The notes: generated from the sequence alone by a model not told the origin. A stretch of 64,000 nt of DNA from Thermodesulfovibrionales bacterium (GCA_020062545.1 JAGUWD010000003.1:62001-126000); one strand, 5' to 3'. Counted from the first letter of the stretch, positions 1 through 64,000 are shown. Translations and numbers: made by a program.

Positions 1-1
1 A

Positions 2-1021
2 AAAAAGGGGAGGGTATTGAAAATTAATAAAGACATCGGCGATACGGCAAAGGTCGGAGAGGTATTAATGACCATTGCAGAAGAAGGCGAGGCTGTTGAA
101 GAAAAAACAAAGGCCGAAGAAAGGCCAAAGTCCGTTTCTGTTGTTGGTGTCCTTCCTGAAGAGGAGGAGATACTTGCAACCCCGGCAGTAAGGGCGATGG
201 CTAAAGAGCTTGGGGTTAAAATTGAAACCATTAAAGGCTCTGGTCCTGGCGGAAGCATTACAAAAGAGGATGTCATCGAGGCATCTGAAAAGGCAAAAAA
301 GGCAGAAGACCAGTATGGAGTTATAGAAAGAATACCTGTTAGGGGATTGCGAAGGACGATAGCAAAAAATTTAATTGCTTCACAAAAAACTACTGCTTTC
401 GTAACAGGAATGGATGAGGCAGATATTACAGAATTATGGAACTTGCGTGAGCGTGAAAAGAAAGCTATGATCGACAAGGGCATTCATCTGACCTTCTTGC
501 CGTTTTTCATAAAGGCTGTGCATCATGCCCTTGCCGAACATCCATTGCTCAATGCCTCTGTAGATGAGGAAAAAGAGGAGATCATCATTAAGAAATATTA
601 CAATATCGGTATTGCAGTTGATACGCCTGACGGCCTCATGGTTCCTGTAATAAAAGATGCCGATAAAAAGACGATTCTTGAGCTTGCAAAGGAAATACAG
701 GATTTGAGCCAGAAGGCAAGGGATAGGAAGATAAAACTTGAGGAGATGAAGGGAAGCACATTTACTATAACGAATTACGGACACTTCGGAGGTACTTTCG
801 CAACGCCTATCATTAATTATCCTGATGTTGCAATCCTTGGCACAGGGAAAATTTCAGAAAAGCCATGGGTAAAGGATGGACAAATTGCTATAAGAAAAAT
901 TCTTCCACTTTCTCTGACATTTGACCACAGGGTAACTGACGGAGTTGATTCAGCAAAGTTTTTGTCAAAGGTGATTCAATACCTCGAAGATCCGGCATTG
1001 CTGTTTATAGAGAGCGCATAA
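2..1021 (+). CDS. 2-oxoacid dehydrogenase E2 (dihydrolipoamide acyltransferase), 5' truncated by window
   Basis: This is the acyltransferase core of a pyruvate- or branched-chain 2-oxoacid dehydrogenase complex, which moves the acyl group from lipoamide to CoA in the cytoplasm. The reading frame is open to the window edge. The first visible residues (VLKINKDIGDTAKVGEVL) are the tail of a lipoyl domain, so the TTG at 17 is not the true start and the lipoyl-lysine part lies outside. A linker rich in Glu and Lys follows, then a peripheral subunit-binding domain (ATPAVRAMAKELG, about residues 55-90) and the catalytic domain with the active-site motif DHRVTDG near the C-terminus. The next gene, an NDP-forming acyl-CoA synthetase, would use the acyl-CoA product, so the pair may conserve energy from a 2-oxoacid. 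The exact substrate cannot be read. Confidence 0.93.
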   Translation, partial: KKGRVLKINKDIGDTAKVGEVLMTIAEEGEAVEEKTKAEERPKSVSVVGVLPEEEEILATPAVRAMAKELGVKIETIKGSGPGGSITKEDVIEASEKAKKAEDQYGVIERIPVRGLRRTIAKNLIASQKTTAFVTGMDEADITELWNLREREKKAMIDKGIHLTFLPFFIKAVHHALAEHPLLNASVDEEKEEIIIKKYYNIGIAVDTPDGLMVPVIKDADKKTILELAKEIQDLSQKARDRKIKLEEMKGSTFTITNYGHFGGTFATPIINYPDVAILGTGKISEKPWVKDGQIAIRKILPLSLTFDHRVTDGVDSAKFLSKVIQYLEDPALLFIESA

Positions 1022-1045
1022 GATGAGGCAGGATATAGTGAAAAT

Positions 1046-2422
1046 ATGAGCCTCGATTATCTTTTCAGCCCCAAATCCATCGCCCTTATCGGTGCTGCGC
1101 ATAGCGAAGAAAAGCTGGGCGGTGTTATTCTCAAGAACCTGCTTAAATTCAGGGGCAGGGTTTATCCTGTCAACCCGAATTATACAGAACTCATGGGCTT
1201 AAAGACTTATTCTTCTGCTATGGATATTCCTGAGTCTGTTGATCTGACAATAATCATGAGGCCTGCATCTGAAGTCCCTGAAATACTCAGGGGACTTCAA
1301 GATAAAACTAAGTGCGTAATAATTGCCAGCTCGGGCTTTGCAGAGATAGGTCAGAACGAACTTCAGGATGAGGTAAAAAAGATAGGAAAAGAAATCGGCG
1401 TGAGGATATTAGGGCCGAACTGCATGGGATTATACAATCCATATCAGAGACTCGATACATTTTTTCTCCCGTATGAGAGGCTGAAGAGACCTAAAAAAGG
1501 CAATGTTGCTGTTGTATCCCAGAGCGGTGCAATTTTGAGCTGTCTTCTCGGCGCTGTTAGAGAGGCAAATACAGGCATATCAAAGGCTATAGGTTACGGC
1601 AACGCCATAGATATAGATGAGTCTGACTTATACGAATATCTTGCAGAAGATGAGGAGACACAGGTTGTAATCTCCTATATTGAATCAGTGGGTAATGGGA
1701 GAAAATTCATAGAAAAGGCAAAAATATTATCCGAGAAAAAACCATTCATTATACTCAAGGCAGGGAAGGGCCTGAGCGGGCAGGCAGCAGCATTTTCTCA
1801 TACAGGAAGGCTTGCTGGTAAATACGAGGTCTTTCATTCGATCATCAAACAATTCGGTATAAACGAGGCAGGGAACTTCGATGAGTTAATTGATGCAACA
1901 AAGGCATTATCTTATCAGAGACCATTAAAAGGCAATAAAGTCTGCATCATTACAAACGGTGGCGGCTCAGGCGTGCTGGCTGCTGATGAGTGCATGAAAC
2001 AGGGACTTGAGGTTGCAAAATTACCTGATGATAAGGCAGAAAAACTCAGACATGTATTTCCATATTTTTACGGGATCAATAATCCTATTGACCTGACTGC
2101 ACAGGTGAGGGATGAAGATTATATTACAGCACTGAATGAACTCTGGGATGACTATGACGGCTTTGTAATCATTGCCCTGCCCAATGTTATGGGTATAACA
2201 GAGGGGCTTGCAGATATGATTAAGCGCGCTATGACGGATATAAACAAACCGGTGGTATTTCATATCCCTGCCAATGGCGTTGCAAGAAGGATTATCTCTC
2301 TTGTTGAGAAGATGAAGATACCTGTTTATCCTTCACCGGAAAGGGCAGTGAAGGGATTGAAAGCGTTGCTGATAGAAAGTAATAAACGTGGAGGTGGCTT
2401 ATGGCTGAGTTGGGGCAGATAG
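1046..2422 (+). CDS. NDP-forming acyl-CoA synthetase (acetate-CoA ligase), alpha subunit
   Basis: The protein (458 aa) has the alpha-subunit layout of ADP-forming acyl-CoA synthetases: an N-terminal CoA-binding Rossmann domain (SPKSIALIGA at about residues 8-17, GPNCMG at about 130), then two succinyl-CoA-ligase-type domains. The motif AAFSHTGRLAG (about residues 248-258) carries the histidine that is phosphorylated in this family. The reaction is acyl-CoA + ADP + Pi to acid + ATP + CoA. No ATP-grasp beta subunit is fused or follows, so the enzyme needs a partner encoded elsewhere. It starts 24 bases after the E2 gene and overlaps the next gene by 22 bases, indicating one transcript. The last residues (GGGLWLSWGR) look like read-through into the next gene rather than domain sequence. 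Confidence 0.88.
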   Translation: MSLDYLFSPKSIALIGAAHSEEKLGGVILKNLLKFRGRVYPVNPNYTELMGLKTYSSAMDIPESVDLTIIMRPASEVPEILRGLQDKTKCVIIASSGFAEIGQNELQDEVKKIGKEIGVRILGPNCMGLYNPYQRLDTFFLPYERLKRPKKGNVAVVSQSGAILSCLLGAVREANTGISKAIGYGNAIDIDESDLYEYLAEDEETQVVISYIESVGNGRKFIEKAKILSEKKPFIILKAGKGLSGQAAAFSHTGRLAGKYEVFHSIIKQFGINEAGNFDELIDATKALSYQRPLKGNKVCIITNGGGSGVLAADECMKQGLEVAKLPDDKAEKLRHVFPYFYGINNPIDLTAQVRDEDYITALNELWDDYDGFVIIALPNVMGITEGLADMIKRAMTDINKPVVFHIPANGVARRIISLVEKMKIPVYPSPERAVKGLKALLIESNKRGGGLWLSWGR

Positions 2423-3018
2423 AAAAACCTTCAGTAGAGAGTTTTTCAGAGAAGAGGAAACTCTACTGCATACCGAACATTTATCCAATCAAAGATGCGC
2501 CAGATGATTACAGTGGACTTGTGGAAAGATACTGGAACGAGGTGGCACAGCAGATGGAAAGGCTTGAGGCAGCGGGTAAGGCGAAGAAGATATTCTGCGA
2601 AAGTATATTTGTTCAGGGTGAAGAGGCATTTGATGCCCTCGAAAAGCTCAATGAAAAGGTACTCCAGATAGTCAGGAAAAGAGTGGAAGAAGGCGCTGTC
2701 TTCCTGCCAATCGAGCGTGAAGATATATTCGGCCCCTTTATTGATTGGGCAAATTGCCTCAGTGTGGTGAGGACAAAGGAGGTCTTTGATAAAGTCTATG
2801 AGTTCTATACCGAGCTTTCGGACAGAAGGCTTAAGTATATTCAGAACATCATAGAGACAAATCTCTCCATCGGTGAGGCAGGAATGCTAATTATGAGGGA
2901 CGAAGACAGGGTTCGCCTCCAGTTCCCCAGTGACATTGAAGTATTCCTTGTAACGCCTCCGTCATACGACGATATTCTCAGATGGTTCAGGGAGAAGATG
3001 AACCCCCAAAAATCATAA
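2401..3018 (+). CDS. Conserved-looking hypothetical protein in the E2/acyl-CoA synthetase operon
   Basis: I do not recognise the family. The 205 aa protein is soluble, rich in charged residues and largely helical in appearance, with no signal peptide or membrane segment. It starts inside the end of the synthetase gene (22 base overlap), so it is translated from the same message and is probably linked to acyl-CoA or organic-acid metabolism. It is not an ATP-grasp beta subunit: there is no nucleotide-binding motif and it is the wrong size. Its C-terminal half (AGMLIMRDEDRVRLQFP, then VFLVTPPSYDD) has the look of a small alpha/beta domain. That it is a real gene is supported by the tight coupling and codon use like its neighbours. 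Confidence 0.7.
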   Translation: MAELGQIEKPSVESFSEKRKLYCIPNIYPIKDAPDDYSGLVERYWNEVAQQMERLEAAGKAKKIFCESIFVQGEEAFDALEKLNEKVLQIVRKRVEEGAVFLPIEREDIFGPFIDWANCLSVVRTKEVFDKVYEFYTELSDRRLKYIQNIIETNLSIGEAGMLIMRDEDRVRLQFPSDIEVFLVTPPSYDDILRWFREKMNPQKS

Positions 3019-3206
3019 GATTCAGATGTGTAAAGATTATCCACAGTAGAGGACTCCGCTCTCCAAAAGGCCCTGTGCTGAAAGAGGCTATAGTCCAATG
3101 GCTCGCAGGCCGCTACAGGAAGCATATCATGGCCTTTGTAACCGCAAGACAGTGTGATGGAGGACTTGGGGCGGTATATGTGCTTATGAAGAAGGGGAAA
3201 ACTTAA
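2982..3206 (+). CDS. Possible small ORF at the operon end (uncertain)
   Basis: A 74-codon frame overlaps the end of the preceding gene by 37 bases and ends before the intergenic region. It is basic, has one plausible ordered stretch (HIMAFVTARQCDGGLG) and matches no family I know. No Shine-Dalgarno sequence stands before the start. It may be a coupled small gene, the remnant of a longer one, or chance. Confidence 0.25.
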   Translation: MVQGEDEPPKIIRFRCVKIIHSRGLRSPKGPVLKEAIVQWLAGRYRKHIMAFVTARQCDGGLGAVYVLMKKGKT

Positions 3207-3386
3207 TATTTTAGTTTTTTTCTCAGTGTTAAGCGGTTTATTACAAGCTGAATTTTCCTTCCGTGCTCACCAGTGAGACGTTGTTTTTCGATTTCACTCA
3301 AGAAGGTCATCTGGGCCTTTATCTGTCGCTTAATGACAAATCAATAAAGCCGCAGTCAGCACTCACTTGCCAAGCAGTATACCCAA

Positions 3387-3478
3387 ATCCAGCAGTAAGG
3401 ATGGGTTTCTGGAGTGAATAATTTAGAACTGTCAAAACACAGCTCCTGAGCGGAAGAGACTTATCCTTACTGCTGGAT
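3387..3478. repeat. 16-bp perfect inverted repeat with 60-base loop
   Basis: The arms ATCCAGCAGTAAGGAT (3387-3402) and ATCCTTACTGCTGGAT (3463-3478) are exact reverse complements separated by 60 bases. The element sits between the converging ends of the acyl-CoA synthetase operon and the ABC transporter operon, and its right arm lies 8 bases beyond the stop codon of the ATPase gene. No U-tract follows either arm, so a classical terminator is unlikely. A small inserted element or a long-range hairpin is possible. The rest of 3207-3486 shows no gene. Confidence 0.7.
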
Positions 3479-3486
3479 ATCAATTA

Positions 3487-4239
3487 TTATTTTAAAACCC
3501 TGCTCAAGAAGGTCTTTGTCCTCTCTGTCTTAGGACTTGTAAATATCTCTTCGGGAGTGCCTATTTCTATTATATCCCCTTTGTCAAATACAACCACCCT
3601 GTCTGCAACCTCCTTCGCAAAACCCATCTCGTGTGTAGCTATGAGAGTTGTCATTCCCTCTTCTACAAGGTCTTTTATGACCGAAAGCACTTCTCCAACC
3701 ATCTCCGGATCAAGGGATGATGTGGGTTCGTCAAAGAGCATTGCCGCTGGCTTCATTGCAAGCGCTCTTGCTATTGCTACTCTCTGCTGCTCTCCACCAG
3801 AAAGTTCATCGGGATAGGAGTTGGCCTTTTTCTCGATATTTATTCTTCTTAAAAGCGATAGGGCATTTTCTACTGCCTCACTTTTATTTATGTTAAGCAC
3901 CCTTGTCGGAGCTTCTATAATGTTTTCCATGACTGTCATATGAGGGAAAAGATTGAATTGCTGAAACACCATTCCCACCTTGAGCCTTACTTTTCTGATT
4001 GTCTCTAAATCCTCTTTACTTGGTCTTAATCTGTTTATGGAATGCAGTTCAATATCATTTACAGCTATTTCTCCTTCTTGAAAATACTCGAGTCCGTTTA
4101 TGCATCTCAAAAATGTACTCTTGCCGCTTCCCGAAGGGCCAATGAATACAACCACCTCGCCTTTTTGAATATTCAGGTTAATGCCCTTAAAGAGATGGTA
4201 ATCTCCATAATATTTATGAAGGTTTTTTACCTTTATCAT
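3487..4239 (-). CDS. Polar amino-acid ABC transporter, ATP-binding protein (GlnQ family)
   Basis: The 250 aa protein is the ATPase that powers uptake through the permease encoded just upstream on the same strand. All ABC signatures are present: Walker [10 protein letters not shown] (about residues 34-42), Q-loop FQQFNLFPH, signature [10 protein letters not shown], Walker [14 protein letters not shown] and the switch histidine in ATHEM. Length and motifs fit the GlnQ/HisP/ArtP subfamily. Its start overlaps the stop of the fused permease gene by 4 bases, so the two are translationally coupled. Substrate identity (glutamine, histidine, arginine or other) cannot be read from this subunit. Confidence 0.96.
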
Positions 4240-5732
4240 TTTTTAGATACTCTCAGCCTTTCTTCCAATTTTCTTGCAAGCAATGATAATGGATAACTCA
4301 TTGCAAAGTATAAGAAGGCAACAATAAGTCCAAGCTCGAAGAACCGCAATGTGGTTGCAGCAAGGATGCTGTATGTCTTTGTGAGCTCAACCATGGCAAT
4401 CACAGATACAAGGGATGAATCTTTAAAAAGGGCAATGAAATCATTAGTAACTCCCGGAAGTGCTATCCTCACAGCCTGCGGCATTATAATTCGCTTTATT
4501 GCGAGGGATTGCGTCATGCCAAGGGAAAGTGCAGCCTCCATCTGTCCCTTTGGCACTGCGTTTATCCCTGCCCTGTAAAGCTCTGCTTCGTATGCGGCAT
4601 AGTTCATTCCGAGACCTATGAATGCAGCCAGCAGAGGGCTCAATGATATGCCTATATTCGGAAGACCGTAATAAAGGATGTAGAGCTGAATAAGAAGCGG
4701 GGTCCCCCTGTAAATTTCTATATATGCGGTAGCTGCTGTGCTAAAGGGAGGTCTGCTGTAAAGTCTGAGGATTGTAATTATGAGGCCAAGAACAATGGCA
4801 AGAGCCATTGAGGAAACAGAGATAAGGATTGTTATTCCTGCACCTTTCAAGAGATTGGGGAAGAATGTATATATTGGGGCCTTTTTTGTTTCCTCAAGGG
4901 TCACATAATCTTTAGACTTTTTTGCTACCTTAAAGAGTTTTTCCTGTGTCTCATTCCACATATCCCATTTCTCATATATCTTTTTAATCTCGCCGCTTTT
5001 CAGGAGTTTTATAAGGATTTCGTCTATTTTCTTTTTTAGTTCATCGTCGCCTTTCCTTATAGCTATTCCATAAAATCCCTCTCCAACAGGATTGCCTGTA
5101 TATTTCAGCTTGGGGTTTGGCTTTGCGTAATAGGCTGCAATTGGTAGATCTAAAAGCACTGCATCGAGACGGCCAAGTGCAAGGTCTTCATAAGGCTCTA
5201 CCTGGCCTGAATAAATCCTTACATCCACACCGCCTAAATTTGTGAGAATGTCCTGTGCAACTGCTCCTGAAAGTGTTCCGACTTTTTTGCCTTTGAGGTC
5301 ATTGATGTTTTTTATCTCTGTCTCTTCTTTTCTGACAACAAGCTGCTCTGTATAGATATAATAGGGTAGAGAAAAAAGGACTTCTGCCTGTCTTTGTGGA
5401 GTTATCTCTATGCCGTTCATAACTATATCGAAATCCCCTCTTTTAAGTGCAGGTATAAGGCTGTCCCATGCATTTTGCGCCTGTTTTGCCTTGACACCGA
5501 GTTCCCTTGCAATGGCCTCTGATAGGTCAACTTCAAATCCTATCAATTTTGAAGGGTCTTTGGGGTCAGGGAATACATAAGGTGCGCCACCCTCTGTATC
5601 AGAGCCCCACAGGAGATAACCGCGCTTTTTGATTTTTTCGATGGTACTGCTGTTGGACTGTGAAGGGATTATCCAATAAAATAAAGCTGATAGACAGATT
5701 ATGAATGAAAAGATTTTCAGGAATTTTTTCAT
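4236..5732 (-). CDS. Fused amino-acid ABC transporter binding protein and permease
   Basis: One 498 aa polypeptide combines the two other parts of the transporter. After an N-terminal membrane segment (about residues 4-20), residues about 30-265 are a type-2 periplasmic binding domain of the SBP_bac_3 kind ([34 protein letters not shown]). Residues about 285-498 form a HisM/GlnP-type permease with the coupling loop [17 protein letters not shown] that docks on the ATPase. Such fusions tether the binding protein to the membrane and are known in several bacteria and in lactic-acid bacterial GlnP. It is followed, with a 4 base overlap, by the ATPase gene, so the two genes suffice for a complete importer. 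Confidence 0.94.
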
Positions 5733-5752
5733 TTAAAGACCCTGATGGATAC

Positions 5753-5780
5753 GATATATCAAACGCTTACCACGGGTCAA
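5753..5780 (-). promoter_or_regulatory. Putative sigma-70 promoter of the ABC transporter operon
   Basis: On the minus strand TTGACC (5775-5780) and TATATC (5753-5758) are separated by 16 bases, placing the start of transcription about 14 bases before the ATG at 5732. The -35 match is 5 of 6 and the -10 is weaker. No competing candidate was found by eye. Confidence 0.4.
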
Positions 5781-5900
5781 GGATTACTGGGAGGGAAACA
5801 TTTTTCTGAAAAATAATCTATAATTATGGTAATCCTTGGGTATGGCAAGGGGAAGAACGGATTGCAGCATAAGCCTTGAGCTTAACGCCGGAGGTGTGTT

Positions 5901-6140
5901 ATGAGGACTTTTGATTTTACCGTAGTAGTATGGAAAGAAAAAGGGGGATATGTCTCAAAATGCCCTGAATTAGGGGTGGCAAGCTGCGGGGACAGTATAT
6001 CTGAGGCAACATTGAACCTTAAGGAGGCCGTTGAGTTATATATTGAAAACGCAGAGGCGCTTGGAATGATGGAAGACATCGAAGAAAGTCTTACAAGCAA
6101 GGAAAAATTTACCTCTCATCTCGAAGTAACCTATGCCTAA
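5901..6140 (+). CDS. hicB: HicB-family antitoxin
   Basis: The 79 aa protein has the partly degraded RNase-H-like fold of HicB: the N-terminal strand pair with GGYVSKCPELGVASCGDS, followed by a helix EATLNLKEAVELYIENA. It would bind and neutralise the HicA toxin encoded directly downstream, with which it overlaps by 8 bases. It lacks the C-terminal ribbon-helix-helix or HTH seen in longer HicB proteins, so repression of its own promoter may be weak or indirect. A good Shine-Dalgarno sequence (GGAGGT) stands before the ATG. The order antitoxin-toxin is the less common one for hicAB but well documented. Confidence 0.9.
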   Translation: MRTFDFTVVVWKEKGGYVSKCPELGVASCGDSISEATLNLKEAVELYIENAEALGMMEDIEESLTSKEKFTSHLEVTYA

Positions 6141-6372
6141 ACTGCCTGTTGTCTCGTCAAAGCAGATAATAAGAATATTGCAGAAGATAGGCTTCCAAAA
6201 CGCGCCCAAAAGAGGGAAAGGCAGCCACCTTGCCTTTATAAAGACAGACACCGATAGAACCCGCCTTGTTATAGTCCCTGACAGAAACGAAATTCCCAAA
6301 GGAACGCTGCTTGCTATATTGGAACAGGCAGGACTGACAAAAGATGAGTTTATAAGGATGTTGAATGATTAA
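6133..6372 (+). CDS. hicA: HicA-family mRNA interferase toxin
   Basis: The 79 aa protein is a double-stranded-RNA-binding-like HicA toxin. It contains the family pattern SSKQIIRILQKIGF, then GKGSHLAF with the catalytic histidine, then VPDRNEIPKGTLLAIL. It starts within the last codons of hicB, so the pair is translationally coupled. It is expected to cleave mRNA when not bound by HicB. All key residues appear intact. Confidence 0.92.
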   Translation: MPKLPVVSSKQIIRILQKIGFQNAPKRGKGSHLAFIKTDTDRTRLVIVPDRNEIPKGTLLAILEQAGLTKDEFIRMLND

Positions 6373-6379
6373 GGGGATT

Positions 6380-6490
6380 ATGCCCAGAATAAATGAGGCG
6401 ACTGATGCGGATTTAAAGGTTATTGAGAGGTTGCAGCAGATTGGCTGGAAGTGGGAGACACACTGCTTTATCAGCAGGAGTATGCATTAA
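6380..6490 (+). pseudogene. 36-codon fragment upstream of the helicase gene
   Basis: The frame begins INEATDADLKVIERLQQIGW, which resembles the N-terminus of type I restriction HsdR-like or related helicase proteins, then loses similarity and stops. It lies between hicA and the large helicase gene. I read it as the broken start of a former defence gene, but the match is short and made by eye. Confidence 0.3.
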
Positions 6491-6529
6491 GCCCGGAACA
6501 TCGGAACATGTTTAACGGCAGGGAATAAT

Positions 6530-9500
6530 ATGGTAACTATCTCAAATCTCCTCAAATATTGCCTCGGTTACATGCGGCTTACAAGCCGTCGTGCCTATGC
6601 TGCTCAAGACAAATTTGCCGTATTCCTTGATAAAGAGATGTTTGATTTATCAACTCTTTTGGCAAGCGATGTTAATGAGGCTCACTCTTGCCTTATTAAT
6701 CTTCCGGTCTTTTATTCTGTAAACCCGAAAGAGTTAAAACCGGAAATAGAAAAGCAATACAGGAAAGAAAAACTAATTGCTGAAAAGATTGAGGAGATAT
6801 ACAACAAATACAAAAACGATGAATTTACAAAGCAGATTAATCTTAATTTTGGGTACTATGAAATTGAGTTGCCACTGGATATGGAGAATTTGGACGCCCC
6901 AGAGGAGGTAGAAGAGCAATTTAGCAACAAAAGCAAATCGTCAAACAATGGATCATCTCTCGACTTATTTATTTCCCAGCAATCAGAACAGCAAAAATCT
7001 AAAACAGAACGTCATCCGCTGTTTTCAATTCCAATTCTTATCGAAAAAGAAGACAGCAAATATTATATACGGCCTGTTGATCCGGAAATACAGCCCAATA
7101 TTAGTGTTCTCGAACCAATTCTGGATGAAGATCGGCTTTTACAGGTGATAGAAGAATTTGGCCGTTATGAAACTGATGATAGATTTACATTGCCTATTGA
7201 AGACAATAGTGTCTTCGCCATTTTATGGAAAAACGTTTGTGCACAACTGAAGTTTACCGAAGCAAAATTTGGCGAATCTTCTTTTCAGTTAAATGAAGTT
7301 CGTATATCTTTGACACCAAAGGTTAATCACTTTTTAGCTGAAGACCTATTGAAGCTGTCTCGACTTGACGAGGACAAGTTAAGGGGGACTTCTCTCACAA
7401 GCTGGATTGATAACGCTGATTTGTCAAACGTCGGCGACGAACCGTCTGAGCGTGAACTTTACTTCCCTTTTCCCTATGATCGTTATCAATTACAAGTTCT
7501 GAAAATAATAAATAACAAAGCCGCAGTTGTTCAAGGCCCCCCAGGAACTGGAAAATCACAGACAATAGCAAACTTATTGTGTCACTTTGCAGCTAACGGT
7601 AAACGAGTATTGTTTGTGAGCCAGAAGGCTCAGGCCTTAAAGGTTGTTAAAGACAAGTTGAATGAGTTAAATATAAATGGGAAGAAACTCAAGTATCTGT
7701 ATGGTTATATTCCGAATCTATCTTCCCCACAGTTGGATGAAAGTGATGAGATGGATGGAATTGCCCCGCAACTGGCTGGGTTGAGTCAACATCTGACAGA
7801 GCTTGAATATCAAAAGAAAGATAGAAACCACCAAACAGATGACCTTTGTGCAACTGTTGAAAAAAAAGATAGTGCACGCAAATCCTTTAATGAAGCCATA
7901 AAAGACCAAAGGGTATTTTATCAATGCTTCAAAGAAGCGCAAGAATTAAGTAGTTATGCTGTACCCATTTCAAGCGCATCAACGTTCAAGATAAACTTTA
8001 CACAGGAACTTAAAGAAAAAATAGACTCTTTAATTTCTAAAGAACGTATCTTACGAAAAAGCTTGAACACCTATAGCGGCCCGCGCGAAAAACTTGATAA
8101 GTGGTTTGCTCTTATAAAGCTTAAGGAAAATAAATATTCTGGATTGGTAAAGAGAATCAGGGATAATGTTCAGAAATCAGGTTACGATGGTCATCTACAA
8201 TTTTTCCGCAAACTGAATAATATCTATCGCCGCTTATTTACTCAAGGAAGTGCTTTTTCTGCATTGCCGAGAGAGATAAGAGATTACATCAGCCTGACAT
8301 TGAATCAGGATATTTCCAGGGCGACGGCTACAGCATTTCTTGATGAGCTATTTTTGTATTGCAGATATTATGAGCAACAGAAGGAGCTTGAAGATATTCA
8401 GTCAGAACTTCTTAAAACTTTGGCTGAATGTGGTTTGTCTCTTGATGAGTTCTTTACCATCAATTCTCTTGTAGCCGCGTCAAACTTTGCAGATGTAAAA
8501 CAAAAGATCATCAAAAGGATTGAATTAGAGGACGTTGTAAGACAATTAAAGTGCCAAGACCCAAATGCAATAGGCCAGCAACTGGCTTATACTGAGAAGA
8601 CCCGCAGGGAACGGGTTATTATTTACCTTCAAAATCTTATAAATACTAATATTAATGCGCAGTTCAACAAGATAACTGTTAAACAGATTGTAAACAAACT
8701 TGCAAAGGCCTTTGGCAAGTCAAGAAAGGCTTATAAGACATTTGATAATCTAAAAAGAGACCCCGACAATTTTAAAACTATCTTAGGGTTGGTTCCTGTC
8801 TGGATAATGGAGCTTGAGGATGCGAGCCGATTGATACCCTTGGAATCGGCTATCTTTGACTACGTAATATTTGATGAGTCTTCCCAGTGTAATCTCGCTT
8901 ACGCAATTCCCTCAATGTATCGCGCCAAATCTGCGGTCTTTTTTGGTGACAGTGAGCAGATGAGAGATACTACAGTTCGGTTTAAGACTAACATGGCCTT
9001 TGATGAATTGGCAAGTCGCTATAAGATACCATCAGATTTAAATATAAAGCCTTCAAAAGAGGCTGTCCAATCGGTATTGGATATGGCATATTTGCGAGGA
9101 TTCCTTTCAAAAGTCCTTCAATATCACTATCGCTCGCCCCGTGAATTAATCGGCTTCAGTAACAGAAACTTTTATGAGCCAAAAGGGAAGGGCTTGATTT
9201 CATTAAATACCAACTATCTGACCTATAAGGATACAAACAGGATTATGTTGATTCATCAGGTTAATGTAAGCTGGGAAAAAGAATTTTCGGATGAGGTCAA
9301 TGTTTCCGAAGCGGAAAAAGTGTTAGAGATTGTTAGAAGCCTTAAAAATGATGAACGTTATAGGGATAAATCAATAGGGATACTGAGCTTTTTCAATTCT
9401 CAAGCTGCTTATATCAGAAAGATGTTGGAGACGGCCGGATATACTGAGGACGAGGATGTTAAGGTTTCGGTTGTTGAGGGTATCCAAGGTGATGAAAAAG

Positions 9501-10111
9501 ATGTAGTAATCTATTCGTTTGTTATATCTGCTGCAGATCAGAAAAACCGCTATATACCGCTAACCGGAGAAGGTGGGGAGATTGCTAAGGATATAGCCGC
9601 CGGACGCGTCAATGTAGCCTTTTCTCGTGCGAGACGGCAGGTGCACTGTGTGACCAGTATGCCTACAGAGAGATTCCCTGAAGGTATTTGGATCGATAAG
9701 TTCCTTAAATATGTGGAAAAACACGGTGAAATTGACTTTTACGCAACCGACCTGAAACCATTCGATTCTTACTTTGAAGAAGAATTCTACCATCTTGCCC
9801 ATAATAGCCTACAAAATCCCCAATACATCATACGTAATCAAGTAAGAAGTTGCGGCTTCAAAATTGATTTTGTTATAAGTAATCCACTAAACGGCAAGAA
9901 AGTAGCGGTTGAGTGCGATGGGCCAATGCATTTTAAGGATGAAATTGATCAGGAGTGTAGCATATACATTGAGTCGGATGAGGAGCGGCAGCGGATACTT
10001 GAAGATGCGGGTTATAGAGGGTGCTTTTATCGGATCAAATATTCGGATTGGATAAAGAGAGACTTTGATAGAAACAAGGTGATACGTGATATTGTTAATA
10101 GGCTTTCTTGA
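6530..10111 (+). CDS. SF1 helicase with C-terminal Vsr/MTES_1575-like nuclease domain, probable defence protein
   Basis: The 1193 aa protein is a superfamily 1 helicase of the UPF1/DNA2-like type fused to a nuclease. Visible motifs are Walker A GPPGTGKS (residues 336-343), Walker B DESSQ (782-786), the Q-x-H-Y-R-S-P motif (about 862-868), GIQGDEKDVVIYS (about 981-993) and NVAFSRARRQ (1028-1037). About 430 residues with coiled-coil character separate motifs I and II. The C-terminal part has D1113, E1128 and D1130 (VECDGPMHF), the pattern of Vsr-like/REase_MTES_1575 nucleases. Proteins of this architecture occur in phage-defence islands. It lies among toxin-antitoxin genes, and its codon use (more CGT/CGC arginine and more A+T) differs from the flanking operons, suggesting transfer. 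Anti-phage function is inference. Confidence 0.88.
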   Translation: MVTISNLLKYCLGYMRLTSRRAYAAQDKFAVFLDKEMFDLSTLLASDVNEAHSCLINLPVFYSVNPKELKPEIEKQYRKEKLIAEKIEEIYNKYKNDEFTKQINLNFGYYEIELPLDMENLDAPEEVEEQFSNKSKSSNNGSSLDLFISQQSEQQKSKTERHPLFSIPILIEKEDSKYYIRPVDPEIQPNISVLEPILDEDRLLQVIEEFGRYETDDRFTLPIEDNSVFAILWKNVCAQLKFTEAKFGESSFQLNEVRISLTPKVNHFLAEDLLKLSRLDEDKLRGTSLTSWIDNADLSNVGDEPSERELYFPFPYDRYQLQVLKIINNKAAVVQGPPGTGKSQTIANLLCHFAANGKRVLFVSQKAQALKVVKDKLNELNINGKKLKYLYGYIPNLSSPQLDESDEMDGIAPQLAGLSQHLTELEYQKKDRNHQTDDLCATVEKKDSARKSFNEAIKDQRVFYQCFKEAQELSSYAVPISSASTFKINFTQELKEKIDSLISKERILRKSLNTYSGPREKLDKWFALIKLKENKYSGLVKRIRDNVQKSGYDGHLQFFRKLNNIYRRLFTQGSAFSALPREIRDYISLTLNQDISRATATAFLDELFLYCRYYEQQKELEDIQSELLKTLAECGLSLDEFFTINSLVAASNFADVKQKIIKRIELEDVVRQLKCQDPNAIGQQLAYTEKTRRERVIIYLQNLINTNINAQFNKITVKQIVNKLAKAFGKSRKAYKTFDNLKRDPDNFKTILGLVPVWIMELEDASRLIPLESAIFDYVIFDESSQCNLAYAIPSMYRAKSAVFFGDSEQMRDTTVRFKTNMAFDELASRYKIPSDLNIKPSKEAVQSVLDMAYLRGFLSKVLQYHYRSPRELIGFSNRNFYEPKGKGLISLNTNYLTYKDTNRIMLIHQVNVSWEKEFSDEVNVSEAEKVLEIVRSLKNDERYRDKSIGILSFFNSQAAYIRKMLETAGYTEDEDVKVSVVEGIQGDEKDVVIYSFVISAADQKNRYIPLTGEGGEIAKDIAAGRVNVAFSRARRQVHCVTSMPTERFPEGIWIDKFLKYVEKHGEIDFYATDLKPFDSYFEEEFYHLAHNSLQNPQYIIRNQVRSCGFKIDFVISNPLNGKKVAVECDGPMHFKDEIDQECSIYIESDEERQRILEDAGYRGCFYRIKYSDWIKRDFDRNKVIRDIVNRLS

Positions 10112-10226
10112 TGCAAGAGGCGGAAAGGCGCATTGAAGACACAATTGCAGAAGTCTATGAAGAATAGATTTTAATGCCCTGTTGATATAGAATAATAACA
10201 AGCATGAATGTACAGGAGGTGCAGTG

Positions 10227-10415
10227 ATGGGCGTTGCAACGGCAAAAAAGGTAAATCCGGAGGATTATATCCTTTCTGTTCTTTCACCGGAAGAAAGACT
10301 GAACGCTGCTTTTAAGGTAGCAAGAGAGGCATTCAAAGGCACAAAACTTACGATGAAGGATGTTGACAATGCAGTTAAAATAGTAAGGAGAAAGGCTTAC
10401 GGAAAGAAGAAATAA
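10227..10415 (+). CDS. Small antitoxin-like protein paired with a PIN toxin
   Basis: This 62 aa basic protein stands directly before a PIN-domain toxin frame and is therefore probably its antitoxin. It has two short helices (SPEERLNAAFKVAREAF and MKDVDNAVKIVRRKAYG) and a lysine-rich end. The ATG at 10227 is 6 bases from a strong AGGAGGT; a GTG three bases earlier is an alternative. The fold could not be assigned with certainty. The stop codon at 10413-10415 overlaps the frame of the toxin, which has no initiation codon of its own. Confidence 0.65.
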   Translation: MGVATAKKVNPEDYILSVLSPEERLNAAFKVAREAFKGTKLTMKDVDNAVKIVRRKAYGKKK

Positions 10416-10857
10416 GGTAGTCGTTGACACCGGCGTACTTATATCGGCATTTGCCTTTGGCGGCGCCCCTGAGATGGCTGTTAAAAAGGCTTTTACAGAA
10501 TCCGATATCTATATATCTCCAGCCATTTTAAACGAATATAGAACTGTCCCGCTTGAGATTAAGGCTGAAGGTAAAATAACCCCTCTTCAATTTGAAGCAT
10601 TAATTGCGGGCATTGCTGCTTTTGTTATAAATGCAAAGATAGTATTCCCACGCAAACGGCTTAAACTCTGCCGTGATGAAAAAGATAATATGGTGCTTGA
10701 ATGCTGCCTTGAAGCAAAAGCGGATTTTTTGATAACAGGCGATAAAGACCTTCTTGATTTGATGGATATTCCATTCGCCTTGAAGATATTGACACCAAAA
10801 GAATATCTAAAACATAACGGAAAAGGAATAGGTACATTTTCAGGAATAGAAAAATAG
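10414..10857 (+). CDS. PIN-domain ribonuclease toxin (TIGR00305-like), start codon missing
   Basis: The frame encodes a complete PIN domain: the first strand VVVDTGVLISAFAFGG with the first catalytic Asp (10426-10428), a Glu in ILNEY (10534-10536), Asp in CRDEKDN (10675-10677) and Asp in TGDKDLLD (10741-10749), ending ILTPKEYL as in the 'putative toxin, PIN family' group. The only ATG in frame (10474) would delete the first catalytic Asp. No ATG, GTG or TTG exists between the upstream in-frame stop (10384-10386) and that ATG. Translation may reach this frame by a +1 slip at the antitoxin stop (AAA TAA G), by a non-standard start, or the gene is inactivated by a small indel. The coordinates given begin at the point where the slip would enter. 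Confidence 0.7.
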   Translation, partial: KVVVDTGVLISAFAFGGAPEMAVKKAFTESDIYISPAILNEYRTVPLEIKAEGKITPLQFEALIAGIAAFVINAKIVFPRKRLKLCRDEKDNMVLECCLEAKADFLITGDKDLLDLMDIPFALKILTPKEYLKHNGKGIGTFSGIEK

Positions 10858-10992
10858 ATGATAGGGGAACTTAAAGCTCGCCCCTGAACCCACGTCTCGC
10901 ACATTAAGTCAAAGATTACAGGACAATGTGAGATAAATGACGATGGCAGGAGAAAGAAGGCAAAGAGGCTTTTGAGAAAAGAGAAAGGAAAT

Positions 10993-11121
10993 ATGGCTTT
11001 AAAATCGCTTGAATCGCAAAATGTGGAGTTCAAATCCAACTGGCCAAAGGCTCGTTTAGAGCGGGATGAGGCAGGAGGGAATTATAAGTGCAATCGCGCT
11101 TCGGATATTGGTAAAATGTAA
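10993..11121 (+). pseudogene. N-terminal fragment of an AlbA_2/Schlafen-AAA_4-type protein
   Basis: The 42-codon frame contains LESQNVEFKSNW, which closely resembles the opening motif (E-x-x-x-x-E-F-K) of AlbA_2-domain DNA-binding/ATPase proteins, and then becomes unrelated sequence before a stop. It lies in the 289-base gap 10858-11146, where nothing else gene-like was seen. It is best read as what remains after a deletion. Confidence 0.45.
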
Positions 11122-11146
11122 ACAGGGAATTTAAAGGAGGCAAAGG

Positions 11147-11350
11147 ATGAGAGCTTATGAATACATGGCAGAGATATTGCCGGATGGGCATTTGTCGGTA
11201 CCTGAAAGAATCAAAAATATGTTGACCGGAGAATCAAAGATACGGGTTATGTTGCTCTTAGAAGATGAGGAGGCGGCATGGCGCAATTTTACGGTGGCTG
11301 AATTTATGAGCGGCTATGATGCAAAGGATGCCATCTATGACAACCTATAA
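11147..11350 (+). CDS. Antitoxin of a MazEF-like pair
   Basis: The 67 aa acidic protein precedes and overlaps a MazF/PemK toxin gene by 14 bases and starts after a good AAAGGAGG sequence. The N-terminal part (YMAEILPDGHLSVPERIKNML) resembles AbrB/SpoVT-like antitoxin beta strands. The C-terminal part (NFTVAEFMSGYDAKDAIYD) would be the flexible toxin-binding tail. Function is inferred from position, size and charge. Confidence 0.75.
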   Translation: MRAYEYMAEILPDGHLSVPERIKNMLTGESKIRVMLLLEDEEAAWRNFTVAEFMSGYDAKDAIYDNL

Positions 11351-11663
11351 CTTCGGAGATATTGTTCTTATAGGTTTCCCATATACCGATTTGCAAGGTG
11401 TTTCTAAAAGACCCGCCATTGTTCTCTATGATTCAGGCGATCAAGACATGCTCGTTGCAAGGATAACCACACAAGAATATACAACTGATGCCGATTATAA
11501 AATCATTGAGTGGAAGAATTCCGGTCTTCTTGCCGAATCATATGTCAGGCTTGGTAAACAGGCGACAATAGATAAGAAATATGTCATCAAAAAATTAGGC
11601 GCTTTGACCGAACCAGAGCCGGAGACCGTTAGAGCTATCTTGAGAAGAATATACAATTTATAG
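11337..11663 (+). CDS. MazF/PemK-family endoribonuclease toxin
   Basis: The protein carries the PemK/MazF signature: FGDIVLIGFPYTD, then SKRPAIVLYD, an internal DMLVARITTQ strand, and the C-terminal KKYVIKKLGALT. I choose the ATG at 11337 (MTTYNFGD) because conserved sequence begins there; a start at 11316 would add seven unrelated residues. It overlaps its antitoxin by 14 bases. It is expected to cleave mRNA in the cytoplasm and closes the accessory island of 5.9-11.7 kb. Confidence 0.9.
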   Translation: MTTYNFGDIVLIGFPYTDLQGVSKRPAIVLYDSGDQDMLVARITTQEYTTDADYKIIEWKNSGLLAESYVRLGKQATIDKKYVIKKLGALTEPEPETVRAILRRIYNL

Positions 11664-12002
11664 GACTCTTATTTGAATGCCCCCCTGTTTCAAATTGGAA
11701 CAAGTCTCAGGTCAAAATATAAAAGTCTGTAGAGCCTTTTCGTTATCTTCGTTTTTTACCAAAATCACCTCTGTCCAAAATATTTTTTAAAAGGATATGG
11801 CTCGCTTTATGAAGCAAAATCACGGTTTACCTCAACGAGGCTGGAGTCGAAGCAGAAGCCTCGCAAAACAATTTGATGAATACATTTTGGTCAAATAAGC
11901 ACATGCACTGGTATAAAAGTAGTTTATTTTGCAAATAAAGCGGGTCATATCCCTTGCTTTAGTACCCCAAGATATATCTTTAATAGGCCACTGTTCATCA
12001 CT

Positions 12003-12017
12003 GTTCAAATTTGAAAC
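12003..12017 (+). promoter_or_regulatory. Candidate enhancer/operator palindrome
   Basis: GTTCAAATTTGAAAC is a near-perfect dyad centred about 87 bases before the expected transcription start of the sigma-54 promoter. A related copy with one mismatch to its reverse complement lies at 11687-11701. Distance and symmetry fit a binding site for an NtrC-type activator dimer, but the protein that binds is unknown. Confidence 0.4.
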
Positions 12018-12069
12018 GCAAAATCAACCCTCCTTCTAAAAATACCAAATAAAAACAATAACTTATATT

Positions 12070-12086
12070 CTGGCATCCATCTTGCT
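12070..12086 (+). promoter_or_regulatory. Sigma-54 (-24/-12) promoter of the stress/permease/signalling operon
   Basis: CTGGCATCCATCTTGCT matches the sigma-54 consensus: GG at 12072-12073 and GC at 12084-12085 are separated by exactly 10 bases, with TGGCA and TTGC both present. Transcription should begin near 12097, 25 bases before the ATG at 12122. The same operon ends with a sigma-54-dependent activator gene (24588-26000). Confidence 0.85.
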
Positions 12087-12121
12087 CTTCTATTCATAGA
12101 ATTTCAAAGAATGGAGGCAAG

Positions 12122-12619
12122 ATGGGAAAGAAGCAGCTTTTATTTGTCACCTATCATGACGAGAACCTCGAAGCGGGGCTTTCCTATGCTATGGATCTGG
12201 CTAAGACCATGGATGAAGACATCTCCATATTGATGATCTATAGAAGGAAGGTGATGGAAAAATTTGAAGACTATATGACAGCGGTTACCTTTGCGGAAGA
12301 GGGCGAGTTCAAGACAGCAAGGGAATTAATTAGCGAGGATTTGAAAGAAAGGAACGAGAGTTATGAGGAGAAGGTTCGTCTCCTTACGGGAAGGTGCAGG
12401 GAATCAGGAATTGCTGCGGATGTGAATACTGCAGCTTCGGATGTTATATCTGCAATAAGGAACCTTCTCAGGCAGAACACAAAAATCGATATGGTGCTTT
12501 TAAGCCCGAGCGTTACACATGACGGTCATATTACGGCCAAGGAGCTTAACAGGCTTGTAAAAACTGCATCAAGACCGATTGTAACAATGGCAAAAAATGC
12601 AAAGGCACATGTTGCTTAA
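12122..12619 (+). CDS. Universal-stress-protein-like protein (divergent, no ATP motif)
   Basis: The 165 aa soluble protein has the alternating strand-helix pattern of a UspA domain (KQLLFVTYHDENLEAGLSYA at the start, IDMVLLSPSV near the end). It lacks the G-x2-G-x9-G-S ATP-binding motif present in the two-domain stress protein downstream. It may act as a partner or regulatory subunit rather than an ATP binder. It is the first gene behind the sigma-54 promoter and lies 31 bases before the TauE-like permease gene, with which it is probably co-expressed. Its specific role is unknown. Confidence 0.7.
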   Translation: MGKKQLLFVTYHDENLEAGLSYAMDLAKTMDEDISILMIYRRKVMEKFEDYMTAVTFAEEGEFKTARELISEDLKERNESYEEKVRLLTGRCRESGIAADVNTAASDVISAIRNLLRQNTKIDMVLLSPSVTHDGHITAKELNRLVKTASRPIVTMAKNAKAHVA

Positions 12620-12650
12620 TAAAAAATAGTTTAAAAGGAGGAGAGAGTAA

Positions 12651-13583
12651 ATGTATCTTTATTTGCCGGTAGCTTTGACAAGTATTAACATCTTAATCCC
12701 TGTTGGGCTTGGTCTGGTTGTTGGACTGCTTTCGGGGCTTTTTGGAGTTGGAGGTGGTTTTTTGATGACTCCGCTCTTGATAATGTTCGGTATACCTTCG
12801 ACAGTTGCAGCAGCAACAGATTCAAATCAGATAGTGGCGGCATCAACATCAGGGACATATGCACACTGGAAGGTAGGCAATGTGGATTTCAAGATGGGCT
12901 TTCATCTGCTTATAGGAGGCTTTATCGGAGGCCTTGTAGGAGTTCAGGCCATTAAAATCTTAAGGGCAATGGGAAATGCGGACTTTGTGATAAAAATGAC
13001 ATATGTATTGATGCTCGGAATAGTGGGCATATACATGTTTATAGAGAGCTTACAGAGCATGAAGAAATCGCGTAAGAAAAACGAGGTCTCCCTTACGGAA
13101 TCCCCCGTTAAAGAATCGGCTGTTTCCAGATTTCTTAAGTCATTACCGTTGCAAACGCACTACGAGAAATCTGGCGTTACCCATTCGGCAATTATTCCCA
13201 TTGTCTTCGGAGGCTTTGTTGGAATCCTCGCAGCAATTATGGGTGTTGGAGGAGGCTTCTTGATGGTTCCTGTGATGGTTTATATCCTCAGAATGCCCAT
13301 GCATGTTGTAGTAGGTACAAGCTTATTCCAGATATTGTTTAACTGCATAGAGGTCACGTTCCTTCAGGCATATACCAATCACAATGTGGATTTTATTCTT
13401 GCAGTACTGCTCCTTCTTGGATCAACAATAGGGGCACAGGTCGGAGCCGTGTTCGGAAGGAAACTCAAGGGTGAACAATTGAAAATAATTCTTGCAGTAA
13501 TAGTGCTTGTTGTGACAGTGAAGATAATTTTTGAGCTCACATTAACCCCGTCATTATTGCTTGGACAGGCAGGAGGACACTAA
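12651..13583 (+). CDS. TauE/SafE-family sulfite exporter-like permease
   Basis: The 310 aa membrane protein has the duplicated four-helix repeat of TauE/SafE permeases: GLLSGLFGVGGGFLMTPLLI in the first half and GILAAIMGVGGGFLMVPVMV in the second, with a charged cytoplasmic linker (about residues 135-180). The family exports sulfite, sulfoacetate or related organosulfur anions. A strong AAAGGAGGAG precedes the ATG. Its stop overlaps the start of the next gene (TAATG). That next gene belongs to a family often found beside such permeases, so the two may form one transport unit. Substrate is inferred from family only. Confidence 0.92.
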   Translation: MYLYLPVALTSINILIPVGLGLVVGLLSGLFGVGGGFLMTPLLIMFGIPSTVAAATDSNQIVAASTSGTYAHWKVGNVDFKMGFHLLIGGFIGGLVGVQAIKILRAMGNADFVIKMTYVLMLGIVGIYMFIESLQSMKKSRKKNEVSLTESPVKESAVSRFLKSLPLQTHYEKSGVTHSAIIPIVFGGFVGILAAIMGVGGGFLMVPVMVYILRMPMHVVVGTSLFQILFNCIEVTFLQAYTNHNVDFILAVLLLLGSTIGAQVGAVFGRKLKGEQLKIILAVIVLVVTVKIIFELTLTPSLLLGQAGGH

Positions 13584-14371
13584 TGAATCTCAAATTTCAA
13601 ATTTCAAATTTCAAATTTTTCACATACCTATTTTTATTTTTACTTATATTTACAGGGCAGGCATTTGCCGAGTTGACTGTAGATGCGAATCACAGCCATG
13701 TAAAGATAGACTTCTTTTATCACGGCAGCACAATGAGCGTAAGGGGAGTCTCTGATCCCGGGGTCGATCTCATAATCAAACTGGCCTCTCCGGATGGACA
13801 CGAAGTGCTGAAGCAGAAAGGGAAAGTGGCGGGTGTTTTATGGATGAATGTGGGAACGCTGAAGTTTGAAAATGCACCCGGTGTTTATTTCCTGCACAGC
13901 ACAAAGAAGGTAGAGGACATATTGAGCAGTGAGGAGATGGAAAGGCATTCTATCGGCTATCCTGCACTGGCAAAGCACATACAGATGAGCCCTGTTTCCA
14001 ATGAAGAGGAAAAAACAAAGTGGTTTAACGAGTTTGTGAGATTTAAAGAGAATTCGAGATTATATTCCACATCCACCGGCAAAATATCACTAACAGAAAA
14101 GGATGGAAAAGGTAATTATTACATCCTCACCGAGTGGCCGTATCAGGTTCCTCCGGGAACATACACGGTTACGGCGTACGCGGTGAAAGACAGAAAGGTC
14201 GTGGAAACTGCACAAACCAACATAACCGTTGAACAGGTCGGAGTCGTGAAGACCCTTGCCAATATGGCTAAGAACAACGGGGTCCTGTACGGAATCATAT
14301 CTATAGTTGCTGCGCTTGGAGCAGGTTTCGGTGTGGGCTTGATATTCAGGAAAGGCGGAGGTGCTCACTAA
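13583..14371 (+). CDS. TIGR02186/Alph_Pro_TM-family membrane-anchored periplasmic protein
   Basis: After a signal peptide or anchor (about residues 10-29, ending QAFAE) the protein has an all-beta periplasmic part beginning VDANHSHVKIDFFYHGSTM and a C-terminal membrane helix (about 235-256). This matches the 'conserved hypothetical TIGR02186' family of alphaproteobacteria, whose genes sit next to TauE-like permeases, as here. It is coupled by TAATG overlaps both to the permease before it and the stress-protein gene after it. Unusually, its signal-peptide region is encoded by four tandem copies of the heptamer CAAATTT (13591-13618), whose gain or loss would shift the frame. Confidence 0.85.
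   Translation: MNLKFQISNFKFFTYLFLFLLIFTGQAFAELTVDANHSHVKIDFFYHGSTMSVRGVSDPGVDLIIKLASPDGHEVLKQKGKVAGVLWMNVGTLKFENAPGVYFLHSTKKVEDILSSEEMERHSIGYPALAKHIQMSPVSNEEEKTKWFNEFVRFKENSRLYSTSTGKISLTEKDGKGNYYILTEWPYQVPPGTYTVTAYAVKDRKVVETAQTNITVEQVGVVKTLANMAKNNGVLYGIISIVAALGAGFGVGLIFRKGGGAH
13591..13618 (+). repeat. Tandem heptanucleotide repeat (CAAATTT)x4 inside a coding sequence
   Basis: Four exact head-to-tail copies of CAAATTT lie nine bases after the start codon of the TIGR02186-family gene. Because 7 is not a multiple of 3, slippage by one unit would abolish translation of the protein and could switch the gene on and off. Confidence 0.85.
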
Positions 14372-15228
14372 TGTATAAAACAATAGTTGTAGCTTTTGAC
14401 GGGTCGGAATACAGCAAGGCTGCTCTTATAGAATCCTCGAACTGGATAAAGAGGCATGGCGGAAAGGTCATCATGGTCCATGCGGTTTACTTTGACGAGG
14501 AGGAATTCAGCCTTGCGCCGGAGCAGAGGGAAAAAAGGTTTGAACTCGGCAGGAAGGTCTGCTACCAAACAAGGGAGACGATCTCCTCTGAATTCGGTAT
14601 TGATGTTGAGTCTCTTGTCTGCGAGGGTGAGCCTCCAGATGTGATAACTGATATTGCGGCGGGGAAGAAGGCTGACCTTATCGCAATGGGAACTTACGGC
14701 AGAAAGGGACTGAAAAGACTGGTCATGGGGAGTGTGACATCAAAGGTGATTGTCAATTCACCATGCGATGTTCTTGTGGTAAAGAAGCCATGCAGTGAAT
14801 GCACAGGACAGTACAAATCAATACTTGTCCCCTTTGACGGCTCCGGATTCAGCAAAAAGGCCCTTGAACATGCATGCGAGTTGTCAAGAATGGATAATGC
14901 AGAGATAAATGTTCTGTATGTAATTCCGCGTTATGAAGAGATGGTGGAGTTTTTTAAAACAGAGTCCATAAAAAAGAGCCTTATGCAAGAGGCACAGAGG
15001 ATTACTGCCGAGGCGAATAAGATTGCCTCGGCCCGTGGACTGTCAATATCCACAGCAATTCAGGAAGGGGCCGCAGGAGACAGGATTATAGAGACCGCCG
15101 GTAAATTGAAGAACGATTTGATAGTTATAGGGACTTATGGATGGAAGGGCGTTAGTAAGGCGATTATGGGAAGCACAACAGAGAGGGTAATAATGAACGC
15201 CTCATGCCCCATACTGGTTGTGAAATGA
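14371..15228 (+). CDS. Tandem universal stress protein (two UspA domains)
   Basis: The 285 aa protein consists of two UspA domains (about residues 1-142 and 148-285). Each begins with a strand and Asp of the ATP-binding type (TIVVAFDGSEYSK, SILVPFDGSGFSK) and ends with the nucleotide motif (GTYGRKGLKRLVMGS, GTYGWKGVSKAIMGS). It is therefore likely to bind ATP in both halves and to act in the cytoplasm in stress or energy-state response. It overlaps the previous gene (TAATG) and is followed 15 bases later by a single-domain stress-protein gene. Confidence 0.95.
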   Translation: MYKTIVVAFDGSEYSKAALIESSNWIKRHGGKVIMVHAVYFDEEEFSLAPEQREKRFELGRKVCYQTRETISSEFGIDVESLVCEGEPPDVITDIAAGKKADLIAMGTYGRKGLKRLVMGSVTSKVIVNSPCDVLVVKKPCSECTGQYKSILVPFDGSGFSKKALEHACELSRMDNAEINVLYVIPRYEEMVEFFKTESIKKSLMQEAQRITAEANKIASARGLSISTAIQEGAAGDRIIETAGKLKNDLIVIGTYGWKGVSKAIMGSTTERVIMNASCPILVVK

Positions 15229-15243
15229 AAGAGGTGATAGAAG

Positions 15244-15663
15244 ATGAAAGGATATAGGAAGATTTTAATAGCAGTGAACGGTTCAAAGGATGTGCTTACA
15301 GAAGGATTGCAGCTTGCCCATGATGAAAAATGCTGGGTTACTGTTGTGAAGGTTATCCCTCCATATGATGGAGACCTTAATCTTGTTGGTATTAAGAATA
15401 TCGAGGATGTACTGGACAGCGAAGGAGCAAAGGCTGTCTACGATATGAAGGATATTGCAAAAAAAGAGGGGGCATTGATAAAGACGAGGCTCGAAGAAGG
15501 CGAGGTTGATAAAAAGATTGTGGAGGTTGCAGAGGATGAGAGATGCGACCTTATTATAATGGGAGCACAGAAACGGAATTGGCTAAGAAAATTTTTTGGC
15601 GATAATGTTGTGGAAAAAGTCATAAACCATGCGCCATGTCCTGTATTGGTGGTCGGAACGTAG
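15244..15663 (+). CDS. Universal stress protein, single domain
   Basis: The 139 aa protein is one UspA domain (KILIAVNGSKD at the start, LIIMGAQKRNWLRKFFGDNVVEKVI near the end). The nucleotide motif is altered: the final G-S is G-D (FFGDN), so ATP binding is doubtful. It belongs to the sigma-54 operon and is followed 14 bases later by the first multi-DUF202 gene, so stress proteins and DUF202 proteins are made together. Confidence 0.9.
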   Translation: MKGYRKILIAVNGSKDVLTEGLQLAHDEKCWVTVVKVIPPYDGDLNLVGIKNIEDVLDSEGAKAVYDMKDIAKKEGALIKTRLEEGEVDKKIVEVAEDERCDLIIMGAQKRNWLRKFFGDNVVEKVINHAPCPVLVVGT

Positions 15664-15677
15664 GTCGATGACTATTT

Positions 15678-17318
15678 ATGATAAACAGGAAATTCGAGAG
15701 ACTGATTAACAGGAGAATTTTAACAGAAGCGGAACTGAATGAGTCCATAAATGAATCAAGGATTTCAGGTGAGTATCCCGAAGAGATATTGATAAGAGGG
15801 GGTATTCCAAAACACGAGGTATTATTCTGTCTTTCTGAATATTACGGCTATCCATTTGTGGAGTACGATGAGAGTGTTATTGCCTCTTATTTTCTTATCA
15901 TGCGGCTTGATATGGAAAGGCTTAAGAATGCCCTCTGGTTTCCACTCTCTGTCAGACAGAATAAGGCTGAAGTAATAGCATACAATCCTCATGATCCGAC
16001 TGTTGTTGAGGATATAAAAAAGACCCTTAAAATTGAGAAAATAGATTTCATTGTTGCTCTGCCTTCTGACCTTGTAAGAATTATCGAACATAATTTTGAT
16101 GTGAATCCGAAATTCCAGGCAACAGCAGGGAGGACACCCCTTGCAAAGGTAAGGACATTCCTTGCAGACCGCCGCTCCACAATGGCGTGTTACAGGACAT
16201 CCCTTGCAAAGGGGAGGACAGGCCTTGCATTTATCCGCACCGGCGTATCCTTTATAGTAATTGCACTTGTGCTTCTGAGGATTTTCGGCATAGGCTATCT
16301 GACTGTTTTTGAAGCATTGCTTTTTATGGCCGGCATCGTGATGACAATGGACGGCCTTATGTGGTATCTCTCTGCTCGCAGGGTCGGCAAGAAATTGCTT
16401 GACTGCACCTCTACGGAGCCGACATGGGGAAGCACGGTTCTTAAGGTTTCTGACCCCGGAGATAACCCGTGTTTTACGCGCACCGATCCTGTAGAAGGAG
16501 CGGATAAACTGCGCGCTGGTTGGAACAACCTGTCGCCGGTAATGAGGCGGAGGTTTCTTGCCAGTGACAGGACAGATATGGCTGAAGAAAGGACTGTCCT
16601 TGCTTGTTACAGAACAGTCATGGCGCGGGCACGCACAGGGCTTGCCTTTACACGATCGGGAATTGCATTCATAGGTCTTGGCATCGCCCTGCTAAGGCAA
16701 TTCCATGAAGGCCCATGGACACTGCTGGATGCCGGGCTCATACTGATTGGCGCTGCAATGGCCATGGAGGGCTTTTACTGGTATATGCCTGGCCGCCGAG
16801 CAGGCATAGAGGGATTTGAATCGGTTCAAAAGGCAGAGGGAAAAAAGAGCATCTGGGATTTTGTATTCCCGCCCTCCCTTAAACAAATAAATGCAGAGTA
16901 TGTATGTGTTCCTCCTGTCAGGGCATCACACGATCCAGGCATATGGGCAACCACGGGACTTGCCCTCGAAAGGACAGTGCTTGCAGACAGGAGGAATGTT
17001 ATGGCAAGGCTCCGCACCGTGATGGCAAGGTCGAGGACGGGAATGGCATTCATAAGAACAGGCATGGCCATATCTGCCGTAGGCATCGGGCTACTGGTTT
17101 ATTTCGGTACAGGCAATAAGGCATGGACAATATTTGATGTTTTGATGATAGTGTTCGGCCTGATGCTCATTGTTGACGGCCTTTACTGGAATATTCCTGC
17201 CGAGAGAATAAAGAGGCAATTCCCATACTGTTTCGGAGAGATGGAGATTGTTGTCCCCGATTACGGGAAGCCTGCCCGCTACTGGAGAAAGGCGATATTC
17301 AGTCATGATGACCTATAG
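15678..17318 (+). CDS. MshEN-like domain fused to three DUF202 modules with arginine heptads
   Basis: The 546 aa protein begins with a GspE-N/MshEN-like domain (about residues 1-140: LSEYYGYPFVEYDE, then NKAEVIAYNPHDPTVV), a fold that in other proteins binds cyclic di-GMP. Three DUF202-type membrane modules follow. Each starts with an amphipathic stretch in which Arg recurs exactly every seven residues in the pattern R-[TS N]-x-x-A-x-x: Arg152, 159, 166, 173, 180 and 187; Arg298, 305, 312, 319 and 326; Arg432, 439, 446, 453 and 460. Each stretch runs into two membrane helices ending in a DGLxWYL-like sequence. DUF202 is the membrane part of YidH and of yeast VTC polyphosphate polymerase subunits. 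The function here is unknown. The next gene encodes a paralogue with a 14 base overlap. Confidence 0.85.
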   Translation: MINRKFERLINRRILTEAELNESINESRISGEYPEEILIRGGIPKHEVLFCLSEYYGYPFVEYDESVIASYFLIMRLDMERLKNALWFPLSVRQNKAEVIAYNPHDPTVVEDIKKTLKIEKIDFIVALPSDLVRIIEHNFDVNPKFQATAGRTPLAKVRTFLADRRSTMACYRTSLAKGRTGLAFIRTGVSFIVIALVLLRIFGIGYLTVFEALLFMAGIVMTMDGLMWYLSARRVGKKLLDCTSTEPTWGSTVLKVSDPGDNPCFTRTDPVEGADKLRAGWNNLSPVMRRRFLASDRTDMAEERTVLACYRTVMARARTGLAFTRSGIAFIGLGIALLRQFHEGPWTLLDAGLILIGAAMAMEGFYWYMPGRRAGIEGFESVQKAEGKKSIWDFVFPPSLKQINAEYVCVPPVRASHDPGIWATTGLALERTVLADRRNVMARLRTVMARSRTGMAFIRTGMAISAVGIGLLVYFGTGNKAWTIFDVLMIVFGLMLIVDGLYWNIPAERIKRQFPYCFGEMEIVVPDYGKPARYWRKAIFSHDDL

Positions 17319-18510
17319 TGTATTGGCAGAAAGATATCTCTTGTTGATCGAATGGGGAGTTTTAAACGGAGAACAGCTTCATGCAGCAGAGACTACTGCC
17401 ATTGCAAGGGGCATCGAACTTGAGAGGGTATTGATAAAGGAATACAGCGTGCCCAAACGCATTTTGCTTCAGGCGCTTTCAGAGTATTACAACCGTCCCT
17501 TTGTAGAATATGACGAGAAGATGCCTATCCCTCCTGAATTGCTTTCAGGGCTTGATGGTGAGAGGCTTTCCTTGAGCCAGTGGTTTCCTATAATAAAAGA
17601 TGGCGGCACTGTTGCCATAGCTGCCAATAACCCTGAAGACCCTGCTGTTTTAAGCGAGGTCAGAAAATATATCAGGGCCGGAAGATACGAATTCTGGGTA
17701 GCACTGGCCGAGGATATACAGTGGTTCATACAGGACTTTTTACACGCAAAGCCGGGACTTCTCATAGGAACAGAGAGGACAGGCCTTGCATTCTGGCGCA
17801 ACACAATGGCACACTGGAGGACGAGGCTCGCATGCTACAGAAATGACCTTGCAAAGGGAAGGACAGGCCTTGCATTCCTCAGGTGGGGACTCGGATTTAT
17901 AGCAATATCAGACACCCTTATGCGCACCCATAAATTTGGTTCCATGTTTTATCTGTACTGGATTATGATGGCTGCCGGCTTCTTTCTTGTCATATTCGGA
18001 TTGTCCGACTATCTTAAAATAAGGAAGTCCAGGATGAGGCCGCCGGAGCACCATACACTTGTAGAGGTGACATCTGCAACGGTGCATTTTCTCGAAAATT
18101 ACCATTTTATCGAAAACACAGGCAGGGAAATTTCCACAAAGGGAACAATGCTTGCCCGCCTTGGAGACTTTTTATCAGATCACTGCACCATTCTTTATCC
18201 TTCACCGTCGAGCAGGGAGCGAACCCACCTTGCCAGAGAGAGGAATGTGCTTGCGGCACAGCGCACCGTAGCTGCGTGCTATCGCACCATCTATGCCCGT
18301 GCGAGGACAGGCCTTGCATTTATAAGAACGGGTGTTTCCTTTTCCAGTGTCGGCTTCGGCCTTATGCACTATTTCGGTTTCAGCCTGCTGACTGTATTCG
18401 ATTCTCTGCTGATTACCGCAGGAATATTGATGGTTACGGACGGCATATTGTGGTACATGCCTGTGAGAAAGGAGCAATCCGAAATCCCAAGATGCCCGGT
18501 GCCCCAGTAA
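17305..18510 (+). CDS. MshEN-like domain fused to two DUF202 modules (paralogue)
   Basis: I place the start at the ATG pair 17305/17308, which overlaps the upstream gene by 14 bases. An earlier start at 17248 would lie deep in that gene and adds no conserved sequence. Residues about 1-130 repeat the MshEN-like domain of the neighbour (ALSEYYNRPFVEYDE, ANNPEDPAVL). Two DUF202 modules follow with arginine heptads at Arg158, 165, 172, 179, 186, 193 and Arg306, 313, 320, 327, 334, 341, each leading into two membrane helices. The gene is 15 bases before a histidine kinase gene. The pair looks like an internal duplication product that diverged; its role is unknown. Confidence 0.85.
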   Translation: MMTYSVLAERYLLLIEWGVLNGEQLHAAETTAIARGIELERVLIKEYSVPKRILLQALSEYYNRPFVEYDEKMPIPPELLSGLDGERLSLSQWFPIIKDGGTVAIAANNPEDPAVLSEVRKYIRAGRYEFWVALAEDIQWFIQDFLHAKPGLLIGTERTGLAFWRNTMAHWRTRLACYRNDLAKGRTGLAFLRWGLGFIAISDTLMRTHKFGSMFYLYWIMMAAGFFLVIFGLSDYLKIRKSRMRPPEHHTLVEVTSATVHFLENYHFIENTGREISTKGTMLARLGDFLSDHCTILYPSPSSRERTHLARERNVLAAQRTVAACYRTIYARARTGLAFIRTGVSFSSVGFGLMHYFGFSLLTVFDSLLITAGILMVTDGILWYMPVRKEQSEIPRCPVPQ

Positions 18511-18525
18511 TATAAAGCCAATAAT

Positions 18526-19926
18526 ATGAAGATAGAACACAAAATCATACTATCCAATGCCTTTAATGTCGCTTTGATTGTGCTCATAGGGCTCTTTGCG
18601 TTTCAGAACCTGAACCTCATACTTACAAAACTCAGATTTGTGGAGATAGCCGACGACCTTAATGCATCCCTCCTTGAGATGAGGCTTTCCGAGAAAAACT
18701 ATTTTTTATATAAGGACGATACAGTGCTTTTTGATACAAAGGATAAGATAGACAAAACCCTGCAGTCTATAGAGAGAGTGAGAAAAGACATAATCCGGGC
18801 TGTGGGAGAGAATAATCTCCGGCAGCTTATAACGCGTCTGAAGAGATATTCGGAGGTTATCGAGAACGTTAGAAAAAGCGGCAACAAGAATGCACAACTG
18901 GAGAACATGCTAAGGACAGAGGGTAAAAAACTGAAGGAGTTTTCTGAAGAAATTACGCGTCTTGAGAGGGTGCGTGTCAATGAGATTATTGCAAACTCAA
19001 AGAGGGTTCTCTTTTATTCATTCTGGGCAATACTTCTATCAGCTATGATTGTGAGCCATTTTATTTCCCAGAAGATATTAAGGTCTCTCAGGATGATAGA
19101 GAAACTGACAAAGTCCATATCGGAAGGCAATTTTCATAAGATAGAAGGCATAAAATCACGGGATGAACTCGGCTCGGTCATCAATGCTATCAATTCAATG
19201 TCCGAAGAACTCAGCCATCGCGAGGAACAGATTATCCAGTCAAAGAAACTTGCATCCATAGGCGTTCTTACAGCAGGCGTTGCCCATGAATTGACAAATC
19301 CCCTTAATAATATATCCATGATTGCACAGACATATGAGGAACTGTATGATAAGTTGAGCAGGGAAGAAAGAATTGATTTTATGAGCAAGGTACAAGGAGA
19401 GACAGAGAGGATGAAGGAGATTATAAAAAACCTTCTGGATTTCTCCAGGCCTAAAGAGCCGGATCTGAAAAAGGCAGACATAAATGCCACTATACAAAAG
19501 ACGCTTAAACTCATGCAAAACAGCCTCGATGTATCAAATATCGAGACAAAATTAAATCTTAAAGACGGACTTCCCCAAGTACTCATCGATGAGCACCAGA
19601 TACAGCAGGTATTTGTGAATCTTATTACCAATGCTGCTCAGGCAATGTCGGGAGGAGGAATGCTTTTCATAGGATCGAGAAATGGAAGCAGCAGCGGGTT
19701 TGTGGAGGTAACGGTGGCGGATACAGGAAAGGGCATACCACCCGAGTTTCTGCCCCATATATTCGATCCTTTTTTCAGCACAAAGGGAGATGGAGGAACA
19801 GGGCTTGGATTATCGGTCAGCTATGGCATAATAAAAAATCATAAAGGGGATATCAGGGTTGAAAGCAAGGTAGGGGTCGGTACGACTTTTACTATAGAAT
19901 TGCCGGTTTATAAGGAGGAAGGATGA
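18526..19926 (+). CDS. Sensor histidine kinase with periplasmic four-helix-type sensor
   Basis: The 466 aa membrane kinase has membrane helices at about residues 7-26 and 160-180 enclosing a helical periplasmic sensor, a HAMP linker (SISEGNFHKIEGIKSRDELG), the dimerisation/phospho-acceptor box AGVAHELTNPLNN with His254, and an ATPase domain with NLITNAAQAM, DTGKGIP and GTGLGLSV. It overlaps the next gene, a single-domain response regulator, by 4 bases, so the two form a pair. The signal is unknown. The helical sensor resembles those of chemoreceptors and small-ligand kinases. Confidence 0.95.
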   Translation: MKIEHKIILSNAFNVALIVLIGLFAFQNLNLILTKLRFVEIADDLNASLLEMRLSEKNYFLYKDDTVLFDTKDKIDKTLQSIERVRKDIIRAVGENNLRQLITRLKRYSEVIENVRKSGNKNAQLENMLRTEGKKLKEFSEEITRLERVRVNEIIANSKRVLFYSFWAILLSAMIVSHFISQKILRSLRMIEKLTKSISEGNFHKIEGIKSRDELGSVINAINSMSEELSHREEQIIQSKKLASIGVLTAGVAHELTNPLNNISMIAQTYEELYDKLSREERIDFMSKVQGETERMKEIIKNLLDFSRPKEPDLKKADINATIQKTLKLMQNSLDVSNIETKLNLKDGLPQVLIDEHQIQQVFVNLITNAAQAMSGGGMLFIGSRNGSSSGFVEVTVADTGKGIPPEFLPHIFDPFFSTKGDGGTGLGLSVSYGIIKNHKGDIRVESKVGVGTTFTIELPVYKEEG

Positions 19927-20288
19927 GCAAATACAGGATTATGGTTATCGATGATGAAAAGATTGTCGGAGACATGGCAAAGATGTCCCTTGAACAGGAG
20001 GGATATGCTGTGGAGACATTTTTGAATGCCGAGCCTGCGCTGGCAAGATTGAAGGAAGAAAGATTCGATGTGGTTGTTACCGACTACAAGATGAAGGGAA
20101 TCGACGGTATGGAGGTTCTGAGGACGGTGAAGGGGTTATACCCTGAGACAAAGGTTATCATGATTACTGCATTTGCGAATCTCGATACAGCCATCGAGGC
20201 ATTAAGGGGAGATGTGCATGACTTTTTCCCGAAGCCTGTGAAGATAAAGGAATTAAAGGCATCCATACAGCGGGCACTAAGCAAATAA
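19923..20288 (+). CDS. Single-domain response regulator (CheY/Spo0F-like)
   Basis: The 121 aa protein is a receiver domain only, with the acidic pocket VIDDEK, the phospho-acceptor Asp in VVTDYKMKGIDG, the switch Thr in MITAFA and the conserved Lys in FPKPVK. Without an output domain it must act by protein contact or phosphorelay. Coupling to the upstream kinase (ATGA overlap) makes that kinase its donor. Possible downstream targets in the same operon are the PEP-synthase-like protein or the NtrC-type regulator; this is inference. Confidence 0.94.
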   Translation: MSKYRIMVIDDEKIVGDMAKMSLEQEGYAVETFLNAEPALARLKEERFDVVVTDYKMKGIDGMEVLRTVKGLYPETKVIMITAFANLDTAIEALRGDVHDFFPKPVKIKELKASIQRALSK

Positions 20289-20300
20289 TAATGATGCCAT

Positions 20301-20325
20301 TGTCATTGCGAGGCACAAAGTGACA
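20301..20325. repeat. Fragment of a dispersed palindromic repeat
   Basis: TGTCATTGCGAGGC (20301-20314) followed by TGACA at 20321-20325 matches the well-known dispersed repeat 'GTCATTGCGAGG...GTGAC' of many bacterial genomes. It fills the 53-base gap before the PEP-synthase-like gene. Confidence 0.5.
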
Positions 20326-20341
20326 GAAAAAGAGTGTTTTC

Positions 20342-22942
20342 ATGAAAAACATTGTTGAACATTTAAAATCCTTTTTTGGTTTTTTTAACAAAGGTATGTC
20401 AGAGCCGGTCCCCTTCAGGATGATATTCACCCGTTTCAGACAGGTGCTCGATTCTCATAACAGGGCGGTTGAGGTCATTGCGGATATGGGTGACAAGCTT
20501 GGAGGAGACTATCTTTTCGACATTAACTACATAAAGAAGGCTTATTCCGAACTGTCTGGCGCTGTATATAGTTCCATGCAAAACTTCGATGTTCTCACGA
20601 AAAATAAATATCTAAAGCTCCATGATGTATTCGAAGGCATTGATAATCAGATCAAAAGGGTGATATATGATGTCCCGGCATCTACAGAACTGGTTATCTT
20701 TTACGACAATATCGCATGGAATATGTCCAGTGATGTAGGAGGGAAAAACTCCAATTTAGCCGAAGTAAAGAACTATCTGAAACTCAATGTCCCTGAGGGA
20801 TTTGCCATAACAACCCGTGCCTTTGATGAATTTATAAAACACAACAGACTTGAAGGAAGGATCGAATCCCTCGGCGAAGGAGCCATTGAGGAATCCATAC
20901 TTAATGAATTACAAAATTTGATTATCAATGCAGAGATGCCTCCTGAACTAAATGTTGCCATAGACAGTGCCATTGAAAGCCTTAAATCCATTGGCTCTTT
21001 TTCTAATTCAGGGGGAACACGCAAGGGGGATAAAGTCCCCCTTGCGTGTTCAGTAAGGAGCAGCGCTGTAGAGGAGGACAGCGAGTTTTCCTTTGCAGGT
21101 CAGTTTGAAACAATATTAAATGTGCCTTTAGAAGGCAGGGCTGTGAAAGATGCGTACAAAAGGGTTGTTGCCAGCCTGTTTTCACCAAAGGCGGCGGCAT
21201 ATCAGCGAGCTACGGGACACGACATAGGAAAGGCAAAGATGGCAGTGGGCTGCCTGCTCATGGTGGATGCAGCAGTAAGTGGTGTTGTGTATTCCACAAA
21301 TCCCAATAGAGATGACAACACCATGATAATAAATTCCACATGGGGGCTTGGCAAGTCCGTTGTCGAGGGACAGACAGATGCAGACCTTTATTTAGTCAAG
21401 AAAGGCGTGAATCCTGAAATCCTCGATAGGAGGATCGGAGAAAAGGGTTATATGTTAACGAACCAGAATGGCGGCGGGATAAACACGGCGAAGATCCCTA
21501 ATGACCTAATCAAAAAAAGCTCCTTGACCGAAGAACAGGTGCTTGAACTCTCAATACAGGCCATACTTATTGAGAAGCACTTCAGAAAACCCCAGGATAT
21601 TGAATGGGCAATTGATAAAGACGGAAGGATTTTTATTTTGCAGGCAAGACCGCTAACACGCAAGGAGGACTCTGTCCCCCTTGCGAGAACCCCCTTGAGT
21701 TTAGGGCAGAAGGAAGAACAGAATCCACTTTCTGTCGTAATGAAAAACAAAGGAATTGTTGTCCAAAAAGGCGTTGGTGCAGGCAGGGTCTTCATTTTAA
21801 GGCATATGGAGGAGCTGGACAGAATTTCTAAAGGCTCTGTGCTTGTGGCAAAACATGACTCATCAAATTTTGTTCGAGTGATGCCCTATGTGTCTGCAAT
21901 CATAACCGATACCGGAACGCCCACAAGCCATATGGCTTCCCTTTGCAGGGAATTCAGGATTCCCACTATTGTTAATGCAGGCAATGCAACGCAGATACTC
22001 AAGCACGGCCATGAGATTACGGTAAATGCAGACGACGACGGCGCAACAATTTTCGATGGAATAGTCCATGAGCTGGTGAAACATGCAAATGCAAATTTTA
22101 TGAAGATGGAAGACGTGTACGAATTCAGAAAAAAGAGATATATATTGAGATACATCTCACCCCTTAACCTTATTGATCCGTTGCTGGACAATTTTACACC
22201 CGATGGATGTAAAACTATGCATGATATACTGAGGTTTATTCACGAGAAGTCTGTTATGGAGCTTGTGGAAGCAGCAATGGCCGGATTGAAAGGACAGGCT
22301 GCAGTGAAACTGGATCTGCCCATACCCACCGGCATTATGGTGGTTGACATCGGCGGGGGGCTTGATGTCACCGAAAGAAGAGATAAAGTAACTTTTGAGC
22401 AGGTTGCTTCGATACCGCTCAGGGCTGTGCTCAAAGGGATGATGCATCCCGGTGCATGGCATGCGGATGCTGTTTCTTTAAAGGTAAATGATTTCCTTTC
22501 GAGTATGATAAGGATGTCCGATATAACTTCGGACAGCATGGAGTATGTTGGATACAATGTGGCTGTTATATCACGGGAGTATATGAACCTGAGCTTAAGG
22601 TTCGGATACCATTTCAATATGCTCGACTGCTACTGCAGCGGGAACACGAGGAACAACCACATATATTTTCGTTTTGTAGGCGGCGCAACAGACATTGTAA
22701 AACGCTCAAGGAGGATAGATCTTATCGCAGCGATTTTGAAGGAATACGGTTTCAATATAAACATAAAGGGAGATCTTATCATTGCGAGGCTTGCCAATAT
22801 AAGGCAGGACGAGATGGAGAATATTCTCGACCAACTGGGCAGGCTGATTGCATATACAAGACAGATCGATGCAGTGCTTCATGACGATTGTGCTGTTGAA
22901 CGATATAGCAGGAACTTCCTGAAAGAAAATTATGGACTTTAA
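20342..22942 (+). CDS. PEP synthase/pyruvate phosphate dikinase-like protein with atypical C-terminus
   Basis: The 866 aa protein has a ~110-residue N-terminal extension, then a PPDK/PpsA ATP-grasp domain (VGGKNSNLAEVKN, PEGFAITTRAF, CSVRSSAVEEDSEFSFAGQF, IEWAIDKDGRIFILQARPLT) and the swivelling phosphohistidine domain with His530 in GTPTSHMASLCREF. The usual C-terminal PEP/pyruvate TIM barrel is not visible. Instead about 290 residues of different sequence follow (IMVVDIGGGLDV, HIYFRFVGGATDI). It could phosphorylate His530 from ATP, but the final acceptor is uncertain. Two copies of a palindromic element are inserted in frame (peptide TRKxDxVPLA at residues 226-235 and 439-448). It lies between kinase-regulator genes in the sigma-54 operon. 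Confidence 0.85.
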   Translation: MKNIVEHLKSFFGFFNKGMSEPVPFRMIFTRFRQVLDSHNRAVEVIADMGDKLGGDYLFDINYIKKAYSELSGAVYSSMQNFDVLTKNKYLKLHDVFEGIDNQIKRVIYDVPASTELVIFYDNIAWNMSSDVGGKNSNLAEVKNYLKLNVPEGFAITTRAFDEFIKHNRLEGRIESLGEGAIEESILNELQNLIINAEMPPELNVAIDSAIESLKSIGSFSNSGGTRKGDKVPLACSVRSSAVEEDSEFSFAGQFETILNVPLEGRAVKDAYKRVVASLFSPKAAAYQRATGHDIGKAKMAVGCLLMVDAAVSGVVYSTNPNRDDNTMIINSTWGLGKSVVEGQTDADLYLVKKGVNPEILDRRIGEKGYMLTNQNGGGINTAKIPNDLIKKSSLTEEQVLELSIQAILIEKHFRKPQDIEWAIDKDGRIFILQARPLTRKEDSVPLARTPLSLGQKEEQNPLSVVMKNKGIVVQKGVGAGRVFILRHMEELDRISKGSVLVAKHDSSNFVRVMPYVSAIITDTGTPTSHMASLCREFRIPTIVNAGNATQILKHGHEITVNADDDGATIFDGIVHELVKHANANFMKMEDVYEFRKKRYILRYISPLNLIDPLLDNFTPDGCKTMHDILRFIHEKSVMELVEAAMAGLKGQAAVKLDLPIPTGIMVVDIGGGLDVTERRDKVTFEQVASIPLRAVLKGMMHPGAWHADAVSLKVNDFLSSMIRMSDITSDSMEYVGYNVAVISREYMNLSLRFGYHFNMLDCYCSGNTRNNHIYFRFVGGATDIVKRSRRIDLIAAILKEYGFNINIKGDLIIARLANIRQDEMENILDQLGRLIAYTRQIDAVLHDDCAVERYSRNFLKENYGL
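21015..21051. repeat. Palindromic element inserted in frame, copy 1
   Basis: GAACACGCAAGGGGGA (21015-21030) and TCCCCCTTGCGTGTTC (21036-21051) are perfect 16-bp complementary arms around a 5-base loop. The element is translated in the PEP-synthase-like gene as TRKGDKVPLAC, just before the conserved SVRSSA motif, where family members have no such insertion as far as I know. Confidence 0.85.
21655..21685. repeat. Palindromic element inserted in frame, copy 2
   Basis: The sequence repeats copy 1: CGCAAGGAGGAC (21659-21670), a 3-base loop and GTCCCCCTTGCG (21674-21685), arms complementary with one mismatch. It shares AACACGCAAGG and GTCCCCCTTGCG with copy 1 and is read in the same frame, giving TRKEDSVPLAR, placed right after the end of the ATP-grasp domain (QARPLT). 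Confidence 0.85.
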
Positions 22943-22947
22943 TCGCC

Positions 22948-24576
22948 ATGAAGAAGAGTCTTAAACTCACTACAAAATTCATGCTCGGAATAGGAATAAT
23001 CCTGTTGTGTGCTGCCGGAGTGGCTTCTGTTGTTTTCTATGAATATATGAAAGATCTCTACATAAAAGAGGCATACGAAAAGACCGACCTCGTATTGGGG
23101 CATATCGACGCCACAATGGAATATGTCCGTGATGAATTAAGGCCGCAGTTGTTCCATGCATTGCCAAAGGATGAGTTTATCCGCGAGGCAATGTCAACAT
23201 CCTTTGTTAATAAAGGGATTATGAGAAGGTTTGACAAGAGATTTCCTGACTATATTTACAGAAGGGTTGCCATAAACCCCATGAATCCCAAAAATAAGGC
23301 CGATGATTTCGAAGCTGATTTTATAAGAAGATTTTCCGTAACCCCGTTTGCTAAAGGGGGGCAAGGTGGGTTGCGAGACCGGAATGGATGGAAGGGCGAT
23401 GAATGGAAGGGGTTAACTACAAAGGGTGGCAGGAGATTTTTTGTGCATCTAAAGGCAGTTGTCATGGAAGAACAGTGCATAATGTGCCATGGAGACCCTT
23501 CCTATTCACCCAAATCCCTTATCCAGCGATACGGCAGGGAGCATGGCCACTACTGGAAGGTGGGGGATGTAATCGGACTGGAGTCCATTGCAATCCCTGT
23601 GGATGACACATTCTATCAGATACGCAGGGTTGCCTTTTCCTTGTTTCTTTTAGGTTTGACTGGTACAGTAGCCCTTTTTTTTATTCTCAATTATTTTTAC
23701 TATACAGTTGCAGTGAGGCCATTAAAGAGGGTGAGTTCATTTTTCAAATCAATTGTGAGCGGCCAGAAAGGGTTGGATGTAAGATTCGATGTTAAAGGTC
23801 AGGATGAAATATCCGAGGTTGCGGAGTCCTTTAATCAAATGGTCTCTCACCTCAAGAAATCACAGGACGAAAGAAAGGAAATGGAAGAAAAGGTGAGGCA
23901 GGCCGAAAAATTAGCCTCCATAGGCCAACTGGCTGCAGGCGTTGCCCATGAGATTAACAATCCCCTGAGCATAATACTTGGATATACAAGGATGTTGACC
24001 GAGGATTGTCCTGCAAATGAACAGATAAAGGAAGACCTCGCCGTGGTTCAGAATAATGCAAGACTCTGTAAAAAGATAGTTGAAGACCTCCTGAATTTTT
24101 CAAGGCAGACAAATCTCCAGCCTGTCAAAGCCGATATTAATGAGACAATAGAGTCTGTGGTCAGTGCAATGGAAGGCAAATTTAGAGACAGGGAAATTGC
24201 CATAATAAGAAATTATGACCGCTCATTGCCAGTAATTGGAATTGACGTAGATAAAATGAAGCAGGTCTTTATGAACCTCCTCATGAATTCTTTTCAGGCA
24301 ATGTATTCCAAAGGCGCTATTAACATATCCACCCGTTATGACGAAAACACGAATGGAGTTTTGATTGTCTTTTCCGACACGGGATGCGGAATCCCAAAGA
24401 ATATACAACACAAAATATTTGATCCCTTCTTTACCACAAAGGAACCGGGATATGGCACAGGCCTTGGTCTTGCCGTCACTTACGGCATAATTAAAGAGCA
24501 TCGTGGTGAAATTTCTGTGGAAAGCGAGGAAGGCAAAGGAACTGTATTCAAGATATGGCTGCCATTGAAGATGTAA
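22948..24576 (+). CDS. Haem-binding (Tll0287/DUF3365-like) sensor histidine kinase
   Basis: The 542 aa kinase has a membrane helix at about residues 8-30, a periplasmic Tll0287/DUF3365-like sensor with a c-type haem site CIMCHG (Cys177, Cys180, His181), a second membrane helix (about 225-250), HAMP, the phospho-acceptor box [13 protein letters not shown] with His334, and an ATPase domain ([25 protein letters not shown]). Covalent haem outside the membrane suggests it senses redox state, oxygen, NO or another gas. The gene overlaps the next one, an NtrC-type regulator, which is its likely partner. A glycine-rich insertion ([13 protein letters not shown]) in the sensor appears to come from another palindromic repeat (23341-23372). 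Confidence 0.92.
23341..23372. repeat. Imperfect palindromic repeat inserted in the haem-kinase gene
   Basis: CCCCGTTTGCTAAAGGGG is an imperfect palindrome followed by GGCAAGGTGGG, typical of the dispersed 'CCCCnnTTTnnTAAAGGGGGGCAAGGGGG' element. It is translated as [10 protein letters not shown] within the DUF3365-like sensor, where low-complexity glycine is not expected. Confidence 0.5.
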
Positions 24577-24587
24577 AGGTATTTCCT

Positions 24588-26000
24588 ATGAGACAATCAA
24601 TCCTTATAGTTGACGATATGCCGGATATGCGCAGGATGCTGGAAAAGCTTATTCTGAGGTCTTTCAGCAATGTGGATGTGCGTACTGCCGCCAGCGGAGA
24701 AGATTCCCTGAAGATTATCCCTGAGAATAACATCGGCGTTGTCCTCGCTGATATAAGGATGCGCGGGATGGACGGCATAGAGCTTTTGAAAAGGATTAAA
24801 AAATTGAACGAATCCATTACGGTTATCCTGATGACTGCCTACGGGAGCATAGAGAACGCTGTGGACGCCCTGAAATTAGGGGCTTACGATTACATAACCA
24901 AACCCTTTGATGAAGAGAGGCTGCTGCATGTCGTCAGGAAGGCCATCGAGCATTACACCCTTGTTCAGAGGAACCTCGACCTTGAAAGGAGGATTAAAGA
25001 GAAGGAGGCCATTGAGGGTTTTGTTGGAGAGTCTGCCCGGATCAAGAGACTTGTGGAAACAATACAGCTCGTGGCAAATACGGATGTAACAGTGCTGATT
25101 ACAGGCGAAACAGGTACAGGCAAGGACCTGACGGCGAGGATGATACATACCATGAGCACCAGGGCAAACAAGCCCTTTGTTGCTGTAAACTGTCCTGCGA
25201 TTCCCGAAAATATACTGGAGAGCGAGCTTTTCGGTTATAAAAAAGGGGCCTTTACAGGTGCAATACATGACAAGGAAGGCCTGTTTCAAACCGCCGGTGG
25301 AGGCACTCTCTTTCTTGATGAGATCGGCGATATCTCTCCTGTGCTTCAGGCAAAACTCCTGAGAGTTCTGCAGGAGAAGGAGATAAAACCTCTGGGCGAT
25401 ACGCACACATATAGAGTTGATGCGAGAATAATCGCATCCACAAACCAGAATCTTGAGGAGAAAATAAAATCAGGTCAGTTCAGGGAAGACCTTTATTACA
25501 GGCTGAATGTTGTCTCCATCCGTACGCCGTCTTTAAGGGAAATCCCTGAAGATATTCCTTTAATTGCAAACCATTTTCTTTCAAGGTATTGCTGCGAGTT
25601 TGGAGTCCCGCAGAAGAGGCTTTCGGAGGAGGCATTAAAAATGGTGGTTTCGAGGCGATGGAGCGGCAATGTCAGGGAACTCCAGAACGAGATAAAGAGG
25701 GCTGTGATATTCTCAAAGGGTGATGCAATCGCTCCCGATGAGTTTGGATTTGAACTATTAAACTTGCCATACCCTGATGAGGTTATTTCTACTGTCTCCG
25801 GACTTGAATATAAAGAGGCGAGGAAAAGTATTCTTGAAAAATTTAATGTTCAATATATTACCCGGTTGCTGAATGATTCAGAGGGCAATGTCACTCTGGC
25901 GTCAAAAAAAGCAGGCATCGAGAGGCAGTCCCTTCAGCACCTGATGAGAAAGTACGGCATTCATGCCGATGAATTTAGAAATAGTGCAAATAAAATATAG
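24588..26000 (+). CDS. Sigma-54-dependent response regulator (NtrC family)
   Basis: The protein (about 470 aa) has a receiver domain (LIVDDMPDMRR, acceptor Asp in LADIRMRGMDG, Lys in ITKPFDEER), an AAA+ activator domain with Walker A GETGTGKD, the sigma-54 contact loop GAFTGA (about residue 220), Walker B GTLFLDEIGD and GNVRELQNE, and a C-terminal Fis-type helix-turn-helix (GNVTLASKKAGIERQSLQHLM). I prefer the ATG at 24588; a start at 24555 inside the kinase gene is possible. It would activate sigma-54 RNA polymerase. Clear sigma-54 promoters at 12070 and 26096 bracket its own operon, so it is the obvious candidate activator for both. The upstream haem kinase is its likely partner. Confidence 0.95.
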   Translation: MRQSILIVDDMPDMRRMLEKLILRSFSNVDVRTAASGEDSLKIIPENNIGVVLADIRMRGMDGIELLKRIKKLNESITVILMTAYGSIENAVDALKLGAYDYITKPFDEERLLHVVRKAIEHYTLVQRNLDLERRIKEKEAIEGFVGESARIKRLVETIQLVANTDVTVLITGETGTGKDLTARMIHTMSTRANKPFVAVNCPAIPENILESELFGYKKGAFTGAIHDKEGLFQTAGGGTLFLDEIGDISPVLQAKLLRVLQEKEIKPLGDTHTYRVDARIIASTNQNLEEKIKSGQFREDLYYRLNVVSIRTPSLREIPEDIPLIANHFLSRYCCEFGVPQKRLSEEALKMVVSRRWSGNVRELQNEIKRAVIFSKGDAIAPDEFGFELLNLPYPDEVISTVSGLEYKEARKSILEKFNVQYITRLLNDSEGNVTLASKKAGIERQSLQHLMRKYGIHADEFRNSANKI

Positions 26001-26095
26001 CACTGTAAGATAATTTTTGCATTCAGAATTGTATTCTTTGATTTTTCTCTTTTTAAACTCTTTGTTTTTCAATGATTTTCTGCTTTGTTTCCCCG

Positions 26096-26111
26096 TGGCA
26101 TAATTATTGCT
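26096..26111 (+). promoter_or_regulatory. Sigma-54 promoter of the YeiH-type permease gene
   Basis: TGGCATAATTATTGCT has GG (26097-26098) and GC (26109-26110) exactly 10 bases apart with TGGCA and TTGC boxes. Transcription should start near 26121, about 70 bases before the ATG at 26191. A T-rich stretch including TGTTTTTCAAT (26063-26073) lies just upstream. Confidence 0.85.
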
Positions 26112-26190
26112 CTCCATAAAAATGTAATTGTTCAGTACCTCAAGGGGGAATCGGAGGCCGGGCAATTAAAAAAATACCAGGGAGGAAAGT

Positions 26191-27609
26191 ATGGCAGACA
26201 AAAAGTCGGTAACAGACTACTGCGAAACAAAGGAATGCGCTGCTGAAGCGCCGCCGAAGCCAACGCATATGGGGTGGAAGGAGCTGTATCTGAAGGAAGA
26301 CTGGTGGGCTATTTATCTCGGCATCGGTATTGTGGTCGTCTCTCTCATTGCCTTTCTCAATGGCAGCACCGCCGTCAAGTCGCTCGCTATTAATCCGGGG
26401 GGATTGAAATGGTCATCCATTGACCAGCTTTTCGGGCACTTCGGTAGTAACCTGCATCTGTATGCATTACAGTTTTTCTCATGGCTTGTCATCTTTGGTA
26501 TTTCGACAAGGATAATGGGCATCAAGACATCGGAGTTTGTCCCTTCATTTCTATTTCTCTATGTACTTTCCATAATCATGTTCTCCATAGGCGGATGGGT
26601 GGATGCCCCGAAGTATAATCTTGAACCTCCCCTTGTTGCGCTGATAATCGGGCTTTTGATAGCAAATGTGGTTCCCCTCCCCAAATGGATGGATTCAGGT
26701 TTCAGGGTGGAATATTTCATCAAGACAGGCATTGTCCTTCTCGGCGCCACCTTTCCCATTACCCTTGTGGTCTCTGCCGGGCCTGTTGCCCTTTTCCAGG
26801 CCACGGTGATTTCCCTCGTTACATGCCTGACAATTTATTTTGTTGCAACAAAGATATTTGGTCTTGACAAACGGCTTGCATCGGTAATAGGAACCGGAGG
26901 TGCTGTATGTGGCGTATCTGGATCAATGGCCATAGCGAGCGCTGTGGGGGCAAAAAAGGAACATCTATACACATCCGTAACCCTTGTGGTTGTATGGGCA
27001 CTGATAATGATATTTTTCATCCCGTTTGTGTCAAAGGGCCTTAATCTTAATCCAGGAGTAGCAGGTGCATGGGTTGGGACATCTGAATTTGCCGATGCAG
27101 CCGGTTTCGCTGCTGCCAGTGCATATGGACGTATGGCAGGCAATGAGAATGCCGCTATTCAGGGATTCACCCTCATGAAGGTTATAGGCAGGGATATGTG
27201 GATAGGCATATGGTCATTCATCTTCGCTTTAATAGCATGTCTTAAATGGGAGAAAGAAGAATGCGGCACAAGACCAAGTCCGATGGAGATATGGTGGAGG
27301 TTCCCGAAATTCGTAATCGGATTCTTTATTGCCTCATTGTTTATGACAGCAATAACATCAGGCTATTCACCGGATGACTTCAATAAGATTGTAAAGCCCG
27401 GCCTGATTATGCCTATAGTCTCCTTGAGGTCGTGGGCATTTATATTCTGCTTCCTGAGCATAGGGCTTACAACAAGGTTTAAGGAGCTCAAGGCCGCAGG
27501 AATGAAGCCGTTCCTTGCATTTACCACAGGGGTTTTGGTGAATGTAGCCCTCGGATTCACTCTTTCTGTTTATGTGTTCGGGAATTACTGGATGGGGCTT
27601 GGAAAGTAG
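26191..27609 (+). CDS. YeiH/UPF0324-family putative sulfate/anion exporter
   Basis: The 472 aa membrane protein has a soluble N-terminal tail (about 40 residues), then about eleven hydrophobic segments with family features: PLVALIIGLLIANVVPLP, TGIVLLGATFPI, SVIGTGGAVCGVSGSMAIAS and LRSWAFIFCFLSIGLTTRF. UPF0324/Cons_hypoth698 proteins such as YeiH are predicted anion exporters, and some are linked to sulfite or taurine metabolism. It is driven by its own sigma-54 promoter and is followed by a small cysteine-rich protein gene 12 bases later. Together with the TauE-like permease upstream it suggests that export of sulfur anions is the output of this regulon (inference). Confidence 0.9.
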   Translation: MADKKSVTDYCETKECAAEAPPKPTHMGWKELYLKEDWWAIYLGIGIVVVSLIAFLNGSTAVKSLAINPGGLKWSSIDQLFGHFGSNLHLYALQFFSWLVIFGISTRIMGIKTSEFVPSFLFLYVLSIIMFSIGGWVDAPKYNLEPPLVALIIGLLIANVVPLPKWMDSGFRVEYFIKTGIVLLGATFPITLVVSAGPVALFQATVISLVTCLTIYFVATKIFGLDKRLASVIGTGGAVCGVSGSMAIASAVGAKKEHLYTSVTLVVVWALIMIFFIPFVSKGLNLNPGVAGAWVGTSEFADAAGFAAASAYGRMAGNENAAIQGFTLMKVIGRDMWIGIWSFIFALIACLKWEKEECGTRPSPMEIWWRFPKFVIGFFIASLFMTAITSGYSPDDFNKIVKPGLIMPIVSLRSWAFIFCFLSIGLTTRFKELKAAGMKPFLAFTTGVLVNVALGFTLSVYVFGNYWMGLGK

Positions 27610-27621
27610 GGAGGAGAGGCT

Positions 27622-27858
27622 ATGAAAAGACTACTTTATGAAATCAGGATAAATTACACATGCTCTGACTGCAAATATTTCAGCGATGACCCTGCGGAGA
27701 TTGAGGAGGCCTTTCCAGGATTGAATTCGCTGAGCTCAGCCTATGCCTCTGTAAAAAGCAATGCCGGAGTATGCAGTCGCCATGGACTATTCATTTCCCC
27801 GCGAAAGCAGTGCGAGGACTTTGAGCATTCCGACAGCAGGATTGCAGTATCGGGTTGA
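27622..27858 (+). CDS. Small cysteine-rich protein downstream of the YeiH-type permease
   Basis: The 78 aa soluble protein has cysteines in the arrangement C-x2-C near the N-terminus (CSDCKYF) and two more later (GVCSRHG, KQCEDFE), a likely zinc or iron-sulfur knuckle. A GGAGAGG sequence precedes the ATG and a terminator follows, so it is the last gene of the permease transcript. I do not recognise a named family; a role in metal- or redox-dependent control of the permease is only a guess. Confidence 0.75.
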   Translation: MKRLLYEIRINYTCSDCKYFSDDPAEIEEAFPGLNSLSSAYASVKSNAGVCSRHGLFISPRKQCEDFEHSDSRIAVSG

Positions 27859-27920
27859 TAGTGAGCAGATAGTCGGTCTTTGCTTATGCCCTCCTTGCAA
27901 GGCCAATCAATCCGGTACCC

Positions 27921-27953
27921 GGGCAGGAATCCCCCCCCTCCTGCCCATTTTTT
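27921..27953 (+). terminator. Rho-independent terminator after the YeiH-type permease operon
   Basis: GGGCAGGA (27921-27928) pairs with TCCTGCCC (27939-27946) over a C-rich loop and is followed by ATTTTTT. It lies 63 bases after the stop of the cysteine-rich protein gene. Confidence 0.8.
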
Positions 27954-27961
27954 ATCTCTAT

Positions 27962-27986
27962 TCCCCTCTACCTTGACAGGAGGGGA
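27962..27986. repeat. Short dispersed palindromic repeat
   Basis: TCCCCTC (27962-27968) and GAGGGGA (27980-27986) are inverted around TACCTTGACAG, followed by GTGAGGGTGA. This is the widespread 'CCCCTCTCCCTTGATGGGAGAGG...GAGGGTGA' type of dispersed element. Confidence 0.55.
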
Positions 27987-28002
27987 TAGTGTGAGGGTGA
28001 TT

Positions 28003-28045
28003 CGTGATAGAAAATATATCATATCGTGATTAAAAATACATCACG
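28003..28045. promoter_or_regulatory. Candidate operator: repeated CGTGAT dyads
   Basis: CGTGAT occurs at 28003-28008 and 28025-28030, and the inverted ATCACG at 28040-28045. The second and third form a perfect dyad CGTGAT-N9-ATCACG; the first is followed by ATCAT at similar spacing, an imperfect copy. The spacing resembles binding sites of dimeric helix-turn-helix regulators. The regulator is unknown. Confidence 0.4.
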
Positions 28046-28246
28046 TCCTGATTACAGCCTGTTGTATTCCTGTACTGTCTTTTTTCAAAATACTGAGAAA
28101 TCGGGTGCAAAGGAAATTTGCAGGTTGTTTATGTGTGCAAAAAAGATATTGCACTGCCTGTAATTATATTTTTGCATCTGACGCTGTTTTCATTTTTTCG
28201 ACTTTTGAAGTCCCTGTTTTTCAATCGTTTTAATTTTTATCCACTC

Positions 28247-28262
28247 TGGCACGGGATTTGTT
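28247..28262 (+). promoter_or_regulatory. Weak sigma-54-like promoter upstream of the chemoreceptor operon
   Basis: TGGCACGGGATTTGTT has a perfect -24 box (TGGCACG, GG at 28248-28249) but GT instead of GC at the -12 position (28260-28261). Upstream, TGTTTTTCAAT (28215-28225) stands 33 bases before the GG, almost the same position as the identical word before the permease promoter at 26096. Confidence 0.45.
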
Positions 28263-28281
28263 TATTGTTTGTTCCGATAAT

Positions 28282-28354
28282 GTCATTCTCTGGCTTGACC
28301 AGAGGATCCAAAAAAACAAGGGACTGGATTCCCCGATCAAGTCGGGGGAATGAC
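28282..28354. repeat. Composite dispersed palindromic repeat
   Basis: GTCATTC (28282-28288) and GAATGAC (28348-28354) are the outer arms. Inside are CTCTGG/CCAGAG and CCCCGA/TCGGGG hairpins. This is the common 'GTCATTCC...GGAATGAC' repeat family. It lies in the mRNA leader of the chemoreceptor gene. Confidence 0.7.
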
Positions 28355-28379
28355 AAGGAGGATTTAACGGAGGTTAAAC

Positions 28380-30008
28380 ATGAATCTCAAAGACATGAAA
28401 ATTGGTCTTCGCCTTGGATTGGGCTTTGGCTCGATTCTTATCCTAACTGTTATCCTCGTTGCCCTCGGTCTTTTCAACATTCAGAAGGTGCAGGGACTGC
28501 TCTTCAGGGTTGTAAATGGTGACGTGAAGAAATTGGAACTGTCCGAGGATATGAAGGAGGTGATTCAGGCAGAGGCGGTTGATTTAAGGAATGTCCTTCT
28601 ACTCACAGACAGGGCTGAAAAACAGAAGAATGCAGAAGAAATAAAATCAGCAGGCGGGAAATTCAAAGTGCTCCTGTCAGAGCTGAGAAAACAGTGCACA
28701 AGCAGCGATGCTAAGGCATTGCTTTTAAAGATCGAAGATGATTGTAAGGCCAGGGATTCTCTGGTTGATAAGGGCATTCAACTTGCCCTTGAGAACAAGA
28801 CAGGAGAGGCATATAACCTCATCGAAAAGGAACTGAGGCCTGTGGGGAAAAAGTGCAGAAACGACATAAATAATCTGCTGACCTTTATCGAGGAAAAACA
28901 AAAGAAGGATATTCAGCTTGAGGATAAGACATATCGCACCAAACGGAATATCGAATTGGGCATAAGCGGAATAGTCATGATCTTCGGCATCGCCTTTGCC
29001 CTTTTTACTACCAGAAGCATCACCAATCCAATTTCTGATTTAAAGGGAAAGTTAGAAAGTATTGCCGGAGGAGACTTTACAGTGGATATAAAATCCGACA
29101 GAAAAGACGAGATTGGCGAACTCCTGAATTCTGTAGATTCCATGAAATTAAATCTTAAGGAAAACATACTCAGAATCTCCGATGCATCAAACCACCTGTC
29201 ATCAGCCTCCGAGGAGTTATCGGCGACAGTCCAGCAGATGGCAAAGAGGGTGGATGAGCAGGCTGTAAGGGCTAATCAGGTGGCGACAGCAGGCACAGAG
29301 ATGTCACAGACAGTAGTGGAAATTGCAAAGAATGCCTCAAATATCGCCTCATCAGCTACAGATGCATTGAGCGTTGCAAATGACGGCGAAGATGTGGTGA
29401 ATAGGACGGTTAACGAGGTTCAGGAGATAGCAAATAAGGTCTCTGACACATCGCATGTTGTGCAGTCCCTCGGAGAGCGTTCAAGACAGATAGGCGAGAT
29501 AGTTGATGTGATAAAGGACATAGCAGACCAGACAAACCTCCTTGCATTAAATGCAGCAATAGAGGCAGCCCGTGCAGGAGAGCAGGGAAGGGGCTTTGCG
29601 GTTGTTGCGGACGAGGTGAGAAAGCTTGCTGAAAAGACAACCAAGGCAACAACAGAGATAGGCGGGATGATAAAGACAATACAGGAGGAGACAAATGGCG
29701 CTGTCTCTGCAATGGATGAAAGCCTGCAAAAGGTGGAAACAGGCGTTGCCCTCTCTACAGGGGCAGGGAATGCACTGCTCAAGATAGTGGACAGTGTAAA
29801 CAGCCTCCAGTCAATGGTTCAGCATATAGCATCCGCAACAGAGGAGATGTCAACGGTCTCCGAGCAGATAAGCGGTGATATAGATGTTGTGGCAAATGTA
29901 TCGAAGGAGACGGCATCGGCCTCCGACCAGATAGCGCAGGCATCTCAAGACCTTGCAGGGCTTTCAACGGATTTAAAGGGCATTGTAAGCCAGTTTAGAT
30001 TGGAGTAG
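28380..30008 (+). CDS. Methyl-accepting chemotaxis protein
   Basis: The 542 aa receptor has a membrane helix (about residues 12-31), a helical periplasmic sensor of the four-helix-bundle type rich in Lys and Glu, a second membrane helix (about 192-212), HAMP ([20 protein letters not shown]) and a long cytoplasmic coiled coil with the signalling hairpin [20 protein letters not shown]. It lacks the C-terminal NWETF-like tether. It is followed only 2 bases later by a kinase gene, and no che genes lie near, so it may act with a distant chemotaxis system or in a non-flagellar pathway. Confidence 0.96.
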
Positions 30009-30010
30009 CA

Positions 30011-31843
30011 ATGAGGTTTTCGCATCTATCCATACGCACAAAGATATCCCTCGCCATCATCCTTGTAGTCTTAGTGGTTTTTGTGGATACCTTTTATGTG
30101 GTCTTCTATAAAAGCGATCAATACCTTATACAGCAGGTAAAGGACGACCATCTGGAGTTAGTCAGGACATGGGCTGCAGGGATAAAGAATGAGATAGCTT
30201 TTTCGGAAAAGATAATGGATCTGACATCTGCCGGGATCGATAAAACCAGAAACCTGACAGACCAGATTGATCTGGTTAAAAAACGCTGCAAGAGATTCCA
30301 TGCGGTATTTGCCTTTGATTTTGAGGGCAGAGTCACTGCCATGTCCGACCACAGTAAACTTAATTTTTCTCCATCCCTTGTTTATAAATATTTAAAGGAT
30401 GTCCATCCTGAATTTATTAATGCGAACAGGTCATTTATACTCGCACCTTCCCGGCCTGATTTGAAAGATTACATCTTTGTCTTTTCTCCGTATATAAATA
30501 TGACAGCAGGTGAAAAGACAAATGGCGTGATTATAACAGGCGTCGTAAAAAAGGATTATCTTTTTAAAAAACTTTCAGATTTTTCCGCCTCAAATCCGAA
30601 AGGCTCCGAATGGATAGTGTCTGACAGCGAAAACATAATCTGGGGAAGGGACAGGACATTGATCGGGAAAAATCTACAAGAGGCCCGGGGATATTTCCAT
30701 TTGAGCATGGACAGGATCCATGAATTAATATCCGAGAAAAAAGAGGGAACCCTATCTTATGAATGGAAGGAAAAGGATAATATCATTGCCTACAAACATA
30801 TGGGTTATCCCGAATGGAGCATAATCCTGCTCCTTAGCAATATCCAGGGGATAAAGGCTCTGGAGACGCTCGAAAAATATCTGATAGGCATTGTCCTGAT
30901 CAATGTCATTTTTGCGGTGGTTTTAGCACAACTGCTGTCAAGGGGAATTACCGACCCTCTGCATAAGCTTGTCAGGGAGGCTGATAAGCTCAAAAAGGGC
31001 GATTACAGCATCTCCCTTCCAACCCACAGAAAAGACGAGATAGGCATACTTGCCAATGCATTAAAAAAGGCGATAGAGGAGATACAGAAGAGGCAGGAGA
31101 ACGAAAGGAATCTTCAATTTCAACTTCTGAACGAACATAAGCTTGCTGAAGTGGGACAGCTTGTAGCAGGTATTGTCCATAATCTCAATAATCCGTTGAA
31201 CGGGATTCAGGGGTTCGCTGAACTGCTCAAGATGGAAAACCCCGATTTGTCGGAAAAGTGCGATAAGATCCTGTCTGCAACCGAAAATATGAGAAATATT
31301 ATAGAAAACATCTTAAGTAAAACCCGTCAGGAACAATCAAAACAAGAAAAGCCCATAGATTTAAACAGGATATTAATTACGGAACTGGATTTTCTTAAGG
31401 CAGACCCATTCTTCAAGCACAGGGTCGAAAAATGTATTGAATTGGATAATTCATTGCCCGTGATAAGCGGTATTTACAGCGATTTCAGCCAGAGCTTCAG
31501 TAACATAATCAAGAATGCTCTGGATGCAATGCGCAATACAGAAAAGAAAAAACTTACTGTAAAGACATACCTTAAAGACAACTATATCCATGTGGAGATT
31601 GCAGACTCCGGTATGGGCATCCCGGGAAAAAACTTAGAACATATCTTCGAGCCTTACTTCACAACAAAACCAGCCCGGGATAAGGCAGGGGAAGGAGAGC
31701 CTGCAGGCACAGGACTTGGTTTATACATGGTGCACGAGCTTTTGAAAAGATACAATGTACAATACGACATCAGAAGCAGATTGGCAGAAGGGACAACTTT
31801 TATAATTAAGCTGCCTTATAAAGTGATAAGTGATGGAGAATGA
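30011..31843 (+). CDS. Sensor histidine kinase with periplasmic Cache-like domain
   Basis: The 610 aa kinase has membrane helices at about residues 11-31 and 285-310 enclosing a large double-Cache-like sensor (AFDFEGRVTAMSD, EWIVSDSENIIWGRD, GYPEWSIILLLS), HAMP (KLKKGDYSISLPTHRKDEIG), a coiled coil, the acceptor box VAGIVHNLNNPLNG with His390, and an ATPase domain (NIIKNALDAM, DSGMGIP, GTGLGLYM). It overlaps the next gene by 4 bases. No response regulator is encoded in this operon, so its partner lies elsewhere. Confidence 0.94.
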   Translation: MRFSHLSIRTKISLAIILVVLVVFVDTFYVVFYKSDQYLIQQVKDDHLELVRTWAAGIKNEIAFSEKIMDLTSAGIDKTRNLTDQIDLVKKRCKRFHAVFAFDFEGRVTAMSDHSKLNFSPSLVYKYLKDVHPEFINANRSFILAPSRPDLKDYIFVFSPYINMTAGEKTNGVIITGVVKKDYLFKKLSDFSASNPKGSEWIVSDSENIIWGRDRTLIGKNLQEARGYFHLSMDRIHELISEKKEGTLSYEWKEKDNIIAYKHMGYPEWSIILLLSNIQGIKALETLEKYLIGIVLINVIFAVVLAQLLSRGITDPLHKLVREADKLKKGDYSISLPTHRKDEIGILANALKKAIEEIQKRQENERNLQFQLLNEHKLAEVGQLVAGIVHNLNNPLNGIQGFAELLKMENPDLSEKCDKILSATENMRNIIENILSKTRQEQSKQEKPIDLNRILITELDFLKADPFFKHRVEKCIELDNSLPVISGIYSDFSQSFSNIIKNALDAMRNTEKKKLTVKTYLKDNYIHVEIADSGMGIPGKNLEHIFEPYFTTKPARDKAGEGEPAGTGLGLYMVHELLKRYNVQYDIRSRLAEGTTFIIKLPYKVISDGE

Positions 31844-33309
31844 GAGCTATGAAGTGGTCAATGGAGAAAAAGATTTATACGGGCTTTGCGATAGCGCTGA
31901 CAGTCCTTGTTATAATCGGGATTGTTTCATACATGAGCATAAATGAGCTTGTTGTGACAAACAGAGAAGCATATCGTGAAGTAACCGAAGCAATTAAAAT
32001 GAACGACAGAGACGCAGCCCTCGTTGAAAAACATATCAAGAGAGCCGATGCCGATGCAGGAAAGGCGATTTCCATAATCTTTCTTGGGAGTATTTTTGCT
32101 ATTGTTTCTGTGTCATCTGCCATTGTAATAATCCGTTATGATATAACAGAAAGAAGGCGTTACCAGAAGGCGCTTAATGAAAATCTCCATTTCCTGCAGA
32201 CATTGATCAATTCCATTCCTGCTCCTGTTTTTTACAAAAATACAGAGGGCAAATATCTCGGCTGCAACAGGGCATTTGAAGAGTGCGTCGGTCTGACAAA
32301 GGAAGAGATAATAGGCAAAACAGTTTATGATGTAGCACCAAAAGAATTTGCTGACATTTACTATGAAAAGGATGAAGAATTATTTAAGACAAAAAATATT
32401 CAGGTTTACGAGACAACTTTCAAATATCCTGATGGCTCTATTCATAATATAATGGTCAATAAGTCCCCATTCTCAAGAATAAATGGCACTGTGGAGGGAC
32501 TGGTCGGTGTGTTGACCGATATTACCGAGATCAGAAAAATGGAAGAAGAACTCGTCAAAGCCAAAAAACTTGAATCCATAGGCGTTCTGGCTGGAGGCAT
32601 TGCCCATGACTTCAATAATCTGCTTACGGTCATTACCGGAAACATTTTTCTGGCGAAACTCCAGATGAAGCTGCCTGACAATATACTCGAAGAACTATCA
32701 TCAGCAGAAGAGGCGTGCATCAGGGCAAAGGCATTGACGCACCACCTGCTTGTCTTTGCAAAGGGCGAGGAACCTCACAGGCAGAGGGTTTCTATATATC
32801 AATTGATAAAGGATGCCGCTGATTTACTATTCCGCGGCAGCACTATCGGTTATAAACTTTTCATCTCTGAAAACCTCCGGGCCGTTGAGGCTGATGCAGG
32901 GCAAATAAGTCAGGCTATACATAATATTCTTCTCAATGCAAAGGAGGCCATGCCCCGTGGCGGGATTGTGGATATTTGCGCTGAAAACGTGAATATCTAT
33001 TCAGAAGACGGTATCCCGTTAAAGGAGGGTAAGTATGTTAAAATAAGCATTAAGGATCAGGGCAGGGGAATCCCGCAGGAGCATATTCAAAGAATCTTTG
33101 ACCCGTATTTTACAACTAAAGAGATGAGCAGCATAAAGGGAACGGGGCTCGGTCTTGCTGTTGCCTATTCTGTTATTAAAAATCATGATGGATATATCGG
33201 TGTTGAATCCGAAGCAGGTGCAGGAACAACTTTCCATATCTATCTTCCTGCATGTAATGAGGAATTTGCTTCAACACAAATTTCAGGAGACAAAGGAGGA
33301 ATGTCATGA
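31840..33309 (+). CDS. PAS-domain sensor histidine kinase
   Basis: The 489 aa protein has two membrane helices (about residues 10-30 and 73-95) with a short periplasmic loop, a PAS domain (about 115-235: LINSIPAPVFYKNTEGKYL), the acceptor box AGGIAHDFNNLLTVI with His256 and an ATPase domain ([25 protein letters not shown]). The HDFNN form of the H-box is typical of hybrid-type kinases that use separate receivers. It overlaps both its neighbours by 4 bases, so it is made together with the Cache kinase and the DegP-like protease. Confidence 0.94.
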   Translation: MRAMKWSMEKKIYTGFAIALTVLVIIGIVSYMSINELVVTNREAYREVTEAIKMNDRDAALVEKHIKRADADAGKAISIIFLGSIFAIVSVSSAIVIIRYDITERRRYQKALNENLHFLQTLINSIPAPVFYKNTEGKYLGCNRAFEECVGLTKEEIIGKTVYDVAPKEFADIYYEKDEELFKTKNIQVYETTFKYPDGSIHNIMVNKSPFSRINGTVEGLVGVLTDITEIRKMEEELVKAKKLESIGVLAGGIAHDFNNLLTVITGNIFLAKLQMKLPDNILEELSSAEEACIRAKALTHHLLVFAKGEEPHRQRVSIYQLIKDAADLLFRGSTIGYKLFISENLRAVEADAGQISQAIHNILLNAKEAMPRGGIVDICAENVNIYSEDGIPLKEGKYVKISIKDQGRGIPQEHIQRIFDPYFTTKEMSSIKGTGLGLAVAYSVIKNHDGYIGVESEAGAGTTFHIYLPACNEEFASTQISGDKGGMS

Positions 33310-34730
33310 GAAAAAAGCTTGCAACATTTGTGATGGTTATCCTGTTGTCGGTAGTGATGGGAATCTTCATCGGCACGCAGGCTGGATGTGAGAGCAAGAA
33401 GGGTTCCGAGGTCATCGGTTTCCCTCAATCATTCGCCGATCTTGCAGAGAAGGCGAAGCCTGCTGTGGTGAACATAAGCACAGAAAAGACAGTCAGAATA
33501 CCTGGCAGTCCCTTCAGACACTTCTTTGGCCCTGAAGAGCCCTTCGGAGACTTCTTCAGGAGATTTTTTGACGAGGATATACCTGACAGGGAATTAAAGC
33601 AGCAGAGCCTTGGCTCGGGGTTTATCATCGATAAGGATGGTTATATCATTACCAATAACCATGTTGTTGAGGGCGCAGATGAGATAAAGGTAAAGCTTGC
33701 TGATGGAAGGGAATTCAAGGCAAAGGTTATAGGAAGAGACCCAAAGACAGACCTCGCACTCATAAAGATTACAACCCTGTTTAAAAACCTTCCCGTGCTT
33801 CCATTGGGTGATTCCGACAAAATAAGGGTTGGCGACTGGGTTTTAGCCATAGGCAATCCCTTTGGACTTGAGCATACAGTCACTCAAGGAATTATAAGCG
33901 CTACTGGTAGAGTAATCGGTTCGGGTCCCTATGATAATTTCCTCCAGACAGATGCACCCATCAATCCCGGTAATAGCGGGGGCCCTTTGATTAATCTGAA
34001 GGGAGAGGTCATCGGCATAAATTCGGCCATAATCGCAAGCGGACAGGGCATCGGCTTTGCCATACCAAGCAATATGGCAAAGAATGTGGTCTCTCAGCTT
34101 AAGGAAAAGGGCAAAGTGGTCAGGGGATGGATTGGTGTTTCTGTGCAGTCAGTAACCTCTGAAATGGCTCAGTCCTTTGGTTTAAAGGAACCAAAGGGAG
34201 CGCTTGTTGGAGATGTGGTTTCAGGAAGCCCTGCAGAAAAGGCTGGAATAAGGAGAGGGGATGTAATTATTGCATTTGATGGAAAAGATATTAAACAGAT
34301 GTCTGACCTGCCGAGGATGGTTGCTGAAACTCCGGTTGGTAAGACTGTAGATATAAAAGTAATAAGGGACGGCAAAGAAGTGGATTTAAAGATCACGGTG
34401 GCAGAATTAACAGAGGAAAGGCTAAGGGCTCAGATGCCTGTATCCGAGGAGACGCTGGGAATGAAGGTTGATGATATAACACCGAGATGGGCGCATCAAT
34501 TCAGGCTGAGGGATAAAGGCGGGGTCGTTGTGATAGATGTTTTATCCGGCAGCCCTGCAGATATGGCAGGCATTCAGGCAGGAGATGTTATTAAAGAGGT
34601 TAATCGCAAGCCTGTAAAAAATATGAAGGATTATGAAGCCGCAATGGGAAAGGTCTCTAAAGGCAGTCCTGTTCTTTTGCTGATAAAAAGAGGTGGACAG
34701 ACATTTTATGCATCAATTAAAATATCATGA
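33306..34730 (+). CDS. degP: DegP/HtrA-family periplasmic serine protease
   Basis: The 474 aa protein has an N-terminal membrane/signal segment, then a trypsin-like protease domain with the triad visible as His in TNNHVVEGADE, Asp in DLALIKI and Ser in GNSGGPL, followed by two PDZ domains (KGALVGDVVSGSPAEKAGI and GGVVVIDVLSGSPADMAGI). It degrades or refolds damaged envelope proteins. Being coupled to two sensor kinases and a chemoreceptor suggests the operon responds to envelope stress. A Cys in the N-terminal AGCES context might be lipidated, but the lipobox is poor. Confidence 0.96.
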   Translation: MRKKLATFVMVILLSVVMGIFIGTQAGCESKKGSEVIGFPQSFADLAEKAKPAVVNISTEKTVRIPGSPFRHFFGPEEPFGDFFRRFFDEDIPDRELKQQSLGSGFIIDKDGYIITNNHVVEGADEIKVKLADGREFKAKVIGRDPKTDLALIKITTLFKNLPVLPLGDSDKIRVGDWVLAIGNPFGLEHTVTQGIISATGRVIGSGPYDNFLQTDAPINPGNSGGPLINLKGEVIGINSAIIASGQGIGFAIPSNMAKNVVSQLKEKGKVVRGWIGVSVQSVTSEMAQSFGLKEPKGALVGDVVSGSPAEKAGIRRGDVIIAFDGKDIKQMSDLPRMVAETPVGKTVDIKVIRDGKEVDLKITVAELTEERLRAQMPVSEETLGMKVDDITPRWAHQFRLRDKGGVVVIDVLSGSPADMAGIQAGDVIKEVNRKPVKNMKDYEAAMGKVSKGSPVLLLIKRGGQTFYASIKIS

Positions 34731-36661
34731 GCCTCTATATGAGAATAAAACAGATGTTTGTTAATGGCCGCTTCGGCGGCCTCTATTTATTTTTTGCAGT
34801 ATTTATAGCGCTTTCCTTTATCACAAGAACGATCCTGCTTGCTAAATCCCTGCCTGTCCTTGATTTGACACCATGGCTTTTGGTCAAGATTTACGGTGTG
34901 GGCCTTTTATTTGATTTTGTTGCCGCAGCTTATTTTTCAATTCCTCTGGTCCTTTACCTGACAGTTATCCCTGATAAAATTTATCAAGGCAGGTTTCATA
35001 AGCCTGTAATCTACCTTTTGTCTTTCGTTATCCTGTATTTGCTTGTTTTCAACAGTTTTGCAGAATACTTTTTCTTTGACGAGTTCGGAGTCAGGTTCAA
35101 TTTCATCGCTGTGGACTATCTCGTCTATACCCATGAAGTGGTGAAGAATATCATGGAATCCTATCCTATGCCTGCCATATTGACTGCAATCGCAGTTATA
35201 TCATTAATAATCCTCATGTCTTTCAGGAAATTGATTGATTCATCCATAGCGGCAAGAAGCAGCTTAAAACAGAGGATTAAGGGCGGTTTTGTATTCATTT
35301 TTATTCCGATACTCTCTTTCTCATTCGTTGATCTGGATTTGGCAAAGATATCTGCCAATAATTATGCAGATGAACTTGCTGCCAACGGTGTATACAGCCT
35401 CTTTGCGGCATTCAGGAACAATAAGATAAACTACGAGACGTTTTATGCAACAAGAGACGACAGGGCAGTCTTTCAAAAATTAAGATTCCTTCTGAGCGAG
35501 CGTAACAACTCTTTTGCTGATGACAATATTTTTGATGTTACGAGGGAAATAAAAAATACAGGCAAAGAAAAAAAGCTCAATGTGATGGTAATAGTGGAAG
35601 AGAGCCTCAGTGCAGAATTCCTCGGCGTTTTCGGCAACAAGAATAATCTTACCCCTAACCTCGACAGGCTTGCAAAGGAAAGCATCCTGTTTACAAATAT
35701 GCATGCCACAGGAACAAGGACAGACAGGGGTCTTGAGGCCGTTACACTGTCTGTCCCTCCGACTCCCGGAAGGTCCATAGTCAAGCGCCCAAACAACGAG
35801 AATATGTTCTCGTGGGGTTTTATAATGAAAAGCAAGGGTTATGATACGAAATTCTTTTACGGAGGTTATGGATATTTCGATAACATGAATTACTTCTTCA
35901 GCCATAACGGGTTTGATAACATTGTTGACAGGACAGATTTTGCCAGGAACGAAGTTGTTTTTGAGAATGCATGGGGTGTAAGCGACGAAGATCTGTTCAA
36001 CAAATCCATTAAAGAGTTTAATAAATCTTATAAAGCCAACAGACCTTTTTTCACACTTATTATGACAACCTCAAACCACAGACCATACACCTATCCTGAC
36101 GGCAGGATAGACATACCATCACATTCCGGAAGGGAAGGGGCTGTCAAATATGCCGATTATGCGATTGGCAAATTAATACGTGATGCGCAGAAAGAGCCGT
36201 GGTTTAAAGACACTGTTTTTGTTATTGTTGCAGACCACTGCGCGGGATCGGCAGGAAAGACATCACTGCCTGTTAAAGGATATGAAATCCCCCTGCTCAT
36301 CTATTCCCCATTGCACTTTTCACCGCAGAGGATAGATAAGCTGGCGAGCCAGATAGATATTGCTCCCACTGTTTTGGGGCTTTTGAACTTCAGCTATAAA
36401 ACCAAATTTTTCGGTAAAGATATCTTTAAAATGCAGCCCGAACAGGAAAGGGCGCTAATTGGAACGTATCAGAAACTCGGGTATGTAAAGAGTGACAGGC
36501 TTGTAGTCCTTGACATAAAGAAAGAGGCTGCAGAGTATCAATTCGATAGGCATACTGGTGAGACAAAAAAAATACCACCAGACCAGAATCTGATAAATGA
36601 TGCGATAAGCTATTATCAGGGAGCAAATTATTTATTCGAACATAATCTAAATAAGTTTTGA
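34727..36661 (+). CDS. LtaS-like membrane sulfatase/phosphoglycerol transferase
   Basis: The 644 aa protein has five membrane helices in the first about 200 residues and then an extracytoplasmic alkaline-phosphatase-fold domain of the sulfatase type: NVMVIVEESLSAEFLG (metal site), GTRTDRGLEAV with the probable nucleophilic Thr, FILMTTSNHRPY-type strand and VIVADHCAG (metal site). The layout is that of lipoteichoic-acid synthase and of OpgB/MdoB phosphoglycerol transferases. In a Gram-negative cell the likely job is transfer of phosphoglycerol or another phospho-group to periplasmic glycans or lipids. It overlaps degP by 4 bases and ends the operon. Confidence 0.9.
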   Translation: MSLYMRIKQMFVNGRFGGLYLFFAVFIALSFITRTILLAKSLPVLDLTPWLLVKIYGVGLLFDFVAAAYFSIPLVLYLTVIPDKIYQGRFHKPVIYLLSFVILYLLVFNSFAEYFFFDEFGVRFNFIAVDYLVYTHEVVKNIMESYPMPAILTAIAVISLIILMSFRKLIDSSIAARSSLKQRIKGGFVFIFIPILSFSFVDLDLAKISANNYADELAANGVYSLFAAFRNNKINYETFYATRDDRAVFQKLRFLLSERNNSFADDNIFDVTREIKNTGKEKKLNVMVIVEESLSAEFLGVFGNKNNLTPNLDRLAKESILFTNMHATGTRTDRGLEAVTLSVPPTPGRSIVKRPNNENMFSWGFIMKSKGYDTKFFYGGYGYFDNMNYFFSHNGFDNIVDRTDFARNEVVFENAWGVSDEDLFNKSIKEFNKSYKANRPFFTLIMTTSNHRPYTYPDGRIDIPSHSGREGAVKYADYAIGKLIRDAQKEPWFKDTVFVIVADHCAGSAGKTSLPVKGYEIPLLIYSPLHFSPQRIDKLASQIDIAPTVLGLLNFSYKTKFFGKDIFKMQPEQERALIGTYQKLGYVKSDRLVVLDIKKEAAEYQFDRHTGETKKIPPDQNLINDAISYYQGANYLFEHNLNKF

Positions 36662-36691
36662 TTGGAAACAGCCTTTAATGCTTGCTATACT
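36662..36691 (+). promoter_or_regulatory. Putative sigma-70 promoter of tatA
   Basis: TTGGAA (36662-36667) and TATACT (36686-36691) are 18 bases apart, putting the start near 36698, where a small hairpin (GCCCG at 36698-36702, CGGGC at 36713-36717) precedes the AAGGAGG ribosome-binding site. Confidence 0.5.
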
Positions 36692-36729
36692 AAATTAGCC
36701 CGTCAGAATGTTCGGGCAAGGAGGTCAAT

Positions 36730-36903
36730 ATGTTCGGTCTTGGATTGCCTGAGATGATGGTTGTTCTTGTTATTGCCCTTGTGGTCTTTGGTCCGAGTAA
36801 ACTTCCATCCCTCGGAAAGAGCCTCGGAGAGGCGATAAGGGGATTTAAGAAGGGGCTTGCGGAAGAGCCATCAGAAGAGAAAAAGAAGATAGAAACAAAG
36901 TAA
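36730..36903 (+). CDS. tatA: Sec-independent protein translocase TatA
   Basis: This 57 aa protein begins MFGLGLPEMMVVLVIALVVF and continues with the FGPSKLPSLGKSLGEA hinge and amphipathic helix, then a short acidic/basic tail, the classic TatA/TatE form. It forms the membrane-thinning element of the twin-arginine export pathway that carries folded proteins. An AAGGAGG ribosome-binding site stands 5 bases before the ATG. tatB and tatC are not nearby. A Tat substrate, the cytochrome at 61526-62314, is encoded in this window. Confidence 0.95.
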   Translation: MFGLGLPEMMVVLVIALVVFGPSKLPSLGKSLGEAIRGFKKGLAEEPSEEKKKIETK

Positions 36904-36921
36904 GGCATTAAAAACACCGAT

Positions 36922-37320
36922 ATGCCTGATATGCCAGAAGATAAAAAGTCTTCAAAGGTCCGCAACCGCCGTGTGCACATGGCGAACGAGAGGACATTCC
37001 TTGCATGGATAAGAACAAGCATAGGGATAATGGCCTTTGGCTTTGTTGTGGAGAAATTTGCCCTGTTCGTAAAACAGATATCATACCTCCTGGGCAAAGA
37101 GGTTGTTCCTCCTCCACGGGGATATTCATCATTCTTCGGAATCTCTCTTGTGGCTCTCGGAGCTTTGATGGGAGTTCTTTCATTCATCAGATACAAAAAG
37201 GTTGAAAAACAGATCGATGAAGACACATATCAGCCGTCTTTGATACTCGATATACTTCTTGCTATATCAGTCCTCGCAATCGGAATCTTCCTCGCAATTT
37301 ATTTACTGCACAGCATTTAG
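36922..37320 (+). CDS. Single-module DUF202 (YidH-like) membrane protein
   Basis: The 132 aa protein has the DUF202 signature NERTFLAWIRTSIGIMAFGF at residues 22-41, three membrane helices and a charged N-terminal tail. Arginines 17, 24 and 31 keep the seven-residue spacing seen, in longer form, in the two multi-module proteins at 15.7-18.5 kb, so this looks like the ancestral single unit. DUF202 forms the membrane part of VTC polyphosphate polymerases in yeast; bacterial single-domain members have no settled function. It follows tatA by 18 bases and may be co-transcribed. Confidence 0.9.
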   Translation: MPDMPEDKKSSKVRNRRVHMANERTFLAWIRTSIGIMAFGFVVEKFALFVKQISYLLGKEVVPPPRGYSSFFGISLVALGALMGVLSFIRYKKVEKQIDEDTYQPSLILDILLAISVLAIGIFLAIYLLHSI

Positions 37321-37330
37321 GAAACAAAAT

Positions 37331-37438
37331 ATGCTAAAGATTAAACGGATATACGACCTGTCTCAAAAGGAACAATTACCCTTTTATTTGCTGCAAAGGA
37401 TGTTGATCGTAACAATGCTGTTGTGCTCAGGTAAGTAA
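37331..37438 (+). pseudogene. N-terminal fragment of a DUF488-like gene
   Basis: The 35-codon frame starts MLKIKRIYDLSQKEQ, resembling the first strand of DUF488 proteins (I-K-R-I-Y-D), then diverges and stops. The downstream bases hold no continuation. It is probably a leftover of a deleted gene; the match rests on ten residues. Confidence 0.35.
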
Positions 37439-37472
37439 TTGAAGAACACACAGCTTAGAAAGAGAGGAGGTT

Positions 37473-37619
37473 ATGATAAAGGCTCAGGCAAAGGCTGTAT
37501 TCATAATTCTGGGTATCGCATCAGCAGGTGTACTAATGCATATCGTAGACTTCTTTGGCCATGGAATAGTCCAAGATTCTTCAGAAAGAGGTAAAGGTGA
37601 GGACAGGATAATATTATGA
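37473..37619 (+). CDS. 48-residue membrane peptide coupled to the rhomboid gene
   Basis: A strong GAGAGGAGG sequence precedes this ATG by 3 to 5 bases. The peptide has one hydrophobic helix (AVFIILGIASAGVLMHIV) and a charged tail. Its stop codon overlaps the start codon of the rhomboid protease gene (ATGA at 37616-37619), so the protease is probably translated by coupling to it. It could be a small membrane partner or merely a leader peptide. Confidence 0.6.
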   Translation: MIKAQAKAVFIILGIASAGVLMHIVDFFGHGIVQDSSERGKGEDRIIL

Positions 37620-38275
37620 TCCCTTTAAGCGATGTTGACCGCAGGCCTTTACATTTCCCTGTAATCACCGCTCTGATTATCGGTGCAAATGTCCTTGTGT
37701 TCATGCTTGAACTGGCGAAGGGAGAAAATTTCATTATGCGCTGGTCTCTCATTCCTTCAGAGATCGCATCTGGAAGAAACCTCATTACCATGCTGACCGC
37801 CATGTTCATACATGGCGGCTGGCTGCATATAATCGGCAATATGGTATATTTCTGGGCATTCGGGCCTGAGATCGAAGAGGCGATGGGAAGGATATTCTAT
37901 CCGGTGTTTTATCTGTCAGGCGGCCTGGTAGCCACCCTTGCGCAAGTGGCAATGAACCCTGCATCCTCTATCCCTAATCTTGGAGCAAGCGGCGCTATTG
38001 CAGCAGTAATGGGGGCATTCCTTGTCACTTTCCCTCATGACAGAATTCGCACGGTGATTTTACTCGGGTGGTTTGTATTTATTCGTTTTATCCCTGCAAC
38101 AATACTGGTGGGATTCTGGTTTGCTATACAGTTATTCAGCGAGGTTGGAGCAGTAGCACAAAGGCAGACCGGCGGTGGGGTGGCTTATATGGCGCACATC
38201 GGCGGGTTTGTGTTCGGTATGGCATTGGCACGTCTCTTTGAGTCCCGTCATAGGCGCGCTGAACATGGAATATGA
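37616..38275 (+). CDS. Rhomboid-family intramembrane serine protease
   Basis: The 219 aa protein has six membrane helices, the long N-x-x-x-W/H-x-x-x-N type helix 2 (FIHGGWLHIIGNMVYFWAFG), the catalytic Ser in GASGAIAAVMG and the catalytic His in AHIGGFVFGM. It cleaves membrane proteins within the bilayer. Its start overlaps the small membrane-peptide gene and its stop overlaps the acetyltransferase gene (ATGA). Target proteins are unknown; the neighbouring TatA is notable because in Providencia a rhomboid (AarA) activates TatA, but this TatA has no N-terminal extension. Confidence 0.94.
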   Translation: MIPLSDVDRRPLHFPVITALIIGANVLVFMLELAKGENFIMRWSLIPSEIASGRNLITMLTAMFIHGGWLHIIGNMVYFWAFGPEIEEAMGRIFYPVFYLSGGLVATLAQVAMNPASSIPNLGASGAIAAVMGAFLVTFPHDRIRTVILLGWFVFIRFIPATILVGFWFAIQLFSEVGAVAQRQTGGGVAYMAHIGGFVFGMALARLFESRHRRAEHGI

Positions 38276-38796
38276 AACGGACGAAGGGGTGTTACATGCT
38301 TTTTCTTAGAATCCCTGGATGCATGGAGGACGGAAATTTGAGGTTAAGACCGTTGAGAATATCCGACGGCCCTTTCATTCTCAGGAGGTTGAATGACCGG
38401 GCAATTCTGAAGGCAAACGGTCTGAGCAGACCCATAGCATCATCATGGTTTTTTGTATGGTGGTGGATGAAAAAGACCTTTACTCCTTCTTATTTTATAG
38501 AATGCGATTCAAAGCAGATAGGATTTATCGGTTTATACAACCTTATTCCCGGTAAATCTGCCGGGATGGGTCTGATAATATTCGACAAAAATAACAGGCG
38601 GCTGGGTTATGGAACGAGGGCCTTTAATATTTGCGCGCAAGGTATGCAAAGGAATTCTGTTGTAAAAGAGATTATTGTAAAGGTTAAGACAGACAATCAT
38701 GGCGCATTGTCATTCTGGAGGAAGCTCGGTTTTGTTGAAGCAGGTATTATTAATGATTTAATCACAATGTCTATGGGTTTGCAACGTCGTATATGA
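38272..38796 (+). CDS. GNAT-family N-acetyltransferase
   Basis: The 174 aa protein carries the GNAT fold: LRLRPLRISDGPFILRRLND at the start, the acetyl-CoA-binding loop NRRLGYGTRAF and NHGALSFWRKLGFVEAG at the end. The layout is closest to RimJ/RimL-type enzymes that acetylate protein N-termini or small amines. It overlaps the rhomboid gene by 4 bases and is followed 13 bases later by the glucan phosphorylase gene. Substrate not known. Confidence 0.88.
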   Translation: MKRTKGCYMLFLRIPGCMEDGNLRLRPLRISDGPFILRRLNDRAILKANGLSRPIASSWFFVWWWMKKTFTPSYFIECDSKQIGFIGLYNLIPGKSAGMGLIIFDKNNRRLGYGTRAFNICAQGMQRNSVVKEIIVKVKTDNHGALSFWRKLGFVEAGIINDLITMSMGLQRRI

Positions 38797-38809
38797 AAGG
38801 AAAAGTCTT

Positions 38810-40933
38810 ATGGATGATGTAAAAGAACGGTTTTCCTTTATTCCCGACAGGATAGCAGGTCTTGGAGAACTGGCTTACAATCTCTGGTGGAGCTGGCATC
38901 CTGCAGCGAGGATGCTCTTTAAGATGTTGGGCCGCCAGATATGGAAAGAGTGCAGGCATAATCCGGTAAAGATGCTCAGGGAACTTCCTCATGAGGTCTT
39001 GCAAACTGCTACAGACGATCCGGAATATCTCCGTCATTACGATGCTGTGCTTGCGCGGTTTCATAAGGAGATGAATACAAAGGGAGGCTGGTTTTCAGAA
39101 AACATTGCAGATCCTGAATGCCTGCCCATTGCCTACTTTTCAGCGGAATACGGGCTGCACCATTCCCTGCCTTTTTATGCAGGAGGATTGGGGTTTCTGG
39201 CCGGTGATCATATCAAGGAATGCAGCGACCTCGGGGTGCCTTTAGTGGCAGTGGGTTTCATGTATCCCGAAGGATATTTAAGACAGAAGATCCGTGCAGA
39301 CGGCTGGCAGGAGAATATAGACGAGATACTTGACAGGGATGCTGCGCCTATTTCAAGGGTTTTAAATGAAAAGGGCGAGCAGCTCGTGGTAAAGGTGCCA
39401 TTTATTGAACCTTCCATCCATGTGGCTGTATGGAAGGTTCAGGTTGGAAGGATACCACTCTATCTTATGGATACGGATATAGAAATGAATGACCCATGGA
39501 ACAGGAGTATATCAGCTCATCTCTATATTGGCGATATTGAACAGAGGCTACGCCAGGAAATAGTCCTCGGCATTGGAGGGAGTGAGGTTCTGGATACCCT
39601 GGGAATCAAACACTCGGTGCTACATTTGAACGAAGGTCATCCTGCCTTTGCCATTCTGGAGCGAATAAGGGAGAGGGTGGAGGAGGGGATAGGTTACGAG
39701 AAGGCTGTTCAGCATGTGCGCTCTACCACTGTTTTTACAACACACACGCCTGTTCCAGCAGGCCATGATGTCTTCCCTTTCCATCTGATGGATAAATATT
39801 TCGGCCACTACTATCCTATTCTGGGGCTGAACAGGGATGAATTCTTGAGAATGGGAATTCAATCAGGCGACCCGGATGCCGGTTTCAATATGACCGCCTT
39901 TGCCCTCAGGATGTCGGCTTATCACAATGGAGTCAGTAAGAGACACGGCGAGGTCTCCAGAAGGATGTGGCAACCCCTCTGGCCTGACACAAAGGAACAA
40001 GACATCCCCATCGATTCCATAACCAACGGAATTCATGTCCCCTCATGGATCGAGCCGAAGATGCAACTCCTTTTTGATAAATACATGGGTCCTGATTGGC
40101 TGGAAGACCATGACAATCCTGCTGTATGGGAGTTGATAGACGACATCCCTGATAAGGAACTCTGGCAGACTCATTACTGGCTGAAGATGAAGCTGATTAA
40201 TTTCATCCATGAAAGGGTGCGACAGAGATGGGTGGAAGATCGGGTCAGCCCTACCAATATTGTTGCCGGAGGGACATTGCTTGAACCCTCTGCCTTGACC
40301 ATTGGCTTTGCCCGTCGTTTTGCCACTTACAAAAGGGCAGATTTAATCTTTAATAACCCGGAGAGATTGAAGAAACTTTTAAATAATCGCTGGAGGCCGC
40401 TTCAGATAATATTTGCAGGCAAGGCCCATCCTGCAGACGACCCCGGTAAAAGGATTCTCCAGAGGATCTTCAATTTTGCCCATGACCCTGCCTTTGGAGG
40501 GAGGATAGCCTTTGTTGAAGACTACGATGAACAACTTGCCCAGTACATGACCCATGGAGTGGATGTATGGCTCAACAACCCAATGCCGCCGCTGGAGGCA
40601 TGCGGAACAAGCGGTATGAAGGCATCTCTGAATGGAGTTTCCCATCTGAGCATCCTTGACGGCTGGTGGATAGAGGGTTTTAATGGTAAAAATGGCTGGG
40701 CATTTGAAGGACGAGGTGATGACAGTAAAGATGCAGAGGCTATTTATGAACTCCTTGAGAAGGAGATAATCCCAATGTTTTACAGAGTGGATGATGATGG
40801 CATACCTCATGGATGGGTAAAGGTCATGAAAGAGGCTATTAAAAGCACAGCGCCGCTGTTCAGCGCCAGAAGGATGTTGAAGGAATATGCAAAGAAGTTT
40901 TATCAGAATGCATTAAAATCAGCGGGAGCATGA
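38810..40933 (+). CDS. glgP: Alpha-glucan (glycogen) phosphorylase, short type
   Basis: The 707 aa enzyme is of the TIGR02094-type alpha-glucan phosphorylases. It starts LGELAYNLWWSWHPAARMLF, has FSAEYGLHHSLPFYAGGLG and HLNEGHPAF in the N-terminal domain, and FARRFATYKRAD and the pyridoxal-phosphate region EACGTSGMKASLNG in the C-terminal domain. It releases glucose-1-phosphate from stored glucan in the cytoplasm. Length and motifs are complete. It follows the acetyltransferase gene closely and may share its transcript. Confidence 0.96.
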   Translation: MDDVKERFSFIPDRIAGLGELAYNLWWSWHPAARMLFKMLGRQIWKECRHNPVKMLRELPHEVLQTATDDPEYLRHYDAVLARFHKEMNTKGGWFSENIADPECLPIAYFSAEYGLHHSLPFYAGGLGFLAGDHIKECSDLGVPLVAVGFMYPEGYLRQKIRADGWQENIDEILDRDAAPISRVLNEKGEQLVVKVPFIEPSIHVAVWKVQVGRIPLYLMDTDIEMNDPWNRSISAHLYIGDIEQRLRQEIVLGIGGSEVLDTLGIKHSVLHLNEGHPAFAILERIRERVEEGIGYEKAVQHVRSTTVFTTHTPVPAGHDVFPFHLMDKYFGHYYPILGLNRDEFLRMGIQSGDPDAGFNMTAFALRMSAYHNGVSKRHGEVSRRMWQPLWPDTKEQDIPIDSITNGIHVPSWIEPKMQLLFDKYMGPDWLEDHDNPAVWELIDDIPDKELWQTHYWLKMKLINFIHERVRQRWVEDRVSPTNIVAGGTLLEPSALTIGFARRFATYKRADLIFNNPERLKKLLNNRWRPLQIIFAGKAHPADDPGKRILQRIFNFAHDPAFGGRIAFVEDYDEQLAQYMTHGVDVWLNNPMPPLEACGTSGMKASLNGVSHLSILDGWWIEGFNGKNGWAFEGRGDDSKDAEAIYELLEKEIIPMFYRVDDDGIPHGWVKVMKEAIKSTAPLFSARRMLKEYAKKFYQNALKSAGA

Positions 40934-40981
40934 TGCATGAGCATGGACTGTCCTAAATAATAAGAGAGTGAGGAGGGCATT

Positions 40982-41041
40982 ATGAGTAAATTGAAGGTTT
41001 TATCTCATGTAAAGGAAAGGTGGAGTTATGCCAGATCGTAG
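40982..41041 (+). CDS. Possible 19-residue leader ORF before the binding-protein gene
   Basis: A strong GAGGAGGG ribosome-binding site precedes this ATG, and the 19-codon basic frame (MSKLKVLSHVKERWSYARS) overlaps the start of the 41028 gene by 14 bases. It may couple or regulate translation of that gene, or be the remnant of a longer gene. Confidence 0.35.
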   Translation: MSKLKVLSHVKERWSYARS

Positions 41042-41879
41042 CACAGGAGAGATTGAATTAACCGTTCCCCCGGTGGATAATGTTCTTGACCTGCACGGCG
41101 ACCCTCTGCGTGCCGATCTCGTTATCTTTCTGAACGGAAACCAGTGGATGGTGATGGATGAATTGCTCGCAGCATTTTATCAGGAACATCCTGAAGTCAA
41201 ACATATCTTTTATGAGACAATCCCTCCGGGGATACTCTTGCAGCAGATTCACTATGGTGCAATAAAAATGGGGGAGTTAGTTATCAGTGTGTCACCAGAT
41301 ATCTATACAGCAGGCCGGGAGGAGATGGAAGAGCTACTGAGGAATGGTTTCATCAAAGAGTATTTCCATTACGCAGAAAACGAGCTGGCGATTATGGTGC
41401 CCTCTGGCAATCCGAAGGGGATCAAAGGCCTCGTAGACCTTGCACGACCTGATATACGTATATGCATGCCGAACCCCCAGACAGAAGGGGTTGGCAGATT
41501 GATAGTAAGGGCTTTGGAAAAGGCAGGTGGTCAGGGGCTTGTGAAGACAGTGATGGAGAAAAAGGTAGACAATGGTACTACCTATATAACACGAATTCAT
41601 CACAGGGAGACAATCTATCGCATTCTGAATGGGGAATCCGATGTGGGCCCCCTCTGGATAAGCGAGGCCCTCTATCAGAAAAGGATCGGTAGCTCTCTTG
41701 ACTATGTCACCATACATGAGGAGCATAACCAGAAAGGCAGATACTTTATCGCCATTGTGGAAAAGACAGTGAAACATCGTGCTACTGCAGAGGCATTCGT
41801 TAGATTTATGCTCAGCAAGAAGGCCGGGGATATCTATGCAAGCTATGGCTTTAGCAGTGGGCTTGATTTTTTGGCTTAA
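41028..41879 (+). CDS. Periplasmic-binding-protein-like protein (ModA/SBP type) without signal peptide
   Basis: The 283 aa protein has a type-2 solute-binding fold: DLVIFLNGNQWMVMDELLAAF, ELVISVSPDIYTAGREEM, ELAIMVPSGNPKGIKGLVDL and the typical C-terminal KHRATAEAFVRFMLSKKAG seen in molybdate- and anion-binding proteins. It has no signal peptide, which is unusual for a transport binding protein, and no permease or ATPase follows. It may be a cytoplasmic sensor, or its export signal was lost along with neighbouring cytochrome genes. It directly precedes the decayed cytochrome pseudogene. Confidence 0.75.
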   Translation: MPDRSTGEIELTVPPVDNVLDLHGDPLRADLVIFLNGNQWMVMDELLAAFYQEHPEVKHIFYETIPPGILLQQIHYGAIKMGELVISVSPDIYTAGREEMEELLRNGFIKEYFHYAENELAIMVPSGNPKGIKGLVDLARPDIRICMPNPQTEGVGRLIVRALEKAGGQGLVKTVMEKKVDNGTTYITRIHHRETIYRILNGESDVGPLWISEALYQKRIGSSLDYVTIHEEHNQKGRYFIAIVEKTVKHRATAEAFVRFMLSKKAGDIYASYGFSSGLDFLA

Positions 41880-41946
41880 TTAGAATTGAATTAAGGAAGG
41901 GATAAGTAATTTAAAATCAGATAGAGGAAAGATTTGGAATATTCTA

Positions 41947-42360
41947 ATGAAACAGAAGGTCCTGTCAAAACCAGTAGCAGGGGTTGTTACCTTTAACCCA
42001 CCTTTGCCACAGGATGCGCCGGCTGACATAAAAGACGCAGTCATGCTGGATACAATATTATGATGGATACCCGGAAATATGCAGCAAAATATGTCGGCAA
42101 CAAACTCAACTGCACAAACTGTCAATCGGAGGAATCAATGACATTGCAAAGAGGGTGCAGGAAAGGACAGAGGATGGAATCTTTGTCATCCCCTGCACCC
42201 GGACTTTACCGGTTACAGCTTATCGCCTAAGAGGGCCTTTGATGTCATAATAAACGGTTATCTATGGACTGCGATGCCATCATTTAGCAACCTGCCGGAA
42301 GAGGTCAGATGGAGCCTGGTAAAAATTATTAATGACAAAAGAATCCCTGAACTGACATGA
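41947..42360 (+). pseudogene. Frameshifted c-type cytochrome pseudogene (TsdA/Sox-like)
   Basis: Three frames carry pieces of one cytochrome. First PQDAPADIKDAVML; then, after loss of one base near 42050, YNIMMDTRKYAAKYVGNKL followed by CTNC, where the haem motif CxxCH is broken (CTNCQ); then a short piece GGINDIAKRVQERTEDGIF; and finally INGYLWTAMPSFSNLPEEV with a possible Met ligand, ending at the TGA of 42358. The phrases resemble periplasmic cytochromes of the thiosulfate dehydrogenase (TsdA) or SoxA/SoxX type. It lies between the signal-less binding protein and the SoxB-like gene. Inactivation by small deletions is clear; the original family is inferred by eye. Confidence 0.7.
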
Positions 42361-42375
42361 AGGGGGGAGAAGAAA

Positions 42376-43824
42376 ATGAGTGGCAGCAAAAAACTTACAA
42401 TAGTTCAAATGAACGATAGCCATGCCTATTTTGATTTGCACCAGGAGATGTTTTGGCAGGGAGATCACGCGGTATACCGTCCCGCGGGAGGTTACGCACG
42501 CATCGCTACGATTGTAAAACAGATTCGGGCTGAGAGCCAGGGACGCACTCTCTTTTGTGACTGCGGTGATACTCTTCATGGCACCTATCCTGCCTTGAGC
42601 ACGCAGGGACAGGCGTTGATCCCTATCTTGAATTCATTGGGGCTTGATGCCATGACAGCTCACTGGGAATTTGCTTACGGTCCAAAGGTATTTAACCAGC
42701 GGGTTGCTGAACTTAATTATCCGATGCTGGCAAATAATGTCTATGATAAAGAAACAAAGAAGCCGGTCTATCAGTCGTATGCCGTAAAAGAGATTGGCGG
42801 ATTACGGATCGGCCTTGTGGGGATAGCCTCAAATATTGTGGACAAGACTATGCCACCTTCATACAGCGAAGGCATATTTTTTACCATGGGTAAGGACGAA
42901 CTTCCGCCGATCATCGATATATTAAGCACTCAGGAAAAGGTAGACTTAATCGTTTTGGTCTCGCACCTCGGGTTCCCTCAGGAGATGAAGCTTTTGTCCG
43001 AGGTGCACGGAATAGATATTTGTCTCAGCGGCCATACCCATAACCGCCTCTACAAGCCGGTTCTCAATGGGAAAACTATTGTTATACAGTCAGGCTGCCA
43101 TGGTTCTTTCCTGGGTCGCCTGGACCTGGAGGTGGACAAAGGACAAATCGTCGATTACCGGCACCGATTGATTGAGGTTGAAGCCGCTATACAACCTAAT
43201 CCCACAGTAGATGAACTGATAAGACAGGCGCTCGCACCCTATAAGAATGACCTCTCAGAGGTTGTCGGTGAAACTGCCACAGCGCTCAACCGGGGAACAA
43301 CCATGGAGGCCACTATGGACAACTTCCTCCTTCAGGCTTTACTCGAGAGCACCGGCGCGCAATTGGCATTTTCGAATGGCTGGCGCTACGGCGTGCCGAT
43401 AGTTCCTGGGAAGATAACCTTGAATGACCTTTACAACATTATTCCCATGAATCCACCTGTCTCAACGGTAGAGTTGACAGGCGAGGAAATAACGGCGATG
43501 CTGGAGGAGAACCTCGAAAGGACGTTTTCATGCGATCCGTACCAGCAGATGGGAGGGTATGTCAAGCGCTGTCTCGGTCTTAATGTATACTTTAAGATAG
43601 AGAACCCTCCAGGACAGCGTATTCAAAAACTATTTGCAGGCAATGAAGAGGTGCAGCCTGGCCAGTACTACACAGCGGCATTTGTCACGCCGCAAGGGGT
43701 TGCTCAGAAATACGGCCGCAATCGTGAAAACCGATCTGAGCGAATTATAGATGCGCTGCGAAAGTATCTGGCTGCTCATCACCCCATTCACGCAGAACTC
43801 AGGGGAACTTTTGTGGCGGTATAA
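42376..43824 (+). CDS. SoxB-like 5'-nucleotidase-family metallohydrolase
   Basis: The 482 aa protein has the two-metal calcineurin-like domain of the 5'-nucleotidase/UshA family (QMNDSHAYFD, CDCGDTLHGTY, LVSHLGFP, GHTHNRLY) and the C-terminal substrate domain (AFSNGWRYGVPI, MNPPVSTVELTGEEI). The sequences GGYARIATIVKQIR and TAHWEFAYGP are close to SoxB, the thiosulfohydrolase of the Sox pathway, rather than to UshA. Unlike SoxB it lacks a signal peptide. It is flanked on both sides by cytochrome remnants, as if part of a former sulfur-oxidation cluster. Codon use is somewhat richer in CGC/CGG arginine than the neighbours. Enzymatic role (sulfur, or nucleotide hydrolysis) is unresolved. Confidence 0.82.
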   Translation: MSGSKKLTIVQMNDSHAYFDLHQEMFWQGDHAVYRPAGGYARIATIVKQIRAESQGRTLFCDCGDTLHGTYPALSTQGQALIPILNSLGLDAMTAHWEFAYGPKVFNQRVAELNYPMLANNVYDKETKKPVYQSYAVKEIGGLRIGLVGIASNIVDKTMPPSYSEGIFFTMGKDELPPIIDILSTQEKVDLIVLVSHLGFPQEMKLLSEVHGIDICLSGHTHNRLYKPVLNGKTIVIQSGCHGSFLGRLDLEVDKGQIVDYRHRLIEVEAAIQPNPTVDELIRQALAPYKNDLSEVVGETATALNRGTTMEATMDNFLLQALLESTGAQLAFSNGWRYGVPIVPGKITLNDLYNIIPMNPPVSTVELTGEEITAMLEENLERTFSCDPYQQMGGYVKRCLGLNVYFKIENPPGQRIQKLFAGNEEVQPGQYYTAAFVTPQGVAQKYGRNRENRSERIIDALRKYLAAHHPIHAELRGTFVAV

Positions 43825-43826
43825 CA

Positions 43827-43960
43827 GGGAATTTTACCTTCACCAAAGAAGGATGATGAAGGTCTTCGGATGCCTGGTAAATGAGGATGATGCAAAGAAG
43901 ATAATAAACTACCTTGCCGCACACTACGGCAGAAAATTAAAGGAGGATGGAATATGTTGA
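43827..43960 (+). pseudogene. C-terminal remnant of a c-type cytochrome
   Basis: The frame reads EFYLHQRRMMKVFGCLVNED and then DAKKIINYLAAHYGRK, closely resembling the C-terminal helices of small monohaem cytochromes that end in '...L-V-x-x-x-E-A-x-x-I-x-x-Y-L-A-x-x-Y-G'. No CxxCH part is present; it was evidently deleted up to the stop of the SoxB-like gene. A short peptide from the ATG at 43853 could still be made. Its end overlaps the start of the next gene. Confidence 0.55.
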
Positions 43961-44616
43961 CGAGAGTAATCACGCCATTATTGACTATTACAATGACAGC
44001 TATAATCCTTTTGACGTCAGCAGAGGCGGGGCAACTGTCACATACAGATAAATCCATTACAGTAAGTTTTACGCATGATGGGAGGACAGTCCACGGACTG
44101 CTCTGGGGTAAGGGAGTGTATGGAGTTGTTCTCTCTCACGGGGCAGTATATGATGCAGATAGCTGGACTCCGCTGGCAAAGGAGATTGCCCAAAACGGAA
44201 TGGTGGCGCTGGCCCTTGAGGAGGTGGAGCCCGATGACATCCTGGCCGCTAACTCCTATCTGCGTGAAAAGTATGGTGTGAAGGCAGTAGCTCTCATTGG
44301 CGCAAGTGCCGGGGGCAGCACAGCTATAACGGTCATGGCTCGATCACCTCAGAAATGGGATCAGCTTGTCCTGCTTTCCAGCATGGGAGATGTAAGCGGC
44401 CTCGGGCCTGCCCCAAAGCTCTTTGTGGCCAGCGAAGATGAAGGCATGGCCGAAGCAGTACGGCGCATGGCAAAGGAAGCGCAGGGGAAACAAAATGAAG
44501 CGCTTATCTTTAAGGGTTCTGCTCATGCACAGGAGATATTCCGCACATCAAATGGACCTCGCCTGACCAGTGCGATTCTGGAGCGCCTTATCAGGCGTGC
44601 GCAACGGGTCAAATGA
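43954..44616 (+). CDS. Exported alpha/beta-hydrolase
   Basis: The 220 aa protein has a signal peptide (about residues 1-26, ending AEAG) and an alpha/beta-hydrolase fold with nucleophile elbow GASAGGST (Ser), an Asp-containing strand (FVASEDEG) and a late His in GSAHAQEIF. Its short length resembles dienelactone-hydrolase-like or peptidase-S9-like periplasmic hydrolases. The start lies within the end of the cytochrome remnant behind AAAGGAGG. Substrate unknown. Confidence 0.82.
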   Translation: MLTRVITPLLTITMTAIILLTSAEAGQLSHTDKSITVSFTHDGRTVHGLLWGKGVYGVVLSHGAVYDADSWTPLAKEIAQNGMVALALEEVEPDDILAANSYLREKYGVKAVALIGASAGGSTAITVMARSPQKWDQLVLLSSMGDVSGLGPAPKLFVASEDEGMAEAVRRMAKEAQGKQNEALIFKGSAHAQEIFRTSNGPRLTSAILERLIRRAQRVK

Positions 44617-44672
44617 GCATGCATATTGTTTATTGAAGATTCAGGGAATGGCTGACAAACAAGGGAGGAATT

Positions 44673-45227
44673 ATGAAGAGGAAAATGAGCATCGTAACAA
44701 TGGCGGTCTTTGGACATTTAGTTTTTTTACTGATGACCGGTCAAACTGCTGTCTGGGCTGAAGACAGATATGGAACAACAGAAAATACCAGGCCGGCACT
44801 GGAGATTATCAATCAAACTGGGATTAAAGTGGTTGCTCAAATCAATTATTCAGATACCATGCCGAACGGTATAAGCAAGCAGGTAATGGCCGTCAAAAAT
44901 CTTTTTGATCAGTATACCGCTCTTGGTATGAAGTCCGGAAAAGACTATGAGATTATTATGGTCTTCAGGGCTGACGGGGCCCAGTTTCTATTGACAGACG
45001 AGGCGTATGACCTTAAGGTAAAGCAGCCTCATACCAAAGGCAATCCCAACAAGGCGATGATTGAAGGCATGTACAAAGGCGGAGTGAAAATGTACGAGTG
45101 CCATGTGGCCATGAGATTGAAGGGCTATAAACCGGAAGACATATTTCCTTTTAGCCGCATCGTGGTTTCCGGCATCGGGGCAGTAGTCGATTTCGAAAAA
45201 TCCGGCTACCTGCCGATAACTCCGTGA
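44673..45227 (+). CDS. Exported DsrE-family-like protein
   Basis: The 184 aa protein has a signal peptide (about residues 1-30, ending VWAED) and a DsrE/YchN-like alpha/beta domain: VVAQINYSDTMPNGISKQVM, IIMVFRADGAQFLL, then a helix and ECHVAMRLKGYKPEDIFPFS with one conserved Cys, and VVSGIGAVVDFEKSGY at the end. Periplasmic DsrE-like proteins occur with sulfur-oxidation and thiosulfate genes; the single Cys may carry sulfane sulfur. It fits the sulfur theme of this locus. It has an AAGGGAGG ribosome-binding site and lies 56 bases after the hydrolase gene. Confidence 0.78.
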   Translation: MKRKMSIVTMAVFGHLVFLLMTGQTAVWAEDRYGTTENTRPALEIINQTGIKVVAQINYSDTMPNGISKQVMAVKNLFDQYTALGMKSGKDYEIIMVFRADGAQFLLTDEAYDLKVKQPHTKGNPNKAMIEGMYKGGVKMYECHVAMRLKGYKPEDIFPFSRIVVSGIGAVVDFEKSGYLPITP

Positions 45228-45286
45228 TAAGGAGTAAACTGCAGGCATTTCCAGGTTAACAAACTTTTAATAAATGAGGAGGATTT

Positions 45287-45871
45287 ATGCAAAAGACTAT
45301 TGAAAATCTTGCAAAGGCGTTTATTGGCGAAAGCCTGGCAAGAAACCGGTACACCTTCTATTCAAAAGTCGCGCAGAAAGAGGGCTTCGACCAGATTTCG
45401 GAGATTTTCCTTATCACGGCAGACAATGGAAGAGAACATGCGAAGTGGTTGCTTAGGTCAATCAATGAACTGAAGAAGGAAAGCAATGAGAACCTGAACG
45501 AGATAATCGTTGAAGCAGCAGCGCCCACAGTGCTTGGAAGCACCGCCGAGAACCTCAAGGCGGCAATCGCAGGAGAACATTATGAATATGCCGAAATGTA
45601 TCCTGAATTTGCCGGTATTGCTCAAAAGGCGGGTTTTCCCGAGATCGCCAGACGCTTAAGGGCAATTGCCAGGGCAGAGGAACACCATGAAGAAAGGTAT
45701 AAAAAATTATTAAAGGAAGTCGAAAACAACACTGTATTTAAGAAAGACAAAAAGGTATACTGGGTCTGCAGGAAATGCGGTTATATCCATGAAGGCGAAG
45801 CCCCGCCGGGAAAGTGTCCTTCCTGCGATCACGAGTTGAATTATTTTCAGATTAAATGCGAACAATATTAA
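45287..45871 (+). CDS. rbr: Rubrerythrin
   Basis: The 194 aa protein has a ferritin-like di-iron domain (FIGESLARNRYTFYSKVAQK, AIAGEHYEYAEMYPEFA, ARAEEHHEERYKKLL) and a C-terminal rubredoxin domain with CRKCGY and CPSCDH. It reduces hydrogen peroxide in the cytoplasm of anaerobes. All metal ligands appear present. It is followed 10 bases later by a stress-protein gene, so oxidative defence and stress response are co-expressed. Confidence 0.97.
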   Translation: MQKTIENLAKAFIGESLARNRYTFYSKVAQKEGFDQISEIFLITADNGREHAKWLLRSINELKKESNENLNEIIVEAAAPTVLGSTAENLKAAIAGEHYEYAEMYPEFAGIAQKAGFPEIARRLRAIARAEEHHEERYKKLLKEVENNTVFKKDKKVYWVCRKCGYIHEGEAPPGKCPSCDHELNYFQIKCEQY

Positions 45872-45881
45872 AGGAGGACGT

Positions 45882-46334
45882 ATGATTTCGAAGATTCTTG
45901 TGCCCACAGACGGTTCGGAGACAACAAAAAAAGCTACAGAATATGCAGTAGGACTTGCAAAACAGATAGGTGCTTCTCTAACATTGCTTGCCGTAATTGA
46001 TAAAAGCCCTTTCATAGATCAGTCGGTTCCTTCTGTGGCAACCCCAACTCATTTGATGGAGCCCCTCGAAGATTATCTGAGGCAGGCTGCTGAGGCCTAC
46101 CTTGAGGATGCTGAGAGATTATGCAAGAAGAAGGGCGTTCAGTCAAAAAAGGTTATCAGGGCAGGCCATCCGGTTGAGGAGATCATAGAGGAGGCTGAAA
46201 AATCAAAAGTTGACCTGATCATTATGGGGTCCCACGGCAAAAGCGCTGTGAAGGCGGCGGTCCTCGGCAGTGTCACCTACGGAGTTATTCATAAGGAGAC
46301 GCAGGTTCCTGTGCTCATCGTGCGGAGAGGCTGA
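45882..46334 (+). CDS. Universal stress protein, single domain
   Basis: The 150 aa protein is a complete UspA domain: KILVPTDGSETTKKA at the start and the ATP motif GSHGKSAVKAAVLGSVTYGV near the end. It is the most canonical stress protein in the window and is likely to bind ATP. It shares a transcript with rubrerythrin (10 base gap). Confidence 0.95.
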   Translation: MISKILVPTDGSETTKKATEYAVGLAKQIGASLTLLAVIDKSPFIDQSVPSVATPTHLMEPLEDYLRQAAEAYLEDAERLCKKKGVQSKKVIRAGHPVEEIIEEAEKSKVDLIIMGSHGKSAVKAAVLGSVTYGVIHKETQVPVLIVRRG

Positions 46335-46488
46335 TAGCGGACAGCTCGTCTTCAAACATCCCTTAGAGAGCAGGAGAAAGGGAACTTATGGTGAATCCCC
46401 ACTTCATATTCTCAAGAGACGATATGCTAAAGGAGGGATAACCAAAGAAGAGTTTGAAAACATGAAGAGGGATCTTACAAAAAAATAG
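46270..46488 (+). pseudogene. SHOCT-domain fragment without good start
   Basis: The end of this frame (SPLHILKRRYAKGGITKEEF) is a clear SHOCT motif, the short C-terminal oligomerisation domain found on many membrane proteins. The only in-frame start (GTG 46270) lies inside the stress-protein gene and adds no sensible sequence. I read it as the 3' remnant of a former gene, though a short SHOCT peptide from an unusual start cannot be excluded. Confidence 0.5.
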
Positions 46489-46515
46489 ATGAAGAAAAAA
46501 GCAATAAAACGGCGA

Positions 46516-46547
46516 ACCATTTTTGCAATGTCTATTGCAAAAATGGT
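46516..46547. promoter_or_regulatory. Perfect 14-bp hairpin directly before the H+-ATPase ribosome-binding site
   Basis: ACCATTTTTGCAAT (46516-46529) and ATTGCAAAAATGGT (46534-46547) pair exactly around the loop GTCT, and the right arm touches AGAGGAGG (46548-46555). There is no U-tract, so it is not a simple terminator. It may be an operator dyad or an mRNA structure controlling access of the ribosome. Confidence 0.65.
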
Positions 46548-46561
46548 AGAGGAGGTCTTTT

Positions 46562-48988
46562 ATGGACTTAAAAGTCAAGAGCATATCAGAGCATAAAAAA
46601 ATCTCCATGGAGGAGTCCCTCAAAGCCTTGGAGACATCAACAGATGGTCTTGCTGAATCAGAAGCCAGCAATAGACTCAGGATATTTGGGTATAACGAGA
46701 TAACAGAGAAAAAGAAAAACCCTTTCTTGGAATTCCTCTTGCGCTACTGGGGTCCTATGCCGTGGCTGCTGGAACTGGCAATGGCGCTTTCACTCATATT
46801 GAGGCATTATCTTGAGGGGATAATAATCTTTGTGCTTCTTACGGTTAATGCAGTCATAGGACATATGCACTCAAGGGGATCTCAAAGGGCAGTGGAGCTT
46901 TTAAAGAAGAAGCTGGCTGTCCAGGCAAAGGTATTAAGGGATGGGAAATGGATGATGAAAGAGGCAAGGGAAATTGTGCCAGGAGATGTTATTGCCGTAA
47001 AGCTCGGCGATATAATTCCTGCGGATGCGAAGATCTTAAGCGGTGAACTTTCTATTGATCAATCAGCCCTCACAGGGGAATCACTTCCTGTAAATGAAAA
47101 ACAATCGGGTATTGTCTATTCAGGCTCTGTAGTAAGGCAGGGAGAGGCCAGATGCGTAGTTGTAAACACAGGTATGAATACATACTTTGGCAAGACAGCA
47201 GAGTTGGTCAAGATAGCAAAGCCAAAGTCCCATCAAGAAGAAGTGATGATGGCAATAGTCAGATACATGATGTATCTGGGCATAGCTGCATTGGCTCTTG
47301 TTCTGACATACGGTTTGGTAATGCATATTCATGAGCATCTTGTAACTGTGCTCACCTTAGCTGTCATCTTTCTCATGGGGGCTGTGCCTGTAGCCCTTCC
47401 CGCGGTGCTCACCATAGTGCAGGCAGTTGGTGCAATGGAGCTTGCAAAAAAAGGGGCGCTGGTAACGAGATTAGATTCAATAGAAGATGCTGCCTCTATA
47501 GATGTGCTCTGCCTTGATAAAACAGGCACCATAACACAGAACAGATTGTCTGTCGCAGACAGCATTCCACTGTCAGGACATAAAAAGGAGGATGTTGTCA
47601 CCGTCGCAGCCTTGGCCTCTCAAGAGGAGGGCATGGACATAATAGACCTTGCGATTATCGAATATGCAAAAAGTATGGGAATCGATCTTAATGCATACAA
47701 ACAGATTTCATATACGCCCTTTAATCCTTCAATCAAGAGGACAGAGGCTATTATTGAATTCAATGAAAGACGGTTCAGGGCCATTAAAGGCGCAGCACAG
47801 GTAATTTTGTCCATGTGTCATGGAATCGATGAGGAGACTGTAGTGAAGGCGAATAAAATAATAGAAGAGTTTTCCATGAAGGGATATAGAACAATAGCGG
47901 TTGCTCGCTCAGAGGCCGATGATCTGGATAATCTTAAACTTATCGGATTTATGCCCCTTTCAGACCCTCCCAGACCTGATTCCAAAGGCATGATAGAAGA
48001 GGCAAAAAGGCTTGGGGTAAAGCCCATGATGCTTACAGGAGACAATATAGCCATAGCCAAAGAAATAGCCCGTCAGGTGGAGATCGGCGATAAGATTATC
48101 AGGCTTGAGGACATTAAGGGCCTGAGCGAGGATGAACAGGTAAAGATTGTTGGTGAGATTGACGGACTTGCTGAGATATACCCTGAGGACAAATACAGGG
48201 TCGTGAAACTTCTTCAGTCGAGAGGACACATGGTGGGCATGACAGGAGATGGGGTAAATGATGCGCCTGCCCTGAAACAGGCAGAGATGGGGATAGCTGT
48301 TTACAATGCAGCGGATGTTGCAAAGGCATCAGCGAGCGTGGTTTTAACGGAGTCGGGCATAGGCGTGATAGTTGATGCAGTAAGGATAAGCAGGCAGACA
48401 TATCAGAGGATGCTTTCATGGGTAATAAACAAGGTTACAAAGGTCATAGAATTTGTGGGCCTGTTGACTATAAGTTTTTTATGGCTTCACAATATAGTCC
48501 TTTCCCTCCTCGGGATGTCACTCCTCGTGTTTGCCAATGATTTTGTCACCATGTCCCTTTCAACAGACAATGTAAAGCACACGAGCAATCCAAACAAGTG
48601 GAATGTAAAGAATATCGCAGTCGCATCCCTTATTCCGGGCATGCTGCTGGTGATAGAGGGAATCATCGTAATCCTGATCGGTCTGCGATATTTCCATCTC
48701 GAGTGGGAGAGGCTTCGCACTCTCGTAATGTTGAACCTAATATTTAACAGCCAGTTCAGGGTATTGATCGTGAGGGAGAGGAGGCACTTCTGGTCATCTA
48801 TTCCGGGCAGGGAATTATTAATCCTGAGCGTGGCCACTATAATCGGATTTGCTTTATTGGGCATATACGGCATCTTTGTCCCGTCGCTCACATTGCACCA
48901 GGTTCTCACTGTTCTGGCATTCTCAGCCATATTCACACTGGGCATAGATTTTCCTAAATATTATTTGTTCAGGAAATTCGGATTATAA
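46562..48988 (+). CDS. P-type (type IIIA) plasma-membrane H+-ATPase
   Basis: The 808 aa protein has the P-type ATPase order: N-terminal cation-ATPase domain, SALTGES (about residue 170), the phosphorylation motif DKTGTIT (about residue 318), MLTGDN and TGDGVNDAPALKQAEMG (about residue 562), and ten membrane helices in total. Its length and the short N-terminus match the PMA1-type proton pumps found in some bacteria and archaea rather than Ca or Mg pumps. It would build a proton gradient at the expense of ATP. It is followed by two small membrane-protein genes, perhaps on the same mRNA. Confidence 0.93.
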   Translation: MDLKVKSISEHKKISMEESLKALETSTDGLAESEASNRLRIFGYNEITEKKKNPFLEFLLRYWGPMPWLLELAMALSLILRHYLEGIIIFVLLTVNAVIGHMHSRGSQRAVELLKKKLAVQAKVLRDGKWMMKEAREIVPGDVIAVKLGDIIPADAKILSGELSIDQSALTGESLPVNEKQSGIVYSGSVVRQGEARCVVVNTGMNTYFGKTAELVKIAKPKSHQEEVMMAIVRYMMYLGIAALALVLTYGLVMHIHEHLVTVLTLAVIFLMGAVPVALPAVLTIVQAVGAMELAKKGALVTRLDSIEDAASIDVLCLDKTGTITQNRLSVADSIPLSGHKKEDVVTVAALASQEEGMDIIDLAIIEYAKSMGIDLNAYKQISYTPFNPSIKRTEAIIEFNERRFRAIKGAAQVILSMCHGIDEETVVKANKIIEEFSMKGYRTIAVARSEADDLDNLKLIGFMPLSDPPRPDSKGMIEEAKRLGVKPMMLTGDNIAIAKEIARQVEIGDKIIRLEDIKGLSEDEQVKIVGEIDGLAEIYPEDKYRVVKLLQSRGHMVGMTGDGVNDAPALKQAEMGIAVYNAADVAKASASVVLTESGIGVIVDAVRISRQTYQRMLSWVINKVTKVIEFVGLLTISFLWLHNIVLSLLGMSLLVFANDFVTMSLSTDNVKHTSNPNKWNVKNIAVASLIPGMLLVIEGIIVILIGLRYFHLEWERLRTLVMLNLIFNSQFRVLIVRERRHFWSSIPGRELLILSVATIIGFALLGIYGIFVPSLTLHQVLTVLAFSAIFTLGIDFPKYYLFRKFGL

Positions 48989-49000
48989 GGAGGTTTTTAA

Positions 49001-49315
49001 ATGCCTGAAAGTTTGGACGAAAGGAAGAATGTATCAAAACATATACTGCCTACATCTTCAAACCTGCTCGGATTATGCTTCATATTGATCAACTTTCTGA
49101 AATTCTGGAAGATAGATAAAAAGATAGACCTTGTCCTTGACAGGTTCGTCGGAATAGCAATAACCCTGTTTCTTGTCGCCAGCATATTTTCATATATGTC
49201 CATGAGAACGAGGAAAAAGGCGGTATTTTATGAAAGGATAGCGGACATCATTTTTCTCATTGGTCTGTTTTTTATAACAGTTATTTCATTGATGATAGCC
49301 TTTGAGATGCTGTAA
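49001..49315 (+). CDS. Small membrane protein of unknown function
   Basis: The 104 aa protein starts 12 bases after the H+-ATPase gene behind AAGGAGG. It has three hydrophobic segments (about residues 22-35, 46-66 and 80-103) and basic loops (KIDKKID, RTRKK). I do not recognise the family. Close linkage suggests a small partner of the ATPase, but nothing in the sequence proves it. Confidence 0.7.
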   Translation: MPESLDERKNVSKHILPTSSNLLGLCFILINFLKFWKIDKKIDLVLDRFVGIAITLFLVASIFSYMSMRTRKKAVFYERIADIIFLIGLFFITVISLMIAFEML

Positions 49316-49345
49316 GAAGGAATATGCTTAAATGCCTAAGTTTGA

Positions 49346-49945
49346 ATGCCTAATATTTCGACGCTTGTAGAACACTTCCCATATATTGGACTTTTTCTCC
49401 TCCTTATCCTCGGAGGCATTGGATTTCCGTTTCCAGAGGATACTACTCTCATCCTTTGTGGATTTTTAATCTCCACCCATGTGGTAAAGCCTGTCCCTGC
49501 CTTGCTGGTTGTTTATGCCGGATTATTGATAACCGATTTTTCCCTCTACTTTGTTGGAAAGAAATACGGACGTATGATCGTCAATCATAAAAGATTCCAT
49601 AAGATTATATCTCCTGAAAGGCTTTTGATGCTTGAGACTAAATTTAATAAAAAAGGGGTTTTTGTCATATTGATTGGAAGACATTTGGTCGGTCTCAGGG
49701 CGCAGATATTTCTTGCAGCAGGCGTTATGAGGATGTCTGCATTGAAATTTATAATGGCCGATGCGTTCTCCTCGATCTTCACAATGGCGTTAATGATTGG
49801 AGCGGGGTATATGGGCGGCAACAGCCTGGAGATTATAAAGAGGGATATTACAAGGATTGAGCATATAGGGATTTTGCTGGTCATAATCCTGCTGGCTACT
49901 TATTTGCTCTTTAAATACGTTAAATTCATGCGATTAGGGAAGTAA
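49346..49945 (+). CDS. DedA-family membrane protein
   Basis: The 199 aa protein has the SNARE-associated/DedA features: GGIGFPFPEDTTLILCGFL at the start, KYGRMIV, and the conserved basic motif GRHLVGLRAQIFLAAGVMRM, with about five membrane helices. DedA proteins flip undecaprenyl phosphate or phospholipids. A truncated near-copy lies at 52953-53288 on the other side of the hybrid kinase gene. No ribosome-binding site of quality precedes the ATG. Two further genes in the window (the DedA-PAP2 fusion and the PAP2 phosphatase) also serve lipid-carrier recycling. Confidence 0.93.
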   Translation: MPNISTLVEHFPYIGLFLLLILGGIGFPFPEDTTLILCGFLISTHVVKPVPALLVVYAGLLITDFSLYFVGKKYGRMIVNHKRFHKIISPERLLMLETKFNKKGVFVILIGRHLVGLRAQIFLAAGVMRMSALKFIMADAFSSIFTMALMIGAGYMGGNSLEIIKRDITRIEHIGILLVIILLATYLLFKYVKFMRLGK

Positions 49946-49948
49946 TGG

Positions 49949-49977
49949 TAGACAACTTAAAAAATTCCTTCTATAAT
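49949..49977 (+). promoter_or_regulatory. Near-consensus sigma-70 promoter giving a leaderless mRNA
   Basis: TAGACA (49949-49954) and TATAAT (49972-49977) are 17 bases apart, 11 of 12 positions matching consensus. Transcription should begin near 49984, at the ATG (49983-49985) of the hybrid kinase gene. No Shine-Dalgarno sequence exists there. Confidence 0.75.
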
Positions 49978-49982
49978 TTTTT

Positions 49983-52949
49983 ATGGAACGATTTTTTTCA
50001 AGCCTTCGTTTTAAGCTGATACTTCTCATACTTTTTGCTACCCTTCCGGTTGCAGGACTCATGCTTTATACCAGCGGTGTGGAAAAGAAGACAGCATCTG
50101 ATTATGTCCAGAAACAGGCATTACGATTTGCAAACCTTTCTGTAGCCAAGGAATCGCATTTAATAAGCGGCACCCAGAAGCTTCTCATTACCTTATCCCG
50201 TGCCCCGCAGGTCAGAATCGGAGATACTGCCACATGCAGTTCTTTTCTTAAAGATCTTTTAGGGCAGATCAAGGGATATGCCAATATCGGGGTATTCAGG
50301 CCGGATGGTACCTTATACTGCAGCGCCATGCCTACTGAGGGGAAGATCAATGCCTCTGACCGTTCTTTTTTCAAGAGGGTTGTGAAGACGCGGGATTTTG
50401 TCATCGGGGATTATCAGATGGGGCGGGTTATAGGCAGGCCTGTCGTTGTCTTTGCCTATCCCATACTTGACGATGACATGATAAAAAGGATTGTTTTTAC
50501 CTCCATAGATATGGGGTGGTTGAATCGTGAGTTTGGAAAGGAGATTGCGGAGAATCTGCCGGAAGGCTCAACCCTCACAAAGATTGACTCCAATGGAGTG
50601 ATATTGGTTCGTTATCCGGGGCCTGAAAAATGGGTTGGAAAAAGATATGCGGAACTCAAAGATGTTGCTTTTGAAACGATCCTGAGCCAGAAAAGGGGAA
50701 TGTTTGAAGGTACGGGAAAGGATAATGTCTCAAGACTTTATGCCTTCACCCCTTTATTTGATGATATGGAGAAGGGGGATGTATATGTGATACTGGGCAT
50801 CCCCAAAAAATCTGTTTTTGACGAGGTTAACCGACTGCTTAACATTAATCTGGTCTTGATTGTTATTGTCTTTTTAATAACCGTTACACTGGCATGGCTC
50901 GGCAGTGAGGCATTTATACTGAGCAGGATTAATGACCTTGTAAAGGCATCCAGAAGGATTGCAAAAGGCGATCTTGATGCACGCACCGATGTTCCACATG
51001 GGAAAGGAGAGATCGGTGAACTTGCCCGCTCATTTGATGAGATGGCAGAGTCCATACAAACACGGCAGGCAGAGTTGCAAGACTCCGAGGAACGCTACAG
51101 GGCGCTGTTTCATCAAGCACAGGACCCTATCTTCCTTTTTGAGGTTGAAACAGGAAGGATGGTGGAGGTTAACGATGCCTTTAGCAGGGTATTCGGTTAT
51201 TCAAGAGAAGATATTGCCCGGATGAAAATGTTTGATATCCCTGTTGACAGTATCGAGAATATACATTCAAACATCCAGAAGGTTCTTCAAGTAGGAAGCA
51301 CCTCCATTGGCGAGCGCATTTATCGCCGTCCGGACGGAAGTACCGTTCCTGTGGAGGTATATGCCTCTCTTATTAAGCTAAAGGATAAACCATACATTAT
51401 GGCCATAGCCCACGACCTGACAGAATGCAGGAGAACCGAGGAATTGATCGGCAGGCTTTCACATGCCATTGAGCAGAGTCCTGTCTCGATTGTGATTACC
51501 GATACAGAGGGAAATATAGAATATGTAAATCCAAAATTTGTTGAGATAACAGGTTATACATTTGAAGAGGTTATCGGCAAGAATCCACGCATCCTCAAGT
51601 CGGGTAAAACGCCGCCAGAGGAGTACGAGAGATTATGGGAAACAATTACATCGGGAGAGACATGGCGTGGTGTTTTCCATAATAGAAAGAAAAATGGCGA
51701 ACTCTTCCATGAATCTGCAGTCATATCTCCTGTTAAAAACAGGCAAGGGGTTGTTACCCATTATATCGGAATCAAAGAAGACATTACGGAACTCAAGAAG
51801 CTGCAGGAACAACTTCTACATGCGCAGAAGATGGAGGCGCTTGGAACATTTTCAGGCGGTATTGCCCATGACTTTAACAATATCCTCACAGCTATAATGG
51901 GCTTTGGCTCTCTTATGCAGATGAATGTGAAAGGAGATGACCCGCTAAGGCCATATCTTAAAGAGATACTTGCTGCTGTGGAAAGGGCAACCAATCTCAC
52001 ACAGGGGCTCCTAACTTTCAGCAGAAAGCAGATAATAAGTCCCAGATCGATAAATATCAATGAAATTATAAAGAGAGTGCAGAAGATGCTTTCAAGGATC
52101 ATTGGCGAGGACATCGAACTCAGAACGATACTCACGGATAAAGATTTAACGGTAAAGGCAGATGTAGGCCAGATGGAGCAGGTTTTGATGAACCTTGCAA
52201 CCAATGCGAGGGATGCTATGCCCGACGGAGGGGTTTTAATCATAGAGACAGAACTCGTGAAACTTGACGAGGAGTATATGAAGACCCATGCCGTCGAAAG
52301 ACTAGGGATGTATGCCCTTATATCGGTCACGGATACAGGCACGGGAATGGACGAGAAGACAAAGGAAAGGATATTCGAGCCGTACTTTACAACGAAGGAT
52401 ACTGGCAAAGGTACGGGGCTCGGACTTTCTATGGTATATGAAATAATCAGGCAGCATGATGGCTATATCAATTGCTACAGCGAATTGGGAAAAGGCACAA
52501 CATTCAAGATATATTTGCCATTAGCAAAGTTAGAGGTTAAAGAAGAGAGGATAATCTCACTTCCGCCTGCGAGGGGAACAGAGACTATACTCCTGGCAGA
52601 AGACGATGCCTCTGTTAGAAAATTCACTAAGGCTACCCTTGAACAATGGGGATATACGGTCATCGAGGCAGAAGACGGAGAGGATGCCATAAAGGCATTC
52701 AAAGAGTATAGGGATAAAATACAGCTTCTTGTCTCTGATGTGATAATGCCGAAAATGAACGGTAAGGAGGCTTATGAGGAGATAAAGAAGATCACGCCCG
52801 ACATAAAGGCGATTTTCATGAGCGGTTATACTGCAAATATCATCCATAAAAAGGGCATACTCGAAGAAGGCATAAACTTCATCTCAAAGCCTGTTTCTCC
52901 CAATGAGCTTTTGAGAAAGGTGAGAGAAGTGCTGGACAAAATTAACTAA
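49983..52949 (+). CDS. Hybrid sensor histidine kinase (Cache-HAMP-PAS-PAS-HK-REC)
   Basis: The 988 aa protein has membrane helices at about residues 10-30 and 283-308 around a double-Cache-like periplasmic sensor, HAMP (RIAKGDLDARTDVPHGKGEIG), two PAS domains (about 365-480 and 485-605, the second with PAC ending YIGIKEDITELK), the acceptor box GGIAHDFNNILTAI with His629, an ATPase domain (NLATNARDAM, DTGTGMD, GTGLGLSM) and a C-terminal receiver (LLAEDDASVRK, LVSDVIMPKMNG, ISKPVS). The near-consensus promoter lies right at its start codon. No separate output protein is next to it. The gene is bracketed by an intact and a truncated dedA. Confidence 0.94.
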   Translation: MERFFSSLRFKLILLILFATLPVAGLMLYTSGVEKKTASDYVQKQALRFANLSVAKESHLISGTQKLLITLSRAPQVRIGDTATCSSFLKDLLGQIKGYANIGVFRPDGTLYCSAMPTEGKINASDRSFFKRVVKTRDFVIGDYQMGRVIGRPVVVFAYPILDDDMIKRIVFTSIDMGWLNREFGKEIAENLPEGSTLTKIDSNGVILVRYPGPEKWVGKRYAELKDVAFETILSQKRGMFEGTGKDNVSRLYAFTPLFDDMEKGDVYVILGIPKKSVFDEVNRLLNINLVLIVIVFLITVTLAWLGSEAFILSRINDLVKASRRIAKGDLDARTDVPHGKGEIGELARSFDEMAESIQTRQAELQDSEERYRALFHQAQDPIFLFEVETGRMVEVNDAFSRVFGYSREDIARMKMFDIPVDSIENIHSNIQKVLQVGSTSIGERIYRRPDGSTVPVEVYASLIKLKDKPYIMAIAHDLTECRRTEELIGRLSHAIEQSPVSIVITDTEGNIEYVNPKFVEITGYTFEEVIGKNPRILKSGKTPPEEYERLWETITSGETWRGVFHNRKKNGELFHESAVISPVKNRQGVVTHYIGIKEDITELKKLQEQLLHAQKMEALGTFSGGIAHDFNNILTAIMGFGSLMQMNVKGDDPLRPYLKEILAAVERATNLTQGLLTFSRKQIISPRSININEIIKRVQKMLSRIIGEDIELRTILTDKDLTVKADVGQMEQVLMNLATNARDAMPDGGVLIIETELVKLDEEYMKTHAVERLGMYALISVTDTGTGMDEKTKERIFEPYFTTKDTGKGTGLGLSMVYEIIRQHDGYINCYSELGKGTTFKIYLPLAKLEVKEERIISLPPARGTETILLAEDDASVRKFTKATLEQWGYTVIEAEDGEDAIKAFKEYRDKIQLLVSDVIMPKMNGKEAYEEIKKITPDIKAIFMSGYTANIIHKKGILEEGINFISKPVSPNELLRKVREVLDKIN

Positions 52950-52952
52950 GGA

Positions 52953-53288
52953 TTGGCTACACTTTCATCAACCATAGAACACTTCCTTTATCTTGGGCTC
53001 TTTGCCCTTCTCATCTTAGGAGGCATCGTATTCCCATTCCCAGAGGATACCACCCTCATCCTATGCGGATTTTTAATCTCCACCCGTGTGGTAAACTGAT
53101 GCTTTCTCCTCGTTTTCACAATGGCGTTAATGATTGGAGCGGGGTATGTGGGTGGCAACAGCATGGAGATTATAAAGAGGGATATTACAAGGATTGAGCA
53201 TACAGGGATTTTGCTGGTCATAATCCTGCTGACAATCTATCTCCTTTTCAGATACTTTAAATCCAGGCGAAGTAAAACATCTTTGTAA
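52953..53288 (+). pseudogene. Truncated second copy of the dedA gene
   Basis: The first part (TTG 52953 to TGA 53097-53099) encodes IEHFLYLGLFALLILGGIVF and on to LCGFLISTRVV, matching the N-terminus of the DedA protein at 49346. After the stop the sequence jumps to a part nearly identical to bases 49760-49905 of that gene (ACAATGGCGTTAATGATTGG, then CATGGAGATTATAAAGAGGG). About 270 bases in the middle are missing. It is a partial duplication with an internal deletion. Its last 50 bases overlap the end of the PAP2 gene on the other strand. Confidence 0.88.
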
Positions 53289-53836
53289 AATTCAACTATA
53301 CGTTCATTCATCGGTGCGAACACATCTCTTAATATAAAAATTATCATTGTGGAAATAAGACCGACCCCAAATGAACCTGCTATATCCATTGGGAAGTGTA
53401 CACCCACAAATACCCTTGCCATCCCGCCAATTAATGCGAGAATAATTAATACGATACCGATTTTTCTGAATTCATTATGGATAATGAAAGCAAAAGCGAT
53501 TGAGAACATGAAAGTTGCATGGTCGGAAGGGAACGATGTTTCTGGCCCATGCGATATAAGCAGCTTTCCTATATGCACCATAAAGGGACGGGGATGAAAA
53601 TAAAAAAGGGTTATCAAAAAATTGATGAATAAGGCTAAAAGTGTACTCCAACCAACTGATAAAAGATTTATTCTGGAGGTATCATCTTTTTTGAAAAACC
53701 AGTAATACATCATTAATAGAATAAAAAGGAAAGGTAAGTATTCTGCTGTCAGTTCGGCTGTTATATCAAATATGGGATTATATCCTGCAAATTTGTTGAC
53801 GCTGCTAAACAGGGAATAATTAATCTCTTCTAACAT
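53237..53836 (-). CDS. PAP2-superfamily phosphatase (BcrC/undecaprenyl-diphosphatase-like)
   Basis: I place the start at 53836 (MLEEINYSLFSSVNKFAG), behind a GGAGGC ribosome-binding site; the longer frame to 53959 lies inside the upstream gene. The 199 aa protein has five or six membrane helices and PAP2 motifs LITLFYFHPRPF, PSDHATFMFS and ARVFVGVHFPMDI. This matches BcrC-type undecaprenyl-pyrophosphate phosphatases, which recycle the lipid carrier of cell-wall synthesis. It is the last gene of a nine-gene minus-strand operon and overlaps the metallophosphoesterase gene by 7 bases. Confidence 0.9.
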   Translation of the reverse strand: MLEEINYSLFSSVNKFAGYNPIFDITAELTAEYLPFLFILLMMYYWFFKKDDTSRINLLSVGWSTLLALFINFLITLFYFHPRPFMVHIGKLLISHGPETSFPSDHATFMFSIAFAFIIHNEFRKIGIVLIILALIGGMARVFVGVHFPMDIAGSFGVGLISTMIIFILRDVFAPMNERIVEFYKDVLLRLDLKYLKRR

Positions 53837-54837
53837 CCATGCCTCCTGATGATCTTCTTTTTCATGACTAAAAACAGATAAAGAGATAAATACAAAATAA
53901 TTATGACCAGAACAATATCCATATAATGGAATGCAAGGAAGGAATAGATATATACCCATGCGTCGTGTGTTAATCTGTCGATAGCTTCAAAATCAGGCGA
54001 CTTAATCTTTTTTACCTCATACCTTACCCCTGCATCGTTCACATTTACCTTTATATAGTGATAAAAGTCGTGTTCAGGATTTGCGCCAACAAGTTCAGCG
54101 CCTGCACCACCTGTGATGATATAAGGTGTTTTGTTCCACATTCCACGGTAAAAAGAATGGATATGGGAAGCAAAGAGCATTGTGATATTATAGTTATCAA
54201 AGATTGAATTTAGTTGATTTGCAAATCTTATGTCTTTCAGGTTATGCGCTATTCTGGGGCCTTCCTTCCTCGGATCAAAAAGCGGGACATGCATGAAGAC
54301 GAATCTGTACTTATATTTGAGAGCCTTTTCTAACTGCTCCTTTACCCACTCCATCTGCCAGGGGTCTAAATTATACTCATTGGCATCATCAAGGATGATA
54401 AAGTATGCATCTCCGACTGTAAATGAATAGTAAAACCTGCCAAAGAGGTCATAATAGTTTCCTCTCCCGTTCTCTCTTAGCTCATGATTTCCAATTGCAG
54501 TTAATAAAGGTTTTTTAAACTCCTTTATCTGGTTGATGAAAAACCTGTATTTCTCTTTTTCTCCATCCTGTATAAGGTCTCCTATATCTATGGCGAACAT
54601 TACTTTATCCGAATTTACAGCATTTATTAAATTTTTGAATGTGGTAATGGAGTTTTTATTGTCTCCGAATACGGCAAATGAAAAGTTCTTTGCTTTTTTG
54701 TCAATCTTTTGCAATTGCCTGTAGTTCCAGTCTGTTATCTGTGGGAATGTAATGGCTGAATGAATTTTTATCCCAATTGTTATTATCAGCAAAGATATTG
54801 CAATGAATAATATTTTTCTATTGTATAATCGTTTCAA
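53830..54837 (-). CDS. Membrane-anchored calcineurin-like metallophosphoesterase
   Basis: The 335 aa protein has an N-terminal membrane helix (about residues 8-27), a periplasmic metallophosphoesterase domain (FAVFGDNKNS, IDIGDLIQDG, AIGNHELREN, FMHVPLFDP, LFASHIHSFY) with all metal-ligand positions visible, and a C-terminal membrane helix (about 300-322). It overlaps the tyrosine-phosphatase-like gene before it and the PAP2 gene after it by a few bases. Substrate may be an envelope phosphate ester, in line with its neighbours. Confidence 0.9.
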   Translation of the reverse strand: MKRLYNRKILFIAISLLIITIGIKIHSAITFPQITDWNYRQLQKIDKKAKNFSFAVFGDNKNSITTFKNLINAVNSDKVMFAIDIGDLIQDGEKEKYRFFINQIKEFKKPLLTAIGNHELRENGRGNYYDLFGRFYYSFTVGDAYFIILDDANEYNLDPWQMEWVKEQLEKALKYKYRFVFMHVPLFDPRKEGPRIAHNLKDIRFANQLNSIFDNYNITMLFASHIHSFYRGMWNKTPYIITGGAGAELVGANPEHDFYHYIKVNVNDAGVRYEVKKIKSPDFEAIDRLTHDAWVYIYSFLAFHYMDIVLVIIILYLSLYLFLVMKKKIIRRHGC

Positions 54838-55385
54838 TTAAAAGCCTCCGATGGTCTCCATCTCTCAAAAAATCGATCCATAGCGGTTGCCTTACCCATG
54901 GGGAGATGACCATATAAAATGGACAACTGTCTCCCTGCCTCTGATTTTGGCTCGTTATCAACTATTACTTTCCACATTGCCGCTGCCAACCCTGACCTGT
55001 CAGCGCCGCCCTGACAATGTATCAATATGGGACGTGGTGCTGATTTAAAAATATCCGTCAGTTTCTGAATTTCTTCATTAGTTAGTTCACGAGATGCTGA
55101 CAGGGCAATGTCGTAATGTTTAACATTCTGTTCTGTGCTGACTCTTAATTCTTCCGTATACCACGAGGCATTTGGGTTTTCGCCCCGAAGATTCAATATG
55201 CTTTTGATGTTATACTTCTTGATGTAATATTCAAGCTCATCCCTGTCAAGTTGTGCAGACCTGTAGGCCTCGCTATGTGTAATAGGATGAAAGTTGCCCT
55301 GCTCCTCCATATATAAAAAATAGCCTTCAGTTAAGATAAGCAACGATAAGAGGACTGCAGCGATAGACTTAAGCCTAAGTGACAT
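54834..55385 (-). CDS. Dual-specificity/tyrosine phosphatase-like protein
   Basis: The 183 aa protein has an N-terminal signal or membrane segment (about residues 7-24) and the phosphatase loop HCQGGADRSG (C-x5-R) at about residues 123-132, with an upstream strand KSILNLRGEN. It belongs to the DSP/PTP superfamily close to the bacterial 'tyrosine protein phosphatase in cell-wall operons' group. Because it is exported or anchored, the substrate is likelier a lipid or sugar phosphate than a cytoplasmic protein. It overlaps the kinase gene before it by 11 bases. Confidence 0.88.
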   Translation of the reverse strand: MSLRLKSIAAVLLSLLILTEGYFLYMEEQGNFHPITHSEAYRSAQLDRDELEYYIKKYNIKSILNLRGENPNASWYTEELRVSTEQNVKHYDIALSASRELTNEEIQKLTDIFKSAPRPILIHCQGGADRSGLAAAMWKVIVDNEPKSEAGRQLSILYGHLPMGKATAMDRFFERWRPSEAFN

Positions 55386-56748
55386 CTTTAATTCCTTTCA
55401 AATAAACAGTGACATTAGTCCCTTCACCAACTTTGCTTTTTATCTCTATCCTGCCGCCGTGTAGCTTAACAATTTCCTCACATATGCTTAATCCCAATCC
55501 GATTCCACCGCTCTCTCTTGAACGGGACTTATCGACGCGGTAAAATCGGTCGAAGACCTTGTCTAAATCTCCTTCATGTATGCCGATTCCCGTATCTTTT
55601 ATCTCGGTCACAATAAAATCCATTTCCTTTCTAATAGAAATATCTATCTTCCCATGCGGAGTATTATATTTTACGGCATTGTCTATAAGATTTGTGAAAA
55701 GTTCCAGCAATACCGCCCTATCTCCACGGATTACTGGTTGTTCATTCCCGGAGATATTTATACTTATGCCTTTTTGCTCGGCAAGAGGGTTTAATAGTTT
55801 TACTGCCTCATGGATGGTTTTGCAGATATTTATATCTTCAATATTGAGTTCGACTTTGTCAGAACTTAAGCGTGCCAAGGTGAGGAGTTTCTGGACTATC
55901 TGTGACATCATTTTAGCAGCTTCTGTAACGGCTGCGAGTGCATTTCTGTATTCTTCGACAGCCCTTTCCTTCCTTAGTGCAATTTCGCTCTGGCTCAGGA
56001 TGACAGATAATGGTGTCCTGAGTTCGTGGGATGCATCGGCTGTAAATTGTTTCTGGCGATTAAAGGCCTTTTCAAGGCTGTCAAAGGTGCGATTAAAGGA
56101 GGCTGCGAGGCCCTTCAATTCCGATGGAATGTTTTTTCCAGTTACCCTTTCTGAAAGATTAGATTCTGAAATCCTGTCAATGGTCTCTGAAATTTCCTTT
56201 ACCGGAGTAAGCGCCTTTCTTGCGATAATGAAACCGCCTGATGCAGAAATTATCATAATGGAAAGGATGGAAAGGGAAAGGACAATCCTGTAGTTTTTAA
56301 GGAGATTTGTCTGATCCTTTATATCCTCGGCGCACTGGATAACGAGGTTATGGAGATGGAAATTAATGAGCCTTACCGGTTTGTTATTTAAAAGGATGGT
56401 TTCAAAACTTGTTTGATTCTTTCCTGTTTGAAATGGAAGTTCTGAATCTCCAAGTGATGCCGATTTCTCCATGGCAGTTCCATCAGGTCTGCGGATTTGA
56501 AAGAAGCTCTTTGATTTTGGCGAATTATACTCCCACATGACATCATCGGAAAATTTAAACTCCGTTTCGTTGTTATCTTCATTTATCAGCATAGCCAGCG
56601 CCTTTGCCCTTGAGAGGAGGCTTGAGTCAATGGAATCATGGACTATTTTCCCGAGGCCGAGATAGAGAAATATCCCCAGCACTGATAAGCTCAAAAACAG
56701 AACCATTAAGTAGAATATGATGATTTTTGCCTTTATGGAAGAAAGCAT
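55375..56748 (-). CDS. Sensor histidine kinase of an OmpR-type two-component system
   Basis: The 457 aa kinase has membrane helices at about residues 8-30 and 155-175, a short periplasmic sensor, HAMP (RISESNLSERVTGKNIPSEL), the acceptor box TADASHELRTPLSVI with His241, and the ATPase domain with NLIDNAVKYN, DTGIGIHEGD and GIGLGLSICEEI. It follows the regulator gene with a 2-base gap, and is typical of heavy-metal- or envelope-type EnvZ-like kinases. The operon encodes an ABC exporter, PepSY protein and lipid phosphatases, suggesting envelope stress as the signal. Confidence 0.95.
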   Translation of the reverse strand: MLSSIKAKIIIFYLMVLFLSLSVLGIFLYLGLGKIVHDSIDSSLLSRAKALAMLINEDNNETEFKFSDDVMWEYNSPKSKSFFQIRRPDGTAMEKSASLGDSELPFQTGKNQTSFETILLNNKPVRLINFHLHNLVIQCAEDIKDQTNLLKNYRIVLSLSILSIMIISASGGFIIARKALTPVKEISETIDRISESNLSERVTGKNIPSELKGLAASFNRTFDSLEKAFNRQKQFTADASHELRTPLSVILSQSEIALRKERAVEEYRNALAAVTEAAKMMSQIVQKLLTLARLSSDKVELNIEDINICKTIHEAVKLLNPLAEQKGISINISGNEQPVIRGDRAVLLELFTNLIDNAVKYNTPHGKIDISIRKEMDFIVTEIKDTGIGIHEGDLDKVFDRFYRVDKSRSRESGGIGLGLSICEEIVKLHGGRIEIKSKVGEGTNVTVYLKGIKDVT

Positions 56749-56750
56749 AT

Positions 56751-57419
56751 TTATCCCTTCAGCATATATCCGGCGCCGCGTATGGTATGTATCAGTTTCT
56801 TATCAAATCCCCTGTCTATCTTATTCCTTATACGATTGATAAAGACATCTATGACATTGCTGTCGAGGTCGAAATCCTGATCATACAGATGCTCTGTAAG
56901 TGTTGTCCTGCCCAGCATCTTGTTCCTGTTTATCGCCATATACTCAAGGAGGGCGTATTCCTTTGCAGAAAGCGAAATTACCCTTCCGCCTCTTATTACT
57001 TCATGAGAAGCCGTGTCAATGATAAGATCTCCAATCTCGATAATAGATGTCTTGACCCCGGAATTCCTCCTTAACAATGCCCTTATGCGCGCCAGGAGCT
57101 CTTCAAAGAAGAAGGGTTTTGTCAGATAGTCGTCGGCGCCGCTGTCCAGTCCTGATACCTTATCCATGACTGTGTCTTTGGCTGTGAGCATAAGAACAGG
57201 AGTCTTAATCCCTGCCTTACGAATCTTTTTGAGGATGGTCATTCCATCAATAACCGGCAGCATTATGTCCAGGATTATGATGTCTGACGGTTCATTTTCC
57301 GCCATAAAAAGTCCATCCTCGCCATTGTATGCAACATCCACAGTATAACCCTCTTCTTTGAGTCCTTTCTTTACAATATCGGCAAGTGATTTCTCGTCTT
57401 CCGCAATCAATATGCGCAT
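56751..57419 (-). CDS. OmpR/PhoB-family response regulator
   Basis: The 222 aa regulator has a receiver domain (LIAEDEKSLADI, acceptor Asp in IILDIMLPVIDG, Lys in LTKPFFFEE) and a winged-helix DNA-binding domain (LSAKEYALLEYMA, DVFINRIRNKID, IRGAGYMLK). It is paired with the kinase encoded 2 bases downstream. The inverted repeat CCTGTAAT/ATTACAGG before the first gene of this operon is a candidate site for it. Confidence 0.96.
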   Translation of the reverse strand: MRILIAEDEKSLADIVKKGLKEEGYTVDVAYNGEDGLFMAENEPSDIIILDIMLPVIDGMTILKKIRKAGIKTPVLMLTAKDTVMDKVSGLDSGADDYLTKPFFFEELLARIRALLRRNSGVKTSIIEIGDLIIDTASHEVIRGGRVISLSAKEYALLEYMAINRNKMLGRTTLTEHLYDQDFDLDSNVIDVFINRIRNKIDRGFDKKLIHTIRGAGYMLKG

Positions 57420-57422
57420 GAT

Positions 57423-57950
57423 TTATTTTACTCCTTTCCTTCTCCTTAATGCGACAAACATAAAGACGATTCCGATGATGAGAGGCTCGCCAATAGCCAC
57501 AGGCAGCACATTATTCGGATTGAGCCGGAGTATTCTTTTTACCTCAAGATGTGACATCTCACTGCTTACAGGGATATTGCTGTTTTTATCCACAACCGTT
57601 ATATAAGCCACGTAGCTTCCTGAATCAATAAGCCGCATTGGCCATTTACCTCCGTATGTCCCGTGAGGCTGGATGGTATCTATTTTAATCGCCTTATTTG
57701 CGCTCCAGTCTTCAAGGTCCATAGGCGATTCTTTACCCTGTGTAACATTTGATAAAGAAATATAGGCGATGATATTGTTAGCGGCTTTATCCGAATTATT
57801 GGTTATTGTTCCCGTATATGTTATTGTATCTCCCATATTCGCCTGAACGGACGGCGGATTAATGGAGACTGCAATACGGTTTGCTGCATATGCATAATTC
57901 ACTGTAATTGATAGAATAACCGCTGAAAGAGCTAATATTAATCTTTTCAT
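57423..57950 (-). CDS. Secreted CARDB/NEW-like beta-domain protein with C-terminal anchor
   Basis: I use the ATG at 57950 (MKRLILALSAVILSITVNYA), since an earlier start at 57983 lies within the ABC permease gene. After a signal peptide ending AYAAN there is an immunoglobulin-like domain (INPPSVQANMGDTITYTGTI, NIIAYISLSNV, GSYVAYITVVDKN) of the kind involved in protein or glycan binding, and a C-terminal membrane helix followed by RRRKG. It lies between the ABC exporter genes and the two-component genes, and could sense or present the exported compound. Family assignment is tentative. Confidence 0.75.
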   Translation of the reverse strand: MKRLILALSAVILSITVNYAYAANRIAVSINPPSVQANMGDTITYTGTITNNSDKAANNIIAYISLSNVTQGKESPMDLEDWSANKAIKIDTIQPHGTYGGKWPMRLIDSGSYVAYITVVDKNSNIPVSSEMSHLEVKRILRLNPNNVLPVAIGEPLIIGIVFMFVALRRRKGVK

Positions 57951-57960
57951 TTTTATCACC

Positions 57961-58710
57961 TCACATTTCCAGTCTGGATACACTTCTTTTTAAGAACCAG
58001 AGGGACAGGAGTGTGTATCCGCAAATAATAGCGACCCTCCCTGCCTGATAGCTGAACCCCTGGCTGTCTATGACCACGCTGTCAAAGGTGTTGATAGCGT
58101 CAGCAAAGGGATTTATGAGATCGAGTATCATGCCGAACCATGTCTTGCGCAATGCTGCTGAAAGAAAGATTGGCGCCCCTGCCAGCAGGAATATGAAGAA
58201 TGAGATGATAAGGGAATTCTTCATTGACTTTATCCTCGCCGAAAGTCCCATGGAAAAGGCGGAAAAGATAATGGCAAGAAGCGTTCCGAGGATGGCGAGA
58301 TAGGCGATTCCAATGAGGAGATTTTGCCCGCCTTTGCCCACGACAAACAGATATGGCAGGGATATAACAAAGATAATCCCCCAGTTTGTCACGGCAGCGC
58401 CGAGCTTTCCCATGGCAATTTCTGTTTTGTTTACCGGACTTATAAACAGTGCTTCGAGCGTCCCTCTTTCTATCTCGCCTGCAAAGGCATCTGATCCGAA
58501 TACAAGCCCCATCAGTATTCCGAGGGCGGTGATGAAATTCATGATCATGTAGAGCATCTGCCCCTGGTCAAGGAGGCTTAATTCGCTGTTGGTAAGGAAC
58601 AGATAGCTCAGAATACTCAGGATAATTGATGTGAGGGTATACCATAAAAAACCCTTCGAGGTCAGGATGCTTTCCCTTATCTCTTTTTGCATTATATATG
58701 TTGTCTTCAT
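57961..58710 (-). CDS. ABC-2-type transporter permease
   Basis: The 249 aa protein has six hydrophobic segments and the ABC-2 pattern FGSDAFAGEIERGTLEALFIS, PVNKTEIAMGKL in the first cytoplasmic loop. It works as a dimer with the ATPase encoded upstream, with which it overlaps by 4 bases. Such NosY/CcmB-like permeases export lipids, sugars, peptides or drugs. The neighbouring PepSY and Ig-like proteins may modulate it. Substrate unknown. Confidence 0.92.
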   Translation of the reverse strand: MKTTYIMQKEIRESILTSKGFLWYTLTSIILSILSYLFLTNSELSLLDQGQMLYMIMNFITALGILMGLVFGSDAFAGEIERGTLEALFISPVNKTEIAMGKLGAAVTNWGIIFVISLPYLFVVGKGGQNLLIGIAYLAILGTLLAIIFSAFSMGLSARIKSMKNSLIISFFIFLLAGAPIFLSAALRKTWFGMILDLINPFADAINTFDSVVIDSQGFSYQAGRVAIICGYTLLSLWFLKRSVSRLEM

Positions 58711-59411
58711 AGCGTTCCCTCCTTTGTGGACATAAAGAAGATATCCTCTATCGTTCCCTTTTTGACTTCGCCTGCCCTGACTATCTTCCCGTAATTGATG
58801 ATGGCTATCCTGTTGCAGAGCCTCTCAACATCATCCAGCAGGTGAGTGGAGAGAAAGACGGTCGTGCCGTGTTTACGATTGAGGTCTATCAACAGGTCGT
58901 GGATATCCCTTCTTCCTTTCGGGTCGAGTCCGTTTGTGGGCTCATCAAGAAACAGGAACTTCGGCTTGTTGACAAGCGCCCGCGCAATGCCGAGCCTCTG
59001 TTTCATGCCGCGGGAATAACTGCGGATGAGATGGCCTTCCTTTCCATGTAGTCCAACAGCCTCTAAAAGGCCATCAATTTCCTGCCTTGACATCTCCTCT
59101 TCATAGAGATTTGAGAAGAATTCGAGGTATTCCCGTGCTGTCATCCATTCGTAATAGCCGTTGGATTCAGGAAGGGCATTGATGATCTCCTTTACCGCCA
59201 TCGGCTCCCTGAAGACATCATGTCCGTTTATCACTACATTACCTGAATCAGCCTTGATGATGGCGGTTAAAATACGGATGGTGGTTGTTTTCCCGGCCCC
59301 GTTCGGGCCGAGGAAGCCGAAGATGTCGCCATCCTCAACACCGAAATTCAGGCCGTCCAGGGCTGTGTGACCGTCGTATTTCTTGACCAGATTTTCTACG
59401 TTTACAATCAT
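58707..59411 (-). CDS. ABC transporter ATP-binding protein (ABC-2/NosF type)
   Basis: The 234 aa ATPase has Walker A GPNGAGKTT, signature SYSRGMKQRLGIARAL, Walker B FLFLDEPTNGLDP and switch His in LSTHLLDD, the typical CcmA/NosF-like exporter form. The start is behind AAGGAGG. A hairpin (59436-59453) separates it from the PepSY gene upstream and may reduce read-through. It is coupled to the permease gene by a 4-base overlap. Confidence 0.96.
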   Translation of the reverse strand: MIVNVENLVKKYDGHTALDGLNFGVEDGDIFGFLGPNGAGKTTTIRILTAIIKADSGNVVINGHDVFREPMAVKEIINALPESNGYYEWMTAREYLEFFSNLYEEEMSRQEIDGLLEAVGLHGKEGHLIRSYSRGMKQRLGIARALVNKPKFLFLDEPTNGLDPKGRRDIHDLLIDLNRKHGTTVFLSTHLLDDVERLCNRIAIINYGKIVRAGEVKKGTIEDIFFMSTKEGTL

Positions 59412-59435
59412 GAGTTACCTCCTTTTTTTAAGGGA

Positions 59436-59453
59436 GGGGCGGACACCCGCCCC
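59436..59453 (-). terminator. Hairpin between the PepSY and ABC ATPase genes
   Basis: GGGGCGG (59436-59442) and CCGCCCC (59447-59453) form a 7-bp G+C-rich stem with a 4-base loop. On the minus strand only a weak T/A-rich run follows, so partial termination or mRNA processing is more likely than a full stop. Confidence 0.45.
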
Positions 59454-59463
59454 TTCGTCGTTA

Positions 59464-59859
59464 TTACCTCTCACCTCCTTCTTCGTGGCCGTTGTCAGAG
59501 TCTTCTCCTTCCTGACCTTCGTTGTCCTTCTGGTCGGTCTCGATCTTGAGTACCTTCCCGTTTCCTGCATCAACCTTCACATCTGCTATCTGGCGGTCAG
59601 CCTTTGCGATTTCCACTCCGTAGACGAGATAGCCGTTCTCATTTTCGAGTTCTGCCTTCAACACCTTGCCTGGAACCTGCTTCAGCGCTGCATTTATGGC
59701 AGAATCGAGGGAGACGGTTGCCATTCCTGCAAATCCTGCCTCATCATCGCTCTTAACCTGAATGCTGCCTGTGTGCTTTGCCTGCTGGGCGGAAACTCCT
59801 CCGATGGCGATGAGGGCTGTCAGGACAACACCACTGATGATTGTCATCATCTTTTTCAT
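59464..59859 (-). CDS. Secreted PepSY-domain protein
   Basis: The 131 aa protein has a signal peptide (ending VSAQQ at about residue 26), a PepSY domain (VSLDSAINAALKQVPGKVLKAE, YLVYGVEIAKADRQIADVKVD) and an acidic tail rich in Glu, Asp and Gly. PepSY proteins inhibit peptidases or sense envelope state, and often stand in operons with OmpR-type two-component systems, as here. It has a GGAGGTGAG ribosome-binding site and is the first gene of the minus-strand operon. Confidence 0.9.
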   Translation of the reverse strand: MKKMMTIISGVVLTALIAIGGVSAQQAKHTGSIQVKSDDEAGFAGMATVSLDSAINAALKQVPGKVLKAELENENGYLVYGVEIAKADRQIADVKVDAGNGKVLKIETDQKDNEGQEGEDSDNGHEEGGER

Positions 59860-59881
59860 ACTTACTCACCTCCTTTGTGAG

Positions 59882-59933
59882 CCTGTAATTGATTCGACTT
59901 ACGATTCCATTATAAGAAAGGAAAGATTACAGG
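59882..59933. promoter_or_regulatory. Inverted repeat and -10 box of the minus-strand operon
   Basis: CCTGTAAT (59882-59889) and ATTACAGG (59926-59933) are perfect inverted copies enclosing the minus-strand -10 box TATAAT (59909-59914); the -35 region is poor, as expected for an activated promoter. Transcription would start near 59902. The OmpR-type regulator in the operon is the obvious candidate ligand. Confidence 0.5.
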
Positions 59934-59953
59934 AAGATGAACGCAGTATCGGC

Positions 59954-59959
59954 TATAAT
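59954..59959 (+). promoter_or_regulatory. -10 box at the DedA-PAP2 gene, apparently leaderless
   Basis: TATAAT ends 6 bases before the ATG at 59966, so transcription would begin at or next to the start codon. There is no Shine-Dalgarno sequence in the bases between. No good -35 box is visible. Confidence 0.45.
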
Positions 59960-59965
59960 ATCGAA

Positions 59966-61303
59966 ATGGAAAAGCATATTCTGGACATTATCCTTCCTCA
60001 TCTCACCCACTGGGGATATTATGTTTTATTCCTGATGACCTTTCTTGAGACATCTGCATTTTTAGGCTTTCTTGTGCCTGGCGAAAGCATGGTGGTGATA
60101 GCAGGGCTTCTGGCATCAATGGGAGTGCTTGAATTAGGTGATGTTATATGGGTTGCATCCCTTGGTGCGATAATGGGAGACACTGTTGGATACTTTATTG
60201 GCTATCGGTTTGGAGAAGTATTTTTTTTGAAATACGGCAAATACTTCTTTTTCAAGAAAGAGTATCTTGATGAGGCCATGGGATTCTTTGATAAACACGG
60301 TGGAAAGACCGTGTTCTTCGGCCGTTTCATGGCATGGCTCAGGGCCTTTGCCCCTGTCGTTGCAGGCATATCGAGGATGCATTATCCGAGGTTCCTCTTT
60401 TTCAATTTAGCCGGCGGGATTGTATGGGCAACGATATTTTCATTGCTCGGATATTTTGTAGGAAATAGCTGGGATATTATAAGGATATATCTTGGCCGCA
60501 TTGGCATCTTTGGATTTATATGCGGAGTTATCATCATATACCTGTATTTTCTTTTCACAAAAAAGAAGCGGTTGATAAAGGAGAAGGTTGGCTGGCTTGA
60601 TATCAGGTTGTCCTCTCAAATGCCAAAGACATGGGAATTTGTGAAAGAACGTTTTAGCGCTGGAGAATGGTATGGATTGAACCTCACCATATCTTTAGTG
60701 TCCCTCATCCTTGCCCTTTTATCCTTTGGCGAGATTGTTGAGGATTTGATAGATAAGGAAACCCTGTTCTATCTTGACTTTAAAATACAGTGGATAGTGG
60801 AAGGGATAATCAGTCCTGAGATAACAAGATTTATGGTGGATATAACCAATATCGGAGGCGTATATCTTGTCGTGATAACTGCCGGTATAATGACTCTTTA
60901 TCTTTTGTATAAACGGCATTGGTGGGAGCTTTTTACCTTTTTTCTCGTGGCAGGGGTAGGAGAGATGCTTCTCATTATCCTAAAACTCTTTTTCCACAGG
61001 CCGCGGCCCGTACAGCAGATAGTGGCTGCTCACGGTTACAGTTTTCCAAGCGGCCATGCCTTTGCTGCCATGATTGTATACGGCTTCCTTATTTATATGA
61101 CATGGAGGTTGATAAAGAGTGAGGCATTGAGGTTTGTAATATTTTCCATTTCGATTCTTCTGGTTATCCTCGTGGGCATCAGCCGCGTCTATCTCAACGT
61201 GCACTGGCTGACGGATGTCTTAGGCGGATATGCTGCGGGAGTTGCATGGCTTGTTTTATGCGTTGTTATGGTAAATACAATTAAGCAGTATTACGGAAGG
61301 TAA
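59966..61303 (+). CDS. DedA-PAP2 fusion protein
   Basis: The start at 59966 (MEKHILDIILPHLTHWGYYV) opens the DedA domain; the longer frame from 59762 lies over the PepSY gene of the other strand. Residues about 1-200 are DedA (FLGFLVPGESMVVIAGLLAS, KHGGKTVFFGRFMAWLRAF). Residues about 220-445 are a PAP2 phosphatase with KLFFHRPRP, PSGHAFAAMIVYGF and SRVYLNVHWLTD. Fusions of this type join lipid-carrier flipping with dephosphorylation of undecaprenyl pyrophosphate. It is divergent from the minus-strand operon that also encodes a BcrC-like PAP2 enzyme. Confidence 0.92.
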   Translation: MEKHILDIILPHLTHWGYYVLFLMTFLETSAFLGFLVPGESMVVIAGLLASMGVLELGDVIWVASLGAIMGDTVGYFIGYRFGEVFFLKYGKYFFFKKEYLDEAMGFFDKHGGKTVFFGRFMAWLRAFAPVVAGISRMHYPRFLFFNLAGGIVWATIFSLLGYFVGNSWDIIRIYLGRIGIFGFICGVIIIYLYFLFTKKKRLIKEKVGWLDIRLSSQMPKTWEFVKERFSAGEWYGLNLTISLVSLILALLSFGEIVEDLIDKETLFYLDFKIQWIVEGIISPEITRFMVDITNIGGVYLVVITAGIMTLYLLYKRHWWELFTFFLVAGVGEMLLIILKLFFHRPRPVQQIVAAHGYSFPSGHAFAAMIVYGFLIYMTWRLIKSEALRFVIFSISILLVILVGISRVYLNVHWLTDVLGGYAAGVAWLVLCVVMVNTIKQYYGR

Positions 61304-61335
61304 AATGAAAAACAGAGATGTGATGGAGGTGCATA

Positions 61336-61479
61336 ATGGCTTTGAAGGAAGAATTGGAAAAACATGGCGAGTGGCTTTTTAAATGGAGGAGCTACCTGCC
61401 TTTGCTTATCCTGCCTGTTGTACTTATTGCTTTGAAAGATTTTGAATATCTGGGAGGGATATTTCGGGCGGGGCTTTAA
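61336..61479 (+). CDS. 47-residue methyltransferase-like fragment ending in the terminator
   Basis: The ATG stands behind GATGGAGGTG and the frame reads LKEELEKHGEWLFKWRSYLP, then a hydrophobic helix and DFEYLGG. It resembles the N-terminus of isoprenylcysteine/phosphatidylethanolamine methyltransferase-like membrane proteins, which are about four times longer. The stop codon lies in the loop of the terminator hairpin. It is either a truncated gene or a small membrane protein. Confidence 0.5.
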   Translation: MALKEELEKHGEWLFKWRSYLPLLILPVVLIALKDFEYLGGIFRAGL

Positions 61480-61490
61480 CCCCGCCTTTT
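61467..61490 (+). terminator. Rho-independent terminator
   Basis: GGCGGGG (61467-61473), loop CTTTAA, CCCCGCC (61480-61486), then TTTTCTT. It ends transcription from the DedA-PAP2 gene and the short frame after it. Confidence 0.85.
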
Positions 61491-61525
61491 CTTAATCAGA
61501 GGTGCCAGTTTTCAGTATCTGGAAT

Positions 61526-62314
61526 TTACTTCTTCAGTGTTTCATAGGTTTTATTGGGACTGGGAACGTACTGGCCATGGCAGTCCTTACAATTATTCTG
61601 AGAAGTTATCCCATTCGATGCAACATTATACAACGGCTGGTGTTTGGGAGCATATTTACCATCAACCCATGCATTCAACATCTTTGTTGTTTCCATGGCG
61701 ATGTTTGCAGCAAGCCGCGCACACCTTTCAGCCCTTTGGTCTGTAAGAAATGCAACACCCTCTGCCCTCATCCATCTACCCACGGAAATGTGACAGACAG
61801 GTGTTCCCGCTATGGTCATGTGTTTTATCTGGGCCTTAATTATCTTCGAGGGCTCAAAGTCCGGCAGTTCGGTATAGGAATAGTAGAAGGCGAGGTCATT
61901 AGTCATTTCCTCTGCTGTATCGGTATTTTTTGTTACCAGTCCTATAATTACACCGGCACCCGGCATCGTTCCGCAAAGGGCACCCCATCCTGCCATTCCA
62001 CCATGTCCCCATCTGTATGCATCGATCGGGAAATCTTTCCATGAACTACCGACCTTCTTTTTTAATGCCTCTACAAATCCGGCAATAACCGAAGAGGTAC
62101 ACCACCTCTTAAAGTAGTTTTCATAGGTGACCTGTCCTACCTCATGGGGGTCCAGTTTTTCGTACTTAAAAGTCGATGCATATTCATAGGCATCAGCGGT
62201 CTTTACAGCATTGAGTGCACCGATGGATAAGATTGCAGCGCCTGCTGCTGCCTTCCCGCTATTGATGATTAGGTCTCTCCTTGAAAGTCCGTCATTATTG
62301 CCATTAATGGTCAT
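61526..62314 (-). CDS. Tat-exported split-Soret-like cytochrome c (C_GCAxxG_C_C family)
   Basis: The 262 aa protein has a twin-arginine signal (LSRRDLIINSGKAAAGAAIL, residues about 10-29), then a C_GCAxxG_C_C-type redox domain (HGGMAGWGALCGTMPGAGVI, TPVCHISVGRW, ERCARLAANIA) and a C-terminal haem site CKDCHG. The order of Tat signal, cysteine-rich domain and late CxxCH matches the split-Soret cytochrome c of sulfate reducers. It would carry electrons in the periplasm. TatA is encoded at 36730. A minus-strand hairpin with a T-tract lies in its leader, so expression may be attenuated. Confidence 0.82.
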   Translation of the reverse strand: MTINGNNDGLSRRDLIINSGKAAAGAAILSIGALNAVKTADAYEYASTFKYEKLDPHEVGQVTYENYFKRWCTSSVIAGFVEALKKKVGSSWKDFPIDAYRWGHGGMAGWGALCGTMPGAGVIIGLVTKNTDTAEEMTNDLAFYYSYTELPDFEPSKIIKAQIKHMTIAGTPVCHISVGRWMRAEGVAFLTDQRAERCARLAANIAMETTKMLNAWVDGKYAPKHQPLYNVASNGITSQNNCKDCHGQYVPSPNKTYETLKK

Positions 62315-62340
62315 AAAACCCTCCTGTTATTTTTTAAAAT

Positions 62341-62385
62341 TTTTAAAAAAGACTCCACTGCAGACAATCCATCTGAAGTGGAGTC
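62341..62385 (-). terminator. Terminator or attenuator in the leader of the cytochrome gene
   Basis: On the minus strand GACTCCACT (62377-62385 read in reverse) pairs with AGTGGAGTC (62351-62359 read in reverse): a 9-bp stem with 17-base loop, followed directly by TTTTTTAAAATTTTT. It separates the small secreted-protein gene from the cytochrome gene. The rest of 62315-62498 shows no gene. Confidence 0.7.
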
Positions 62386-62498
62386 AAATTAAACGGGGAG
62401 GAATGCCTATAAAGGACAATCCTTTATACAGACAGAATGCCTGTATTTGTGCAAATAAAGACTCGCAACTTCAGAACTACTGATCAGACTTTTGGTGA

Positions 62499-62795
62499 TC
62501 AGACCCTTGGAGGTTGCTCTATTGGGAATGCTAATATGGGTAAATCGAGCCGCGGACTTATAATTTCATGAAGGCTTACAAACTTCAGAGGAGTTGGTTT
62601 CCATGGACACTCGCAGAGGCAGGGTTTATCGGCGTTCACAGAGAGAGACGAATTTGATGCATGACAAACATCGAGGCTTAATATAATTAGAGGTCTTCTG
62701 CCTTTACGAATTTTTATTATTTTGAAAGACGCTGGAGATATGATGCTTGCCATCAGAGCTATCAATATGACAGGAAGAAATACCCTCAATTTCAT
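62499..62795 (-). CDS. Small secreted or anchored hypothetical protein
   Basis: The 98 aa protein has an N-terminal hydrophobic segment (about residues 4-24) and a short extracytoplasmic part with one C-x-C-x-C-like cluster (KPCLCECPW) and an isolated CHAS. I do not recognise the family. The cysteines could bind a metal or form disulfides. It lies upstream of the Tat-exported cytochrome gene on the same strand, separated by a terminator-like hairpin. Confidence 0.55.
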   Translation of the reverse strand: MKLRVFLPVILIALMASIISPASFKIIKIRKGRRPLIILSLDVCHASNSSLSVNADKPCLCECPWKPTPLKFVSLHEIISPRLDLPILAFPIEQPPRV

Positions 62796-62910
62796 GAATA
62801 ATTTATAACAAAAATAAAACAGGCTGTCAACTTGAAGTTATAATTATAATTCTACCGAAAATTATAAATCTCGGGATAAAACATTTCTGTAAAATTTAAG
62901 GGAAAAATAT

Positions 62911-62916
62911 TATAAT
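62911..62916 (+). promoter_or_regulatory. -10 box upstream of kup
   Basis: A perfect TATAAT lies 31 bases before the ATG at 62948 in a very A+T-rich stretch. The -35 region is poor (TGTAAA at best). No ribosome-binding site is visible in the leader. Confidence 0.35.
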
Positions 62917-62947
62917 ATCGAGATTTTTATTAACCGAATACACTTAG

Positions 62948-64000
62948 ATGCTTGAGAAAGAACCACCCATAAAGGGAATTATAAAATCCCTTGGTCTTGT
63001 CTTCGGAGATATTGGAACCTCTCCAATATATACCCTTACTGTTATATTTCTCCTTACAAAACCAACGGAGGCCAATGTTATTGGCGTGCTCTCCCTCATT
63101 GTCTGGACACTAATTATACTCGTAACAGTTGAATATGCATGGCTTGCCATGAGCCTTGGAAAGAAAGGCGAGGGAGGCACTATCGTGCTTAAGGAATTGC
63201 TTGTCCCCCTCCTCAAGTCAGGCAGGCAGGCATCATTTGTCACACTGCTTTCGTTTGTCGGAATATCTCTTCTCATCGGAGATGGTGTCATTACGCCCGC
63301 CATTAGTATACTCAGTGCTGTTGAGGGATCGCTTCTCATTCCTGGCTTTGAGCATGCAAAACAGGAAATACTTATTCTTATTGCGGCTGTCATCGCCATA
63401 ACCCTCTTTGCCTTTCAGAGGAAAGGGACGGAGAGAGTAGCAGGAGCATTCGGCCCGTTGATGGTTTTATGGTTTTCATCGCTGGCGATTTCTGGTATTG
63501 TCTCGATACTTCAGGTTCCATCTGTTGTGAATGCTATAAATCCATATTATGCCTTTAAATTTCTTTATGACAATGGTATTGCCGGTTTCTTTGTGCTTTC
63601 AGAAGTCATACTCTGCGCCACAGGAGGCGAGGCATTATATGCAGATATGGGGCATTTAGGCAGAAGGCCTATTATCAGGGCATGGTATTTTGTATTTGCT
63701 GCACTTTTGTTGAATTATCTCGGTCAGGGTGCATTTATTATTAAGCATCCGGATGCAAAGAATATGCTCTTTGAAATGGTTTTCCATCAGGTGCCTATTT
63801 TTTATGTCCCGTTTTTAGTCCTCAGCATTATAGCGACGGTCATAGCCTCTCAGGCGATGATAAGCGGAATGTTCTCGATAGTCTATCAGGGTATACAAAC
63901 CCGTGTTATGCCCATGTTCAAGGTCGACTATACATCCGCTGAATTAAGGGCACAGATATACATAGGCATTGTAAACTGGTTCCTGCTTGCATCTGTCTTG
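62948..64000 (+). CDS. kup: KUP-family potassium uptake permease (3' end outside window)
   Basis: The visible 351 codons run open to the window edge. The family signature LGLVFGDIGTSPIYTL opens the protein, followed by KKGEGGTIVLKELL, GDGVITPAISILSAVEG, FQRKGTERVAGAFGPLM, ATGGEALYADMGHLG and ASQAMISGMFSI, all typical of Kup/TrkD K+/H+ symporters. About nine of the usual twelve membrane helices are inside the window; the cytoplasmic tail is not. The ATG lacks a clear Shine-Dalgarno sequence. It imports potassium using the proton gradient, to which the P-type H+-ATPase at 46.6 kb could contribute. Confidence 0.96.
   Translation, partial: MLEKEPPIKGIIKSLGLVFGDIGTSPIYTLTVIFLLTKPTEANVIGVLSLIVWTLIILVTVEYAWLAMSLGKKGEGGTIVLKELLVPLLKSGRQASFVTLLSFVGISLLIGDGVITPAISILSAVEGSLLIPGFEHAKQEILILIAAVIAITLFAFQRKGTERVAGAFGPLMVLWFSSLAISGIVSILQVPSVVNAINPYYAFKFLYDNGIAGFFVLSEVILCATGGEALYADMGHLGRRPIIRAWYFVFAALLLNYLGQGAFIIKHPDAKNMLFEMVFHQVPIFYVPFLVLSIIATVIASQAMISGMFSIVYQGIQTRVMPMFKVDYTSAELRAQIYIGIVNWFLLASVL

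Follow-up and report, generated by a model that had tools for sequence, protein, structure and literature searches.

Two adjacent genes lie on the forward strand of the window, by which we mean the whole 64,000-nucleotide stretch of Thermodesulfovibrionales DNA analyzed here. P1 (15678..17318, 546 aa) encodes an MshEN fold followed by three DUF202 modules, and P2 (17305..18510, 401 aa) encodes an MshEN fold followed by two. The start of P2 is most plausibly the ATG at 17305, which overlaps the stop codon of P1. Searches with Pfam profiles found both domains in both proteins above the curated cut-offs. More specifically, DUF202 (PF02656, cut-off 23.4 bits) matched three stretches of P1 (E 9e-17, 61.7 bits) and two stretches of P2 (E 3e-7, 31.1 bits), while MshEN matched with E 4e-9 in P1 and E 1e-9 in P2. 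These matches and the open reading frames confirm the two genes and the arrangement of three and two modules behind an MshEN-like domain that an initial annotation, made from the sequence alone, had put forward; the AlphaFold2 models show the same parts. The N-terminal domain of P1 spans residues 1-141 (15678..16100), with the Pfam match over residues 56-141. Foldseek searches with the predicted structures of both proteins returned MshEN/GSPII relatives (5htl and 8pdk for this domain of P1), the GSPII domain of PilF and MshE being the best at target TM-scores of about 0.6-0.74. Among 68 homologues of P1, all 68 have a DUF202 match at E<=0.01 and 64 match the MshEN profile. The tail of P1 carries a nearly invariant stretch at residues 514-529 (17217-17264), Q-x-P-Y-C...PDY, its one cysteine (C518) included.

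The pair is part of an operon whose genes all lie on the forward strand. Its first gene (12122..12619, 165 aa) has no family match in Pfam and is followed by a TauE/SafE family permease (12651..13583, E 2e-52), an Alph_Pro_TM/TIGR02186 protein (13583..14371, E 5e-54) and universal stress proteins of two domains (14371..15228, E 8.5e-61) and one domain (15244..15663, E 5e-24). Of the three stress-protein genes initially annotated in this operon, those at 14371 and 15244 are thus supported by Pfam, whereas the one at 12122 is not. Behind P2 come a histidine kinase with HAMP, HisKA and HATPase domains (18526..19926), which is conserved in this position, a stand-alone receiver (response regulator, 121 aa, 19923..20288) and a protein with PPDK_N and PEP-mobile (phosphohistidine) domains (20342..22942). 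These three genes together with P1 and P2 form the core operon. Upstream of the core, Nitrospirota loci carry the 165-aa protein, TauE, Alph_Pro_TM and the two universal stress proteins; loci of the Deltaproteobacteria type often have extra kinase, receiver and PPDK-like genes, and the four actinobacterial loci have no kinase directly behind P2.

The PPDK-like protein shares with the PPDK and PEP synthase dikinases the PPDK_N domain and the swivel domain with its catalytic histidine, and its His530 and RSS-Arg239 (the phospho-His and the ATP-grasp arginine) are kept in 85 of 85 homologues. Unlike these dikinases it has no matching PEP/pyruvate domain at the C-terminus, where about 280 residues have no family match. 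Relatives of this protein were found in 68 of 100 related genomes, the close orthologues mostly together with the P1-P2 pair.

A sigma-54-like promoter, TGGCAT-N5-TTGCT, was found by pattern match upstream of the first operon gene (12071..12086, forward strand). Of 22 homologous loci, 18 have the pattern GGCAYN6TGCW just upstream of their first gene, compared with 6 of 1100 random windows. An NtrC-type sigma-54 activator (24555..26000, forward strand, Pfam Sigma54_activat E 1.5e-71) and its paired histidine kinase (22948-24576) lie next to the operon, as such a pair does in many loci, and likely regulate it. Just beyond the activator, a Cons_hypoth698 gene (26191-27609), which we take to be YeiH-type and so a putative sulfate exporter by name, has a second sigma-54-like site about 80 bases upstream (TGGCATAATTATTGCT, 26096-26111). 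This arrangement suggests a regulon for oxyanion export, with about 2.4 one-mismatch sites of this kind expected per window by chance. Elsewhere in the window, 6530-10111 encodes a 1193-aa protein that combines AAA_11/AAA_12 helicase-type parts with an MTES_1575 nuclease domain at its C-terminus. An anti-phage defense system was considered and set aside, PADLOC having given one weak match only (E 0.006). Genes for electron-transfer flavoproteins occur close to the pair in loci L125, L128, L133 and L136 and in L122, L126 and L131 (actinobacterial and Syntrophobacteraceae-like bins).

The initial annotation had called for a survey of genomes, and the pair indeed recurs widely. It is present in 20 of 100 related genomes, that of the window included, with the two genes side by side where contigs permit. 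A wider scan, in which each species was represented by one genome, yielded 119 relatives, of which 80 were kept. According to their bin titles, the carriers are Nitrospirae, Deltaproteobacteria, Desulfobacterota families, Actinomycetes/Thermoleophilia and Gammaproteobacteria; since such titles are uncertain and the gene tree fits them imperfectly, transfer, loss or mis-naming may each have contributed. In one locus (L140:3423-4181, reverse strand), residues 1-92 of P1 are joined in frame to fragments of the PPDK-like gene and the intervening genes are missing; this operon remnant is evidence of loss by deletion. Counting with a module profile gave three plus two modules in 73 of the 80 loci. 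The other seven comprise five cut by contig ends, one with P1 split in two frames (an apparent frameshift) and one with a duplicated P1 (3+3+2). In a tree of modules each of the five positions has a clade of its own, with strong support for three of these clades, which indicates that the positions diverged before the lineages did and that modules were not exchanged. In 65 of 77 loci the start codon of P2 overlaps the stop of P1, and the overlap mostly amounts to 8-17 bases, suggesting coupled and matched synthesis of the two proteins. Taken together, the fixed 3+2 count, the five clades and the overlap argue for a 1:1 complex in which each of the five modules has a set place. The two-gene system is real and widely conserved across uncultured bacteria. 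Searching the DUF202 literature by title and abstract, we found no description of an MshEN fusion, and among the papers listed in a search by terms none treated DUF202 together with MshEN; as far as this search shows, the fusion and its neighborhood appear to be undescribed, as the initial annotation had supposed.

Each module contains a chain of arginines spaced exactly seven residues apart. In P1 these stripes run from R152 to R187 (16131..16238, six Arg), from R291 to R326 (16548..16655, six) and from R432 to R460 (16971..17057, five), and in P2 from R158 to R193 (17776..17883, six) and from R306 to R341 (18220..18327, six). The heptad spacing that had been noticed in all five modules thus stands, with a total of 29 arginines rather than the 28 first counted. 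We shuffled each protein 5000 times and counted arginines in chains of at least three: the mean was 0.9 for P1 and 0.6 for P2 and the maximum 10 and 9, compared with 17 and 12 observed. The repeat R-[TSN]-x-x-A-x-x also holds with few exceptions, namely an arginine after R291 of P1, a tryptophan after R193 of P2 and Ser/Gly at +4 in a few repeats.

Conservation of the stripe was assessed in 68 P1 and 47 P2 sequences with a mean column identity of only 50-54%. Across this set, the 29 in-register positions are Arg in 98.7% and Lys in 0.15%, compared with 68.7% Arg and 18.9% Lys at fourteen off-register, mostly basic positions of the same stretches. That the in-register arginines are kept almost without exchange for lysine argues that guanidinium chemistry, and not mere charge, is selected. 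Stripe arginines are followed directly by Thr/Ser/Asn in 92% of cases, and position +4 is Ala/Gly/Ser in 97.6%. The five stripes of the window proteins have a net charge of +32. The heptad register reappears at the outer end of the first transmembrane helix (TM1), at R201 in module 1 and R340 in module 2 of P1 (at least 90% Arg) and in module 1 of P2 (Arg in 62%). Module 2 of P1 also has four conserved acidic residues (D297, D300, E303 and E304), so part of its stripe may form salt bridges.

AlphaFold2 models of the single chains were built on family alignments (pLDDT 84.3 and pTM 0.79 for P1; pLDDT 79.8 and a low pTM of 0.58 for P2). In the P1 model, unbroken helices at residues 152-203, 287-341 and 427-476 join each stripe to TM1 and are followed by one more long helix each; the corresponding helices of P2 are 153-208 and 302-357. 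Stripe and TM1 are thus predicted to form one helix of 50-56 residues, in agreement with the earlier placement of the arginines on a helix, directly ahead of the membrane part. A helix of 52 residues measures about 78 Å, of which about 30 Å would lie in the membrane, and hence the stripe should extend about 40-50 Å into the cytoplasm. According to the models, each module is a hairpin of two transmembrane helices that returns the chain to the cytoplasm. This number rests on the predicted structures, as a hydropathy scan missed several of the TM1 helices, which contain arginine. A third transmembrane helix, present in 25 of 25 single DUF202 proteins read, is absent from the modelled P1 and P2 modules, and its loss would allow modules to be chained, all in one orientation.

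The DUF202 family occurs in bacteria, archaea and eukaryotes, and we know of no function assigned to its bacterial members. The window itself encodes an ordinary single DUF202 protein (36922..37320, forward strand) with three transmembrane helices and, as noted before, a chain of three arginines (Arg17, Arg24 and Arg31). The chain is exactly three in all 25 readable single DUF202 proteins of the phylum. Such proteins share with the P1 and P2 modules the core N-E-R-T-x-L-A-W-x-R-T and the TM1-TM2 pair; in contrast to P1 and P2, they have one module, three transmembrane helices, three arginines in the chain and no MshEN domain.

The proposed kinship of these modules with the membrane domain of the yeast VTC complex is supported. 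VTC is a 3:1:1 pentamer in which five TM1 helices form a channel, with K24, R31 and their counterparts on the wall, and replacement of K24/R31 abolished vacuolar polyphosphate (PMC9911596). Aligned to the single DUF202 protein of the window, Vtc1 places K24 and R31 on Arg17 and Arg24, in a weak match (E 0.46). VTC (Vtc1/Vtc3/Vtc4) and the P1-P2 pair thus both belong to the DUF202 family, have basic residues spaced by seven positions where TM1 begins on the cytoplasmic side (in VTC these line the channel), and total five modules in unequal shares, counted per complex in VTC (3:1:1) and at the gene level in our pair (3+2 in 73 of 80 loci). They differ in that the P1 and P2 modules are joined into two chains, are predicted to have two transmembrane helices where VTC has three, carry five or six in-register arginines each as opposed to two or three basic residues, and come with no SPX or TTM polymerase domain and no known polyphosphate synthase. 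By analogy, we regard the sum of three and two as the strongest pointer, short of proof, to an architecture shared with VTC.

The MshEN domains have the fold and N-terminal position of the MshEN/GSPII domains of PilB, GspE, MshE and PilF, and their nearest relatives are domains borne by GspE-type ATPases of the same order (about 35% identity). In contrast to those proteins, P1 and P2 have no fused ATPase and have lost the residues that bind cyclic di-GMP. MshEN receptors bind this nucleotide through an RLG...Q motif (PMC5013675). Both copies of the receptor motif RLGxx...LxxxLxxQ are missing in P1 and in P2, and the corresponding signature (NF053729, cut-off 38 bits) scores 11.5 and 15.5 bits in the two proteins, while PilB of the same genome, used as a control, passes with 62.5 bits. 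We consequently rejected the cyclic di-GMP sensing that the initial annotation had suggested. A membrane protein controlled by cyclic di-GMP could be argued from the MshEN profile in P2 and most P1 homologues and from the top structural matches, which are GSPII domains with bound cyclic di-GMP. Besides the motif, one large group of P1 sequences speaks against it by aligning only from about residue 42, so that the half that would bind is truncated or divergent, and we consider such control very improbable. A docking role for these domains can be inferred from the precedent of PilB bound to PilZ (structures 7lkm and 7lko, among the Foldseek matches).

What the arginines might handle depends on the surrounding genes and genomes. 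Polyphosphate, one of the polyanions suggested initially, is doubtful as a ligand. The complete host genome yielded no PPK1, PPK2 or VTC polymerase (PF09359) in searches that were positive in control genomes, which weakens polyphosphate as an obligatory ligand. The search for PPK1 likewise gave no match in 17 of 20 relatives that carry the pair and in 19 of 22 carriers from other groups (36 of 42 in all), many of these genomes being incomplete bins. In the order of the window's genome, PPK1 occurs in 3 of 100 genomes, all of them less complete bins that carry the pair. A bacterial polyphosphate exporter with a stripe conducting as in VTC would fit the shared membrane-domain family, the same basic heptad positions and the same total of five modules, as well as an operon with a PPDK-type phosphotransferase that is intact by sequence and has an acceptor domain without a family. 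The Ppx/GppA-family protein of the host genome would fit as well; this family also serves ppGpp metabolism. Given this second role and the missing synthases, polyphosphate is possible without being favored, and we regard an exporter of this kind as quite unlikely. Sulfur oxyanions are a reasonable rival, since TauE and the YeiH-type gene each lie behind a sigma-54-like site. Sulfate reducers are common in the groups to which several of the carriers belong, and this would suit a channel for sulfite, sulfate or phosphate in an oxyanion-stress operon. Nevertheless, TauE adjoins the pair mainly in Nitrospirota and is not close by in many loci of the Deltaproteobacteria type or in any of the four actinobacterial ones, and a basic path that spans 40-50 Å seems to exceed what a small anion requires; we think such a channel unlikely.

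Alternatively, the stripes could be structural, as a bundle scaffold or signaling helix in which the arginines pair with acids or lipid head groups and stress is relayed to the kinase and phosphotransferase. The conserved acids of P1 module 2, the two-component pair adjoining P1 and P2 in most lineages and the protein-docking use of the MshEN fold in the PilB-PilZ complex all agree with this. Yet a net charge of about +32 leaves too few acids for neutralization, lysine is almost never accepted despite being fit for salt bridges or lipid binding, and the predicted helix passes straight through the membrane boundary and not along it. Overall, we consider a structural role of this kind rather unlikely.

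We tentatively favor, at close to an even call, a pseudo-pentameric, arginine-lined anion conduit formed by P1 and P2. Here, the two proteins would assemble 1:1 in the inner membrane, their three and two DUF202 modules acting as a covalently linked pseudo-pentamer. Five helices, each of stripe and TM1, would ring a path whose cytoplasmic part is basic over about 40-50 Å and which extends further into the membrane, akin to an extended form of the VTC channel mouth. We infer that the arginines face this lumen, where anions of the phosphate or sulfate type, or else a polyanion, may be concentrated and conducted, or held. In the cytoplasm, the two MshEN folds would provide docking or gating for the kinase, receiver, PPDK-like protein and stress proteins and would not sense cyclic di-GMP, and the operon may be turned on under stress by sigma-54 and the adjoining NtrC-type system.

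Several observations weaken this conduit. VTC is not among the Foldseek matches listed for either model, and in the P1 profile search no VTC chain matched, the significant matches being MshEN/GSPII relatives only. Loss of the third transmembrane helix alters the packing. In VTC itself, Vtc1 K24A/R31A raised in-vitro synthesis although the vacuolar polyphosphate store was lost (PMC9911596). The acids of P1 module 2, the low pTM of P2 and the lack of a substrate gene naming the ligand also count against it. A bolder version, which we offer as speculation with little likelihood, is a covalently concatenated hetero-pentameric DUF202 channel with an arginine-lined tube of 40-50 Å in the cytoplasm; as the bacterial equivalent of the VTC channel, it would thread or store a polyanion not derived from a known polyphosphate synthase and perhaps made or loaded by the PPDK-like protein.

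The fixed system of five modules in two genes makes the idea of a pentamer, derived from VTC, directly testable in bacteria, and the arginine-only heptad stripe, nearly 99% conserved, offers a clear handle for mutagenesis. If P1 and P2 do form an anion conduit, they would represent a new membrane transport architecture and provide a clue to the role of the DUF202 family.
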